Source: Capitulum mitella (Eukaryota > Arthropoda > Thecostraca > Pollicipedomorpha > Pollicipedidae). Taken from it: DNA of 64,000 nucleotides. The stretch lies in assembly GCA_030062745.1 (NCBI GenBank), contig CP099841.1:11164970-11228969 (forward strand), written 5' to 3'. Of this stretch, positions 1-64,000 are shown in pieces. The translations under genes and the position numbers were made by a program. The number at the start of each line of letters is the position of its first letter. Within the stretch, counting starts at the first letter, position 1. Below the pieces are notes generated by a model. It was not told the DNA's origin, made no database searches, and was given only the letters and a program-made list of their open reading frames with translations.

Positions 1-664
1 AAGTGACTGCATTGCCTTAGCACATATCATGTTAGGTGTGTATAAAGTTTTAGTTATTCGGTACACCGCCACCAGGCCTGGGGGGTGTCAAATATGGCCC
101 CTCTCGGTTTTTCTTGAATAAGTTCTGAACCGTTTGAGCGAGACCAGCCAAATTTTGCATACCTCTCCATCAATCAATTTTACTCATTCCAAAAGCAAAA
201 CCATTTCCATGCTGGGTCAGATCATGGAGATATAGCGTCATAAGTGAACCCTCACATGCATGTTTTCGCCTCTTTGGGCTGTGGCGTGAACATGCTTAGT
301 TTTTTTATAATGTTCGCGAATATAATGCATGGATTATTTTAATTTACGTAGGACACGGTACTAAAAAGGACGCACAACCTTGACACATTAGAGGTTATGC
401 TAGGCCACATGCATGGCGAAAATTGGACTTCTTTGCATTGTATGTGATAGAAGTGGATGCTGCTGACCTTCCCCACCGTCAAGCCAGACGAGCAAATCTA
501 CATGCGCCTCTTGGCAAGGTTCACCAAATGCAACGTGAGGTCATGCCAGGGCACGTCATTGGTAGATGTCAAAACGGAATGAAACACATCATTGTCTGTG
601 GAAGGTCGTTCAGTAGCAGTAGAGAACAATTATTGTTCCTAGTTGGGGAAAAAAGATGGCTATC
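1..664. other. AT-leaning intergenic DNA, no gene seen
   Basis: This stretch has no open frame with recognisable protein similarity. The longest open stretch, near 423-677 on the plus strand, has 84 codons and no family signature. No tRNA-like fold or clear repeat was found by eye. Confidence 0.5.
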
Positions 665-1015
665 TCATCTGACCTGACTTGGCCCTTGACCCGGTAAAGA
701 GCAGACAGAGCAGATTAAATTATCGCGAGATGCCATTTCAGTTTTGTTCTTGACGGAATTAAAAATTCCAGCCAGTAATATTGCTCTTTGTCAGGAAGAG
801 TAATGCAACCTTATCTGACGTCACCTAGACTGACCTTGACTGGATGAACAGCAGTTAATGCAAAACTGATGATCAGGTTTTACTTCAGTCCTTTTTGTCA
901 CGTAGATCGAAACGGCTGCGAGTAGGTATCGATCTTTGACATGTGAAGCAAGACCATTATTTCACCCGACCTTGGTTGACCTTGACCCGACATTTTCTAA
1001 CATTCTGGCATGATT
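665..1015. repeat. Diverged tandem repeat, about 145-150 bp per unit
   Basis: A phrase of the type 'gac(c)ttg..tgacc' recurs near 668, 820 and 963. It reads 'acttggcccttgaccc', then 'ctagactgaccttgact', then 'accttggttgaccttgacc'. The spacing of about 150 and 143 bases suggests three strongly diverged copies of a satellite-like unit. Sequence between the anchor phrases is only weakly alike, so the array is old or the similarity is limited to one motif. Confidence 0.4.
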
Positions 1016-2320
1016 CTGATGCAGAAGATCGCGGCCTTTCGTTTTGATATGCAGTCGAAGGCTCTAAGACCAGTATTGTCGATAATATGACGTACGAATC
1101 AGTGTCAGTTTTGCCGACGTCGTGCTACGCGTTTCACGTGACCTGTGACGTCATCAGCAGCGTAACCAGGGCTGATATAACATTTCCTGAATCGCAAGAC
1201 TCAGGGCTATCGATTGGTGATAGACCAATTTAGAGCCGACAGTTAGATCCTGAGATAATGTGTGTGTGTGCTCTTTTTGATAGCCAAAGCGGTCATTGGT
1301 ACAAAAACACGCCAGGCGGTGCCGGGTTAATTTGGCAAATTCCCCTTGGACAGTCCTCCCCCAAAACCGTTCGGACGGAACCGTCAGACATACAGTGCAT
1401 ACGACACGCGTTTCATGAGACAGAACCTGAGCTGTAGCGTCAGAACCCGCAGTAACTAAAGACCGCAGATTTAATGGAGCTGTGCTGGCAAGGAAGTTCG
1501 ACGCCGACAAGAAACACTGAAAGTGGTGCTGCTTTCGTAAATGTCTACCATCTACGGGCGGCTAATGGCAGCGAAATGTGCAAGCGGGCAGTCAAGCTAT
1601 TTCACCAGCGCAAACAGTCAAAACGCTTGCTAACCCTCACCATTCATGAGTCAATATCGGTTGCGCGGTCAGTTCATTTGCAAATAACAAATAAGCCGAA
1701 CGTTTTCTCATGGACTTCGATTTCTGGGCTGGACTGCAACAAGCACAAAGTGAAGTTCTGAGCCGAACTGTCCGCCTGCGCAGGCCGGCGCCCGGGCCTG
1801 ACCCTCCCAAGTCGAGCCGTGAATAATTGAAGTCGGCCGCGCGTCGCTGTACACTCGCTCATTCCGGTAATGGCGGCGCCGCCGGCGCCGGGTGACCGGG
1901 CCGCGGTATCATTCACGGTGACGGATTGCGGTTTGATGCCGCCCGACGGGGCTGGCCCCTCCGACCTGCCGTCGCGGAAGGATCTGGTTCCGGTTACGAA
2001 GTCAGGGACGGCCCGGCCCTGGCACTGGAACATTTTTGTCACTGGGCAGGCGAAATTTGTGACGGAATATCGCTAATGTTGGTTCCGGAATCGAGGTGCA
2101 TGCTTTACGAATAATGAATGGTTTTTGTCTAACGCTTTCTGTCCTGCCTGCTTTCCAGTTTAAAAGCAAGGGAGAATAAATGGGTCACACGAAAGGATGC
2201 AGCCTGCTCTCACACAACGCTGAAGGAAAAGATGACTCACCTGGGCCATAGCGAGACCGCCGCTAACCGGTCGTGCGCAGTGTGCAGCACATACCGGTCG
2301 CGACCCAGCCCTCACATTCA
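1016..2320. other. Intergenic sequence downstream of the channel gene
   Basis: No protein family is recognisable in any frame. Base composition becomes GC-rich from about 1780 to 2000, where overlapping frames stay open on both strands simply because stop codons are rare. The block lies 3' of the minus-strand channel gene, so its 3' UTR would start just below 2321. I see no convincing polyadenylation signal that fixes its end. Confidence 0.4.
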
Positions 2321-3613
2321 TCAAACGTCAATGAAAACGTGTGCAGAGGTTCGCCTCGGGTGCAGACGCCTCGGGTCGGTGGTCGCCTCAGGACCAGTAA
2401 ACCCGGAACTGTCAGCAGTGGACGTTTCAGGTCCGCCAAGACTTGGCCGGACGGTGAGCGCGGGGCGCGAGCCCGGTCGGCGGGACCGCAGGTGGGCGCG
2501 ACACCAGTCGAGCGCCCAGCCGGCCCTGTCGGCCGCCGAGAGGACCGACACACCCAGCAGGAGGCTGACCAGGCCGGCCATCTCGCTCAGCAGGCTGGCC
2601 AGGGGGTAGGAGGGACGCTCCCTGACCACCTCCTCAGGGATCTGGGCCATCCGGATGAAGATCCTCGAGAGCCCGTGCGGGGCCGCGGACATGGATCTGA
2701 GGTTGACGCCGACGGCGTACTGAGTGGTTCTGCAGGCCTTCGGACATCGGCACGCCTCGGCATAGCTGGAAACGTTCAGTTTCTTGCTCGGCTTGAACTC
2801 CGAGCATTCCTTTAGGTGAGGAAATCTCTCCTGCATTTCGGGAGTAGAGCACTACAGCTGCTTCGCGACCAGCAAATGGTAGCAATCCACCATGCATGTC
2901 TTGAAGTCATAGTCGCCGGCCGGATTGCACCTGGCCCTTCTCAGACTGACGGTGTCTTCGACATGCGACGCCACGTGCACCTCTGCGATGTCAGTGCCAT
3001 GCATACGGAACCTGAAATCCGGGCCAAATGCCGCGACGTTCAGGTCGGATACCACAGGTCTTCGTCTCGGATGAATGAATACGAGGTGCTGCCAAGGAAC
3101 GGACGAGTTCTGCTTGCCGAACATGAGAATGGAGAGCTTAGATTGAACTCTAGAACGCAAGAGACCCTTGGGCAGCTAAGCCCAGGTGACGTTCGGCGTG
3201 AACGTGTGACAGAGAAGGTGCCTGTCTGAAACGCCGGAATGCCAGGTGCCCGACTTCACGGCAGCGTGCCCTCCTGGATAGCTGATTTCTGCTTCGGTTT
3301 TGCAGCCTGGCCAGCACCCTGCTAGCAGTGCTCGCAAAGGAGCGCTGGCGTTCCACACCTTCGCGCCGGGCGAGAACAGTGGCTGCTGAAGGGACGCTGT
3401 GGAGAGCCTGTCGTGCGGGTAGCCGCAGATGGTGACGCTGGGCACGTCCACTTCCAGCGCTGGCGTGCTGGAGATCGTCATCGAGACGGGCTCGCTGAAG
3501 TAGAGCTCCAGCAGCTCCGAGCACTGGTAGCTGGCCAGCGCAGCGCAGCCGGCGACCAGCAGGGCGCGCGCGCGCTCCGCCGGCGTGGCGGGCCAGCACG
3601 ACGGCCGGGACAT
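2321..3613 (-). pseudogene. Degenerin/ENaC (pickpocket-like) sodium channel, single frame with two in-frame TAG codons
   Basis: The family forms trimeric, amiloride-sensitive sodium channels in the plasma membrane. One minus-strand frame of 431 codons shows the family order. A weak first membrane segment (about residues 13-33) is followed by the post-TM1 block 'YFSEPVSMTISSTPALEVDV' and 'PSVTICGY', then a 'LLCHTF' motif like the family's CYTFN. A cysteine-rich region contains 'FKTCMVDC' and 'CRCPKAC' (about 288-294). A second membrane segment (about 338-362) holds the G-V-S selectivity tract at about 354-356. Two TAG codons interrupt the frame, at 3178-3176 (codon 146) and 2854-2852 (codon 254). 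Similarity continues in the same frame across both, so introns do not explain them. There is no frameshift. The start at 3613 leaves only about 12 residues before TM1 and no His-Gly gating motif, so an upstream exon is likely missing. A possible acceptor on the minus strand would begin an exon at 3662. It is either a recent pseudogene or a gene needing readthrough or RNA recoding. Confidence 0.85.
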
Positions 3614-4199
3614 GGTGCTGGTCCCGGGAACGCGTCCACACGCCGGACCAGCTCCGCGCCGTCTGTGCTGGAGCCCTCAGGCCGTCCTCAGAGAACCGTC
3701 CCTGCAAGGGAGCCGCCATTTGGACGCAGCCGGCCGTTTTGTCGCTAACGAGCGGCAAGCAAACGTCTTTCTTGGGAAAAAGCATACAGTTCGATGCCGC
3801 CGGGGAGTACGAATGATGTATTCACGTACGCGTCATTGATCAGCAGGTTGACGACGGTTTTGGGGCTTTGACGGCCCGTGCGATAGGCGCCACCCCTGCT
3901 CAGAACGTGTTTCTAGTATTCCGTAGTGAAGAGGAATGAGTGTTTTTTATCACCATCGCAGTTTGTAGGCCATTTAGTGACGTAGAATAGCACCAAACGC
4001 ATGAAAAAGTGAGCAGCCATGGTGTAAGTAATATGCAAACAACCGTGTTCACTCGTTGTGGTTGGCTGGCTGATGGCATTGCGTCTGGCTGCAATTTGAC
4101 ATTGCCGTTACAAGCCACACGCAAGACGGAACCTGTGTCCACTCAATTCAGCATTTCGCACCAATAACGGCATTATTCGCCAGAACCTGCAAAGAATGG
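3614..4199. other. 5' flank of the channel gene
   Basis: On the minus strand the channel frame stays open upstream of its first ATG to a TGA near 3676. A 'ctccagcacag' acceptor-like string lies inside that open part, which would put an exon start at 3662. No His-Gly motif or other family N-terminus could be found up to 4200. The rest shows no gene. Confidence 0.35.
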
Positions 4200-4765
4200 A
4201 CAACTGAGGGCCAGGTTCCGACAGAGATACAGGGTCAGCGCTGGAGGGGCACTCTCAATATAACCGAGTTCGTTTTCCAGGATAGCCTGGTGCAGCTCTT
4301 CCAAGAGACTGGCCAGTTTGCCGGTCAACACGGATTCACCACCAAGCGGTCATGCGCGTCTCACCTCTTTGCGACCATGGAAGACTGGAGCCAGTCGTTG
4401 AATGGCAGTAGCCCAGTGCAAGTCGCTTATCCTGACTTCGAACCAACGTATGATTCCATTCCACATCAGATACTCATCAGAAAGGTGAAGAGCACGTGTG
4501 TATGGCTCATGTGATAAATGTATATATACATATACATATATAAACATATGTGACCTTCCTTACCTCCTTACCGGCAGGAAGCAGCGAGGAGTCGCCAGCA
4601 GTACATCCCCCAAGGGGTCGACCTTTGGCCCTTGTTTACCCTGTACATCAAAGACCTCCCACATTGTGTGCAGGGCAAAGTCAAGCTGCTTGCTGATGAC
4701 GTCAAGCTGTACACGGAAGCGTCAACCCAATCAGACGCCCCGTCATGGAATTTGACTTGAAGGCA
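4200..4765 (+). mobile_element. LINE (non-LTR) reverse transcriptase fragment, degenerate
   Basis: Two pieces of a retrotransposon reverse transcriptase lie in order. The first (about 4260-4500) reads 'GQHGFTTKRSCASHL' followed by 'YPDFEPTYDSIPHQILIRKV', matching the QHGF...KAFDSV region of Jockey/CR1-like enzymes. The second (about 4563-4730) reads 'LLTGRKQR', then in another frame 'PQGVDLWPLFTLYIKDLP' and 'KVKLLADDVKLY'. The last is the active-site block (F/L-ADD). The two pieces are separated by a short AT microsatellite and are in different frames. The canonical aspartate in the first block is replaced in 'YPDFEPTYDS'. No poly-A tail, target-site duplication or endonuclease domain is visible, so this is an old 5'-truncated, internally damaged copy. 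Assignment to a clade is uncertain. Confidence 0.8.
4515..4551. repeat. (TATACA)n-type microsatellite inside the LINE fragment
   Basis: A run of 'tatatacatatacatatata' separates the two recognisable pieces of the LINE reverse transcriptase. It probably expanded after the element died, since it lies where continuous coding sequence would be expected. Confidence 0.7.
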
Positions 4766-5879
4766 CTAGGGAGACGGTGAATTCAACAAGGCGGTGACTT
4801 CCGTTCATCCCCAGCTGTCTATCACACCTGAAGCACAGCCTGCCACCCGCCACCATCCCGCCGAGAGACGCCCTGGTTCTCTCGCCGACCAGACACTGTA
4901 CCGCAGTTTACGGCGACGGCTTTGGCAGCGATCTCTCCCAGGACTTAAAACGTTTTGGACAACGCTGTTAAGGTCGCTTTCGAACAAAGAAAACTGACCG
5001 CGTATCTCCACACCCAGAGAAGCCTGGCTGTCCGCTACAGATCTATTGATGCAGTGTACCCTCACGCTAATGTAAAAAGTGCGCCGCCTGGAAGAGCCTG
5101 ACGAGCTAGCCAGACTGTGCAGCAGTGTAAGAGACCCGCTCGGGACCAGGATCATCAGAACCTTGTAAAAGGGACTGCATTCCCATTCCAAATCTTAAGC
5201 ATCAAAAAACAATCCATCAACGATTCGATCCGAAACCTCACAAAGCCAAAATGATTACAATCCAGTTCACAATCCCTTTTGTAATCCTTTCACGAATAGT
5301 TAATTTGTGCCGAAACAACCACAGTAATACTCACCATTGAGTTGATTGTTTATAATGTGGGTGAAGCTTCAGCCATCTTACTACCAATTTTGACCCTTTT
5401 ATCAATTTGCACTTGGTGAAGAGGCATTAGTAACAGAACCTTAGAAGGGCATTGTCTGATATCCCTCTTCCCATCTAACTGGGTGGTTTGTTTGGGTTCA
5501 GGAAAAATATGGTCTCGTCATGCAATGCTTTACGTTGCGGCCAGCTAATACCTTCTTCAATACATGGGGTCCGGAACAGGCGGGAGGCGCAGAAGAGATA
5601 TGTCCCCAAACTTCTGATGAGGAGAACATCCCTCCAACTTTTTGGCCATGTCTACCAGTACGGCCAGCTCCAAGAGAAGTTTCTGTGTTCTCAGACGTCT
5701 GGAAACCTCGTTACTCAGCACCACTCGCCAATGCCGACGGAGCTCGCTGCCTGTAGTCCGTGGCGTAGACAGGATTCGGTCTAGAAGGGAGAGGACTCAG
5801 ATTCCCCCCCTCCCAGAAAAAAGAAAAACAGACTAAGAAAATGTCCCAAATTTTGTCCGCTTTATTTTCATCGGCCTTT
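4766..5879. other. Possible LINE tail, otherwise no gene
   Basis: Sequence after the reverse transcriptase block cannot be aligned to a known LINE C-terminus. Near 5585-5670 a plus-strand frame contains 'LMRRTSLQLFGHVYQ', faintly like the 'RRLRWFGHV' phrase found near the end of many non-LTR elements. That could mean the same or another degraded element continues to about 5780. The evidence is weak and nothing else is recognisable. Confidence 0.2.
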
Positions 5880-5880
5880 A

Positions 5881-5881
<1 letters not shown>

Positions 5882-5934
<53 letters not shown>

Positions 5935-5992
5935 ATTATATTACATTATATACAATATTATATATATTGTTATATATATATATATAACAAAA
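5882..5992. repeat. (TA)n microsatellite, two blocks
   Basis: A nearly pure TA run of about 48 bases (5883-5930) is followed by a second block of mixed AT and TATA steps up to about 5990. The run is directly visible. Length is probably polymorphic. Confidence 0.95.
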
Positions 5993-6649
5993 ATTACAAT
6001 AAACGACAGTTTGCATGCTGTTCCTGTGGCGTTACATTGACGACCGCACGTGACAAGACGACTGAATGAAAGGGTTCTCGCTAGTCTTGCGAGCAGACAG
6101 GGTTCGATTCTCGATCGTTCCGACGCCACTGCCGCCGCCGCCGCCGTGGCACGGCGAAGTCCCGGGCGGCCCTGGCCGGTGACGGATGCCCCCGGGGCAC
6201 GCACGTCGTCCGTCCTCCGTCCAGCGTCCGCCACGAGGCGTGGAAGTTTACCTGGGCATCAACAGCAAACAAAACGGCGTTTTTCTATCTCAGTGAGACC
6301 CCTGGTAAGGTACAATGAAATAATGCCACATCATTGTCATCTAAAGCAACCTATCTAAGACGTCTAAGAGACAACCTATCTAAGAAAACTTAATGGATAT
6401 TATACAAGTCTTCCAATTATCCTACATGCATTTATTTGTTTGCGTCGCCAACGACACTTCAGCTTTGTGCGAAGACTGCAGTGTCAAACAGCAGCACTTA
6501 TGCCAAACCAAACGAGTCTATCAGAACTAAGTTCAAGAATATCTGTTTCGCTGCTACCACATTCTGTTGGTCAGTCCTTCAAACCGTAGCTCCAAAAACC
6601 TCTTGAAAGCTCGGTCCGATCTGCGAAAACCATTGGGAGTCCATAGGTA
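5993..6649. other. No gene seen
   Basis: The first 260 bases are GC-rich with a CCG run (about 6127-6147). The string 'ggttcgattctcg' near 6111 resembles a tRNA T-loop (B box), but no A box, acceptor stem or anticodon stem can be folded around it. The remainder is AT-rich and without similarity I can name. Confidence 0.4.
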
Positions 6650-7205
6650 TCCTTCTTCTCCGGACAGTTCCATACGCCATAGCTATGGAGCCGATCGTTA
6701 CTGAACTTTCACTAATCGACATGCCGTATGCGATCAACTTCCTTTCCAGACCTTGGTGACCTCAGGCCGAGTCCTTAATCTCTAAACACAACGGAAACCT
6801 TTCTTTTAGCTCCAGGCAATTCCATGTCCCGGGCTCAAGGAACTGATTGCCATCAAAATTTCACTAATCGGCGCGCCAATTGCGTTCAATTTTTCTTTAC
6901 AAAACTTGGTGATCTCAGGTCAAGTCCTTTGCCTCTAAGCACAACGAAAACCCTCATTTTGGATGCAGACAGTCTCATGCTATGAGCCTGTGGGATCGGT
7001 GCGGCATATGCGATTTGCTTTTCCGTTCAGAACTTGGTGACCTCAGATGACGTCATTAATCTCTTGACATCACAAAAATGCTGTTTTTCGCTGTAGGCAA
7101 TCCCATGCTTCAAGTTTATGGAACTGAGCGTCACTAAACCTTCACAAACGACGCATCATGTGGGGTTTACTTTTCTTCCCTGAAAATTGGGACTTCAGGT
7201 CAGGT
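6650..7205. repeat. Old tandem array, about 150 bp units, four copies
   Basis: The same ordered set of phrases recurs. It starts with 'ggcaattccatg', then 'ggaactga...tcactaa', then a 'cttttc...' block, then 'acttggtgacctcagg', then 'aatctcta..cacaacgaaaa'. The phrase 'cttggtgacctcagg' appears near 6753, 'acttggtgatctcagg' near 6904, 'acttggtgacctcag' near 7032 and 'attgggacttcaggtc' near 7186. The first two units are about 153 bases apart; the third is about 25 bases shorter. Copies differ at roughly a third of positions by eye, so this is an ancient satellite-like array. Confidence 0.75.
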
Positions 7206-9574
7206 TGTCATTCGAGGCCGCGTACCAGGCGCATGAGGCCGCCGTATTTCGGAAGGAATAGTATATCGCATGTGGTTCTAAAACAACGGACAGCACACTA
7301 CCAGTTTTGGACTTCGAACAAGAATAGGTACGAAATTTCGCATTTCCATAGACAAATGGTTCGGGAAGGCCCTGAATACCTCCGTATGACAACGTAAATA
7401 CATTTAGTATGCATGTCACTTCATATCTAGAATTTTATGTCGCATTGCACGGCTTGCACTGCAGGCGTTCTGATAATAACAAAAAGTCCTTATAATGTAA
7501 TCTAACTCGGTCGCTCCGTCGCCGGTCGTCGGTGCTGTCTTGACAAACAGTCCGAGCTATTGTTCTCGCGCCGGCAGTTTCTGCTGTTAAAACTCTCAAG
7601 ACCTTTTCATTTCTTTGATAATCATATTTTATGCTTTCCCAACGAGTGATGACATTGTTTTTCCACTAAATATTAATAATAGCCAAGGTACGCCATTCGT
7701 AAAGCAAGGGTGTTTAATGGCGTTTTTCACATCGCAGTACGAAAACCCATAGAAGTTGTCGAAAAGTGTTTCAAATTATTCACCCTTGTTCTACGTTCAC
7801 ATTCCCTTGTCCACATTCCCTCTGTTCATACTAAACGGGCGCCCAAAAGCCTTCGAATGCGAGGAAAATCTCCAAACTGGCAGCAGTGGGCTGTTTGATG
7901 TCGCTGACGCAGTTGCTGTGACGGGAACATGCGATCGATTTCCATCTGTGACGTTTTAGATCACTGCGGTCCGAATTTTCTCCAGTTTCGAGTGTACTTC
8001 GTCCCAGTTCTCAGCGACTGCATCAGTCAGTCCGGACAACTTGAATGACTCAATGGCATTGTTCGATCCTGATCCACAGACTCTCCAAACGCCAATAGGT
8101 CAGTCAGAGCTCTGTAACCTGGTCTGGTTGGGCCACGTCGCCAACATTATCGTACTGTGTCGTTACACATACGCGCCCGTATCTCCAGTTCTGCCAGTTC
8201 AAGGTCAACCGGCCAGAAGCACCTGGTCTACAACTTCATAGTCGCCCGTGCCATAGTATCAGACTTGCCATGCGAGAGCTAACAAGAGCTGTAGGACGAT
8301 TTAAAAGTTCTACGAGGCAGCTACTGAAATACAGTAGGCTCCGCTCCATATTCGTCCGCGGGTTTACGATTCCGTCACGCCCCTCACTTGTACATACTTG
8401 GATATGATGAATCAACAAATGTGCCGCCCGTATGAGCGAAAGCCTGATGACTACAGCTCCAGTGTCGTGATGTTATGCATGATAGTACAGTAGCGACTTC
8501 CATAAATGATACCACTCTTCGCCTTTGTCCTGCTATGCCTCCAGCCGCCATTTTCGCCATACATAGCGTCGCAAACACACGGCATTTCCCTCGGCGACCC
8601 CGCGGGCAGCACGCACGAGCTTCCCCTGCCACTGCGGCCAAAAATACGCCGTCGAGACCGGCACAGCTGTCATATCAATCATCAAACGACCATCATAAAA
8701 CGCCGGGTATCGCCGCCGCATTAGTCACTGAGCAAACGGCCCGGCCAGCGCGACTAATGCAGATACGCTGTACGGCGACCGACCCGCCAACAGCCAGGGT
8801 CGGCGACTCGGAGACCCAAACCGCCACGACCGGACCGTGGAAAACCGTCCGAGGCTATCGGGGCAGAGCGCGGAGTCGTGGCGCCCACAGCACAGCCTGA
8901 ACCCTCCTCCCATTCCGCTCCTAAGGGGACGCGAACTGGGACACTGGGTTTCAGCGGGCGAGGCCGGAGCGTGCCCCAGGAACTAGACTGCTGAGCTGGT
9001 GGGGTTTACCTGTGCGTCTCGAGAGTCGCGGTGGCGTGCGGTGGTAATGACGGGTCCCGTCTGAAATCGACCAAGCAGTCGTAACGGGGCGTTCACCGTC
9101 GCTGGATGCATTAAATGCGCCTCACTGGATCAATACGGGCGATTTGAGCCGCCGGAAGTTATTGGAAAGTTTGGATCCGGCATCGCTGCCGCTTATGCAG
9201 AACTTTTTGATGACAAAAACGCGCTCTCTGAAGTCGCAAAAATACGTTTCGCTTCATAGACACTTGCTATGAAAACGAGCACATCGAAATGAAATTCAAT
9301 GGGAGGCAAAAACTGGATTTAGGAAGATCGAAAGACAATTGTAAGAGAACTCGGATAAAACATGTTTATTTTAATAAAACATGTTTTTTTCGGTAGCTTT
9401 CCCAATTTTGTCCTAAGAGTACAAAAAAGCAATGGAGAATGACTGCAGAAAATTGCTGTTGTTGGAAATCCGTTTCAAGACATCTGAAGCTTCCGTTTCC
9501 AGTCTAGTACTCTGAACGATCCGGCCCGGTCTCAGCCGAGTGTTATAGATCTCACCCGTACTGGAAAGTCATTA
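7206..9574. other. Intergenic, no gene seen
   Basis: Open frames are short and carry no family signature. The segment at about 8550-8910 is GC-rich, and its longer frames on both strands look like composition effects. The part at 9130-9530 is AT-rich and also without identifiable content. Confidence 0.45.
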
Positions 9575-10010
9575 CCATTCATATCCCTTTCCGCTGGGTG
9601 CTGCGGATGTAACCCATTCGCGGTGGGCACCCGGATATGACCTGTTTCCGGTGGGTGCTGTGAGACTGACCTGTTCTTGGAAGGTGATGCGGGTCTGACC
9701 CGTCCCCGATGGGTACTGCAGGTCTGGCCCCTTTCCAGTGGATATTGTGGGTCGGACCAGTTCCCGGTGAATACTGCTGGTGTATATTTGCTCCCGGTGT
9801 ATATTGCGGGTGGGACTCGCTCCCGGTGTACATTGCGTGTCGGACCCGTTCCCATAAGATATTGCAGATCCGACCCGTTGCTGGTGGATATTGCGGGTAT
9901 GACTCGTTTCCAGTTGATATTGCGGGTCTGGCCCGTTCCCGGTAGATAGTGCTGTTATGGCCTGTTTCCGGTAGGTATACAGTGCCGCTCCGACCCGTTC
10001 CCAGCCCGTG
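9575..10010. repeat. 29-bp minisatellite, about 15 copies
   Basis: Units of the form 'gacccgttcccggtgg' plus 'atattgcgggtc' repeat with an exact 29-base step at several points, for example unit starts at 9667, 9696, 9725 and 9754. Copies differ at several positions, and later copies vary by one to three bases in length. Because 29 is not a multiple of three, the long open frames seen here on both strands are by-products and not genes. Confidence 0.95.
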
Positions 10011-10330
10011 CCGCGGGTACGGTCGGCCCCGACACCTGGGCTCCGCGGCGCCTCACACCGGCCGGCGCGAGTTATTGGCGGCGGCGCCATTTGGCCGCGG
10101 CGGCCGTAATGGCTGCTGTGATTGATGCGGCCGCAGTCGGTCGGCTGATCTACATGCACACTTAGGTCTTATTTGGCGAACCCGGCGAGCACCCGAGCAG
10201 CCGGGGTCGGAGCGCAGTTCCCACCGGCCCGGGCGCGCCACCACCCACCGCCGCAGCTCCGTCTGAGGCGCCTCGCGACGAGCGACGCCGGCCAACAAGA
10301 CGGAGACCATCCGCGTCCGTCTCGGAGGAT
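10011..10330. promoter_or_regulatory. GC-rich island with embedded TF-like cores
   Basis: A very GC- and CpG-rich stretch follows the minisatellite. It contains strings such as 'gttattgg' and 'gtaatgg', and 'gattgatgcggccgc' as AT-rich islands in GC-rich flanks. No coding similarity is seen. It could be a regulatory element or simply local composition. Confidence 0.25.
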
Positions 10331-11254
10331 CTTCGTTGCCGGAGATGGTGAAGTTTTCATAAAAGGAAGGTAGTTTTTTCAGATAAATGTTTCTCTTTTC
10401 ATTTCCCTTCTTTCGGCATTTTCCTTTCCCTTTATTCTTTTTGCTCCTGCAATCTGCCCCAGAATGAGACTAAACGACGGAAAGGAATAGGAAAGTTCCA
10501 CTTGTCATTTGCCAAAAGTCTGACGGAAAGTTTGCTTTGTTTCCCCCCAAACGATTTTGTATTCAAATTATTGCTTTTTTCACAAAGGCGTAGCGTACAG
10601 GATGCAGTTTGGTAAGCATGGACAGACTGAATGGCTTCGACAACTCCCACTATCATCGAGTAGGGAGGACCAATCACCACATCTGATATAGGAGGTCGGT
10701 ATGCTTAGATTGTTGCAGCCAATGACACCAGCATTGTGCAACAGGGTCGCATGTGATAAGCCGAACAAGTTCTATGTTTCGGTAACCACTGACCAATAAG
10801 GTAACGACTGTTCGATGTTGTGTCGAGCTGGGGTCAGTGATTCGGAAGATGAGGACACCTCATCTTGGCATTCTCCCAGCTTCCCAAACGAATCCGCTAC
10901 ATGTATTCCCGTGTCCGCCCCGTCTGCCCGTTCTCCCAGACCTGTCACTGCGTGGTCGGCGGGCTCTGTTGTTTCCCGGTGGCACTGACGGGAAGGCCAC
11001 CCGGTCGGGCCTCACCGCGTACTGACTGAAGCGGATCCCGACCGCAGCGCAGCCGAACTCCAGCGGTATCCACGGCGGATACCGGCTAGACACCGACCGA
11101 ATCCCGGCAGGTCATGAGTGGACGCTGCATCGCCTAATCGGATATGGCAATGTAAGGCAGGGAACATTCGGCGATGCGGTCGATTTTCAACACAGTAGTG
11201 GGTCGACAACACAAATAATTAATCACCTTGTGAGCTGAACGTGCATTGGGCTTG
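10331..11254. other. No gene seen
   Basis: Pyrimidine-rich and AT-leaning sequence to about 10800, then mixed composition. Open frames on both strands are under 85 codons and unrecognised. Confidence 0.45.
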
Positions 11255-11480
11255 GATGGAAACCGGACCGGACCTGGACCGGTCCTGCTACAGACCTGAT
11301 CGAACCTGGGCTGGTCCTGAGCCGGACCTAGCCCAGACCTGCTCCGGACCTGGACCAGACTGAAGCAGGCCTGGACTAAACCTGGACCACACCTGGGTCG
11401 GACCTGCTCCATCCCCGAGTCAGACATGAGCCGAACCTAATCCAGACGTGGGCCGGACCTGGGCTAGAGCTGGGCCGACC
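11255..11480. repeat. Degenerate short-period repeat (GGACCTGGaCC)
   Basis: The phrase 'ggacctggaccagacctg' and variants recur with irregular spacing of about 15-18 bases, for example near 11270, 11323, 11347 and 11450. The unit is short and drifts in length, typical of an old minisatellite. Apparent protein frames through it are periodic and meaningless. Confidence 0.8.
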
Positions 11481-12404
11481 AAGCCGGACACGGCGCGGCG
11501 GCGTTCGCGGCGAAAAGCGGCGCGCCGGCCGGCCTCAGCGGCGCGCCACTCTGCGGCCCTGGTGTACCGCCGCGCGGCCGGCCGCCGCCGACACAAACAG
11601 GCCGGTAAAAACGCCCGCCCTGCTATCGCCCGCTCATCGGCGTCGACGTTATCGGCCGGCCGGCGGCGCCGACGCTGGGTGGCGGACACGGGTGGCGAGC
11701 GGCGTCCAGGCGTGGTCGAGCCGTCCGAGGCGCCGGTTGGCCTGGTAACGCGGCGTGCGGCACCATACAGGGCAGAGGGGCCAGTGTAAAGAGAGTTTGT
11801 TGGTCAGGTAGCCCGGGGTGATGCTAGTTTGGGCAACGGGTCCGGTGTGTGTGTGGCGGGGGGGAGGGGCGAACCGCACGCCGACGTTATAAATATCCAA
11901 CAGTAACATCACGTTTTTGTTGGGTGAAAAGTTTGTCAGATAATCTGAAGGAGACATTGGCAACCTGTTCAAGAAACTGACTATCGCATCCGCCGTCGAA
12001 CACGCACAAAGGTTATGGAAACGTTCTCAGAATGTTTGGTTAAATTCCAGTGTCATGGCGCCAGATGCTGATGATTAGTGCGTAACAGCACTCATTAGAG
12101 CAGCAGCGTTCATCCACTCCGCTGTCACGCCGGCCCCCGCGGCGAGGCCGTGTTTAGCTTGGCCACCTGGGGCGGCCGCCTCGGCCGTTTCGGGTTTCCT
12201 CGCGCCGGCGGCGGTGCATGATCAATGTCGACGCCCTGACAGAGGCGGCGCCATTCACGGCCGGGTCTGACGGCTGCCGTGCCGGCGTGGCCCCGCCCGC
12301 AGCCAGCCGCGGCCCGGGCCGCAGCAGCGCCTTTGTTCAGGCACGGCTGCGGGGCACGGTCGGACGCTGTGACGTCGGTCGGGTTCGAGTCGGTGCGAGG
12401 GCGG
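11481..12404. other. GC-rich intergenic DNA, no gene seen
   Basis: The block at 11480-11720 is extremely GC-rich with GCCGGCCG strings. The block at 12120-12330 is similar and includes 'ttcatgatcaatgtcgac'-type AT-rich spots. Between them lies ordinary sequence. No exon-like frame with a recognisable domain was found. Confidence 0.4.
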
Positions 12405-12790
12405 GGTCCGAGTCGGCCCGAGGCATGGAGGAGTCGGACGATGTGAGGTCAGGAGGCTGGGATGACCCGAGGCAGGACAGTGTCGAATGATGTGACGTCA
12501 GGCCGATTAGGGCCAACGTGAGGTCAGAGAGACTGTGACCTGAGACAGGGCAGCGTCGGACGGCGTTAGGTCAGACGGGTGCCAGCCGGTGTGAGGTCAG
12601 AAGGACTGGGATGACCGGAGGTGGAGCAGCGTCAGAACCGTGATGTGAAGAAGACAATCTGACCCGAGGCAGGACAGAGGTGGAGCCGTGAGGTAAGGCG
12701 GTACTGAAAGGCCGTGAGCTCGGCTGACCCGGAGCCGGAGCAGGGGGAAGCCGTGAAATTAGGAGCACTCGAGCTGGCCAGAGACGTCAC
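12405..12790. repeat. Degenerate minisatellite (GTGAGGTCAG...GACCCGAGGCAG)
   Basis: A compound unit recurs about seven times with a period near 45-55 bases. It reads 'gatgtgaggtcag', then 'gctgggatgacccgaggcag', then 'gacagtgtcgga'. Good copies are seen near 12435 and 12590. The unit length is not constant and copies are diverged. Confidence 0.7.
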
Positions 12791-14469
12791 GAGGCCAGGC
12801 CGAGACCGAGCTGGGCAGCCTCGGCCTGGAGCCGACGCCGGCACTGATCTTCGCTGAGGTCGACGCCGAGATGTGGGGTGACGTAATGGCCGGGCGCTCT
12901 GCACGGTAACTCGATCGCCGGAACCGGACGGCATCGGGCCGACGTGCGTCACCGCGGACTGGCAGGGCGCCGCGCCGACCGCGGCACCTCACGCGGGCTT
13001 CTGCTGATTCGTCGGCGGAGACGGCCAGTCCGACTCCGGGCTTTGAACAGGCCGGGAACGCCGGCGCGGTCCAGCACCTGCCGAGCGGCGTCTCGGCCGT
13101 TGTTCGAGGCGCTTGGCATAACCGGGGATCCCGATGAGCCCCTGCCGGCGCCGCTGCACGGCTGCGAGCAGCGCTCACTTCGGCAGGACTTCTGGACCAC
13201 GCTCACCGCCAGAGAGCGCCGCACCTGCCCGTTCCTCCCTTTTTGTCGCTGGCTTGTATCGGCTGCGCCGCGGCTCGCGGTAACCGAGAACCGCAGACGT
13301 CTGACTGCCGTGCCGAGCCGGCCGCCATGCGTCATTCTTCGCGAGCCTTCAGACAACCGGACAATGCGCGATTCGTCAACAGCTGGCAGCCGCGCCGGAC
13401 AAGGTGGTAATTACACCATTCAGCCGCGGCGTGCGGCGGACCGGCGGGGACGTAGCCGACAGCAGGCAGCGCATGCCGAAGGCGGTCGCCATCGCGAATA
13501 TGGGCCAGAGCCGACGATGTATTCCCTGGACACCCGCTCCTGTCGATCCTGGGCGGCCTGCGGCATCAATACGGTATCACCGTGGGCGGGGATATCGAGT
13601 GGGAACGCCAGAAATCCCGCCGAGGAGGGACCGCGCACTGCGGCGGTAAGCCGAGGGGACTGGGTGGCACGGTGTGCCGTGGGAAGGACTCTGACAGCCT
13701 GAATGCATGACCTGTCCAAAGCCAGCCATCGCGTCCCGTGTTTAACAAATGGCCACCTGGTAATGCAATCCTCGTCCGTGTCCGCAAGTACGGGTAAGCG
13801 CAGCGCCGGAGGCAGCCGCTACTGACACACGTTCACTTGCGGCAGGAGGATTCCGTGCGCAGTCTATGGGCATTCCTACTGAGATCAGACGGTGGTCTGA
13901 CAACGTGTGCGTCAGTGTTCTTCGTCGGCTTGATTTCCGCCCTGCAATTATGTGCGAAAGAGATGTGCATGCCTGTAGGCTATATCATTAAGTTAGGAAC
14001 CTCCCGGATAAAATACCTGAACTGGTGACTCACGAAATAATCCATTTCGCCGACTTCTGCCAGGAAAGCTATTCCAGTATAGTTGCGGGACTGCGTTTAC
14101 TGTCCTTTCAGAAAGTCTGCAGGCTAGGTGAGGGCGGAAAGTACACACCCGACCGGTTGGTTTCGGGAAAACGTACCGTCTGTCTGTTTGTCTGCCTGTG
14201 TGGCTACCTGTCTGGTCCTCCGTGGGACCTGTTGGCGACCGTAAATGTGCTGTTCTTTTTGTATGTAGCTGCCAGCTCGGTCGGCCAGAGGACCGCCTGT
14301 GACCGGCTGTCTGGTCCGCCAGGGGACCGGTCGGCGGCCGTGAGGGCCGTTTCCGGTCGGCTCGGCCGGCTCGGTGTGACGCACGCACGCGGCAAATTAC
14401 CGGCCACGACCGATAGCCGGCATACAACCTGGCCATTACGGCTGAGCGGACGGACGGGCCGACCACTGG
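12791..14469. other. Mostly GC-rich intergenic DNA, no gene seen
   Basis: One plus-strand frame stays open for 252 codons (about 12944-13702), and minus-strand frames overlap it. Its Arg/Pro/Ala-rich composition and lack of any domain mark it as a GC artefact. AT-leaning sequence occupies 13830-14120. Confidence 0.45.
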
Positions 14470-14665
14470 CCAATGGCTCGGGCCGGACCGAGCCTCTGGT
14501 TCAACAATGGCCGGGGCTGGTCGCTGAGTTCTCGAGCTTTAACAGCGGCTGAGGCGAGGCCGAACCTCGGGGTCCAGCGAGTACTTGCACAGGCCGAGTC
14601 TCCGGCTCCCACAGCAGCCAAAGCAGAGTCTCTGGTTCCAATAGCAGAAGGGTCGGACCGAGCTT
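14470..14665. repeat. Short degenerate minisatellite
   Basis: The phrase 'gagtctctggttccaacagcag' and variants recur about four times, for instance near 14488, 14600 and 14626. The spacing is roughly 30-45 bases. Copies are strongly diverged. Confidence 0.55.
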
Positions 14666-15329
14666 TTTTGCTGCTGTTTCAGGGCTGAAAACGTTAATTG
14701 ATTCATTCCGTGGAATGCATATAACCACATTATGAAGCGAATTCTAGTCCCCAATTCTTCGCGAGGTCTGTGTTCGTTGATTTTTCTTTTGCCCCAACGC
14801 TGCTGTGGTCTGACTGGGTGCTGAAAGTCAGGGCAATTGAGCTACTCCCATTGTTTTGAGTCGCCAAACCACGTCATGGTGGCTTAATTGCACTGCACAC
14901 AGAGCCAGGTCTGGGTGACACCGACCCTCACACTGGCCTGCGACGTGACGTGGCCGGCCGTCACCATCGTCTGTGACGCGTAGTGGCCAGGCATCTCTCG
15001 CAGTGGGTGGCCGTTCACTGCCGTGACAGCCTGGGCCCGCCTGCCGTTCGGACCCGGCCGATTGCCAGCGGCGTTACACCTGTAATTTCCCGCGGCCAGC
15101 TGGCTCGACTGGTGTGTAGTGAGGCCGTGCTTTTCACAGAACACAGCCTCATTTTCCAGCTTACACGGGCAGGCTGACGCTGTCCGGCCACTCACGGCGT
15201 AGTGAATTCGGTGGTGGGAACAGTCCCGCTGACCGCGTTCCCCGCGGCGTTAGCAACAAAGGAAAACGGTAGGAAACTGACGCCTGTCGCCGGCGAAGCG
15301 GATGTCACGACACAGCCGGCACTATTTTG
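14666..15329. other. No gene seen
   Basis: Mixed composition with no recognised frame. The minus-strand open stretch at about 14884-15195 (103 codons) has no family signature. Confidence 0.4.
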
Positions 15330-16060
15330 GCCCCATGGCGTCTGCGATTAAAACCAGTCGGAGCTCAGCGGCGCGTAAACTCCTGCAAACGGCCGACTTC
15401 TGCGGCGCTCGGCGCAGAATGTCGCGCCGCCTGCAGCTCGGAGGGCGGGTCCCAGCGGGCCGTCCGGAGCCAGCTCACCGGCCGGACCACGGTCGGGCCG
15501 GGCACGAGCCCGCCGGCCCTCGGCGGCGCGTCCAGCGGCTAAGCGCCGGCTTTGCATGGCGCCGCGGACGTCCATCAGGCCCTCGTGCCGGGTCAGGCGA
15601 GTCGTATCGACCCCGCCGGCGACAGCGCGCCGCCGCCGGTGGCCGGACACGCGGCCAGGTGTCAGCGGCGGCGGACAGCGCCGCCGCCGCCGCCGGCCGG
15701 GCGGCGGGCGGCCAGGTCCGGGCGGCCAGCGGCGCGCCTCCGTCCGATTGATCCGAAGCTTGTCCGGCCGGACCCAAATGGTTTTATCGGGCGGCGTTAT
15801 TAATTGCCGGCAGGATAGGGCTGCGGCAGCTGCGCCGGCTAATACCGGCGGGCCGGCGGCGGCCCGGCCCGCTCGGCCGGCGGGAGCCTCACAAAGCGAG
15901 CGGGCCGCCAGACGGGCCGCGATGGATGAACCGCATCCATCGCCGGTGCCCGGCGGATGGCCGTCGGCAGCTGGTCGGGCCCGATGGTTAATTGAGTGGC
16001 GGGTCCCGGCTGCGAGCCGCCGCTGGGGCCGCCGGTGCTTGTGGCGGCTCGATGGGGCGT
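15330..16060. promoter_or_regulatory. Large GC/CpG-rich island with homeodomain-like cores
   Basis: About 700 bases of GCC/CGG-rich sequence stay open in four frames, up to 341 codons on the minus strand, with Ala/Arg/Pro-rich products and no domain. Embedded AT spots include 'ttattaattgcc' near 15799 and 'ggttaattgag' near 15985, which contain TAATT homeodomain-type cores. This is a candidate regulatory island. Low-complexity composition alone is an equally good explanation. Confidence 0.3.
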
Positions 16061-19000
16061 GCCATCGCCTCTCCGCAGGCCATGGAGACGAGTCCCCCTG
16101 GTGGCTCGATGGATACTGCTGTCTCTCCGCGGCCCATGACTCTGATTCCTTTTTGACCGGTCTGGGAGGACTCCAGATATCAGGTAGTCGAGACCAGTTC
16201 CATGGCGTCAGAAGAGCTGAGTTTGGTCTGAGAATGAAAACATGGATAGAGCAACTTCGTGTCTGGCCTGAACAGTCGCTAAAATCGCGGCAAATGGTAC
16301 GCTTAATGCTGCATGACAATTTTGTCTTTGAGACAGTCATTTTGCTCATAGGCAATTTAACCGCCCACATCATCAGCGTCGTGTATGCAGGGGCTGATCC
16401 AGCGGCCCAGCGGCTATGTTTAGGGTGGCAAACCTGAGTTTCCTAGGTCTGGATGGCAGGTCAGCAATGTCGTTGACGAGAGGGGGGGGGGGGAGAGAGG
16501 AAGACGCTGGCCGTGGGTTCAGAGTGTCCTTCAGCAGCTGAGTATAGATGATGGGTCATCGATCGAGGGGGAGGAGGTGGAAGACGTTGGCCATAGCTTG
16601 GATTCGGAACTCCAGCAGCTTCAAACTCTGGATGAGTAGAAATGTCCACAGGCGCTGCCAAGGGAGGCGCCCCCCCCCCCCCTTAGGCCCGCAGTTATTG
16701 CGGAAACCATTGCACAGCGTCTTCCTGGCAGGCGCTCTCCGTATGTTCAGTTCACAATGAACTACGAGCCCCCTTCTTAAGAAAATCCTGGTTACGCCCC
16801 TGGAAATATCTGTTTTTTGGGGGCCAAATGACCATCTGACCCTCTTAATCACGATGAGGGGGGGGACATGGTCGAGATGACTCCTCTGGATCCGCCAGTG
16901 CGTGTATTTATTATGTAAGTCGTGTAAGTAGACTGGTGCAAGTCATTGTACTTTTAAAGATGCGGCCGCAGCGAAGGAGTAACATTGTAGACCACATGCA
17001 TTGCCTTTGCAGATTATTGGGTAGTACTCTCTCTAAAGTGGATACGTTGGCTCCAGTGCGATAACCTCTGAGTGACAGCCTTGAATCCTTATTTTCATCT
17101 CAGGAAATAAAAAAAAAGAAACTCAACACGACGAATGCAAGGCAAGACGACTCATTTGACCTTGAGCTCAAACCAGAATTTTGAACAGTCTTGGTCATAT
17201 GAAGAACATTTCCGATGTTGTATCCTTTGAGTGAGAAAGAAATAAAGGAATGCGGTGTGATAATTGTTTTGCATCTGATAAAGCAGCAAAGCATGATCAG
17301 TTTACAGTGAAAGCAATTGATGTTTTTTTAGCTTAAGTGCACAGCTTTTCCTGTTCTGCTACGCTTTGAACGACTGGAGTCACATGTCTGGCAATCCCTA
17401 AAACTGTCCCCGAGGACCTCCGTGCGTGGGCGGTTTCTGCGAAAGAAAACCGTCAAGTTTTCGCTACGTCCAACAGATGGCAGGGGCGGCGGCGCGACGG
17501 GCTTCGGTCCCAGCTGGTCGGCAGTCGGCGGCGTGAGTTGGTGGGAGTGGGGAGTGCCGCGGCGGTGACGACGACCGCCAGTCTGTGCGTGTCCGCGGTG
17601 GTTCGCCTTCTGCCGGCGGTGTGTGGTGACTGTCCCCAGTAGGGCTCCGGGAGGGGGAGCGGAGAGGGCTCTGGACCTGGCCCCAGCTGTACGGAACGGT
17701 ACGTGACGGATGCACAGACACCTGGCCACATCAGTGAAAAACTGGTATCGAACCTTCGCCAGCGGAAATTTGTTGTTTTGCGTGAGGGAGAGAGCTGATG
17801 CTTAGCATGGTCCAAATTTAAGGTCATAAATGAAAATTGCGAACATTTATAGTATAAGTCACGAGACCTTAAACGACGATTGCGGCCAAAAGATTAACTG
17901 ATTTTCCTGAGGGATCGAAGAGTTCGGATGATGTTTTAAAGATAAGCCAGTGGCTGCCTGCTCATGATTGCTAAAACAATGTGGCATGGGTGCTACTGAG
18001 GTCAGCTTATTAGACCATGCAAAGACTCCAAAGCAAAAGTTGCTGATGAAGATTCGGGCCGTTTTATTTTTTGTCCGTGATTCTTTGATGCCTGGGAATA
18101 TTTACCTTTGCAAGGCAACTCTTTAGACTTGGAGGCTTGTTCTCATGGACTTCGTTGAAGCGTTTTTCAGGCATCTTCATGCTCACCCGATAACATTTCC
18201 CACACCAGTGTGGTAACCATAGTCCAGTGAGTAAAAACTCTTGCAAGAAGTTGGCCTTTTAGGCCGGGACGTGTTCCGTATCAGCTTGCCGCCGTCGGAC
18301 ATGCAGCAGGTGACCGTGTCGACAGTTCAGTGCCATTCACCAGCATGTTTTACAGGGGCCATGTGAGAAAGTAACGGGGTTTCCATCCGGACCCGTCAGA
18401 TCGTACAGTTATGCGAGTTTCCGGTTTGAAATACGTCGGAACGCGGCCGGTAAAGGGCATGCACCACGGGTCCAAAAGGCCGAGGGGGACGGGCTCCACA
18501 AGCAGTCATGCTTTTTCTTACTGCTGACTCGATCCTGCTTCGGTGTCCCTACGTTCGTTTCCTGTTTGTAGCGTTGCCTGATTACGAGTCGCCGCTGTCT
18601 GCGGGCTTAACTTAGAAGATATACATCGTCGAAACTGGGCGGAGAAATCTGTTGCCATTTCCGCGCCCCTGTCCCCCTTCTGAATCCTGGATCTGACCAT
18701 TCTCGTTGCCCAGAAGACACTCGAAAGCTGCTTTGTTTTGTTCAGAGCAGCCTTCCGGGGCTGCAGGGACAGTAGTTAAATTGGCGACACCGAATCGGTC
18801 ATTTTATTCACCTGCACTCAGATGAGTTTTTTGTTCCTGACTGCTGTCGGTTCACTGCCGATTTTTTACGCCCCGGAGAAAATCAGAGAGGACACGATAC
18901 GTTTATGACGGCCATAGAATTCCTTTTTAGGCTGGAAGTTTTTATGTTGTTAGCCATCCTGGAAAAGGCGCGTGGAAAATGACAGTTCTTGAAAAATGCG

Positions 19001-19865
19001 ACAGCCATTTTTCATCATAAACATTCCGGATATTTACACCTAAATTTGCTCATACCATTTCCTCAAACCATACCTTTCCATGCAGTTATCTTGAATTTAA
19101 TTTTACAACTTGATCATGTCAGATTACAACTGAACTGCCCCTGTCATGAGACAATCAGCCAACAGTGGAACAGGAAAAACGGGAACTGAAACCGCTTCAT
19201 ACTCAAGAAAGAAACGCATCAGTTCGTTGTCGATTTTTATGTCGTATGTGGTGCACAGCTTTTTCTTCAGGAACCGTGAGTGTGCAGTGCAAAACAGGCA
19301 GATGAAAACGAAGGCGTGAAAGGCCGTCTTCAGTTTGCAACATATTTTTCCATGCGCTGAAAATACCTGACCATTGAACTGGCAGTAGTGGTGGCACGAA
19401 ATTACTGATGGAAAGGTTAAGGTATTTCAAAGGCCGCGTTGGCTTACGGGCCCGTGCAAAAGAGTTCTGTCATGGCAAGCTTCTGATGCTGCCTTCCTCA
19501 CGGTAACCCAGTCTGTTGTATGGATGTCTCGAGATTCTATGCTTACATAGATTCAGAGCGATTTCCCGCAATTTTCGGTGTGTTCTGTTCAGCCATGTCC
19601 TACTTGCAGCTGTTGTGCGACGTCAAGAATCAGTAAACGTTTGCTTTCACTGATCTGCACAGGCCTTCATTGCGGCGTACGGGCGGGTGACTACATTACG
19701 TAGTTTTTCATTCATTACATTTTTATTACATTTTGTGAGACTTTTATACATTTTTTTCAGGAATAAAAACAAGTACTGAAAACGTTATCAGCGACATTTG
19801 CGAGACCAGGGAAGTCTGCTTATGGGAACTCGACCAGTCTGGAACATTCTTTGTAACCCAGAGGT
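16061..19865. other. Intergenic, homopolymer tracts, no gene seen
   Basis: No frame with recognisable similarity was found in 3.8 kb. A G-run lies at about 16482-16493, a C-run at about 16670-16683, and another G-run ends near 16864. The stretch 16900-19850 is AT-leaning, with only short open frames. Confidence 0.45.
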
Positions 19866-19965
19866 CGTTTGACACCGCCGTCCACGCGGTTTGACACCGT
19901 GCGTTGGCCCAGGTTTCGTTTGACACCGTACGTTGACCCGGGTGCCGTTTGACACCTGCCGTCCT
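19866..19965. repeat. Small tandem repeat 'cgtttgacaccgtgcgttg'
   Basis: The phrase 'gtttgacaccg' occurs four times, near 19867, 19888, 19918 and 19949. The later three are about 30-31 bases apart, with 'tgcgttggcccaggt'-like filler. The array is short and imperfect. Confidence 0.7.
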
Positions 19966-22900
19966 CGCCTGGTGGTAATACCATGGCCTCGCCGTGCTGG
20001 CCGCCTGTTTGCCGTCGGCTCACGCTGTCCGCGTTATCTGGACGGCCTGCGAGCATATTGAAACAGGCCGCACGCTGTGACGGGCGCCTCACCGCGGCTC
20101 AAACGTGAATCCGGCAAACAAACGCGGGCCTGGGGGCATCTGCCGCGAGATCTGCGGCATTAACGCCGGACTACGGCGACCACATGACTCGTGATATTGG
20201 GCGCAGGGCGACGCCGTCGCGCACAGGTCGGCATTATTGTTTGCTGGATGTCCGGTATCATTCCTAACCTTAGGCGAAATGGTATTTCTGCGAATCTTAG
20301 CGACTGAACTATTTTGTGGTTAACTGCGGGTTGCATTTGTTGCCGTGGTATGTAGATTAGGAACATACCTGGTCGCCTGATGATGCCTGCCGGACTAAAA
20401 GAAAAATTGTCGAGGGACTTGCCCGACGCGTTTGCTGGCAATTCCGTTCCTCTCACAAAGTTGTGTGGTCTAACGAGATCCGAAAAGTCTGGCGTGCCGG
20501 TAGTTTCAGTTCTGCGCCCCACGGGCTGGTCTCCTCCTAATGGCCAGCAAATGCGCTCCGCCTCGGGGACCGAAACCCGAAGGGTTCGATGAATATCAAT
20601 CCCCACGCTGAAAAGGCCGGCAAACGTGATGCTAAGCCGCAGTAATCACGACGAACAATGCTTTTAAGAGGCGGTCGGCCCTACCCCAGCCTCCCCCGGA
20701 GGAGAACACTTAATCTGATTACGAGCCGCCATTAAGGAGTATTTGTTGGACTGATGGCTCTCTCTGCAGACGGGGTACCCTCCTCTTCGTCTCCCGGAAG
20801 ATTTCCTTGCCCTTTATCGACGACAGTTACCGCAAATCTTCGTCCGAATAAATCCCGGATAATTCTGTTCTGCATTTGTGTGATCTCGAACGTGAGGCGA
20901 CGTTCAGGTTATCTTTGGCCATTAAGCCCGTCGCGTTGTTCTGTTTCCTCCGATTTTGGCACTGGCCAGAGAGCAGTAGTTTCTTTCACCGGCTCAAGAG
21001 CTTGAACAGAAGCGTCCACAATTCCCGTGAAACTCGCTGCCTTGTCATTGTGTCAGTAGTCGTTTTGTGAAGATGACACCTCTGTAAAAATGCACCGCCG
21101 TGATAGGGTGCTGATGGCGTCCAGAAACCCCGGCTGGCTCTAACGTCACACGCCCGTTCACTAGGGGCAAAAACAGCTCGAGCCGCGCGTTCGGTGTCGT
21201 CCGTCGCAGCCACAGGGTGGAAATGAACATTCGAAACGTCGGTGAGGGGTGGCAGCGGTGAGAGCGCCTGAAAGTCCTGCTGTCACCTCTCACATGACCC
21301 CTGTTGTCATGGGAGCTGTGCAGATTGCTTGCGCTCAAATTTCGGTGCCATCGTTTATGTTAACGGAATGACATAAAACGGCGAATTTCTCATTGGCAAT
21401 TGCACTGCAACATTGAGGTCGAAACCTTATTTCGGCCGTTCGGTGCACCCAAATAACCCCTCCCAGTCATTTTGGAATTGAGTCGGGGAGCTTTGGACGC
21501 GAGGCAATCCATATTGTTCCTGGTGCATCGTAAAATCCCGCGGGCTTTGGTACTGGAACAAAACGCGGATGGATTACTTCTCCCCTCTGAGGCTTCCCCA
21601 ATCACGTGTGGGTGTGACTCATCAGCCCGCTTTATCCTGACACATGGGGTGTCGCGCTCACGCGCCGCCGACCTCGGGGACTAGCGACGCGATGACTGCG
21701 GAAGCTCGGTTGACGGCTCGCGGCATAGCCTGCAATGGACGCACGCGGTGCAGTTTTTTGTGTTGCTTTTTTGCGTTGTTGTAAAAACTCTGCCGTCGTC
21801 AGCTGGGCCGCTGTAGTGGATCCCGGCAGAGGTGGGTGGGTGCCGTGTCGGCCGGCTCTGACCAGTCGATATGACTTCTGTCGATTGTCGGCCGTGCCTG
21901 AAATTGCGCGCTGCCGCTACTTACTGTCATGATTTAAGGAGCCATTATTGTCCATAGGAGCCGAGCCGGGTCGTATTGATCGCGGTCGTCACGTGACGTG
22001 AGCCGGAGTTCGCTCCTCGTCCCTGGTAACGATGGTCGCCATCACGGCGCGGTCACGAAGGTCACGGCCGACAGGGCCGCCGGCGCCTGGGGATCGGGGG
22101 CCGGACTGGGACCACCCACTGGGGCGGAGAGGGCCGCCGCCACAGGATGACGGAGATCCGGCACCGCTCCAGCGGAAACGGGGAATTCAGGCTTTTATGG
22201 CTGTCAGGCCAGATGGTTGTCTCTCGCCCACGTCGGAGTGCTGCTGGTCCACTGATAATGGGCACAAAGCGTTCTGCACTCTATTCTCTGGACCGTGCCG
22301 ATCGGCAACATTTTTAGATGTCAGTTTTACACCTCGCTCGGTTTGGACAATACACCTAGATTCACGCCTCTGTTTGGGGCACGCCAGTCACATTGTACAC
22401 CATGAAGCCACCTAGAATTCTAACCACATTCACGAGTTTTGTCCATTTGTCAGCTGAAAGAATCGCCTGCAAGTGACGCCGAGGTCGAGCCGTTCCTATA
22501 GAGCAGGCCGGGCGGGACGCATGGCCGGGGCGCGGCGCTCCTGTCGGCTCCAGCCCTCCGACCGAGCATGACCTCCAGCTCGGCCCGGCGCTCGTTCGAC
22601 GGGAGGCGTTATGCGCTGAGTTTTGCGGACAGCCGCTCATGTCGAATGAACGCGCAATTAATGGCGGGCGTGTGCAGCGCGTGTTGCAAATGGCTCCGCG
22701 CGTGCACGTCTCGTTAGATCGGCAGGCCATCTGCCTCACCGAAGCCAAACTAAAGTCTTCCTGTTTAATGTTCGCTGATTCGACTCTGGACCCGTTTCAG
22801 TCTGCGCATAGCATGCAGGGCGTGTGGCCTCACAGCCACAAAACGCAGGCTTGCCCACTTGTTGTTGTAGTGTAGAACAGAAGCTCTGCCCTTTGCCGTT

Positions 22901-22974
22901 GCTTCGGAATGAACGTGACCCTCTGCCGCCCTACACGAATTTCTCTTGCGGATACTGCTGTTGCTGCTGCTGGC
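19966..22974. other. Intergenic, no gene seen
   Basis: Frames are short and show no domains. GC-rich blocks lie at about 20030-20220 and 22020-22180. The latter contains 'gtattgatcgcgg' and similar AT-rich spots. Nothing in the block supports an exon. Confidence 0.4.
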
Positions 22975-23145
22975 ACGGTCCTCTAAAGCGGACACGGTCC
23001 GTCACCGCGGACACTGCCCATTGCCGCGGACACTGCCCTCTGCCTCGGAACACAATCTTCTGCCTCGGATAAGGCCATCTGCCTCGGACACAACCGTCTG
23101 CAACGGACCCAACCGTCCGTCTGCCTTTGCACACGGTCGCTGGCA
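22975..23145. repeat. Short-period repeat (CTGCCTCGGACACaa)
   Basis: Variants of 'ctgcctcggacacaacc' recur about eight times with a period near 18-21 bases, for example near 23000, 23020, 23040, 23060 and 23080. Flanking DNA is GC-rich. Confidence 0.8.
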
Positions 23146-23224
23146 AAGACGCGACGAGCCGTGTCCGTCGTTGACACCGGGCTCTCGGCCAGAGCCGTGC
23201 CTCACCGTGCTCCGGACACCAAAG

Positions 23225-23375
23225 GCCGCGGCTCACCCGTCGGTAAACACTCGGCCCGGCGCAAAATAAACGCCCGGCGAGTGATATTCATTGGCGTCAT
23301 TAATTAGCCGGAGGATGGGCGGCGGCGGCGGGCGCAGGAGGGCGAGGCGGCACCTCGTGCCTGCTTGTTGAGGGG
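23225..23375. promoter_or_regulatory. Candidate regulatory element with TAATTA core
   Basis: A GC-rich block contains an AT-rich core with 'aaaataaacg' (forkhead-like), 'gatattcattgg' and 'cattaattagccgg', all within about 55 bases (23261-23314). The clustering of homeodomain-type and forkhead-type cores is what is seen. Function is inferred. Confidence 0.3.
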
Positions 23376-23559
23376 CCTGTGCTCCTTTTCGCCGTGTACC
23401 GCCCGCCGCCCGCCTCGACTATTTACGGTAATGTCGATTGCATGTCGAGGCATGTCACGTATATCATGGTGAGCCGGTCGAAACGGAATGCCCTGGATGA
23501 CTGATTCGTGAAGCCATGGACGTGTTTGCGAGTGCAAATGCACACGTGTCATGGTCTGC

Positions 23560-24300
23560 ATCAATTTAGGGTGACATGACGTTCCGTGGTCCACCCAATG
23601 TAGATTTACGTTCTAATTTTTATTTTGATGAACGTGAGTGGTTCAGTGGTTTGGGCCGTATAATTCATGCAGTTAGAAACACCACGTTATTCTCCGTATA
23701 TCAATGCCGAACAGGATCTAAACCCTTAGAGCGCGGACGGGGGCATGTATCATTTGATTGGTACCAAGCGTTACAAACCTTTCCTTTTCATATATTTGAC
23801 GAAGAGGTTAGAAATGCTTGCGGAGAACAGTATTTGTTAAATCGCCAGGCAGTATACATGACACTGTTGCAAAAAGCATTCATCATGGAGGGGCTGTGCA
23901 GCACCTCTCGGCCGTTCAAAAGTGACATTGACTGAACGGGTGATGCAAGCGTGCTTTACGCTGTATGCCGTTTGCTTTTTACGTACAGTCATAGCAGATT
24001 ATCAAAATGATTTTGCAATAACTGCTTATGACGGGAATGGAATCCTGTTTGGGAGTCGGAATGCCGTTCTTTTAAGTGTGCCTGATCTGTCATTGTCGGC
24101 ATTTGTTATCTGCCTGACTTCCAGCCATTCTGTTTGTTTATTTACTGACTGTTCATTTATTTTCCCTCCCTCCCCTCAGTAATTTTTCTACTGGGACTCC
24201 CTTCTGTTCTTTCGCTGCTTTCTCTTTCTTCGTTTTGATCTTGGACGTTTTAATATGCGCATCATATGGAAGCCGGTTTTCTAGGGGACTTTAATTAAGA
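23560..24300 (+). other. AT-rich island with an unexplained 119-codon open frame
   Basis: The composition drops sharply in GC compared with both flanks. A plus-strand frame from 23576 to 23935 encodes 119 residues of normal-looking composition with clusters of aromatic and cysteine residues. A second frame of 86 codons overlaps its end (23922-24182). I do not recognise either, and no signal peptide, membrane segment or splice signals stand out. It could be a fragment of an unrecognised element or a chance frame. Confidence 0.2.
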
Positions 24301-26632
24301 GCCGGGCCCGGCCCAGCTGATTTCATTTCAGTTCTGCCGGTCTCCTTTCAGGCTGCGGGTCCTAACTGTTCATTGATCTCCCGAGATCGAGGGCGCGTTG
24401 GTGCTTCGCAGGCGGTTCTAACAGGGTGGGGTGGAGCAGGCGACGGTTAACGATCATGTTTTCTCACTTTGAGGAACGTCGCTCGTGCTGGGCCCGTTGA
24501 CAACAGATTGTTCTGGTAAAAAGGAAACCCGTTTCTCCCAGACTGTTTCCGAGTGCTTGTAGTCTGCACGGAATGGCTGTGAAGGACAAATGTGAAATGA
24601 ATTACGGTAACGGAACAATCCTTTCTTCATGTACGTTAAGTTTTGCTCACGGAAGGATGGAGCTTTGCGACATTTTGTTTTGCGCAATGTCTGTGATGCG
24701 ATGGCTCCGATGTTTGACCAAGGTTTCAAAGTAACCACATGGTGCGATTTCTGTCTCGTGCCATGTGAGCCTCGTGAACCGCGTGTCATCGCTCCAACGT
24801 AGCCGGCATTGCATTGTCAGCAGCCGGTGATATCGGCCACCGACAGACCTTTTAACGATGACGTCAGCGTTTTGAAGTCCGTCTTCGCCGGGCTACCAGA
24901 CTGTCAGCCCTGGTCACTCCCTGATATAGCTCCGCTGGCGCCACTGACACCAGCTCACCGGCCCATATCCCGTCCGAGCGAGGGATGCGTCCCGCGCCAG
25001 CCATAGCCCCGTTCAGGATCGTGCCGACTGCGTCCGGCGTGGCCCGCCTGGGGCCGAGTGAGTGAACCCCACCCCCTTCTCGGGTCGCTCGGCCGCCCGC
25101 CGCCGGCGCAGACTGCGGGCAGGCCATCACGGCCCTGGTCTCGGCTCAAAGCCGTCCCATTACTGTGCGGCGCCGGCCGCTGTAATGACCGTCCGGTGGC
25201 CGGCTTTGTCGCATGTCCCCCTCCCCCCGGGAAGGGTTCTTCGTGGGAACGGCGGGTCTGTCGGCGGGACGTTGGGTCGACGACTCCGTGGGGGAGGGCC
25301 GCTGCACGCGCGGCGGCCGGCGCCGGTCCGGCACGTTCCAACGATCGCTGCGTACGCGGTCTGCGTGAGGGGCGTCGTCTCGATACGGCAAGAGTGATTG
25401 GAAATCCGATTCCCTTTTCGCTGGTGGAAGCTTTGTTCGTTTCGTTGTTCGAGTATGGTTGGTGTTCCCATTTCGGATGCGTGGCTGGTGCTGCATTTTT
25501 CCTTTTGTGGTCGGACGGCGTAATGAGCTGTGGCCATGCGGTGCTAACCGCGCTGTCAACACAGCATCTGACACAGCCACATAGCCAGGATATTCCTTGG
25601 GGGGAGGTCAAGTGTTAAATTTTGCCATAGGCCACTGGCATATGACGAAATTTACAGGAAAAAGCGGCAATTTTGTGCAGCTGACCTCACATTTCACTCA
25701 CAGGAGTAAATGTAAAAGTTTCCTTTTGCAAAATCTTAATGATCACTACTCCGGATCCGTGCGAAATCGCTATATATCTCGTGTAGACTGCTTACCTCAT
25801 GTGGGCCTCATGCTCCCCCTTGGCTACGTCCCTGATCTGACGTATTTGGGACTCGGTGTAAGTCTCACACTGCTGACGGCCCCGTGAACAATACCGGTGA
25901 CGCCTCCCGTCAATAGCTATTGCCTGCCGTCCTGTGCAGGTTCGCGGCGGTGACGACTTTGCCGCTGACGGGACCTTCACCACGCCGGCTTCAGCAGGGT
26001 GCGATTGGCGGCCGCAGGCGGGCACTTGGCCGGCCCCCGCTGCGCCGTCTTTCGTCGCGCCGCGGCGGCGGCCGACGCCGGAAAAGGGTTTTGCGGCGAG
26101 CGCGGCGCGCAAAAAGGCCCGTTAGCGGCGATCTGGGGCCGCTGTGCGAGCTCTCCATCGCCGGCCGCCTCCTGCGTGCGTCGTTTTTGCGGCGGCGCGG
26201 CGGCGCGCGTGGGCGAGTGTCCGTCATCCGACGGCACGTGATGGCGCCGCGCGCACTCAGGCTCGCCTGCTGACCCGCGGTGCGTGTATCCCTTCCCCCT
26301 CCCCTCCCTCACCTATCTCTCTCCTCTGCCAACGGACCGTCACTCAAGCCCGGCGACTGTGGTGTGGTTTGTAGTGTTCTGAAGCATCATCCGCCCTTCA
26401 TTCCCTGCTGAAGGAAATGTTTGTGGTGATCCTTTGTATGTTTATTTTAAGCATAATGATGCCAGTACTGTACGGAGTCACTTCCACCTTACCACCAGGT
26501 TGGTGCAAGTAAAGGAAAGTGCAAGTCACCGTCATGTTGTGAATGCTGTGTTGATCAAGTACTGTTTGCGGTTTTGGCACCTTGGGTATCATAGCTAAGT
26601 AACGCGACGGCTGAGAAGCGGCAAACATGGGT
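24301..26632. other. Intergenic, no gene seen
   Basis: The GC-rich parts at 24950-25350 and 25960-26290 keep several frames open on both strands, the longest about 218 codons on the minus strand near 24955-25611. Their products are Arg/Pro/Ala-rich and conflict with each other, so they are composition artefacts. The remaining sequence shows no domains. Confidence 0.4.
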
Positions 26633-26692
26633 AAGATTCTAAGATTCTAAGATAGAGAATTCTAAGATTCTAAGATAGAAACGTAAGATTCA
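26633..26692. repeat. (TAAGATTC)n simple repeat
   Basis: The octamer 'taagattc' and the variant 'taagatag' are repeated head to tail about seven times. The repeat sits at the border between a GC-rich and an AT-rich stretch. Confidence 0.9.
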
Positions 26693-27752
26693 TGTCGGCA
26701 TTTCTGGAAGCTATAGATAATAAGATATCCACCAGAATGGAGCGAAACATTTTAGTGGGGAAACTCGTGCATGTTTTATTAGATACCATAGCGAAATGAA
26801 AACTAAATGAAGCTCACTGCCTTGACTCTACGTTCACGCATAATTTTTTTACAAGCGAAAAATCGCCCAAAACCCACACAAAGACAGATCTTCACCAATC
26901 AGTGGGCCCGAACGCACCACCGAATCCGTAATGATCCGCAAATATGTTCCTTACTATTCTGTATCATGCCTGACAATCATATTCCATTGCTTTCTCTTAA
27001 AATGAAAGGCTCAAAATACAGTCTAACACCACTAATCCGTCATTCCCATTCTATTAATAGCCTGCCAAACCAAAGATTTTCGCAGGGTGTGAGATGGTAG
27101 CAAGATGCACACGACGTCGCCAGGTGTAGGTTCAGCCGATTCTTGCCAATACCTGACCCAGTTTGGCAGCCTCTCGATGATGCATCATTGATGGTTAATC
27201 TGCTCAGATCAGTTCAGACCGGCTGGGCTGCGTGTGGGTCGGTATCTGGCTGGCTGAGTAAGCCCCAGGTAACCATTACTCCAGAGATAGCATGGCGCCG
27301 GGTCTGCCTTCGTTTAACTGACGTGAGACACATGACGTTTCCATCTAATAAGTAGAGGCCGTGCGTGTTAGAACGCTGGTAGTCGGGTGTTTTCCCCGAT
27401 CGGGACAGTGTTTAGACAAGAATCAGCTCGTTTGGCCGGCTTATCGTGATTGGAGCAACGATTTCCTTGCCAAGTTTTCATGTACCGGAGATGGCTGAGT
27501 TCCCATTATTTGCTGGCGACCCGAACCCGATCAGGAGGCTGCGTTCCGCTGCTACGCAGTGAAAACGCCTCGGTGCGAATTTCGGACAATCGCATAGGCA
27601 CATCATGAACTGAAAGCCAGAACCGGAAGCTCTGACGTCGGAGAACCGGGAATGAGCTGGCGAGCGAGGCACCGCTGTGTCGCCACCCGACGCTGGCCGG
27701 CTGGTTCGAGCCGAGCTGCCCGCAGCCGGCCAGGTTCGCTGGTCCGAACTGC
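26693..27752. other. No gene seen
   Basis: AT-leaning to about 27360, then mixed. Frames are short and unrecognised. Confidence 0.45.
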
Positions 27753-27860
27753 GCTGGCCGAGAGCTGGGCAGATCCGCCGGGCCGAGCTGGGCTGGCCGA
27801 GAGCTGGAGAGGTCCGCTGGTCCCAGATGCGCTGGCGGTGAGCTGGACAGATCCGTGAGT
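27753..27860. repeat. 39-bp minisatellite, three copies
   Basis: Units beginning 'gctggccgagagctgg' start at 27753, 27792 and 27831, an exact 39-base step. More diverged copies may extend left to about 27690. The step is a multiple of three, so a periodic open frame runs through it, but nothing suggests that it is translated. Confidence 0.9.
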
Positions 27861-29479
27861 CGTCCGAGCCGTGTTTTTTCGCGGACGCCGCCGAACCGTC
27901 TGAAGCGCCGCGCTGGCGCAACACCCGGCTCCAGATGGCCGGGCGGCAGCTTTGTTGCGCTGGCGCGAGATCGGGCGGCGATGGCTGGGCGACAGATCGG
28001 ACATATCAGACGAACGCCCCGCCATGCCCGAGCAGACCGGCCGGCCGCTGACGGGCCTCCGTCGCTGGAGGCCCGGTCTCTCGCCCGCTCCCATGTCGCC
28101 GGTGTGTTATCGGGGCGCCCGGCTATCGCGCCAGATGCCGCCGTGAGCCGGGCGGCGTTTTGCAACGGCATCAATTTGTCGCGACCTAATCCCCCGCTTT
28201 CGGCTCCTCTGATGGATGGCGCCGAGTCAGGTTTGTCGGAGGAGGCACACAGCCGCCTTTACAGGATCAATGACGTGGCGTTCCAGGTGAGCATTTTTCG
28301 GCTTCGTACCGGGTGCGGCACGCTGTGACTGGACAGCGCGGCAGGGGTGGGGTCTGGATCCCGGCGGACGGTGTCAGGCGAGGTCTCAGCCGGGGACCTT
28401 CCACTGGCTCAGCGGGCCGCCGCAGCCGCAGCTCGGGCCGAAGAGGTCAGGTGCCAGACGGATGAACGACCGACAGTCGACTGGTCGACTGGTCGACAGT
28501 CGTCTGTCAGTCGGTGCGTGTGCACTGGGGTCACCGACCGGCTTTGGTCTCTGTGTACGGCACAGTGCTTTGAAGAAGACGTGGCTTTCGGTTTTTCCTT
28601 TGCCGCTTTCTTAACCGGCCTGAGAGAGGTCGTACCTGGTACGTGTGGTCATCTTCCCATTCGCATAAAATTTCGAAAAATCGTGGCGAGGGAGCTAAGA
28701 GCATCCCACATGTCTTAATTATTCCGAATGGGCCCTTGGACCCTGTAACGGATCACGAACGTTGATTTGATATAATGGGAGTCGAATTTACAACTCATGC
28801 AGCAAGTATCTTGTCCCTTCACATGCGGAGTCTGAGCCTGCACAAGTCCCTACATAAGCGATGGCACCGCTGGCGGCGGAGACGGAGGCGAATGGTTTGT
28901 TTACGTCGAACACACAAACACCAACCGATAGTCAGGACAGGGTGTTTGTCACACCGGCCTCGCCTCTCCCGGGAGTTGGGGAAGGACTTCTCCAGCCGCG
29001 GAATAGACGAGTTACCGTAACGGTATTTTTTATTTGAAATGCAATGAACGAGACCAAGGGCCAAAGGGGACGGGTGCTTTTCGCTTTTTCAGTTGTTTGC
29101 TGTAGTGAGGCCCAGGCAATAGACCGTTGCTGAGCGGATTTTGTGTCATTTACCATCGCTCGCTCGCACTGTCCAATTTCCTTTCGTTCTCCTGCGAGGA
29201 CGCCATGGACGATGTGTTTATCTTGCCATAAACTGTGCGACATTCCTGATAGAAGGGATTAGGGAGATAGGGAAGAAAGAGAGAAAGAGAGAGGGGGAGA
29301 GAGAGGGAGAATGGGTAGGCATGGCAGAAGCGGAACATCCGGTCCGATAGCCATGCTATAGCTGACCTCTCAGCTTCAGTGCTGTATGACGACTCGCCTG
29401 GCTCACCTCCCATGTTTAGAAGCAACTGAGGATTGCCCCAACCAGTCTGCCCCCGATAACGCGGACGAAGAGCCGTTTC
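27861..29479. other. Intergenic, GC-rich part and GA-rich tract, no gene seen
   Basis: 27900-28160 is CpG-rich. An imperfect GA tract of about 45 bases lies near 29262-29312 ('gaaagagagaaagagagagg'). A short string 'gtcgactggtcgactggtcg' near 28477 is a small direct repeat of 9 bases. No coding similarity was found. Confidence 0.45.
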
Positions 29480-29725
29480 CCGGCTCGGCTGGCGGACCTG
29501 TCCTTCTCCGGGCTGTCAGGCTTATCGCCGGATTTGAGCGGCGCCGCGCTGCAGAGCTGTCGTGTTCCCTTGACAGTCGGCGCTGATCACGGCGGCGAAT
29601 CAGCGCTGACCTGCGCGGGCCCGGCCGTGCGCCGCGCTTCCGGCGAATAGGTGCCGTCGGTGCGGCGGCGCGCCGCACCAAATCAGCCACTTATTCCGCG
29701 CGGCCGATAATATCATTAGCGGACA
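29480..29725. promoter_or_regulatory. GC-rich island with ATCAGC/GATAAT cores
   Basis: CpG-rich sequence carries repeated short cores: 'gctgatcac', 'gaatcagcgctg', 'aaatcagccactta' and 'ccgataatatcattagcgg'. The recurrence of ATCAGC-type cores in one block is visible. A regulatory role is inferred only. Confidence 0.25.
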
Positions 29726-30129
29726 AAACGGCCGGTCCGGCCCGGTTCGCGGAGAGGGATTCAGTCGGAGGAGGGCACTCGGCTGACGGGTGTCCGACGT
29801 CTCTCGGGTCTTGCCTCGGTGCGTTCGCCGCGGCTCGAGGCTTCTGCAGGTGGCTTGGTCCACCTGGTGCAATCAGTGTGATCTGTCTACTCTTGCGGAG
29901 GCCCTCGCGAGAAGCGGTCATTGACCCAGGTTGCCGGAACGTCGTCATTTAAGCAGCGAGTCCAAACAGAGTACACTTATTGTTTAATGCAGTAGTAAGG
30001 TGAGACATGTATCACAAAACGGAAAACTAAAAAACAGAATTCAAGAGAAATTATGGAAAGCAGAGACAGGCGTCCGTTACAATAGACATGCAAGCCGTTT
30101 CAACAACGACCCTGAAATTCAAAATATCA
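29726..30129. other. No gene seen
   Basis: Mixed composition falling to AT-rich at 29950-30120. No frame or repeat stands out. Confidence 0.45.
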
Positions 30130-30930
30130 CAGAGTTTTGACGGCGCTGGCTGGACCGTGCCTGACGGGATCCGGGACGCAGCGCATCGGCAGCGCTGAAG
30201 GCACGGCCTCGCTGCGGACGGTGCCGCCGGACGCTGGTGACGCTGCCGTGATTCACCGGCCGGCCGGCGGCGGCCACGCTCGTCCGTCGTCGCCTGCGCC
30301 TGCCGGACCGCTCCGGGCCGTGTAAACAGCCGGCCGTGCAGCGCCGCGGCCGACCGGGCCGCCAGCCTGGCGCGCCACCGCGCCGCGACCGCCGCGCCGC
30401 GCCGCCACCGCCCGGCGGAAATATTTGGGCGCCGCCGGCGTACACAGAACCTGCGTCGGCTGCGTCGCCGACGACGCGCCGAGGCGTGCGGCCTTGAGCG
30501 TACCGACGAGAAGACCCGCCGCGGAGCCGCGCGTCGGACGACTCAGCGCGGAGCTCGCTGAGCCTTTCCGGTCCGTTCTTTTCGAGCCCAATTAAAATCA
30601 GCGCTCGCGGCGGCTGTCAGGAGAAATAACGATTTTTGAAGACAAACAACAGCCGCGCCGTTCGCGCTGCACCGGCTCGTTGCAGCGCGCGCAAAAAAAC
30701 GGGCTTCGTGGCGCGCGCGTGCGCGGGAGGCCCTGCTGCACAAATCAGCTCGCCGCTACGCCGCCGCCGCCGCCGTCACGGTGGCTTTCACCGTGGCGGC
30801 GCCCGGAACGCGCGCGATGCGACCGGGCCTGCGCGGCATCTAATTATCGTGAGCGCCGCCGTCGGACGACGCACGTGAGGCGGCTCCTGGCCGGGGCCGT
30901 CTCCCGCTCCGGCGCCGCTGGCGACGCCGA
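30130..30930. promoter_or_regulatory. GC/CpG-rich island
   Basis: About 800 bases dominated by GCCG and GCGC strings, with short AT spots such as 'cccaattaaaatcagcgc' (about 30588) and 'ctaattatcg' (about 30841). All six frames are largely open and mutually contradictory, which rules out a coding reading. It may be an unmethylated regulatory island. Confidence 0.3.
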
Positions 30931-31640
30931 GAATTCCGTGTATGGGGACGGGCTGCTGGCCGGGCCGGACAACCCCATTCAGAGGTGGCGGTAACATACG
31001 AAGGTCAGGAGAGAGACGGCGCGGAGGCGGACGCGGAACGCAACGCTCGCGAGCGGAACTGGCTCCACTCGCAAGCACCACTGAACAGTGATTCAGTCAT
31101 GTGGGAACTTTTTAACGTCTGTGTGGCGAGAGGCTTTGAGGTGATTTCTTACCACGTAGCACCGCAGGCTGACATTAAAAATTGCCTGCAGTCGATGGGA
31201 CACCACCCCTACATGCCCGACCTGCTGCATCCGTGCTGTGTTTCGCCGACCCAGTTCTCCAGCCAACCATGCCCTTTCATGAAACAATGTAGAAACAGCT
31301 GAACGGCCATGTTTGGGAGGCGAACAGAAAAGTGCGTTGCGAACTGTTGCGCGAGACAGCCGCATGCGACTGGGCCGGATCCGCAAACACGGTTAACGTG
31401 GAACGTCACGATCCAGTAGCGATCAGTGTGGGCGTGCGCGTCAGCAAAATCACACGTCGCGATCACACGGCCGTCATCCCTAACCTGACGTCACTGGCGT
31501 CAGGCGGTTACATGCTGCATCAGCGAAGGGTGGCCATAGCGTTGTCTCTATTGACCCGGCGCGGGTTTCCAGTTAATTGGATCATTTCCCGAGGCAATTT
31601 CTTTTGTTAACTCTGGCAGTCAGTACACGCCGGGTGATCT
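30931..31640. other. No gene seen
   Basis: A plus-strand frame of 105 codons at 30985-31302 has no recognisable domain. Sequence is mixed in composition and without repeats. Confidence 0.4.
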
Positions 31641-32350
31641 ATGGTCATTACTCGACCAGAGTTAATTGACTGGAGATAGCGGCCGGCCGGACCGAGTATT
31701 CTAATAACTGCGGCCGCTGGAATTAAGCTAATTACTCTGGCCGGCCACAAGAGGAGCACGAGTGCTCACGTCGACCGGGCCGAATCGGTCGTGCCCTAGT
31801 CTCGCTTCGCCCCGCACCCACCTCGATCACGAGTCCATCGAATGCCGCTTCGAAGAAAGCCCTCTCGGCCGGCCGCGGCCTCGGAGCCGGCGCGAAGTCG
31901 ATGGCCGGACAGCATCACGCACCGGCGGGCCGGCCGCTCATTTGCGACGAGAGCATTCACTCGGCTTGGGCAATCGCCGCCGGAGGGCGTTGCAGGCGAG
32001 CGTGACCGGACGCTAATTGGCGCCCCCTGGCGCCCCCTGGCGCCGGTGCGGCCGTCGGCGGCGGTGTCCGCGGCCCGGCCCTGCCTGCTGCCGGCCGGCC
32101 GCAGCAAACAGAGGGTCACGTTTGCCGGCGTAAGTGACTGCGCGATAATTGAACGGGTCGGGGCGCGCGTTATATTTGGCGCGACTCCCCGCTTGCCGTC
32201 TCATTAGTGGAGCAAACGCCGGCACGTGGGCCGGAGGCGGCGGCCGGATGCCGCGCGTGACCCCGACAGCCAGCTGTGGCCCGGCGGGTGTCCTGCGCAC
32301 CCTTCCGCGCCCCTCCCCGCGCCGGCAGGCACCCCGCGCCGCGCGCATGA
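31640..32350. promoter_or_regulatory. GC-rich island with facing TAATT sites
   Basis: At the left edge, 'ccagagttaatt' (31656-31667) and 'aattactctgg' (31730-31740) form an imperfect inverted pair around a GGCCGGCC-rich centre. A further 'ctaattac' and 'ctaattggc' follow. The island continues as CpG-rich DNA to about 32350, including a perfect 12-base tandem repeat 'tggcgccccctg' near 32018-32041. No coding similarity. This is a candidate enhancer. Confidence 0.35.
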
Positions 32351-33049
32351 CGGACAAGCTGGCGGGTCAAGGGGTCGCCACGCTCCTTCGCCTGGTGGCG
32401 CGAGCATTCGCTCCCCTCCTGAACACACTTGCTGCGGGACGGTTGGCGAGTGAAGGACAAACTGCCGGGTCGGAGGTCATGTTTCTGGCCCTCGGCTGTG
32501 ACCCCGTGACCTCGAGCGCTCGTTCCAGGCTGGACAGGTTTGAAAGAGGACAGCTGGCCCTCGAGGAACAAACTGTGGCTAAAGCGGTCACCCCCTGCTG
32601 CCTCAACCCAGTTCCCAGGCTCCTCAATGTCCACTGTTAAGTGACAAACGGGTTGTATTACAGCTGCAGTTTTTCACTCTCCGCTGGCTTCCACCACGGA
32701 ACTGCCAGGTGTTAAGTATCAGTTACTTCTATCGGAAATATGCTCTTAACCCGTGTTAAAGTCGATAGGCTCAGCTTCGCCTGCATTTTAACGGATCCTG
32801 TCTTTTCCTGTTCCTTATGATGCAATCACATATTCACACTTAATGGTAAAATCGTGCTCACACTTAATGGTAAAATCGTACTTGGTGTACTTGGGAGTAA
32901 GACGTGGGCCCATGCATACGTGAATTCTACTTTGTTGACGATGAACCAAATAGCGGCTTGTCTCCAGCACCCTGAAAGATCGTGCGGCCATTCTGTGTGA
33001 TCCTCCTGCCCGCCTCCTGTGCGTCCGGTCCCAGACCTCCCGACGTCTT
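32351..33049. other. No gene; 24-bp tandem duplication at about 32836-32883
   Basis: The string 'cacttaatggtaaaatcgt' occurs twice in a row, 24 bases apart, near 32836 and 32860. The plus-strand frame at 32149-32640 (163 codons) begins in the GC-rich island and has no recognisable content. Confidence 0.5.
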
Positions 33050-33375
33050 GTGTCCCTCCCCTCCCCGCTCCCCTCGGCCGACACTCGACGCCAGATTAGC
33101 CGCACATTGCCGCGAATGAATCGGGTCAGCCGTGCGCCGACGCCGGCCGTGCTCGGGACGCTGCCGGCCCAGATTCCTGCGCCGAGGGGAGGCCCGTCGG
33201 AAACCATCACTTCATTAAGCAAATGATGGCGTGGTTCCCCGCGGCCGGCGCCGTGCTCGCCGGGAGCGGGCCCGCGCCGCCGCGCCAGCCGCCGACACGG
33301 CCGGAAACGCGCTTCCGGAGGGCCGCTGCACGCCTGTTTGTTCCTGGCGTATTTAACTCGCCGCGAGGTAAAGGC
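33050..33375 (+). promoter_or_regulatory. CpG-rich candidate promoter region of Ddr
   Basis: A GC/CpG-rich block ends about 620 bases upstream of the inferred Ddr start codon. Near 33345 it contains a TATA-like 'cgtatttaactcgcc' string, and a 'tgtttgttcc' forkhead-like string just before it. Its position suggests the Ddr promoter. Transcription could equally begin further upstream, because a 5' UTR exon boundary is likely at 33959/33960. Confidence 0.3.
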
Positions 33376-33959
33376 CATTTGCGGTGTATTTCTGGAACTG
33401 TGTATGGGTGCTGTGTTCCCATTGAACTGATAAGATGATGTTTATTCAACTTGACGTCGAGGGTGGCAGAATAAATCGTCTAGCTCCTGATGGGGCTCCT
33501 TTTCTGGATTGGAATGTGCATCTGGTGCGCATGTCCAAAGCTTCGGGCGTGTCCTTTGGTCTCGACTGTTTCGCCAAAGATATTCGGCTCGCACTGACTG
33601 TTGGGCAACCTGTCCAGTGTACTAAATGAGCCCGTCTTGAATGGTTCGTCCGCATTAATATACCGCTCTTTAGTCTGGTTGGAGCGTGTTTGAACAGGTC
33701 TGTTAACTCCGTTGGCGCTCTGCTCCGTCTCACCAGTCGTGGCTGCTGTATTTGGCCGGGTATTGTTTGTTTACACGTGTGTATTATGTTGACTCAGGCG
33801 GTGTTTGCCCGATTATCATCGACGTTCGCAGGTCGGCTCCGCTCAACCTCCACAATACCGCCCGCCATTTTTTCACGTCAAACTGACCTTAGGGTCATGC
33901 ACTGATTTCGGTCTGTCGGCGCCGGCTGTGAATGACCGAGCCGTCCGTTTCCTCGGCAG
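33376..33959 (+). other. Presumed 5' UTR intron or upstream region of Ddr
   Basis: No coding sequence is recognised. The string 'ccgtccgtttcctcggcag' ending at 33959 is a good 3' splice site (pyrimidine tract plus AG). The Ddr start codon may therefore lie in a second, partly non-coding exon that begins at 33960. The frame upstream of the start codon stays open to about 33805, which is compatible with, but does not require, a longer N-terminus. Confidence 0.35.
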
Positions 33960-33990
33960 GTGGCAACGTCGCGGAAATGTGAAGCCGGAG

Positions 33991-34057
33991 ATGTCCCGGC
34001 TGCACCATCTCTTCGTCATCGTCTCCTCCATCGTCAGCTCGCACCAGTTTGACATCA
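33991..34057 (+). CDS. Ddr: Ddr exon 1: start codon and signal peptide
   Basis: The exon encodes 'MSRLHHLFVIVSSIVSSHQF' plus two residues and one base. That is a short basic n-region, a hydrophobic core (FVIVSSIV) and small residues before a probable cleavage site around SSHQ. A strong donor 'gtgagt' follows at 34058. The exon ends in phase 1 and exon 2 needs exactly two bases to complete a codon. Joined, they read DI-R-ECNAALGM, continuing straight into the first discoidin cysteine. The start codon context is 'ggagATGt'. The assignment rests on phase, donor strength, signal-peptide character and position; no transcript supports it. The exon probably extends 5' to 33960 as UTR. A different first exon further upstream is the main alternative. 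Confidence 0.75.
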
Positions 34058-34639
34058 GTGAGTGCTGGATCCGCCGTCCGAAGTTGGAAGGGATCACTGT
34101 GCTTTAAGTATAGGGAACTGCACAGCGTTTCCTGACCAGGATGCGTAAAACTGTGTTGTTAAAATTGCTAATCACGCGAGGAATCGCGCACATTGTGTAG
34201 CCACCACCACTGTCGCTATCAAACGATGACTATGTGTTGCGGGGTAATACGAGTAGACCTAAAGACTGAATCTGTCACCAGACACCTCACAGACATCGTA
34301 AGACTACGACTCATTCGCAGAATTACAACCTACGGTTGCTATTGTTAGCATGGCTAAAAAAACTCCCGAAGAATGTCTGACGTCTAGACAGATATTTCGA
34401 CCATTTCTTCCCAGTAAATATTGTAGAACAGTAGGGGATCCAGAACCTCTCACAGAATGTCCACCCGTGGTCGTTAGCACCTACCTGACTATCTACCTGA
34501 CCTCTGCCATCCCAGTCGCGTTAAATAAATGGCATTGCGTCCTCGCGTTTGGTAACTGAGGATTACGTGGGGATCGTGCTGCACCATCTTCTGTAGCCGC
34601 TGCAGTCATCTGCTAACGAAGATCAGGGACGTTCGCGAG

Positions 34640-35160
34640 TCACGCGCGAACCAGCTCGTGACTGACCTGTCGCCCGCCGTGGCCGGCGGCGGCGCAGGTC
34701 GCGCCGGCGTCGCGTCGGGTGCACGCAGCCGCCGACCACTGACCAGGCGTCCGTAATTTATCACCGGGCCGGGCTTAAATCACCATCACTAATTACGAGG
34801 GCGCTGCAGGCGCGGCGGCGGCGGCGGCGATAAGATGAGCCGGGGGCCGCGGCGGCGCGCGGTCAGCGCGGGCCGGCCGATACCGGGACACGCCGTAAAT
34901 AAACGCGCCATCCATTTTATCGGAGCTCGCAGCCGTCAGTTTGTGTATTTGTGCTGCGCGCCGGCCGGCCGCGTCTGTTTGTTGAAACGGAATGTCGCCC
35001 GCGGCTGTTTACTCACCGTGAATTCGCTAAAACCTGGAGATCACGCCCGTCGTCTCGGAGGCGGCGCATCGGACCGTGTTATCGCCGTCCGACAGGGCCG
35101 CATTGTTATCTGTGTTTTGACGTCGGACCGACGCTCGGATTAACCTGCCGGCGCTGGCTC
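34640..35160. promoter_or_regulatory. GC-rich island in Ddr intron 1 with GATA, TAATT and forkhead-like cores
   Basis: Within 500 bases lie 'taatttatcacc', 'catcactaattacgagg', 'ggcgataagatgagcc', 'cgtaaataaacgcgcc', 'ccattttatcgg' and 'ctgtttgttgaaacg', all set in CpG-rich flanks. TTATC/GATAAG are GATA-type, TAATTA homeodomain-type and TAAATAAAC/TGTTTGTT forkhead-type cores. The density of such cores in the first intron makes this the best enhancer candidate in the window. It remains an inference. Confidence 0.4.
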
Positions 35161-37889
35161 AGAGCGGGTCTCGGGTTCAGGTTGCCAGAACGTGGCATGT
35201 TTTCTTGGCCTGAATGAATGAATCTCGGCAATTACGAATGCACGCCACGTGTCCGGGCAGGTCGTAACTGGGTACTTTCACTGAATGGAAAACTGGCGTG
35301 ATGCGTACCCTTCCACGGGCGGCACGTAGGCTGAAGTGCCTTCGTTAGCGATCATGCTCATGCTTCTACCGTGGAAGCCACGCCTGGAGATCGCCAGCCT
35401 GCAAGCGAGCGGGAGAAACGCTTCCACGCGACGGTTTTTATGATCCTCGCGTGACTTGTTCTTTCAATGCAGCCTCTTCTACAATCCGTTATTTGCAGTC
35501 TGTATCCATCCCAGACACATATTAATTTTCCATCATCGGATGTATGTCAGCCCAATGGAATCACCAAACGATGTGCGACCTAAACATTCATGTTTTACTG
35601 AGAATGCGTCTTTCTCGTGTCGTTTTGCATCTCTGCGATATCGTCTGACAGCTTCTGGCATGCGTGTTTTGTCCGCCTGCCCGTGCTCCACCGTCCGCTC
35701 GTCTACCATCCCCACGCGGCGTTCTCCGGTCTGCAGGCCTCGCTGCCGTCGGCCGTCTGCCACGCACCTCCCGTCCCGCCGCCGCCCGCCCGCTGCGCGA
35801 AGACCTCTGAGCGCTCAGCCGTGCGACGATGTGCCTCTGTCGGGTGGCGCCCCAGTGGGCCGGCCAGACCAGTGGGCCGGCCAGTTTCCCGCGCTGGCGG
35901 CCTGCCCGGGCTGGCTCCGGTCAGCTGTCAAACTGGGCCACGTGGGGTCAGGGGCGGCTCCAGTTGATCATTTCTGGGGATAGTCCACAAGGCGAGGGTG
36001 ATGAGTTCGGTACCGTTAGCTTTTACAGCACACCATAAAAAGCTCTCTGCGACTTGGCGTCTTAAACAACGAATTCTTTATTGCCATTTATTCACTGCCC
36101 GTTTGTTTATTATTATGAAGTATGTCTGTGATTGAACTATAAATCCTTTGCCCCATACCTCGGGCATGTTAAGGATGGACAAACAGGGGAATGTCCCGTT
36201 TGCCATTTAGTGACGTCATGCCTTTCGCTGTGGCTGCGGCTCAAGATGGTGGCGTGGGGCGTCGTGGCTGAGTTGGCCCCGTCTCTGCCAGCTGATGGAT
36301 CATGTGCTTCACGCTCCTGAAGACCGGCGACGCCGCGTCACCGTGTCCAGGCACGGCTCCGTGGTGCTACCCCTCCTCCGTTTTCAACAGTGTGGTTCCG
36401 AAACAAACACGCGTTTGAAGCGTCAGTCATCGAACACAAAAACCTGCGTTTTTTTTGGGGGGGGGGGAAGGGGTGACAACAGGCGCTGCGTCCATGCTCA
36501 CCAGAGCAGGGCTCGTCTCGTTTCTCCCGCGCTGGCGGCGGCGCGCCCGCAGCGTTCCCCGGCGTCGCGGCGGCCCGCTGCCGGCGCCGCGCGCACCGGA
36601 CACGGGGCCGGCGTTTTTGTGTCGAGTCCGGCCGCGGCGGCGGCCGCCGACCGGCCGGCGCGGCGCCGTGGGACCGCCGCACTGATGATAGGCTCTGCGC
36701 TGTCCGACGCCGAGCGCGGGGCCAGTTGTCCGCGCCGCGCTGGCGGCGCCGTCGCGACGCGGCGCGCGTCAGGCCGGCCGGCCGCGCGGGCGCGCCGCCA
36801 CACGACAGCGGCGCCGTCCCCGTTTCGGCGACCGATCGAGGGGAGATATGCGTTGCAAAGGCTGACGCTCCAAAAACGTTCCGGCTCAATGAAGCCGCCG
36901 TCACGACATGCCCGGTTATCACCCTTCACATGTTCGTGATAACATCTCCGGTCCGTCGGCGCCGTTCGGCGCTCGCCTCCATTGTCGTGCCACCCGACGT
37001 ATGGCGGCCGGTGGCCGTTTTTTGTTCCTGGTTTGGCCGCAGCTGGAGCCAGTGGGTCGTGTTCGTCACGTTAAGAGGACGGGGCGAGGTTGGTGGTGGC
37101 TATTTTCAGCGAGACCGTGCTCCAGGACGATGAGATTTAGAATCCTCTTTATTTGCAGTTTGACATCTACGAGCTTTTTGTTTTCCGTGTTTTTTCTTTG
37201 TTTTTCCCCAAGTTTTTTTTGTTTTCCCTGGCAGCGGACCGCAGTCGGTTATGGCGGCTCAGGAGACCGCGACTGCCCACCGTTCCGATGACGTCCACTC
37301 CGTCCGCGGCGTCTCTTCGGGCCAGGGAGGGGCGGGGTGGCGGCAGGGGAGGCCAATCGATCTCGGCCGAGTGTCAGCCTGACAGGGCGATGATGTAGCG
37401 GAAATTGGACTGGCCCCGACTCCCGGCTGGCGGGCGTGGTCGCGTTGTTACCATTCCGGAGCTGGCCGGCGTCCTAGGCGCCGCGGGCTGGTCCCCCGGG
37501 GGCCGCCTGTGTGTGTGGTGGGGGCGTCCAAAGAGCGAGAACCCCAGAGTGGGTCAACGTGCGTGGGGAAGGAAGGCGGACATCGTGCGGAGAGGGTATC
37601 GTGGAAATCAGGCTTGAAAAGCGAACGGTCAGACGTCGTGCGAATGTTGGAATGAAAAAATGGGCACGTAACTGGTCTCATGCTGATCTAACAGAATTCG
37701 AGTGAAAAGCAGAATGCGCATGTTTTCCGTGCGTGGCATAAGCAAATCAGAAGCGTAACCACTCATTTCATGCTTCATTCTTCGACTGCAATATCACATC
37801 ACTGATCATTAGGAGGAAGAGACTGCTTGCTCGAGGAAAAACGGAGTGGCGTTTCCACACCGTTTCTGCGGCGTGGACTCCATGCTTGA

Positions 37890-38290
37890 CGTTTGGTGAC
37901 GTCCCTGTTCGTCGCGCAGACGATCGCGGCCTTTTTACGGGGGGCCGACGAGGCCGGCGCCCCATCAAAGTTTTACAGTGGCAATAGATGGCGCCAGGTG
38001 CGGCGAACAAATGAGCCCGCTCGGGCGCGATCGGGGCGTGTGATTGGAGCGGACAGGGGGACGGAACCGCGTCATTACCGGCGGGCCGGCGCCGCGCGAT
38101 CGGCCTAGACCGCGGCGCCGTCCAACCTCAGTTATCACTTATTTGGCGGTCACAGGCGGCGGTTAGTCGAGAGCAAATACAGGTGTTTGCCGGGCTGGTC
38201 GTATTACACCTCATCCGTCATTCAGCGCCGTGTAATTTGGACGGCGCGTGGTGGCATTAGCGGCGCATCAGCTGATGGCTGCGCCCGGTT
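37890..38290. promoter_or_regulatory. Second GC-rich island in Ddr intron 1
   Basis: CpG-rich sequence carries 'cagttatcacttatttgg', 'caaatacaggtgtttgcc' (E-box CAGGTG next to a forkhead-like TGTTTGC), 'gtgtaatttgg' and 'catcagctgatggc' (E-box CAGCTG). It is non-coding in all frames. Function is inferred from motif clustering only. Confidence 0.3.
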
Positions 38291-39805
38291 CTTGTTAGCT
38301 CAGGCACAAGTGTGACGCTCTGTCGTCCGTCCTCAGGTTTTGTGGCCATTGGCAGTGGATGAATTGGACCATTCTTCGTAGATGGCTGGGAGAGCCCCAT
38401 CACTCATTCACTTCTCCGTCCATTGGCCTAAAACTGCATCAATCCCCGCACAAATTGGATAATGGTACGATGAGCGGTTCTCGTCTACTAATAAGGTTGT
38501 GGACTGTTTGCCAGGCATTTTAAAAAATGTGGGTTGCCTTCTGTTGACGAATTATCTGAGGCTGAAGAAGTGATTTGTCCTTCACGGACAAATTTGAACA
38601 GTTGCGTTGGTGCCTGTTAAGTATGATACAACGTTTCTAACAAGAAAATGGCCAGAATTTCTCATTTCTGACAGGCCGTCACATCTGTGCAGAATTGCTA
38701 CTGAATGACAATCCTAAAGCTGATCAGATCTATCAAGTCCAAGCACGCAGTCCTTCAAAGATGTTATCGAACCCGTCCGGACACAATCGCCCCCCCCCCC
38801 CCAGTCCACCCATTGATTGCGGCATCAATTTCTGCCACAAATTACTCAGGACCTCTGCAAAAGTCCAGCTGGCGTCATTAATAAGCGGCGGTGGTCGGCG
38901 CTGTCAGCGTGTGGTTGAGCGGTCCCCGGCGTTTGGGGTGAACAGGGGAGTTGGATTGCGGTTTGAGTTGGTCGCCGTGACGCCATTAACCAGGCAGAAG
39001 ACCCCAAAAAGCAGGAGAGGCCGACCGGATTGCGCAGTTTCCTTGGATAACACCACGAATGAAAGTGAAGGGACGGGACTTAAAAAAAGACTATTTGTGT
39101 GTTGATATGACCTGGACTTAACAAACACATGATTATTTATGGCGCATTTTAATTGATTGTCCAGTCCATTGCATCTGGATGTCCCACAAACATGTCAATT
39201 TTTTAGAGAACTGGGCTGCCCAGGCAAGAATCCAAGAGCGAGGCGCGAATGCATGCTCCCCGGCACTTTTTCATTAATCGTGTGACTTTTTCCCACTTGA
39301 CAGACAGTATCGGAATAAAGATCAGACCCTTGATCAGTTTTCCGATTTTTTTTTTGGGTCTCCAGAATTTTAAACACTTGTTACGGAGAATTTCATGTCC
39401 GAGCTACTCTGCGTCCTGTCTTCGTCAAACTCTTATCCCGGAAACCATGGATCCGAGTCTCATGCTCCTATTAACTGCGGACTTCACATTTTCGGAGGTG
39501 CTCACGCTTGCGTTGAATTAACAAACATTTGGGTTATTCAATCGCCTTTGGGATGCTGAGACGCCCCAAAGGGAGAGGAAAACAGAGAAGAAGAGGAAGC
39601 CACTCATGAGTGAAGTGTATTTGAATGGTCTGCGATGTGTCGTCATTAAATCACCTGAACGCAAATCAGTTATGTTCCACGCTGAAAGGGAGGACTAAAC
39701 GTTTGGTTTTCGGGGTTTGATTGCAGTGGTCTGAAGAACTCGAGCTTCTCTGGCCGTGTCTAGTCGCTGATTTGGTCGCTGCCAATGACCGCCGTCCTGT
39801 TTCAG

Positions 39806-39911
39806 GGGAGTGCAATGCCGCCCTGGGCATGGAGTCGGGCGCCATCCCGGACTCGGCCATCACGGCCACGTCGTCGTTCGACCCGGTCCGGATCGGCCCG
39901 CAGCACGCAAG
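39806..39911 (+). CDS. Ddr: Ddr exon 2: start of discoidin domain
   Basis: The acceptor 'cctgtttcag' precedes and the donor 'gtgagt' follows. The reading frame gives 'ECNAALGMESGAIPDSAITA' and then 'TSSFDPVRIGPQHAR'. This matches the opening of the discoidin (F5/8 type C) domain of Ddr proteins (C-x-x-x-LGMESG-x-I-x-D-x-x-ITASS). Cys25 should pair with Cys181 in exon 4. The tryptophan that contacts collagen in human DDR2 (W52) is a phenylalanine here, in 'TSSF'. The exon has 106 bases, starts with the last two bases of a codon and ends with two bases of the next. Confidence 0.95.
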
Positions 39912-42439
39912 GTGAGTGCCCGACCGCCTGAGAAGCGCCGAGCGACCCGCAACCAACCTTCCCGATGTCCATCGACTGAGCGAGCCGCGAGCGTTCTAGG
40001 CGCGGAACGTCAGCGATAGGAGGCATGAAGACATGGAGTGTGGAGGTCGGGACGGTGGCGGTGAGAGAGTGTAGAGTTTGAGTGAGGCTAGAGGCCGACG
40101 CTGGGGGCGACGTAGGTCTGCTGGCGTCAGACGCGGCGCAGCGCGGACCTGCAGGCCGGAGCCGGCCCGCACTAGGTCTGCCGGCGGTCCTGTTTTGAAT
40201 TCTGCGGAGCGTCATCTAATGGGCGCCAACTGAGCGCGGCGTCAGCTCCTCAGCGGACCGGGCGGCGTCAGCGCGGCGCCGTCGTGTCGCGGCGCTGACG
40301 GCGCACGCTATCGAGCTCTGGCCGCTGAGTCACGGGCGGAGAGGCTTCCGGCCCGCTGCACGGCCGCGCTGCCGGCAGGCGACGGTACCCGACTGTCCCG
40401 GAGCCGGGGACAGAAGCTGGGCTGTCCTGGTGCCGGAGACAGGAGCTGGCTGTCCTGGAACCGGAGACAGGAGCTGGGCTGTCCTGAAGCCGGAGACAGG
40501 AGCCGGCTGTCCAGGAGCCGGAGAGAGGAGCTGGCCGTTCTGGAGCCGGAGACAGGATCTGGGCTGTCCTGAAACCGGGGCAGGAGCTGGGCTGTCCTTA
40601 AAACAGAAACAGATTTCCAAATCGCCATCGAGGAGACCAGTCGGCCCCGAAGCTCGCACGCAGGGACTGAGCCCGTGGGGCCTGTGGTAGGAGAGGAGTC
40701 TTATCCCACTGGTTTGGTGTTCAGCTGAGATCGCTGCAGACGTTTCAAGGCCGCTCCCAGGACCGTAGTAAGCTCAGGAAGTTCAGAGGATCCGGCGCTT
40801 GGAGAAGGTCAATCATGGTCTGCTGCAACCAGATGGTGTCATGTTTGGCGGCCGAAAAGATTTTGATGCCCAGGCCATGCTGGACGAGCAACTTTCAGAC
40901 CTGCAGCTGCATCAGTGGTTTCCTTTGTTCAGTTGCTCCTTGCAGGTTATGTCACTTTCCGTCCTAATTGCCCACAAGTCGATAAATCGTCATTGCGCAG
41001 CTCCTGTGGCTAAATTTTTGACAGTCCATGAAACTGTAAAATGCATGCGGAGAAAGACAGTAGCACTAATGTCTGCCTCTGAAAGCGGACGTTGGTTAAT
41101 GCGAATTCTAAAAAAGGGCGTTCCAAAACTGGAAACACCGACCTTGCTTGTCCTAAACAAAAAATAGCACTGGAGCCAATGTGCCTGGTTTAAAAAAAGA
41201 AATGGGCCAGATAAAGAGCTGGCTTGTTGCCAGCAAACCTAGGCAGTCGGACAACTTACCGAAGGTGAATTCCTCACCACTGGACCAGACTGACGATGGT
41301 AGCCACTCCTCGTCGTTGCATGCTCGTCGTCGGCCTAACAAAATGACCACGTCATCATGCCGGAAACTTCACTTTTTCAGTAGATGCGAAAACGGCGGTG
41401 TGGTGCAGAGGCAATGTCTTATCGTTTACAAAGCTTGACGTTAACCTTCATGGCACGGTCCGAAACAAATGGTCGATAAATGTCGCTAACCTCACGTTGA
41501 CAGAATTTCGGAGTCCTTTTTTGGACACATCAGCGGTGTGTTTTCGACACTAGTCAGGGTTTCTGCGTCGTGCGCCACGTGCATGAACCCAGCGGTGCGA
41601 CCATCGATGACCTCATTATCCCCCTGCCCGTATCTTGCACGCTCGTGCAGCTCCATCATGCACGCTGACCGCTGCGGTGGCGGCCTTTCCTGCCGGCCCT
41701 GGGACCGTCCTGAGCCAGTGCCGGGTGTCTGGGTGCGGAGCAGCAGTACGGCAGCCGGCCGGCACCTGTCCAGCGCGGTAATTGGACAGGCAACGTCGCA
41801 CTGGCCAGACAGCTTTGCAGCTCCAAAGACGAAAGCATGGCAAAAAAGCGCCATGCAACGTATGTCTTGGCGCGATTGCGGTCGCCCTCGGCCCCCCGCC
41901 TTCTATGGCCTGCTTGCGCTTGAGTCGTTCATCAGCGTTGGAAATGGAAGTTTTCCCCTTCCCTTCGTACCCGTTATTGGATCGGACGAACGGAGATAAC
42001 GAGGAAATTGGCCCAACTGGATAATCGTCGGATCGCTATAACAGAGGTTAACTCTGCGATCGCGTCAAATGTTTAACATGACGTCGTCCAAATGTGTCTT
42101 GGCTAGCGCCAGCAAGTGTTGTAGTTGGACGTGCCAGGATGACCAAATTCGTCCAGTAAGATGTCAGGGATGTAGAACAAAGGCATATGCAGTTTGGCAT
42201 CGCTTGCCCGAAAACGCTCAGTTGTATGAACTTCTTCCTACATCCCCAGCGCCGCAATGCGAGGGCTCCTTTTTCAACCCGGAGGAAGGAGTGTTCCGGG
42301 ATAAAGGAAGAAAGTAGGCAGTGCGTGAAGGAGACATAGAAGGCGAGAAGAATAGAGAGGGAGCAAGGAAGGGAAAGGGGAGAGAGGGAATGAAAGAGAG
42401 AGAGAGAGACCCTCGATGACCGTTTGTTGCTCGTTTCAG
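39912..42439 (+). other. Ddr: Ddr intron 2
   Basis: 2.5 kb. It holds a minisatellite at 40385-40610 and a GA-rich tract at about 42340-42410 close to the acceptor. The 122-codon open frame at 40799-41167 is not recognised. The rest shows nothing identifiable. Confidence 0.7.
40385..40610. repeat. 29-30 bp minisatellite, about eight copies
   Basis: Units of 'gctgtcctggagccggagacaggagctgg'-type sequence repeat about eight times with steps of 28-30 bases and moderate divergence. The array is inside Ddr intron 2, about 0.5 kb after exon 2. Periodic frames through it on both strands are not genes. Confidence 0.95.
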
Positions 42440-42672
42440 GCTGAACGTGGAGCGCGAGGGCGGCGCCTGGTGCCCCGACCGCCACATCAGTAAAGGCATC
42501 CGGGAATACTTGGAGGTGGACCATGGAGCGACCCCACGTCGTCAGCGCCGTCTCCGTCCAGGGACGCTTCGGCAACGGCCGGGGAGTCGAGTTCGCCGAC
42601 CAGTTCACCGTCGAGTACTGGCGGCCCGGCCTCACCGCCTGGCGCACCTACAAACTGTGGAACGGAGAACAG
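42440..42672 (+). CDS. Ddr: Ddr exon 3: core of discoidin domain, with one apparent extra base
   Basis: After the acceptor 'ctcgtttcag' the frame reads 'LNVEREGGAWCPDRHISKGI' and 'REYLEVD', then shifts by one base to 'PHVVSAVSVQGRFGNGRGVE' and 'FADQFTVEYW...LWNGEQ'. Both halves are clearly the Ddr discoidin domain. Without the A at about 42523 the joint reads V-D-L-E-R-P-H-V-V, which is what the family predicts. The exon's phases also work only at 232 bases instead of 233. The equivalents of DDR2 Arg105 and Glu113 (QGR and VEF) are kept; Asp69 is Gly. The donor is 'gtcagg'. The extra base may be an assembly error, a null allele or a real lesion. As the rest of the gene is intact, an error or rare allele is the likeliest explanation. 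Confidence 0.93.
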
Positions 42673-42824
42673 GTCAGGGGCGGAAAGTGTCGGCGCCGTT
42701 TGAATTCGAGCGTGGAACTCGTTATCATTTGGGTCTCGCCCAGGAGGTTGTCACTGTCGTGGACGACTGCGCTGGCGGCTGGGTACCCGCGGCGGCGGGT
42801 GACAATCCGTTTGCTCGCATCTAG
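42673..42824 (+). other. Ddr: Ddr intron 3 (152 bases)
   Basis: The only short intron of the gene. It is bounded by 'cag|gtcagg' and 'gcatctag|gta'. No repeat is visible. Confidence 0.85.
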
Positions 42825-42972
42825 GTACTGGCTGGCAACAAGAACAACTACCTGCCGGTGCGGCGCCAGCTGATGCCTCCCATCTTCGCGACCAAGCTGC
42901 GTCTGCTGCCGTACAGCATCTACGCCCGCATGGTCTGCATGAGGGTGGAGCTTCACGGCTGCAACAAAACAG
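42825..42972 (+). CDS. Ddr: Ddr exon 4: end of discoidin domain
   Basis: The acceptor 'gctcgcatctag' gives an exon in phase 0 that reads 'VLAGNKNNYLPVRRQLMPPI' and then 'FATKLRLLPYSIYARMVCMR' and 'VELHGCNKT'. The MVCMRVELHGC block is the hallmark end of Ddr discoidin domains. Cys173 and Cys181 are eight residues apart, as in vertebrate DDR2 (177 and 185). N182-K-T is a possible glycosylation site. The donor 'gtcagc' follows and the exon ends in phase 1. The preceding intron is only 152 bases, far shorter than the other introns. Confidence 0.94.
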
Positions 42973-45551
42973 GTCAGCTCGTGACGGCCATCTGCCGCAA
43001 CTGATGGATGTCTTGAGGCGCCAGTGATGCAAAGGTGTGCAATGAAGCAAGACATGCATAATGGGACGAAATGAAGGTTTGCTGATTTGACTTGGAGAAC
43101 GATGAGGACCGATCGATAAACACAGATGCCATCCTTGCTGAGTCTTTTGTTGAAATTTCTCCAGTGTGACCGGTTGTTTTTGACAGCTAAAGCCACTGAG
43201 TGACGAACGTGCGGTCTCCTCCAAAAGACCACACGTTATAAATCTTCTTATCAGTGATCTGTTGTAAAAGGTGACATTGTTATGAACAAGAACCCCGGGT
43301 TGATGCGTCTTCGTCGGTCATCACCCTGGTTCCTCTTGCCTGGCGCTGACAGACGTAAACCTTCACACCGGCTGCGGTCCTGCACCGTAGTCCATTCCCT
43401 GTCCTACGTCGTCCGTTATCAGGCGGCCGGGCACAGCGGAGGAAGCGCTCAGCGGCTAAAAAGAACGGCAGACAAAGCTGGCGGTTTCCAAAGACGCAGC
43501 ATGCAAACTCGGCAAAGTCCGGAAACTCGCAAACAGACTCGGAGTCGTCCAAAAACACGGCACGCAAACTCGGTGGTGTGTAAAAACACGGCAGACAAAC
43601 TCGGCGACGTCCAGGGAGTCGGCGCCGACAAACTCGGTGATGTCCGAAGTCGCGGCACGCAGGCGTTTCCGTGCTGACCGGCTCGCTTCGACGATGTGGA
43701 TCGCGGTCTCGGTCCGGGAACCCTGTGCCGTCAGCCTGCCCGATCTGCGCCTGTCAGGCTGCAGATGTCCGCCTGCAGTCTGGACCCGTGTCCAGCGGCA
43801 ATTTGTCTCTTGGCTAACGGGTCACTCTGCGGTTCCCGCATTCCTTTTTGTTCCCCTCGTCACGCTGTGTCGCCCTAATCCCTTCGTCCCATCCTCGCAC
43901 CTCCTTGTGATCCCGATCCTGATCCTGATGTATCAGATGAGCGTCGCCTGTTTGTGTTTCTCGTCTGTTGGCCTGATTTCGCCAGATGGGGAGGTATCTG
44001 TCAGCGAGCTCAGGTCCGCATTAATCCAATCCCTCGTCATGATCTGGTCCTGCACGCGTTCAAGCTGCTCCCATCCTGTTGCCCCAGCCACGCCGCGTGG
44101 TCTGTTCACCACCCGATGGCCCAATGCCTGCCGACGTGATCCCCAGCCATCACCCTAATCCCTGCCTGCCTAATTGCCTAATGCCGTCCGATCTTCGCGG
44201 CCTCAACCGTTGAGGCAGCATGAATCATCCGGCGCCAGCTCTTCCCGCCCTGGGTGCGGGGCGACGCGACTGGCATTTTGAACGGTTGACTGGCGTTTTC
44301 AATGCTCGAGGAACTGTCCGGTGCTAGACAGCTCTGAATAAACAAACTTCATGATTCAGAGAACACAGATGTCTGTCGTTTGCCGCAGACTATGGATGAG
44401 CTGAAACGCGTCGTCAGCTGTTGTTTTTTAATTACCATGGTAGCCTTGATCCATCCGCAAAAATTCCGATGTGCATCTTCGTCCACCACGTGTTCCATGG
44501 TTCATAGTCATGTGCCAGTGCAAGAAATCGTGTGGTATGCACTCGCATTTGGAAGGTGACATGACGTATTCGACTGCGGTCATAACGTGTCTAGCCGCAG
44601 AGCAAGTATCAGTGACGCAGTGAACGATGTTGACGCCTTTATGTTATTAAATCAAGCTATTATGCCAGACGCAATAGAAGAATCAACGCATTACCTCTAT
44701 CGTTTTAAGTCACCCACATTTTTAAGTGTCAGTATTACCATGTGGCTCTGCCCGCTGCGCCGCCTAGGATGCTGTACCCTGCTTATACCGTAGCTTACAA
44801 CATTCATAGGGTTCCGTTATGCGTGTAGGATTCTTAAGAATATGCAATGAGCGCCTTAGATATGTAAATTTCGAACTGACTTTGAAGTTAAACGGCAATA
44901 ACTGTCATTCCATTATCATCTAATGCGGCTCGGAAACATGCAAACTCCTTGCAAACGAAAGCACTGACCGTTCAGCTCACTGCACGACCGGATCGTCTAT
45001 ATTCAGTAGCACGCTCTGCGTTAGAGCATACGGCACCGGAATGCAAACCCACTGGCAACGCTTCTCAACGGCCATAACCTGCCGCTGGCCCACCTCCACA
45101 TCGTTTGATCGTGCAGAATTCGTGCGTCGGTGCGCTGGCTCACCGTAGGCCCCGCGACGGGTTATTTCACCGTATATCACTTCTCCCCACCGACGGGATG
45201 CAGTAGTGATTTTAACGTTTCTCCGACCGCACCGAAATCCGAACTTCACATTGTTCAGGGACGTATCGTGTCATGTCTACGTATCGTAGACAAGAGCGCT
45301 GTATTTAGGTATATAGCATGTAACAAAAGGGGTAGGCGTGCGGCTTGTATTTCGGTATGTAAGAGGCGGTAAGGATTGCATTTTTCGAATGCTCCTGAAC
45401 TTATACCACTTTGGAAAATGCCCGAAATATTGCTACCTCGCAAGGTTTGTTCGCCGAATGCTGAACATTCCTCGGTGGCCCGAGCCTTGTTTTGATTTTC
45501 TGTTCGTCCGTTTCGCCGTGTGGACGCCTGACAGCGCCTCGTGTCCTACAG
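42973..45551 (+). other. Ddr: Ddr intron 4
   Basis: 2.6 kb with a minisatellite at 43465-43665. The second half (about 44570-45480) is AT-leaning with short unrecognised frames. Nothing else is identifiable. Confidence 0.7.
43465..43665. repeat. 31-33 bp minisatellite (aaaacacggcagacaaactcgg)
   Basis: The phrase 'cggcagacaaactcgg' and variants recur about six times at intervals of roughly 30-33 bases. Examples lie near 43468, 43560, 43590 and 43627. The copies alternate in their 'gtcgtccaaa' or 'gacgtcca' filler. Confidence 0.85.
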
Positions 45552-45728
45552 ACGGCCTGCTCTCGTACTCGGCGCCGCAAGGGGAGACCCAGTGGCCGGG
45601 CGTCGAGCTCACGGACCGCACCTACGACGGTCTGCACAACCAGGGCCAGCTGTACGGCGGCACCGGCCAGCTCAACGACGGCACCTACGGCACCGACAAC
45701 TTCCGTCAGGACCACGGCTACGGCAGGG
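45552..45728 (+). CDS. Ddr: Ddr exon 5: start of discoidin-like domain
   Basis: The acceptor 'gtgtcctacag' is followed by DGLLSYSAPQGETQWPGVEL, then 'TDRTYDGLHNQGQLYGGTGQ' and 'LNDGTYGTDNFRQDHGYGR'. This corresponds to the family's DGLVSYxAPxG...L-D-x-x-YDG...G-x-GQLxDG-x-x-G-x-D-x-F segment. In human DDR1 this region includes the calcium-binding part of the discoidin-like domain. The joint to exon 4 creates Asp185. The exon has 177 bases, ends in phase 1 and has donor 'gtgagc'. Confidence 0.94.
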
Positions 45729-46659
45729 GTGAGCTCGCCGTCGACCCGTTCCACCTTGCTGCTGGAGGACGAGAGAGGGGTCCGGGGAAGCCAGTGTGGA
45801 TGTTCGCCGTGCTGGCACTGGGTGGTCGAAAATTAGTGCTGCGTGTGGGCTACTCCTCGCGTTGCTCGTAAGTGTCGCAGCGCGGACTGGTACGTCTCAG
45901 GCCTGACAGCAGGCTGCCTCTGGCGTGTGCTGTTCACTTACACCCGGAGTCGCCCCCCCCCCTTCCCGACAACGCGGCTGTAAGCTCCAGACAGCGAGTG
46001 TCCGGGGAACCGGGCGCCCGTGCAGATCCGCGTAACAAGAGCGGGCTGTTTACGCTGGAGGCAGTGTTGCCGCAACTCCAGTGATATGCGAAAGGAGCGC
46101 CGCTGCACGAGAGAAAACAAACCCGTCACGACGCATGATCGCTGTTTATAAACATTTATTCGTGACGGTTTTTGTTCGATTCGTTCCTGCTTTCCGGGGG
46201 AATGTGCATCGCGCGACTAACTCGTTAATAGTATGCACGCTCAGCAGCCTTCCCCACGTTTCTGTCGCGAACAGCCGCCAAGGCAATCAGCTCCAACGCA
46301 CATGTCGTCCTTTACACCTGCAGCAAACGAGGACGGGGCATCGATTTTCTCACGTGCCGCGTCTCAACCGATACTTTCTCCGTCCATAATCTCCATTACG
46401 GTGCGGCGAGCTCATTGTTGCCGCGTCCAGCGGGCCGTCCGGCCGGGGCTGGCCGCGGCGGCCGCCCCCCGGCCGTGTACCAACACATTAGTCCCGGCAT
46501 GTCATTACTCGCGGCCGGACGGCGCGCGTTCCGGCGCCGCGGCCCGATCGATCACGGCTTACGCCTCTGCATACATCGCCAGAGCATGGCAGCGTGGCAG
46601 TCCGTCGGACCGTAAATTCCCTCGCGCGGCGCGCGAACGCGGCCCACGGTCGGCCCACC

Positions 46660-47015
46660 GGCACAGCGCAGCACGGCCAGGCCTGGCGCTTTGTGAGGAC
46701 AGCATGGCCGTGTCCGGCGCGGTGTGAGGACAGCATAGCCGTGCCCTGCACTGTGTGAGGACAGCATGGTCGGGCCGGCGCTATGTGAGGACACCACGGT
46801 CGGCCCGAGCGCTGTGTGAGGACAGTATGGCCAGGCCGGCGCTGTGTAAGACACCACAGTCGGCCCGAGCGCTGTGTGAGGACAGCATGTTCGGACCGGC
46901 GCTGTGTGGAGACACCACGGCCGTGCCCGGCCATGTAGTGTGAGGACACCACGGTCGGGCTCGCGCTGTGTGAGGACACCACGGTCCGGCCTGGCGCGGC
47001 GTGAGGACAGCACCG
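46660..47015. repeat. 30-31 bp minisatellite (gtgtgaggacagcatggtcgg)
   Basis: About eleven units of 'ctgtgtgaggacagcatggtcgggccggcg' type lie head to tail with 30-32 base steps. Two versions, 'gacagcatgg' and 'gacaccacgg', alternate in part. It lies in Ddr intron 5. The long minus-strand frames here are periodic artefacts. Confidence 0.95.
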
Positions 47016-49229
47016 GGCCCTGCCGCGCGTGCCGTTCTCGCGCCGGCAGCCGGCCGATCCCCGATGGATATTAGCCGGCCGAGGGCCGTGTATAGCGGTC
47101 TGGGCCGGCGGTCGTGATTGGATCTCAGTCGTGCGCCGATATTGCCGCGCCCGGCCCCGGCCGATCGTCCGAGAACGCAATCAGCCGGCGGCGCGCCGCG
47201 TGTCCAAACACGCACCGCGCCCGGCACCGGCGTCCAAACACCCTCCCCCGGGACGAGGGACGGCGTCCAAAGCTGACCACGCGTCTGGAGACTCGCTGGA
47301 AATCGAAGACTCGCTGCATCTCGTCTTCGTGGGAGGTAGAATCGTGGTCAGAACGGGAATGTTAGCCACGGTTAAATGGTAACAACTGCATACCGCGGAC
47401 ATGGGAATCAGATGGGATGGGAATGAGAAAGGATGACAATGGAAAGGCGACCAAAAAAGGTAAAGCACTTCAGGCATGAACGAACAAAATGGGACAGAGC
47501 AGAGCGTGGTGGCGGAAACTGACCCTCTCCGCAATAAAACCATAAAAACCGGTGGATCGTGCACCAGCAGCCGGACGCACCCCGGTGCCGCTGTTTAGAA
47601 AACCGGAAATTGCGCATTGGACTCGGCTTGATCTAGTTACCGTGTGAAGTAGGCGCTGTCCTCCTAGAACGCGATGTGGCTGGCAAACGGCGATAAAATG
47701 TGCTCTATAATGAAGCACATTTGCACTTGAGTTGTGCCTGATTGGAATGTAGCCAGGCCTAGAAAGTTTGCATTGCAATGCAATGCAAGATGACACTCAT
47801 GCAAACCACATATGACTTAGTGACGATGAAATATGGCAGTTGAAGGTAATGATGATGTCGTGCGTAATGCTAATGAAGGAGACAATAAAACGGAAAGTTA
47901 TATGCGGTTATAAGACAGCTAAATCTATGTTGGCACTGCACTTCATTCTCCAGGAGCAGTGAATCAGTTGTCAGGCAGACTGAAATGGCTCCGTTTTCCC
48001 AGCTATCTTTTAATGACTGTCATGGAAAACCCTTGTGTCCGAAAAAATCTTATGGATCTGACGACAGTGAAACATAATACTGGGCGGCCGTGGTGGCGGG
48101 GGGGGGAGGGGGACAACTGGTGCAGCGAAGTTAACCTTGTCCTTGCAAACTATATGTCTAATTCCGAAACCTTGACGAACATTGTGGGGACACAGAAGTT
48201 GCGGGCCAATGCCTCCCTCCCCCTCTCCTGCTCCCTCCCCTCCGCATTCCTACGCCTATGCATGGCATGCCACTTATGCAATACGCCGACATGTTAAGAC
48301 TCAAATAGCTTTTTAATTGCCCATGCTTCATGTTGAACTGCTTCTTCAGGATCGTTTATTCAGCTACAACCACTTTATCATCGCAGTCAGTCCAGCTCAG
48401 GCCCGCAAGAGGAAAGTTTTTCTCGTGACATGTCATGTAAGCATGTCTCTTCTTTATTACATCCGGATACAGCCACGCCTAGCATCAACAGTACATCCAT
48501 CCGAGGCCGACTTGCTGCCTGAGCTATACCATCGGCCAGGCCTGCCGTAGCTCTCCATCTTCCCTGACACTGCAGCCATCGCCAGCCGTGACCACCCCAG
48601 GGGGCTGTGAGTTATTGTGAGTTATCGTGGGCCGCGGCCGGGCGTCTCCGACGGCTGAACTCAACTCAGAGTCACTCGCACTGCCCAGTCTCTCCGATAG
48701 GGCTCAGCTACTCGTGGTCTCGCTGACGACCGGGGGCAGCGAAGGCCGAGAAGTTCAAGCTCATCATGGCTCTGGCATAGATGTCAGGCATGGCTCTGGC
48801 GGTGGTCTCGCGGTCCGCACAATGGCGAAGCGATTTTTTTCGTCGCTTGGTTTTAAGCTTTTTCCCTGTCGCACGCTTGCATTTGGTTTATGCCTGATGT
48901 CATTTCTGTGACGCCAGAAAATTAATGTTAAATTTCCCCGGTACTGTAGCTGATTGTTACTTCTGAATATCTTGTGTTTGCGTTAACGGTGCGGTTGCTT
49001 TCAGGAGGTTTGATGCACCTGAAACAATTCGTTTGCCTTCGGTGAAACACAGGATTTCGTACGATTCTTTTCACGAATTCGGTCGTTCGCTGGCCACCCA
49101 TTGAATCGCCTAGCCTATGCCATTCAAACGACATCAGCCGCGCTCCCTATTTTCGGCGATTGTGACGCAGCGGGCGCCATTCGTCCGATTCCGTTTATCG
49201 CCTTTAAAATCCGCCGCATGCTCTCTCCT

Positions 49230-49232
<3 letters not shown>

Positions 49233-49287
<55 letters not shown>
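49233..49287. repeat. (CT)n microsatellite, about 27 units
   Basis: A pure CT run of about 55 bases in Ddr intron 5, flanked by 'ctctcctt' and 'cctccgg'. It explains the repetitive serine/leucine or arginine/glutamate frames seen on the two strands. Confidence 0.98.
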
Positions 49288-49290
<3 letters not shown>

Positions 49291-50478
49291 CGGCGCGCCT
49301 TTCTTGCCAGCGCTGGTTCGGGCCGAACATTTAGATCGTCGGAGCGGATTTCGCCTCCAGTCCCGTCTGAGACCCTCTGAGTGGGCGGACCCTTTGAGAC
49401 GCCTCCGCTCGCGGCAACGGCCGGCTTCGAACACAAAAGGCGGCCGCCGCTCGACCGGACAATGGCCTCCTGTCGGCGCCGCGTCAGATAAGCCGCATTT
49501 GACGAGCTGCGCCTTTTTTGTCGCCGTGCGCGTCCCGGCCCCTGTCATTCAGTTTACACTGCGATGTCCCGACTGCGCGCCGTTTTGAATTAATTGCTTT
49601 GATCAGTTATGCGAAGATGGGTCGGCGCTCTGATTGGCGGGTAATAGGATTCTGTGACGTCAGCGGGCAGCTGGCGCGCCGCAGCTGGCGCGCCGCGGCC
49701 GTCGCCGGCGCTGCGGCATCCTGCACTCAGCCGTGATGTCCCCCCGCGGGGAGGTGCGCCGTTCCTGAGGGGGTGACGTCCGTCATCTGGTGCTGCTATT
49801 CTCGGCCAGACTCGGCGACCGAGGCGCTAACCCGTGCGGGCGGGCTTCTTCGCTGAAATGAATCATCGCGGGCGACAAGTCCAGGTTCAAAGACAAAAAA
49901 GAAATGGAAATAAGATCTCTTTGGCAGTACTGATGATCACCGCCCGCCAGTGTTGGCACATGCTGACTCGGATACTTGCGGTGCAAAATAATTTTGGACC
50001 ATGTTTGTATATGTGCATAAATGAACTGACGGCCGTGGTCCTGGCCGCGGGCCACATAGTCCCGCTGACCTGTGACCTCGGCAGGTGCTCTGCCGCGACA
50101 GGGTCACGTCCCAAGGGGGTCACTGAAAGCGCTTCCCGCTGGGTGTGACGTGCCGGCGGCTAATACGCCGGACGTCCTTGTGACGTATGAAAAACACGGC
50201 AGCCCTGTGTCCACACCGAGCTGCGCCAGCCCTCGCCCAGGGGTCCGACGCGCGGAGGCGGGCGAAAACACGGAGTTGAAACGTTCCACTCGGACGCAGG
50301 GGTCGAGCGCTTCGCTCTTGCGGGAGATTGAAAACGCAGAACTCACCCAGCGGAGGCGTACCTTCAAAAGTTAAATGCATTGTCTATGATCAGCAGATGT
50401 TGCGGTGTGCGTGTTTGAAGCGTTCCCTTCGTTGCAAAGGACGCATTCGCATTACCTTCGCCTGTTTGTGCTTTTCAG

Positions 50479-50609
50479 GGTTCGAGTGGGTCGGATGGAG
50501 GAACTCGACAATAGGCGGCACTCTGGAAATGACGTTTGAATTCGACGGGGTTAGAAATTTTTCAGAAGTCATCATTCACACCAACAACGATCATCAGAAA
50601 GACATCAAG
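50479..50609 (+). CDS. Ddr: Ddr exon 6: middle of discoidin-like domain
   Basis: The acceptor 'tgtgcttttcag' leads into 'FEWVGWRNSTIGGTLEMTFE' and 'FDGVRNFSEVIIHTNNDHQK', closely matching the family's VGWRN...G-x-x-E-x-x-FEFDxVRNF segment. N252-S-T and N270-F-S are possible glycosylation sites, and the first is also present in human DDR2 (WRNES). The exon starts with two bases completing Gly244 and ends in phase 0 at donor 'gtaggg'. Confidence 0.95.
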
Positions 50610-51019
50610 GTAGGGCATTGGAAGCACTGGCACTGATCTTTTACGACGTTTTATTGAACTGTTCCCTCTGCAACGATTTAAAGTGTGACCGCATTATGGT
50701 TAGATGGAAACCTTTAGTTGTTTAAATAACAAAAATGGCCTTTCTATGAGGTTATTTAAGTTTCTGCCGTGTTATTTATGCTCAGCAGCATACAGCAGTG
50801 TTTGCTTCATGACGTAATACTCATATGACCTCATTAAATTTTCTGAACTCCTGACCCGGACGTCACGTAACTAAATTTAAATTGCGTCAGCGGACTGCAT
50901 AATCGGAACCAGATTACGTTGCCATCGAGCCGGGCATTCGGAAGCGCTCGCGACCGTGTCGCGTGCAAAAGCGGTATTGGTCTCCCAATACGCTGAGTCC
51001 GTTAGCGATACGTGTTGTT

Positions 51020-51049
51020 ACCTGATTCAGCGATATCGCTGAATCAGGT
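51020..51049. repeat. Perfect 30-bp palindrome without spacer
   Basis: The half 'acctgattcagcgat' is followed directly by its exact reverse complement, with the centre 'gat|atc'. Fifteen matching base pairs with no loop are unusual for chance DNA. The palindrome does not extend further, because the next outer pair (t and g) mismatches. No flanking direct repeat was noticed. Confidence 0.98.
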
Positions 51050-51179
51050 GACAGCCAGGTCAGCCAGGCCGTGGTCGAATGTTGCCCTCACGTCTCACCT
51101 CACCCCACCTGCCTTCACCACCGCCACCAAAGAACTGCTTAGGATCGTTCCTGTACCACCGTCACCTACTGTCGTTTCG

Positions 51180-51440
51180 CCCTGAGTTGTCTCTACCAGC
51201 CCGCTCTCAGTTCCTGTCCCAGTCCCGATCTCGGTTCTAGCTTCTGTGTCAGTCCTGATCGCAGTCGCAGCTTTGTCGTTTCCCCTGCGCCATCCTCAGT
51301 TCCTGCCCCAACCACGATCCCTAGCCCCCGTCCGAGCGCTTCGATCCCAGCCCCGGTTCCTATCGTAGCCCTCTCCAGTCCCAGCCCTAGTTCCAGCCCC
51401 AGCTCCTGTCCCTGGCCCGGTCGTGCCCTCAGCGCCGGCT
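51180..51440. repeat. Short-period repeat (CAGTCCC/CAGCCC)n
   Basis: Imperfect repetition of 'cagtcccgat', 'cagccccggttcc' and 'cagcccc' over about 260 bases gives a roughly 6- to 12-base period. The minus-strand frame rich in Gly-Thr-Gly-Ala is its translation, not a gene. Confidence 0.85.
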
Positions 51441-51577
51441 TCAGGTCGCGTTCTTCCGCCCCCGGAGCTCAAGAACACGGTCTTGACCTGGACCAGCGGC
51501 ACTGTGGCCAGATTTACAATTTTTGGTTGGAAATGACACCTAACCACGAAAAGAGGTGCATCCCAGCTGTGTAAATA

Positions 51578-51610
51578 CTACTAATAATAATAATACCAAT
51601 AATAATAATC
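51578..51610. repeat. (AAT)n microsatellite
   Basis: Interrupted run of AAT/ATA trinucleotides, about ten units, in Ddr intron 6. Confidence 0.95.
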
Positions 51611-52079
51611 TAAGCATTATTTTGGCGGCAAATAACATGTACCCAGACCCTGAGCTGCATCGTAGCAGTGCAGGATCCAGTCATAATGCATCTCCCCCCA
51701 AGGATTTTGACATCCTTTGGCAGTTTTTATACCTACGCGCCTAATCAGAAATAGATTTCTGAATATTGTGTGGTTGGAAATCTTTATTTTTACCATGGTT
51801 GCTGAAATATTTACATCCTTTCGTTCTGCAAAATCCTGACACCCAGTGTCAAACAAATTAGGCCACACTAACCAGCGGTCGCCCGGGCCTGGCGGCCGGC
51901 TGGTGACAACCCACTGCCGTCCGACCAATCACCTTATCCCAGACACCGAGCGCTGTCCGCCGTCTCGCTGTCGCCGGACCTCTCGCTCGGCCCGGCCGTG
52001 TCCCTGGGCTCGAACAATGGCCGCGTGCCTGTGCGCGCGGGCCCGTGCGTGCCGCTGACCGTCGCCGCCGCGCCGGCAG

Positions 52080-52287
52080 GTGTTTTCGTTGGCGCGACTG
52101 ACCGGCTCGGTGGGGGGACGCCACTTCAACACGGAGCCGGTGATCCACTACACCATGGGCGGCGACCTGTTCGACCAGGCGCGCAACGTGTCCGTCAAGG
52201 TGCCGCACGTGCTGGCCAAGCACCTGCGCCTGGAGCTGCAGTTCGCCGCCGGCTGGATGCTGGTCAGCGAGGTCACCTTCCTGTCAG
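52080..52287 (+). CDS. Ddr: Ddr exon 7: end of discoidin-like domain
   Basis: The acceptor 'gccgccgcgccggcag' has a weak pyrimidine tract but the phase is correct. The frame reads 'VFSLARLTGSVGGRHFNTEP', 'VIHYTMGGDLFDQARNVSVK' and 'VPHVLAKHLRLELQFAAGWM', ending LVSEVTFLS. This matches the arthropod-type Ddr segment ARNVxxKxxH...K-x-x-x-L-x-FA-x-x-W-M-x-SEV-x-F. N323-V-S is a possible glycosylation site. The donor is 'gtgggt' and the exon ends in phase 1. Its GC content is markedly higher than that of exon 6. Confidence 0.95.
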
Positions 52288-54439
52288 GTGGGTCATTCAC
52301 TGGTCGCCGGGGGTTGGCCGGGCCGCCCGGGTCAGCGGCGTCGTCTGAAGGGACCGGAGAGTGACGGTACGTGGTTGGCAGGAGCGAAGGAGCATACAAA
52401 ATAGAGAAACCAAACATAGGGCTTTCCCATAGGTGCAATATCAGGATTCCAAAAAGTGGGGGTTTTGGCCCCCACCACCAACCCTACGCCTATCGTAGAT
52501 GGGACGGTTTGGCGGGTGATATGAATTAGACCACGGCGTTGGCTGAGAGAACCTGAGACGGCGTCAGAGCGGAAGGGGTTGGCGTACGGTTGGAGCTAGT
52601 CAATGGACGGCCCGGTTCAGTGCGAGGATTCGGTGGGACCGCAGTCCGGCCAGCCGGCGTCACGTCTGGCAGAGGGGGCGGGCCGCTGCGAATCCCAGCT
52701 CGGCCAACCGACCGGCCGGCCGAGGGCGCCGAGCCGGCCCGGCCGCGGCAGAACCCGTTCGGCGGCGCACGCGCACCGGGCCGCGCACGTGCGCCGAACT
52801 GGACCGCTGTCATGTAGCGCCGCGCAGAGCGTGACGGAGATGTGCAAACAGGCAGAACGGCGCGGCCGGCGGCGGCGGCACCTGGAGACGGGCGCCAGCC
52901 GCCCTGCCTCAGCCGGCGTTCCGGCTGCCCTGTGTACCTGATTACTGGGCTGCCGATGTGCCCGAGTTACCGAATGGGTACCCGATTACCCCAGCTGCCC
53001 GGCCGCCGGCCTGCTGGGGACGCCGACCAGCTTGGCCATATTTTAGACCTCTGTGAAGGGCAGCCTTCAGTTCACGGGTCAGCCCCCGCGTCACCTGGCT
53101 CTTTTGCGGTCTGATTGTAAGCGTTTCTGAGACGCCAAGGTCTGCGGACAGAACAGTGAAAACACAGCCGAAACCCTGAAAGCGGGGTCCTTTTAAGGCG
53201 CCGTACGCGACGCTCCAAACCGGGCGCCGCCATCACAGTCCAGCGGCCGTCAGGCGCGAGCGCGGCGCGACCTCCGAGGACGGGTCGTCCCGCCGCGCCC
53301 TGGCGCCGTCCTTCACACAGCCCGACACACGGGACACGGCCTCAGTGCCAGTCAGGACACGGGCCACGAGACGCGCCGCCCGCGCTCGCGCCGCGGAACG
53401 CACGGCCCGGCCGGCTGACGCGGGAGGAGCGGAATTAAACGCGCTGCTCCCCCGAATAGCCGGCCATATTCGGCACCGCAAAAAGGCCGCGACGTCCGCC
53501 GGCGGTGTCGGGTGAAGCCGGCGCCGTAAATCTCACTCAGGGAGAGAGGACCCTGTGCTGTCACGTGATGGCAACGTCACAGCGTGCTCCGAAATGCTGA
53601 AAAACTGGGCCTGAAACCGCTGATAAATGTCACTCAACGCTGTTTTCCCGGGCGATGCAGTGTAGCCTTCAGGGGCTGGCCACAGTCAGAGCAGAGCCCT
53701 TTGGTATCCGTCGCAGGAAACTGGGCCGAGCTGTGTCTGAAAATCGGGAGGCGCAGCAAACGTCACAGAGGTCTGATTTAGGGCGACAGGAGCGCCAGCT
53801 GGCAACTGTCAGCATCAGAGGAGCGGCTAGGGGCAACTGTCGAAAACATGGCGGCCGTGGAGGGGCTAGCGGTCAACCGTTGGTAGCGCAATGGACAGTG
53901 GTGTTACCAGAGGCAACTGTCTCCGACTGGTCGAAACGTGACGTACCGTTAATGGACACGTCGGCAGCAGTGATAAGCACGGCCTTCGATGCCATTTCGT
54001 GTCCTCTATTGCCTTCAAAGAGCCAGCGGAGGAAGTGAATCGTTCAGTAATGCCCGCGCACTCCTCTGTTGAATTCCAAGCTGCTCCGGGCGAGGTCGGC
54101 TACACGGTCCACGAGGAGCGTCCGTCTGTGTCGGTTACACGGCCCGCGAGCAGGCTCGGCCTGCGGCATAGTTTGCAGTCGGCTCTGTGCACACGCCGGC
54201 CCTGTTGAGACAGTGCCGCCCGTTTTTACCCCCCCCCCCTCCATCCGCCGTCGCTCCATCCCCTCTCGACTGCGTACAATGAGAGGCCGGCAAAAACGCC
54301 GGCCGGTGACTCAGTATTCGCGGCGCGCGGCGGCTGCCCGGCTGCCGGCTGAGTTTCCAGAGGAGGGGAGAGGCCGACTGATTGCAGTTTGTCCTCCCGA
54401 CCAGCGTGAAATGCCGTCTGGGAGCGGGCCGACCCGGCG

Positions 54440-54720
54440 GCGATAGCTCAGACGCGGAGGACAGGACCCGGAGATGACAGGTCGGACGCAGACAGGGCCT
54501 GCGTGCACTAGCTCAGGTGGACAGGACGTGAAAACGGCACTTCAGACGCAGAGGACAAGACCTGAAGACACCAGCTCAGAACGGACGAAACAGCTTAGAG
54601 TCGGAGAACAGGATCTGCAGAGGACAGCCCATAAGCAGAGGACGTCATCTGGACACAGCACCTCAGACGCAGAGGAAGGGACCTGGAGACAACGGCTCAG
54701 GCTCGCAGGAAAAAGCCGGG
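54440..54720. repeat. Degenerate minisatellite (cagacgcagaggacaggacctg)
   Basis: The phrase 'cagacgcagaggacaagacctg' and variants recur about eight times with irregular spacing of 30-45 bases. Examples lie near 54449, 54483, 54544 and 54665. It lies inside Ddr intron 7. Confidence 0.8.
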
Positions 54721-55074
54721 AGAGCAGAATAGGCTAGACGGGATCCCAGCGCACACTTGGAAAAGACTGAAGAAAATGTCAGGTGGTGTTCCCGCAGTCC
54801 GCGCAGTGCCGTCATATGATGTCGCTGGGATTCATCTTTGCTGATGTCAGACAGGGATGTCGATTTGCATTTTTTTTTGGAGGACCCTGGCCCACTCAAT
54901 GTTGATTTGGGCCCCAAATGTTGGTTTGACACCCCCAATATTTTTTGCCGGTTTCAGAGGGAAATGACTAGTAATAAAGAAAAGAACGGCCGCATTGGAT
55001 AAGAGATGGACAGAAAGTAAAAAACTAAATCTAAAGCAATGTATCCATCTATCTTTCTATCTTCTGCATATAAA

Positions 55075-55143
55075 TAAATAAATATATATACACACATATA
55101 TATATATATATATATGGAAGGTTAGGTATATATATATATATAC
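55075..55143. repeat. (TA)n microsatellite, interrupted
   Basis: TA-rich runs 'aaataaatatatatacacac' and 'atatatatatatat' flank 'ggaaggttagg'. It lies in Ddr intron 7. Confidence 0.95.
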
Positions 55144-56764
55144 CTGTATACATTGAGTAAAATCAATTTTTTATTTGATAAATGGTAAAAAAGTATAAAT
55201 TTCCGTTGGTTTAATTAAAGTGGGCTAAATCCGTTGATAAATCCACGTTTGGGGGAGGTTAGGTTGTCGGGTACTCGCCTCGCCCCCCGCCCCCCTCCCC
55301 AGTCATTAACAGAAATAAACAGCCCTGATGTCAGGTGTCGGTGCAATTTAGAGTACCAGCAGTTAACGAAGCTTTTAGAACATCGTGACAAAATACGTTT
55401 TTCTGGCTATTTTTTATTCAAAGCAAGGTGTGCATTTTTTGAATAAATTATGAAGATTTCGTGTCCTGGTAATGTGCGATCAGCCCTTTGAAAGCATGGC
55501 TGAAGATTTCCGGGAGTGAATGGGGAGGGAGTGGGTCCACACAGGATTTCGGACCGTTTTTTCAATCATTGCTATGGGTCTAATTTTAAAATCCCTGAAT
55601 ATTTGGGTGTCCGAACCACTCCCTCCCCCGTGATCGCCAACCATGCTTGAAAGGTCCAGTCATGGACAGTCATATTGCAAACCGAATACATTCTGCGCTC
55701 AGTTATAGAACATTTTCGGGAGGCTGGAGGAACCGACCAACCGAAAGAAAGATCAAGACATATCTCTCGTACCACCAAATGATCTGGAAAACACATTGCA
55801 ACAGCGCACATCCGCTCTTGCGTTGCGATATCTTGACCGGCATCAAGATGGCCGGGGAGTGGCCACCTGATGAGTATGCCTGGTCACCGTCCCTTTCACG
55901 CAGCACATGCAGCCCCGTCACACCCTCTTCTGATCTGGCCGCCCAGCCTTGGAGCTGTGATGAGCCGCTCGCCCTATCGCAGCATCAGAGCTGGTGCAAC
56001 CACGCCTCGCCTTTGTGCGTCGATCGAATTCGAGCTCGCTTTTTCTGTTGGTCGCTTAACCCTGCAGCGGCCACGTCCTGCCCTCTCGGACATCAGGTTG
56101 TCCAACGCCTTGAACCAATGACCATCAGAGTCGGCTGCCAGCTTCACCGCTCCTCCCGCCTCATCCCTCGCTGTCGACCTATTGACGGCCCTGTCGGACA
56201 CAGTTCCGGCCGGCCGGGGGTCTTATCGGACCATCAGTTCACTGCGCACGCGGCCGGGCGTGCGTATGCTCCCCGATAGGATGTTCCGTCTCAGCTGGCC
56301 CGTTCCCATCCGGCAGGTCGTCCTTTGTTTATCTCTCGCCACCGCCGTAGCTCACCTCTGTGTGAAACAGCGCAACGTAGTGCGCCCGCGCCCGCCGCTC
56401 TTGAAACAACACGCGCCAGGGTGCGTGGGAACGGGCTTTTAAATCCAACATCCTGCGCAGATCATGTATATCATGTGCGTGGCGATTCACCTGTTTTATT
56501 CCTTCACCAGCACGGTCGACTGATCGACCCTCGCGGTGCGCTGGCTGGGCTGCGCGAGGCCGGTCTCTGTTGGTGACCGCGGTTCGCGCGCGTCCTGCTG
56601 CGGCGCGGCCCACTCGGGGCAGACACGCGTAAACTGCGCGCACGTCGGCGACTCTGTCGCCGGCACGGCCACGCCCTCCTCTAATTGGGTCCATCCATCT
56701 GGCCAGCACAGCGCGACCCACGCAGCAGCGACGGCCGCTGTCGGCCGGACTGGGCGGCGGCCGG

Positions 56765-57000
56765 ACCCGGCAAGCGTGGCAGAAGATATACCCCGACAGA
56801 CGGGACGGCAGAAAACACACCCACGGCGGACGGGACGGCAGAAAACGGACCTAGAAGACAGAACGGCGGAAACAGGCCCCAACGTGCAGGACTTCAGGAA
56901 CCAGGCACCGATAGACCGCACAGCAGAAACAGCCTGGCTGAAGACACGGCAGAAAGCTGACAGGTGCGGGAGGACGCGGCGGAAAACCGACCCGTAACAA
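56765..57000. repeat. Degenerate minisatellite (gacgggacggcagaaaac)
   Basis: Variants of 'gacgggacggcagaaaaca' recur about seven times, with the clearest step, near 36 bases, between about 56800 and 56836. Later copies are diverged. It lies in Ddr intron 7. Confidence 0.8.
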
Positions 57001-57471
57001 CTGGAAAATAAAGGGCGACTGGTGCAGACGGGTTCAGGAGCAAAGCAACACTTGCCGGGCGTCTGCAAAAGTAAAGTAGAACGTGAGTGTAGAAAAGAAA
57101 GAAAGATACGTACAGCACTGGTCAAGTCGATCGTGCTACAGAAAGGCTGATCCAGAGTCCAGCGGGACGGATGAGCTGTAGACCAGCAGGGCGGGCGTGT
57201 AGAGCGCCAGTGGGAACCGTGACTCCACTGGCCTGGCCCAACTGCCCGCCAGCCGCGGAGCCGACGCCAAGGTGACCACCATGAGACGAACAGGCCGGGG
57301 TGGGAATCGGTCAGAGATGACTTCACGGTGCAAGCAGCCCGTACGATAGGGGGCGACTGATGTGGTTTGTGGTCTCGTGACTTGGAAAAGTCATCCCGAG
57401 ATTCTCGTGCAGCAGGTCTTTGTGTGGAAAGGTCTGATAATATCGGAAAGAAGCTATCCCTGCCTTACTGT

Positions 57472-57491
57472 TCATCATCATCATCATCATC
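57472..57491. repeat. (TCA)n microsatellite
   Basis: Six to seven TCA units in Ddr intron 7. Confidence 0.9.
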
Positions 57492-59711
57492 AGAGCGGAC
57501 ATTTCCACTGAAAATGACGAAGGTTATGAAATGAGAGAGAAACACCGGGGCGTTCAATACTGAAGGCTGTCGCTGTTGACCACGCGGTTCATTTTCGGTC
57601 TTATTATTCGAAGCGCCCAAATGTAAAGCATTACAATGTTTTGACTTGGTGTTCTTGTTCTGCTCCGTTCACGATACTGCTGAAGCAAACTGTGGTGGCA
57701 GTGCGGTGCCACTACACCTGCAGTTGCTGTTATATCTACCTTCGCTGGCGTGGGTTCTGCGACCGACTAACGACGTGTCTCTGAAACATCGACCTTTGCT
57801 TGGAAAAACCTTTTCCGTTCTTGTCTAGAATATTTCAATAGACTGGCGTCCCAACTGAAACCGAAGTGTAAGATGATGTATGTCTCTAATCTCAATATCA
57901 TTGTTTTTAAAGGGAATGCTCCTCTTTCAACCTGTGTTTTGAGTCACTGCACGCAGGTTCTAGTTAGCAGTCTTTTGAAGTCCGCTTCCAATATGCATTA
58001 TCGAAAATGATATATATATATATATGTGGAATGTCAAGGCCTATCCATCGTGTCCTTCTCAGCCATGTCCATGTGTCAGATGCAGCGCGGCTTGATGAAC
58101 AGGTACAAACCAATAAACGTTAGCAGAAATTTCACAGTGTCATATCAGCGGATGACTCAGGAACATGGCTTTTGATTAATCGCGTGCACCGATGGTTTAG
58201 GTACTTGACAGAAAACTGAGTGCTTGAAAACGTAGTCAGCAACAGTTTTTGACCGATCGAATCTGTCTGAAAAAAAAAACACTGAGATGGAGCACTCCCC
58301 TTGGAATCAGTGAGGCTTTTACGGCGCAGCCCACACATTTATGACTGATTTCACTTCCATTCGTGGACTTCAGTAACAGCCGTGTTTTCCACGTTTACTT
58401 ATTTAAAAACATTGTGTGTGGTCCGCAATAAATCGGCCAAATGTCCGAACCATTTTATCCACCATTTCCAATCGTCTTTTTATGCGACAAGGTGACCATT
58501 TTGATGACAATTACGAACGCAAAGCGCGGGGACCTTCATAAAACAGCCGGACGTCCTCCCGACATTCTCCGTGGCTCCATTACCAACCAGCCTGGTATCG
58601 GCGTAAAAGCGTGCCTCTCTGCTCGAGGGAATCGTTCTGCTTTGGCGGCCGTCGATCGTCTAAATGCCGAACGCCGCCAGCCTCGCGGGGTCGCTCATTT
58701 CTATTCTCCGCAGCACCGCGTTCATTTCCTGGACTAACAAGCGGCGCTGGCAGCGGGAGGGGAGGCGGACGCGAAAGGCAACAGCCTGCAGCGTCGGGGG
58801 GGCCACTCCCTGGCTCCGTGTTCCTCGCGCTGCCGTCGTCCGTCTCCGCTCGGGTCTGCGAAAGCTGCGGAAATGCTGCCGCAGCTGGCAGTGGCGACGC
58901 AGTGGGCAGCTTTAGGCCGGGCAACAGCATGGGGTCTTTTGTGCAGCTCCGGTGAATATTCATCAGCCGATGACGCCGGCTGGCAGTTGTTCAGTGGACG
59001 CAGCCGCTTAATCGGTTGATTTGTGACCGTGAATGGACTGGGCGGAAGAGGTCCTCACCGGGACACGAGCACCGCCCCCGACCGAGTTCGTAACGCGCTC
59101 TTGCCCAACGGTGTCGGTGTCGGTGAGCCGGCTCCGGCGCCGGACCGTAGGGCTTCGCCGTCCGCGGGCCGACACGCGCCGGCGGCGACGCGTCCCGCCG
59201 CTGGCCGCGGCAGGAGCAGCTGCGTCCGGCGCCGACCGACCAGGCGGAGCGCAGAACCGCCGCCGGCGGTCTTGGGCCGGCCTTCGGCGGGCGGTCAGCT
59301 GTCGGCGCCAGGCCGGCCGGCGCTCGCTCGCGGCTGACCGATGTCGGGGCGGGAGCACGACTTGTCTGACGCCTGTATCATATCAATAGGGCATGTCCTA
59401 GTCGCTGGACGGGCGAAAACAAATCGGCGTGTCCTCGGGAGTGGATGTTTCGGGCGATGCGGATGAAAAACAGGATATCGTGAGATATTGGCTCATTTGG
59501 GGGTAGGACAAAGATCAATGTCGCATTCTACGGTTGTGTCGTGTACATGATATACCGCCAACGTAGATGATGATTTGTCCGCATAAAACCGAAGTAACCT
59601 AGCGTGTGTTTATTACACTTGTTGAATAATGACCCCGGTTGACATGCCCGTGTGCGTGACCAGACGTCGCTGTGCTCCGCTGTGACCGGTTGTGACCGTC
59701 TGTGTGCGCAG

Positions 59712-59810
59712 AGCTGGCTGAAGGCAACTTCTCCGCGGAGAGAGGACCGCTGCTCGGAGAGAAGGCCATGGTGGACAGCGGCAGCCGGGATAGTGCCGGT
59801 CAGAGAATCG
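59712..59810 (+). CDS. Ddr: Ddr exon 8: extracellular linker, donor embedded in a 30-bp minisatellite
   Basis: The acceptor 'gtctgtgtgcgcag' is followed by ELAEGNFSAERGPLLGEKAM and VDSGSRDSAGQRI. The joint to exon 7 makes LS-E-LAEG, placing it just after the discoidin-like domain. There Ddr proteins have a variable, poorly conserved extracellular juxtamembrane linker, so the assignment rests on position, phase (1 in, 1 out) and open frame more than on sequence. N362-F-S is a possible glycosylation site. The donor 'cagagaatcg|gtgagt' at 59811 is the first of several similar donors carried by the tandem array that begins at the end of this exon. The next exon should encode the rest of the linker and the transmembrane segment, downstream of the window. 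Confidence 0.7.
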
Positions 59811-60135
59811 GTGAGTACCGCACAGCCGTACTGAGGACCGGTGAGTACCGCACAGCCGTACTGAGGACCGGTGAGTACCGCACAGCTCGACAGAGGATCG
59901 GGGAGTACCGCACAGCTCGACAGAGGATCATGGAGTACCGCACAGCTCGACAGAGGATCGGGGAGTAAGTACCGCACAGCCGGGCAGAGAATCGGTGAGT
60001 ACCGGACAGCCGGACAGAGGATCGGGGAGTACGATACAGCCGGACAGAGGATCCGGAAGTGCCGGACAGCGGGACTGAGGATCGAGGAGTACCGCGCAGC
60101 AGGACAGAGAATCGGGAAGGGCCAGATGGACTGAG
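59788..60135 (+). repeat. 30-bp minisatellite built on the exon 8 splice donor
   Basis: About eleven to twelve units of 'cagagaatcggtgagtaccg' plus 'cacagccgta' type start within the last bases of Ddr exon 8. The step is exactly 30 bases at the left end. The motif gtgagt recurs at 59811, 59841, 59871 and 59995, and a gtaagt lies at 59965. In the remaining copies the GT is changed (for example gggagt, tggagt, ggaagt). The frame of exon 8 stays open through the first five units and ends at a TAA at 59966-59968. Units become more diverged to the right. Confidence 0.93.
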
Positions 60136-61135
60136 AACGATGAGTTATCGGAAAGCCAGTCAGAGATTTGGTGATTTATCGGACGAACAAACAAAGACAA
60201 AAATCATAGAGCTGACATTGAGCTGATATCGGAACAGTTTTGGGCGATCAATGCAGTGAACTTGAACAGACAGCAGGATCGTGTAGCCCTGGTGGGAGAC
60301 GGAATGTGACCGATGGGTACTGGCCACTAGCCCCTCTCCCTTCTACACAGGCGCCGATTTCCCAGACAGACCAACTCCGCGCCGATCGAAGAACGTTTCT
60401 CGGGAGCCAGTTGAAGTTGCCCGATTTGTGTCGTCAGCTGGCCTGTGGGCTGGTGGTTTGCGGAGAGTACAGAGCGTGGGCTGTATGGTGGAACCTGCCG
60501 GGAATCGGAGGCGTCCCCGGGGGCAGACCGTTCGGTGGGATCAGGGTGCCATTGTACCACGCGACGAGAGCGATCAGCCGCCCCTGGTCCGTCCGCCGTG
60601 GTCCCTTGATGGCCCAGCCTGATTCGGTGGCCAAGGGACCAATAGCGCTGCTGCCATCAGCTAGCTGGGGCTTGTGATGTCAGCTGCAGTCATATCTGCT
60701 GAACTCCCGCCTACCGTTCCGTAGTGAAGACGTCAATTGTCGTCATCCCGGCCACGTCACCTGGCGCATCTACACGGACACTGGGCTCGCGTGTTACGCG
60801 CAGCGCCGGCTGCCCACCCAGCGGCCGGCTTGACCCGTGGCGGCCCACGTGTTCCGGGCACGGGTGGTCTGCCTCGTGTCAGCCGGCGGGTGACGCGGGC
60901 CGCGGGCCACGCAGCTCTCGTTTGTCGGACCGGCGGTGGCTTATGTTCATCCCGGGCCCTGGTCGGCCGAGGACGGCGTCAGGTGGGCTCTGTCCCCACC
61001 TGTGCCAGCCCGGTGGGCCGTCGCTGAAGAGGACAGTCTGAGGGCCAGCACAGACACAGGAAGAGTGATGCAAAGGAGTCAGTGAGAAGTGTAGCTCAGT
61101 ATAGTCGTGCCGTGTAGGATTGACGAGGAGTTTTT
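60136..61135. other. Ddr: Start of Ddr intron 8, no further exon seen
   Basis: The 145-codon frame at 60240-60677 has no transmembrane segment or kinase motif and no fitting splice sites, so I do not take it as an exon. The sequence is otherwise unremarkable. Confidence 0.5.
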
Positions 61136-61360
61136 AACTTGAGTGCGGCTGTTGTATTCTGTAATGTCGCCAGCTTTCCGTCATAATGGCCATGCTTGAT
61201 GTCCATATCATCAGCACCATCATCATCACCGGGCGGCGTTCGCATGGTTAACTTGAGCGTTGCTGCCGTATTCTGCAACTCCTCACCAGGTGGCCGTCAG
61301 AATGGTCATGTTTTACCGCAGTATCATCAGCACCAGCATTCCCGGGCGAGCGTTCGAGTA
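61136..61360. repeat. 114-bp tandem duplication
   Basis: Copy A begins 'aacttgagtgcggctgttgt' at 61136 and copy B begins 'aacttgagcgttgctgccgt' at 61250. The order 'gtattctg', 'ccgtca.aatgg.catg', 'tatcatcagcacca' and 'cgggcg...cgttcg' is shared. By eye roughly three quarters of positions agree. Confidence 0.85.
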
Positions 61361-62154
61361 GGGAACGTCTCGTGTCCTCGCCGTTCGTGCGGCTCGAATG
61401 GCCGTCGGCCCGGGCTTCGCTCCGTCGGAGAGCGGTTCCCCGCGATTCCTCCGCGGCTCAGCACGCCGAGCGGCCGGCTGTTTTGCTGATTGTTCCGCGT
61501 ACCCGAGGGAAATTGTGGAATGACGCAAGGCGTCGCGGAATTTTCTGCGCCGATGACGGCCGACTGAGCGGAGCCGAGTAGTCGTCCGGAAGACCTTTGG
61601 GTGGTGTCGTTCCTCGATTCATTCTGCGTGATATTTTGTCCCCTCGCCTGACGGCCACCGTCGCCACTCCGTGCAGTTGGCACGCTTTGGCTGAGGGTAA
61701 GGCGATTTCGTGCATTCGTTGTACTTCCTAATCGCCTTTACGCGTTTCGCCTGCAGGATTCTCTTTGCTTAGACTCATGTTACAGTCTAAGTCGGAAAAC
61801 GATAGAGTGAATATGCTGGGTAATATTCCATTTGGAGTTTGCTGTGAATGAATAACAATTCGACAACGTTGTGCTTTTTGTGCATGGTCTCACTATGACT
61901 TAACTGCCAGATCGCGGAACGATGCTAATTATAGGACATCATTATTTACGAGCTTGCAAAGGGTCATTATGCGCAACGTCAGTTGTGTATGTTGCATTCA
62001 AGTGTTTGAGGCACTTGCAAAGACCTTAAGACATGAGACGCATATCCCAGAACTCCTGCAGGTCACGCAAGGAAATTTGTCATGAGACGTCATGTTTTCT
62101 TTAATTTTTTTAAAGTTCGGCACGCGATCCCTTACGGAAACCATAGCCACTGGC
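61361..62154. other. No gene seen
   Basis: GC-rich to about 61700, then AT-leaning. No domain or exon signal for the Ddr transmembrane region was found. Confidence 0.45.
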
Positions 62155-62520
62155 CTGGCACTGGAGGAGGTGCCGCTCGGGGCAGGGGAGGAGCTGCCGC
62201 CCGGGGTAGGGGGTTGCTAGTCGGGGCACTGGAGGAGCTGCTAGCCGGGTAATGGAGGAAGTGCCGGCGGGGGCAGGGGGGGGGGGGAGCTGCCTGTCGA
62301 GGTACTGGAGGAGCTGTTAGCCGGATAGTGGAGGAGCTGCCGGCTGGGGTAGTGGATGAACTGCCTTTCGAGGCAATGGAGGAGGTGTCACGGCCGGGGC
62401 ACTGGAGAAGCTGCCGGCTGGGGCAGGGGAGGAGCTGTCTTTCGAGGCAATGGAGGAGGTGTCACGGCCGGGGCACTGGAGAAGCTGCCGGCTGGGGCAG
62501 GGGAGGAGCTGCCGGTCGCG
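62155..62520. repeat. About 25-bp minisatellite with a 74-bp higher-order repeat
   Basis: Units of 'actggaggagctgccggccggggc' type recur about fifteen times. A nearly identical 74-base block that begins 'ctttcgaggcaatggaggag' occurs at 62365 and again at 62439, so triplets of units were duplicated recently. A G-run interrupts the array near 62276-62287. Confidence 0.93.
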
Positions 62521-63310
62521 GAAATTGAGCCAGTGACGGCCGGTGAAGACTGGGCAGTCCGGTCCTGTTGAATCAGGCCGCCGCCCCGTGATCTGGCGGA
62601 CTCCTCGCTGTGATGCATCATCAGCTGATTAGGCTAATCATCTTCACGTGCAGGATCAGTAACGTCGGCCATCGATCTTGGCCGGTGACGGCTGACCTTC
62701 GTTGCCCTGTATGACTTCATTTCCGCGTTCTTTCTAACCGGGGTGGAAGAGATGTTTGCACGTCGAAGGATTTCCCAGATTTCTCAGGAATGTTAGAGAC
62801 CGATAGGACCGGTTTGGATAGTACTCTGACTAAATGACCGCACATTTTTCGTTTGGTTGGGAGCCACTGTTATTAAACGTTTTCAGGGTATAACTGATTA
62901 TCTGCATTCTCAGGGATTTTTTTCATCGGTTAACGGCCTTTACGTAGTTGAAGGTTGATTTCGTATGTCAGTCCTTGCAATACAATCAGAAGAATAAGAG
63001 GCTCAGCTGTCAAAGTGGTGCAGTGATAGATGCATGCCGTCATACTTTTGTCGGTTTTAATTATGAGCGAGCGTCCGATGCTAATTTCCTTGTACTGCTT
63101 ATTAACTTGCGCTTAACTTACTACATCGCAGATTAGTGCCGACTCAACATTAAGTGTTTAACTTGAGGCTGATACTGTGAATCACGTACATCAGAAGAGG
63201 AAGGATCGCGTGCTACTTTCACGTCATGTTCTCTCTGTATCCGTGGCCAGTCGATGAACATGCTCCCGGGCCGGTTGAGAACACACGCATTCTTCACTAC
63301 CGCGCACGAC
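62521..63310. other. No gene seen
   Basis: Mostly AT-leaning from about 62700 with short unrecognised frames. Presumed Ddr intron 8. Confidence 0.45.
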
Positions 63311-63930
63311 AGGTGACGGGCCGATGACTGCCGCCGTTTTCTCGGCTGGTCCCCCTGGTCGCGGCTCACGTTCGCCAGTCGCGGCCCCGCCGGCGCGGTA
63401 TCCCGTCCGGATCCGACCGCGGCCAGCCGGGGCGGTATCCCGTCCGGATCCGACCGCGGCCAGCCGGGGCGGCGCCGACCTCTCGGCGATGTCTATCCGC
63501 GCTCGGCCCGGCCGCGGACGCGCCGGCCGCCGCTGTCCGCCATCTGTGTCTCCGCCGGCGGCGGCGCGCTGCATACAAATGGCGCGGCTGACGGCGCCCC
63601 GTCGGCCGCGCGGCCGGCGCGGCGCGGCCCTGCGCGCCGTCCAGACGCGGACTAATTACACGACCCGGCCGGCCGTCGACATGGGATGGCGCGTGGACCC
63701 GCCGATAATGGGTAATTAATTGGCCGCCGGCGCGGCCCGCGCGGCTTTTTCCGCGCGGCGCCCGGCTGGCGGTCCAACAAAAACCGTCCGCGTCAGTCAG
63801 CTGATCGGCGTTCGGCCCGGTGCGCCAGCTCTCGCCGCCGCCGGGCGCTCCGACGACCGCCGACGGCCCAGTCCTGGCAGAGCGCCGATAAACCGAGGCC
63901 GGCGCTGCGTTCTGCGGAGCTGGTGACCCG
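63311..63930. promoter_or_regulatory. GC-rich island with TAATTA core and 37-bp tandem duplication
   Basis: CpG-rich block with a perfect 37-base tandem duplication: the unit begins 'gcggtatcccgtccggatcc' at 63395 and at 63432. AT-rich cores 'gcatacaaatggcg', 'gactaattacacg' and 'gggtaattaattggcc' follow at 63570-63722. It is non-coding in all frames and lies in presumed Ddr intron 8. A regulatory role is inferred. Confidence 0.35.
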
Positions 63931-64000
63931 TCTGACCTCGGGCGGGGTTTGTCACTTCGCCGCCGCTGCGGCCCCCCGCGCAGCGCCGCTGTAGGCGGGC

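What the first reader, a model, noticed from the sequence alone, without database searches (positions are those of the whole stretch)
59788..60135. A 30-bp minisatellite repeats the splice donor of Ddr exon 8 in frame
The end of exon 8 is itself the first unit of the array. Matching gtgagt donors at 59811, 59841 and 59871 are exactly 30 bases apart, so choosing the second or third donor keeps phase 1 and adds 10 or 20 residues (EYRTAVLRT-type) to the extracellular linker of the receptor. The frame stays open for about 52 codons into the array and then stops at 59966. Later units have mostly lost the GT. This is a plausible way for array length and unit sequence to tune the spacer between the collagen-binding domains and the membrane, and individuals may differ in it.
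Basis: partly seen in the sequence, partly recalled or inferred. Interest (0 to 1): 0.8.

Follow-up and report, generated by a model that had tools for sequence, protein, structure and literature searches.

The report
Repeated splice donors in barnacle receptor
In a barnacle collagen-receptor gene, a 30-base stretch at the end of one exon has been copied head to tail, so the signal that marks where the exon ends occurs several times and could give slightly longer versions of the protein, probably with little effect.

Summary
The window holds ectodomain exons of a barnacle discoidin-domain receptor (Ddr), nearest to Pollicipes (82% identity). Exon 8 is 59712-59810 (99 nt, phase 1-1). Its last ~20 nt plus the intron start recur as a 30-bp minisatellite (59789 to ~60200). 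The transmembrane exon, found outside the window (window-equivalent 67150), starts in phase 1, so donors 59811, 59841 and 59871 keep frame and add 0, 10 or 20 residues. All three pair equally with U1 (-10.8 kcal/mol). Pollicipes protein models show exon 8 ending at the same residues (GQRI), so 59811 is probably ancestral. No RNA evidence could be had. The "tuning" idea is weak: human DDR1 tolerates 15-16-residue insertions in this linker (PMC4036362), the array shows no frame-specific constraint, and tandem repeats cover ~4% of the window. Tandem repeats at exon-intron boundaries are a known kind. Best reading: a recent, largely neutral donor-replicating minisatellite, probably giving some in-frame length variants.

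The parts
39806..39911 (+). Ddr exon A, start of the discoidin (DS) domain, donor GTGAGT at 39912 (start approximate)
   Evidence: tblastn of DDRs; sequence; donor
42440..42672 (+). Ddr exon B (DS domain), with a frame break at 42522-42525
42825..42972 (+). Ddr exon C (end of DS domain), approximate ends
45552..45728 (+). Ddr exon D (DS-like domain)
   Evidence: Pfam PF21114
50479..50609 (+). Ddr exon E (DS-like domain)
   Evidence: Pfam PF21114
52080..52287 (+). Ddr exon F (end of DS-like domain, ...SEVTFLS G|), phase 1 donor at 52288
   Evidence: Pfam PF21114; PDB DDR1 matches
59712..59810 (+). Ddr exon 8 (99 nt, phase 1-1): E-LAEGNFSAERGPLLGEKAMVDSGSRDSAGQRI-(G), extracellular juxtamembrane linker with an NFS motif
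   Evidence: Pollicipes P0061 carries the same exon, 55.9% identity, E 4.7e-4; splice joins
59789..60200 (+). 30-bp minisatellite; the first partial unit is the exon-8 tail; 13 further units (one of 34 nt, one of 25 nt), the last three the most degenerate
   Evidence: TRF, unit list, tail homology
59811..59816 (+). donor 1 (probably ancestral), GAATCG|GTGAGT, +0 residues, U1 -10.8 kcal/mol
   Evidence: exon end shared with Pollicipes protein models
59841..59846 (+). donor 2, GGACCG|GTGAGT, +10 residues (GEYRTAVLRT), in frame, U1 -10.8
59871..59876 (+). donor 3, GGACCG|GTGAGT, +20 residues, in frame, U1 -10.8
59965..59970 (+). GTAAGT, apparently made by a 4-bp AGTA duplication in a unit; use would frameshift exon 9; U1 -7.9
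59966..59968 (+). in-frame TAA, made by the same apparent 4-bp duplication
59995..60000 (+). donor 4, GAATCG|GTGAGTACC, same 15-nt context as donor 1, U1 -10.8; use would include the TAA and truncate the receptor before the membrane

Best explanation
The 3' end of Ddr exon 8 and the first bases of intron 8 were duplicated head to tail as a 30-bp minisatellite, so copies carried the exon's 5' splice site. Because 30 is a multiple of 3 and the exons on both sides share phase 1, donors 59811, 59841 and 59871 are interchangeable for the frame. I infer that U1 cannot tell them apart, so transcripts are a mixture with 0, 10 or 20 extra residues in the flexible linker before the membrane, and that this is largely neutral by-product variation that the receptor tolerates, not a tuned device. 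Units further in have diverged, and a 4-bp slip there made a stop codon. Shown: anatomy, phases, equal donor pairing, homology of exon tail and units. Supported, not proven: 59811 as ancestral donor and the direction of duplication (protein models of Pollicipes, no DNA). Inferred: use of donors 2 and 3, neutrality.
For: Phases and translated joins for each donor. Equal U1 duplex energy of -10.8 at the three donors and at 59995, a value reached by 0 of 425 GT in the preceding intron and 0 of 447 GT in intron 8 after the array. Exon tail homologous to the units. Pollicipes exon 8 ends at the same residues...GQRI|A. Linkers of 27-93 residues in 137 of 181 relatives measured, this one 46/56/66. 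DDR1 tolerates 15-16-residue insertions in this linker (PMC4036362, passages). No frame-specific constraint between units. Precedent that tandem repeats at exon-intron boundaries can give alternative splicing (PMC2812944, passages).
Against: No transcript was available: three protein searches (67 listed, 120 of 544 listed, 1 listed) showed nothing above 83% identity, so no protein of this species with or without the extra residues. Two barnacle models leave exon 8 out: Pollicipes P0001 and Amphibalanus P0069, which also lacks the end of exon F; they may be skipping or poor models. The -10.8 pairing is not extreme among real donors: 4 of the other 12 Ddr donors pair more strongly. Donor 59995, nearer to the 3' splice site, might win, which neutrality would not allow.
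Confidence: 0.55

Rival explanations
1. Only the ancestral donor 59811 is used; exon context fixes the choice and the array is inert intronic sequence.
For: The exon end at 59811 is the one shared with Pollicipes models. Tandem repeats are common here: a hand-merged list of 21 TRF arrays of period 8 or more covers 2,616 of 64,000 bp, so one touching an exon end is not very surprising.
Against: Donors 2 and 3 have the same intron side over 15 nt and equal U1 pairing; donor 1 has no advantage in its last three exon bases (TCG against CCG).
Confidence: 0.3
2. The donor nearest the 3' splice site wins or competes: 59871 becomes the main exon end, or 59995 is used in part and gives a truncated, secreted or NMD-destroyed receptor (a poison-donor arrangement).
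For: Donor 59995 is as strong as the others and follows the in-frame TAA. In human DOK7 intron 4 the intron-proximal of two competing 5' splice sites is preferentially selected, and SRSF1 suppresses the distal one (PMC5585400, passages). A Pollicipes gene model (P0001) ends after the ectodomain.
Against: In DOK7 the proximal site is also the stronger one, so the case does not isolate position. Strong use of 59995 would destroy the receptor and should be selected against; no transcript seen. The Pollicipes model ends in a different tail (AGALNGSRRQLEL), not in array peptide.
Confidence: 0.1
3. The array is a selected device: donor choice and array length set the spacer between collagen-binding domains and membrane.
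For: Exact multiple of 3, three in-frame donors, phase 1-1 exon.
Against: DDR1 linker insertions and deletions are without effect on activation (PMC4036362). No frame-specific constraint. A unit length divisible by 3 has a one-in-three chance. Conservation in relatives untested.
Confidence: 0.04
4. The array or its unit number is an assembly artefact.
For: A frame break in exon B shows either local indel errors or a real allele.
Against: Most units differ from each other by substitutions (two are identical), and the DNA search found the locus once in the genome; a collapsed or expanded unit number remains possible.
Confidence: 0.01

Closest known systems
Internal tandem repeats at exon-intron boundaries of human genes in segmental duplications (PMC2812944; passages read)
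   Same: Minisatellites, on average 30-bp units for the variable ones, some at an exon-intron boundary; they alter splicing or add repeated residues.
   Different: There the reported effect at boundaries is formation of novel introns in recent primate paralogs, with transcript evidence; here a receptor gene in which the exon's own donor is repeated in frame, without transcript evidence.
Human CBS 31-bp VNTR at the exon 13-intron 13 boundary (short passages in PMC5188458 and PMC1395315; the primary paper is not held)
   Same: A ~30-bp minisatellite at an exon-intron boundary; more repeat units are reported to go with lower enzyme activity.
   Different: 31 is not a multiple of 3, so shifted donor use would change frame; here 30 keeps it. 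That CBS units carry the donor is recalled, not seen.
Alternative 5' splice-site choice between close donors, e.g. DOK7 intron 4 (PMC5585400; passages read)
   Same: Two competing donors with choice by U1 and SR proteins.
   Different: There the two donors differ in strength and the alternative transcript is frame-shifted; here three donors have identical intron sides and keep frame.
DDR family receptors (human DDR1/DDR2, arthropod Ddr)
   Same: DS and DS-like domains, linker, transmembrane segment and kinase exons were found.
   Different: 0 of 137 measured linkers of relatives contain EYRT, AVLRT or QRIG or any repeated 6-residue word.

Membership tests
Discoidin domain receptor (DDR) | DS domain (F5/8 type C) | tested here: met
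   Exon B matches PDB DDR2, E 4.7e-5; assembled ectodomain 82% identical to a Pollicipes DDR over 90% of the query. Pfam PF00754 alone stayed below its cut-off on the single exon (14.7 of 28.2 bits).
Discoidin domain receptor (DDR) | DS-like domain PF21114 | tested here: met
   53.6-59.4 bits on three exon frames, cut-off 27.
Discoidin domain receptor (DDR) | single transmembrane segment and tyrosine kinase domain | tested here: met
   Transmembrane exon at window-equivalent 67150 and kinase exons 74.6k-89.9k, outside the window, by hydropathy and tblastn.
Exon-intron-boundary minisatellite (VNTR) | tandem array of minisatellite units overlapping an exon end | tested here: met
   TRF 59795-60115 and exon tail homology, 0 of 20,000 shuffles.
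Exon-intron-boundary minisatellite (VNTR) | unit number varies among individuals | not testable with these tools
   One assembly held, one match.
Tandem alternative 5' splice sites | two or more close donors of comparable strength in compatible phase | tested here: met
   Three in-frame donors, equal U1 pairing, phase-1 acceptor exon.
Tandem alternative 5' splice sites | more than one donor used in RNA | not testable with these tools
   No reads; the protein searches listed no protein of this species.

The most novel reading that the evidence does not exclude
The array is a splice switch that a minisatellite keeps re-making: donors 1-3 give membrane receptors with a linker of variable length, while donor 4 (59995), behind the in-frame stop, gives a secreted or degraded ectodomain. 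Array length and unit sequence would then set the ratio of signalling to decoy collagen receptor among individual barnacles.
Probability: 0.05. Interest if true: 0.75.

Novelty: new member of a known kind. Interest (0 to 1): 0.33.

Why it matters
It is a clean natural experiment in 5' splice-site choice: four donors with the same GTGAGTACC, three of them 30 nt apart and in frame. Junction reads would show directly how far position alone picks the donor. It also shows how a minisatellite can lengthen a protein without a frame cost. For the receptor itself the effect is probably small.

Tried and rejected
Selection for the repeat as coding sequence: pN/pS between ten units was 0.57 in the exon-8 frame and 0.82 and 0.51 in the other two, so no frame-specific constraint. 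The units have few or no stops in any frame (0, 3 and 5 stop codons in ten units), so the open frame (51 codons into the array) is weak evidence; open frames of 67 and 89 codons lie in the other two frames.

Selective purging of the GT in later units: donor position +2 is 5 T, 5 G and 1 gap among 11 core units (60140, 60171 and the exon tail were left out), but another column is more variable; not supported as a special signal.

RNA structure: exon 8 plus the first 200 nt of the intron fold no better than shuffles (z = +1.74; 188 of 200 shuffles fold at least as well).

Rarity of GTGAGT at 30-bp spacing: 547 places (261 + 286) in the 477-Mb genome against 413 (215 + 198) for the reversed-pattern control. 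Only the first places (C1, C2 and part of C3) are printed. Among those, chained triples besides ours were C1:19338802/832, C2:8838083/113/143, C2:27967210/240 and C3:13784572/602. By eye, the C2:8838083 one begins at an exon-like end and has four CAG|GTGAGT (TRF); the C1 one lies in a larger array (TRF), the C2:27967 one too by eye; the C3:13784 one has dissimilar units. A second pattern with CAG before the donor never ran: the machine was busy.

Linker repeats in relatives: none found, 0 of 137 measured linkers; 44 of 181 proteins were dropped (32 without the anchor motif, among them Amphibalanus P0069; 12 without a detected membrane segment, among them Pollicipes P0001 and P0061).

Species: a thoracican barnacle by protein hits. 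Capitulum mitella (16 chromosomes, longest 45.43 Mb, assembly 463.09 Mb; PMC8416341 passages) resembles G000 (16 contigs, C1 45.52 Mb, but 477.04 Mb in all); identity was not tested.

I make no claim that this array is absent from print; the paper searches on the point cover one open-access library and returned nothing on it in the listings seen.

Full report
What the window is. The window is G000:C3:11164970-11228969 of a 477-Mb, 16-contig genome. The + strand from 39.8 kb holds ectodomain exons of a discoidin-domain receptor (Ddr). Three exon frames match Pfam DDR1-2_DS-like (PF21114) at 53.6-59.4 bits against a cut-off of 27; exon F matches DDR1 chains and exon B DDR2 chains in the PDB. The assembled ectodomain is 82% identical to a Pollicipes pollicipes protein over 90% of the query and 67% to the Amphibalanus amphitrite receptor. 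I fetched 39.6 kb of the same contig from window-equivalent 59031 on. It contains the transmembrane exon (67150-67340) and kinase exons between 74.6 and 89.9 kb, so the gene looks complete in its main domains, apart from a frame break in exon B (42522-42525). I did not look for a signal-peptide exon.

Exon 8. Exon F ends ...SEVTFLS-G| at 52287. Exon 8 runs from 59712 (after ...gtgcgcag) to 59810, 99 nt, phase 1 to phase 1, and reads E-LAEGNFSAERGPLLGEKAMVDSGSRDSAGQRI-G|. Pollicipes P0061 has the same exon, EPAVGNFSDETGPLLRETALEGGGRAGDGQRI|A, directly after ...SEVTFES; Pollicipes P0001 has the same tail (AGALNGSRRQLEL) without it, which fixes the exon end in the Pollicipes models. The Amphibalanus model P0069 also lacks exon 8, together with the end of exon F. 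So exon 8 is real in Pollicipes models, its end matches donor 59811, and it may be a cassette exon or badly modelled.

The array. TRF reports 59795-60115, period 30, 10.6 copies; my list has 13 units after the exon tail, to ~60200. The last 22 nt of exon 8 match the units in register, best 17 of 22; 0 of 20,000 shuffles reached this (2 of 20,000 reached the summed match), nor did any of 1,193 22-mers upstream of a GT in 39000-59000. With the Pollicipes exon end in hand, the simplest history is that the exon-intron junction itself was duplicated; without Pollicipes DNA this stays an inference. Units 59811-59840 and 59841-59870 are identical, so this part is recent or homogenised.

Donors. GTGAGTACC stands at 59811, 59841, 59871 and 59995, and GTAAGTACC at 59965. 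Duplex energy with the U1 5' end is -10.8 kcal/mol at each of the four GTGAGT sites and -7.9 at 59965. None of 425 GT in the preceding intron (52300-59700) and none of 447 GT in intron 8 after the array (60200-67130) reaches -10.8. Among 12 other Ddr donors, located as the best-pairing GT at each exon end, 4 pair more strongly (-11.5 to -11.9) and 8 more weakly, so exon 8 has a good but not extreme donor. Joined to exon 9 (phase 1, |CG ACG TCG), donors 1-3 give ...QRI-ATSAEGD......QRI-GEYRTAVLRT-ATSAEGD... and the same with two repeats. Donor 59965 puts exon 9 out of frame; donor 59995 includes the TAA at 59966. Both the TAA and GTAAGT look like products of one 4-bp AGTA duplication in the unit at 59961.

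How it most likely works. Sequence gives the spliceosome little reason to prefer one of donors 1-3: the intron side is identical over 15 nt, and within the three last exon bases only -3 differs (T or C). Position can matter: for DOK7 intron 4 the intron-proximal of two competing donors is preferentially selected and SRSF1 suppresses the distal one, though there the proximal site is also the stronger (PMC5585400, passages read). I therefore expect a mixture, without being able to say which donor dominates. The extra residues fall in the extracellular juxtamembrane linker. In human DDR1 that region tolerates insertions of 15-16 residues and deletions of 11 with normal collagen-induced phosphorylation (PMC4036362, passages read). 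In 137 of 181 fetched proteins (mostly arthropod) the distance from SE[VI].F to the membrane segment could be measured: 27 to 93, median 46. By the same rule this receptor has 46 with donor 1, 56 with donor 2, 66 with donor 3 and 13 without exon 8; 25 of the 137 have 60 or more. So the extra residues lie inside the family's range. The variation is probably tolerated, not tuned. Between-unit pN/pS gives no sign of coding constraint in the exon-8 frame.

Is it unusual? By a hand-merged list of 21 TRF arrays of period 8 or more, tandem repeats cover 4.1% of the window. Pairs of GTGAGT 30 bp apart occur 547 times in the genome against 413 for the reversed pattern. Another array with four CAG|GTGAGT units lies at C2:8838083 (L043). 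So donor-bearing 30-bp arrays recur here; what is special is the exon supported by homology, the in-frame period and the equal donors.

Against what is known. Tandem repeats at exon-intron boundaries that change splicing have been described for human genes (PMC2812944, passages: average unit 30 bp), and the human CBS gene has a 31-bp VNTR at its exon 13-intron 13 boundary, with more units reported to go with lower activity (PMC5188458 and PMC1395315, short passages; the primary paper was not held). This is a new member of that kind, with the variation that the unit keeps the reading frame.

Limits. No RNA, no second individual, no Pollicipes genomic DNA. All statements on donor use are inference. 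The three protein searches (67 listed, 120 of 544 listed, 1) showed nothing above 83% identity, hence no protein of this species; the third found only a relative of the transmembrane exon (P0181).

Noticed in passing
window 42522-42525: Ddr exon B changes frame between EYLEVD and ERPHVV; Pollicipes P0001 reads through there. Assembly indel, allele or damage.
   Followed up: partly
L043:2580-2694 (G000:C2:8838083): A 30-bp array with four CAG|GTGAGT donors that begins right after ...GTCTCCCCAG: a possible second donor-replicating minisatellite, perhaps at a 5' UTR exon. No exon evidence.
   Followed up: partly
P0001 and P0061 (Pollicipes pollicipes): The public Pollicipes annotation appears to split Ddr into two odd models: an ectodomain without exon 8 and without a membrane segment, and a kinase fragment placed before exon F and exon 8.
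   Followed up: no
G000:C2:451934-452140(-), C3:2411420-2411641(+), C2:31119369-31119581(+), C3:2490622-2490828(-): Further DS-like exon relatives (32-39% identity), probably Ddr paralogs; not read.
   Followed up: no
window 9688-9978, 40393-40598, 46669-47013, 62157-62515: Other GC-rich minisatellites; the window is rich in them.
   Followed up: no
window 59531-60175 (- strand): A 215-codon open frame runs antisense through the array; most likely only because the unit lacks stops.
   Followed up: no
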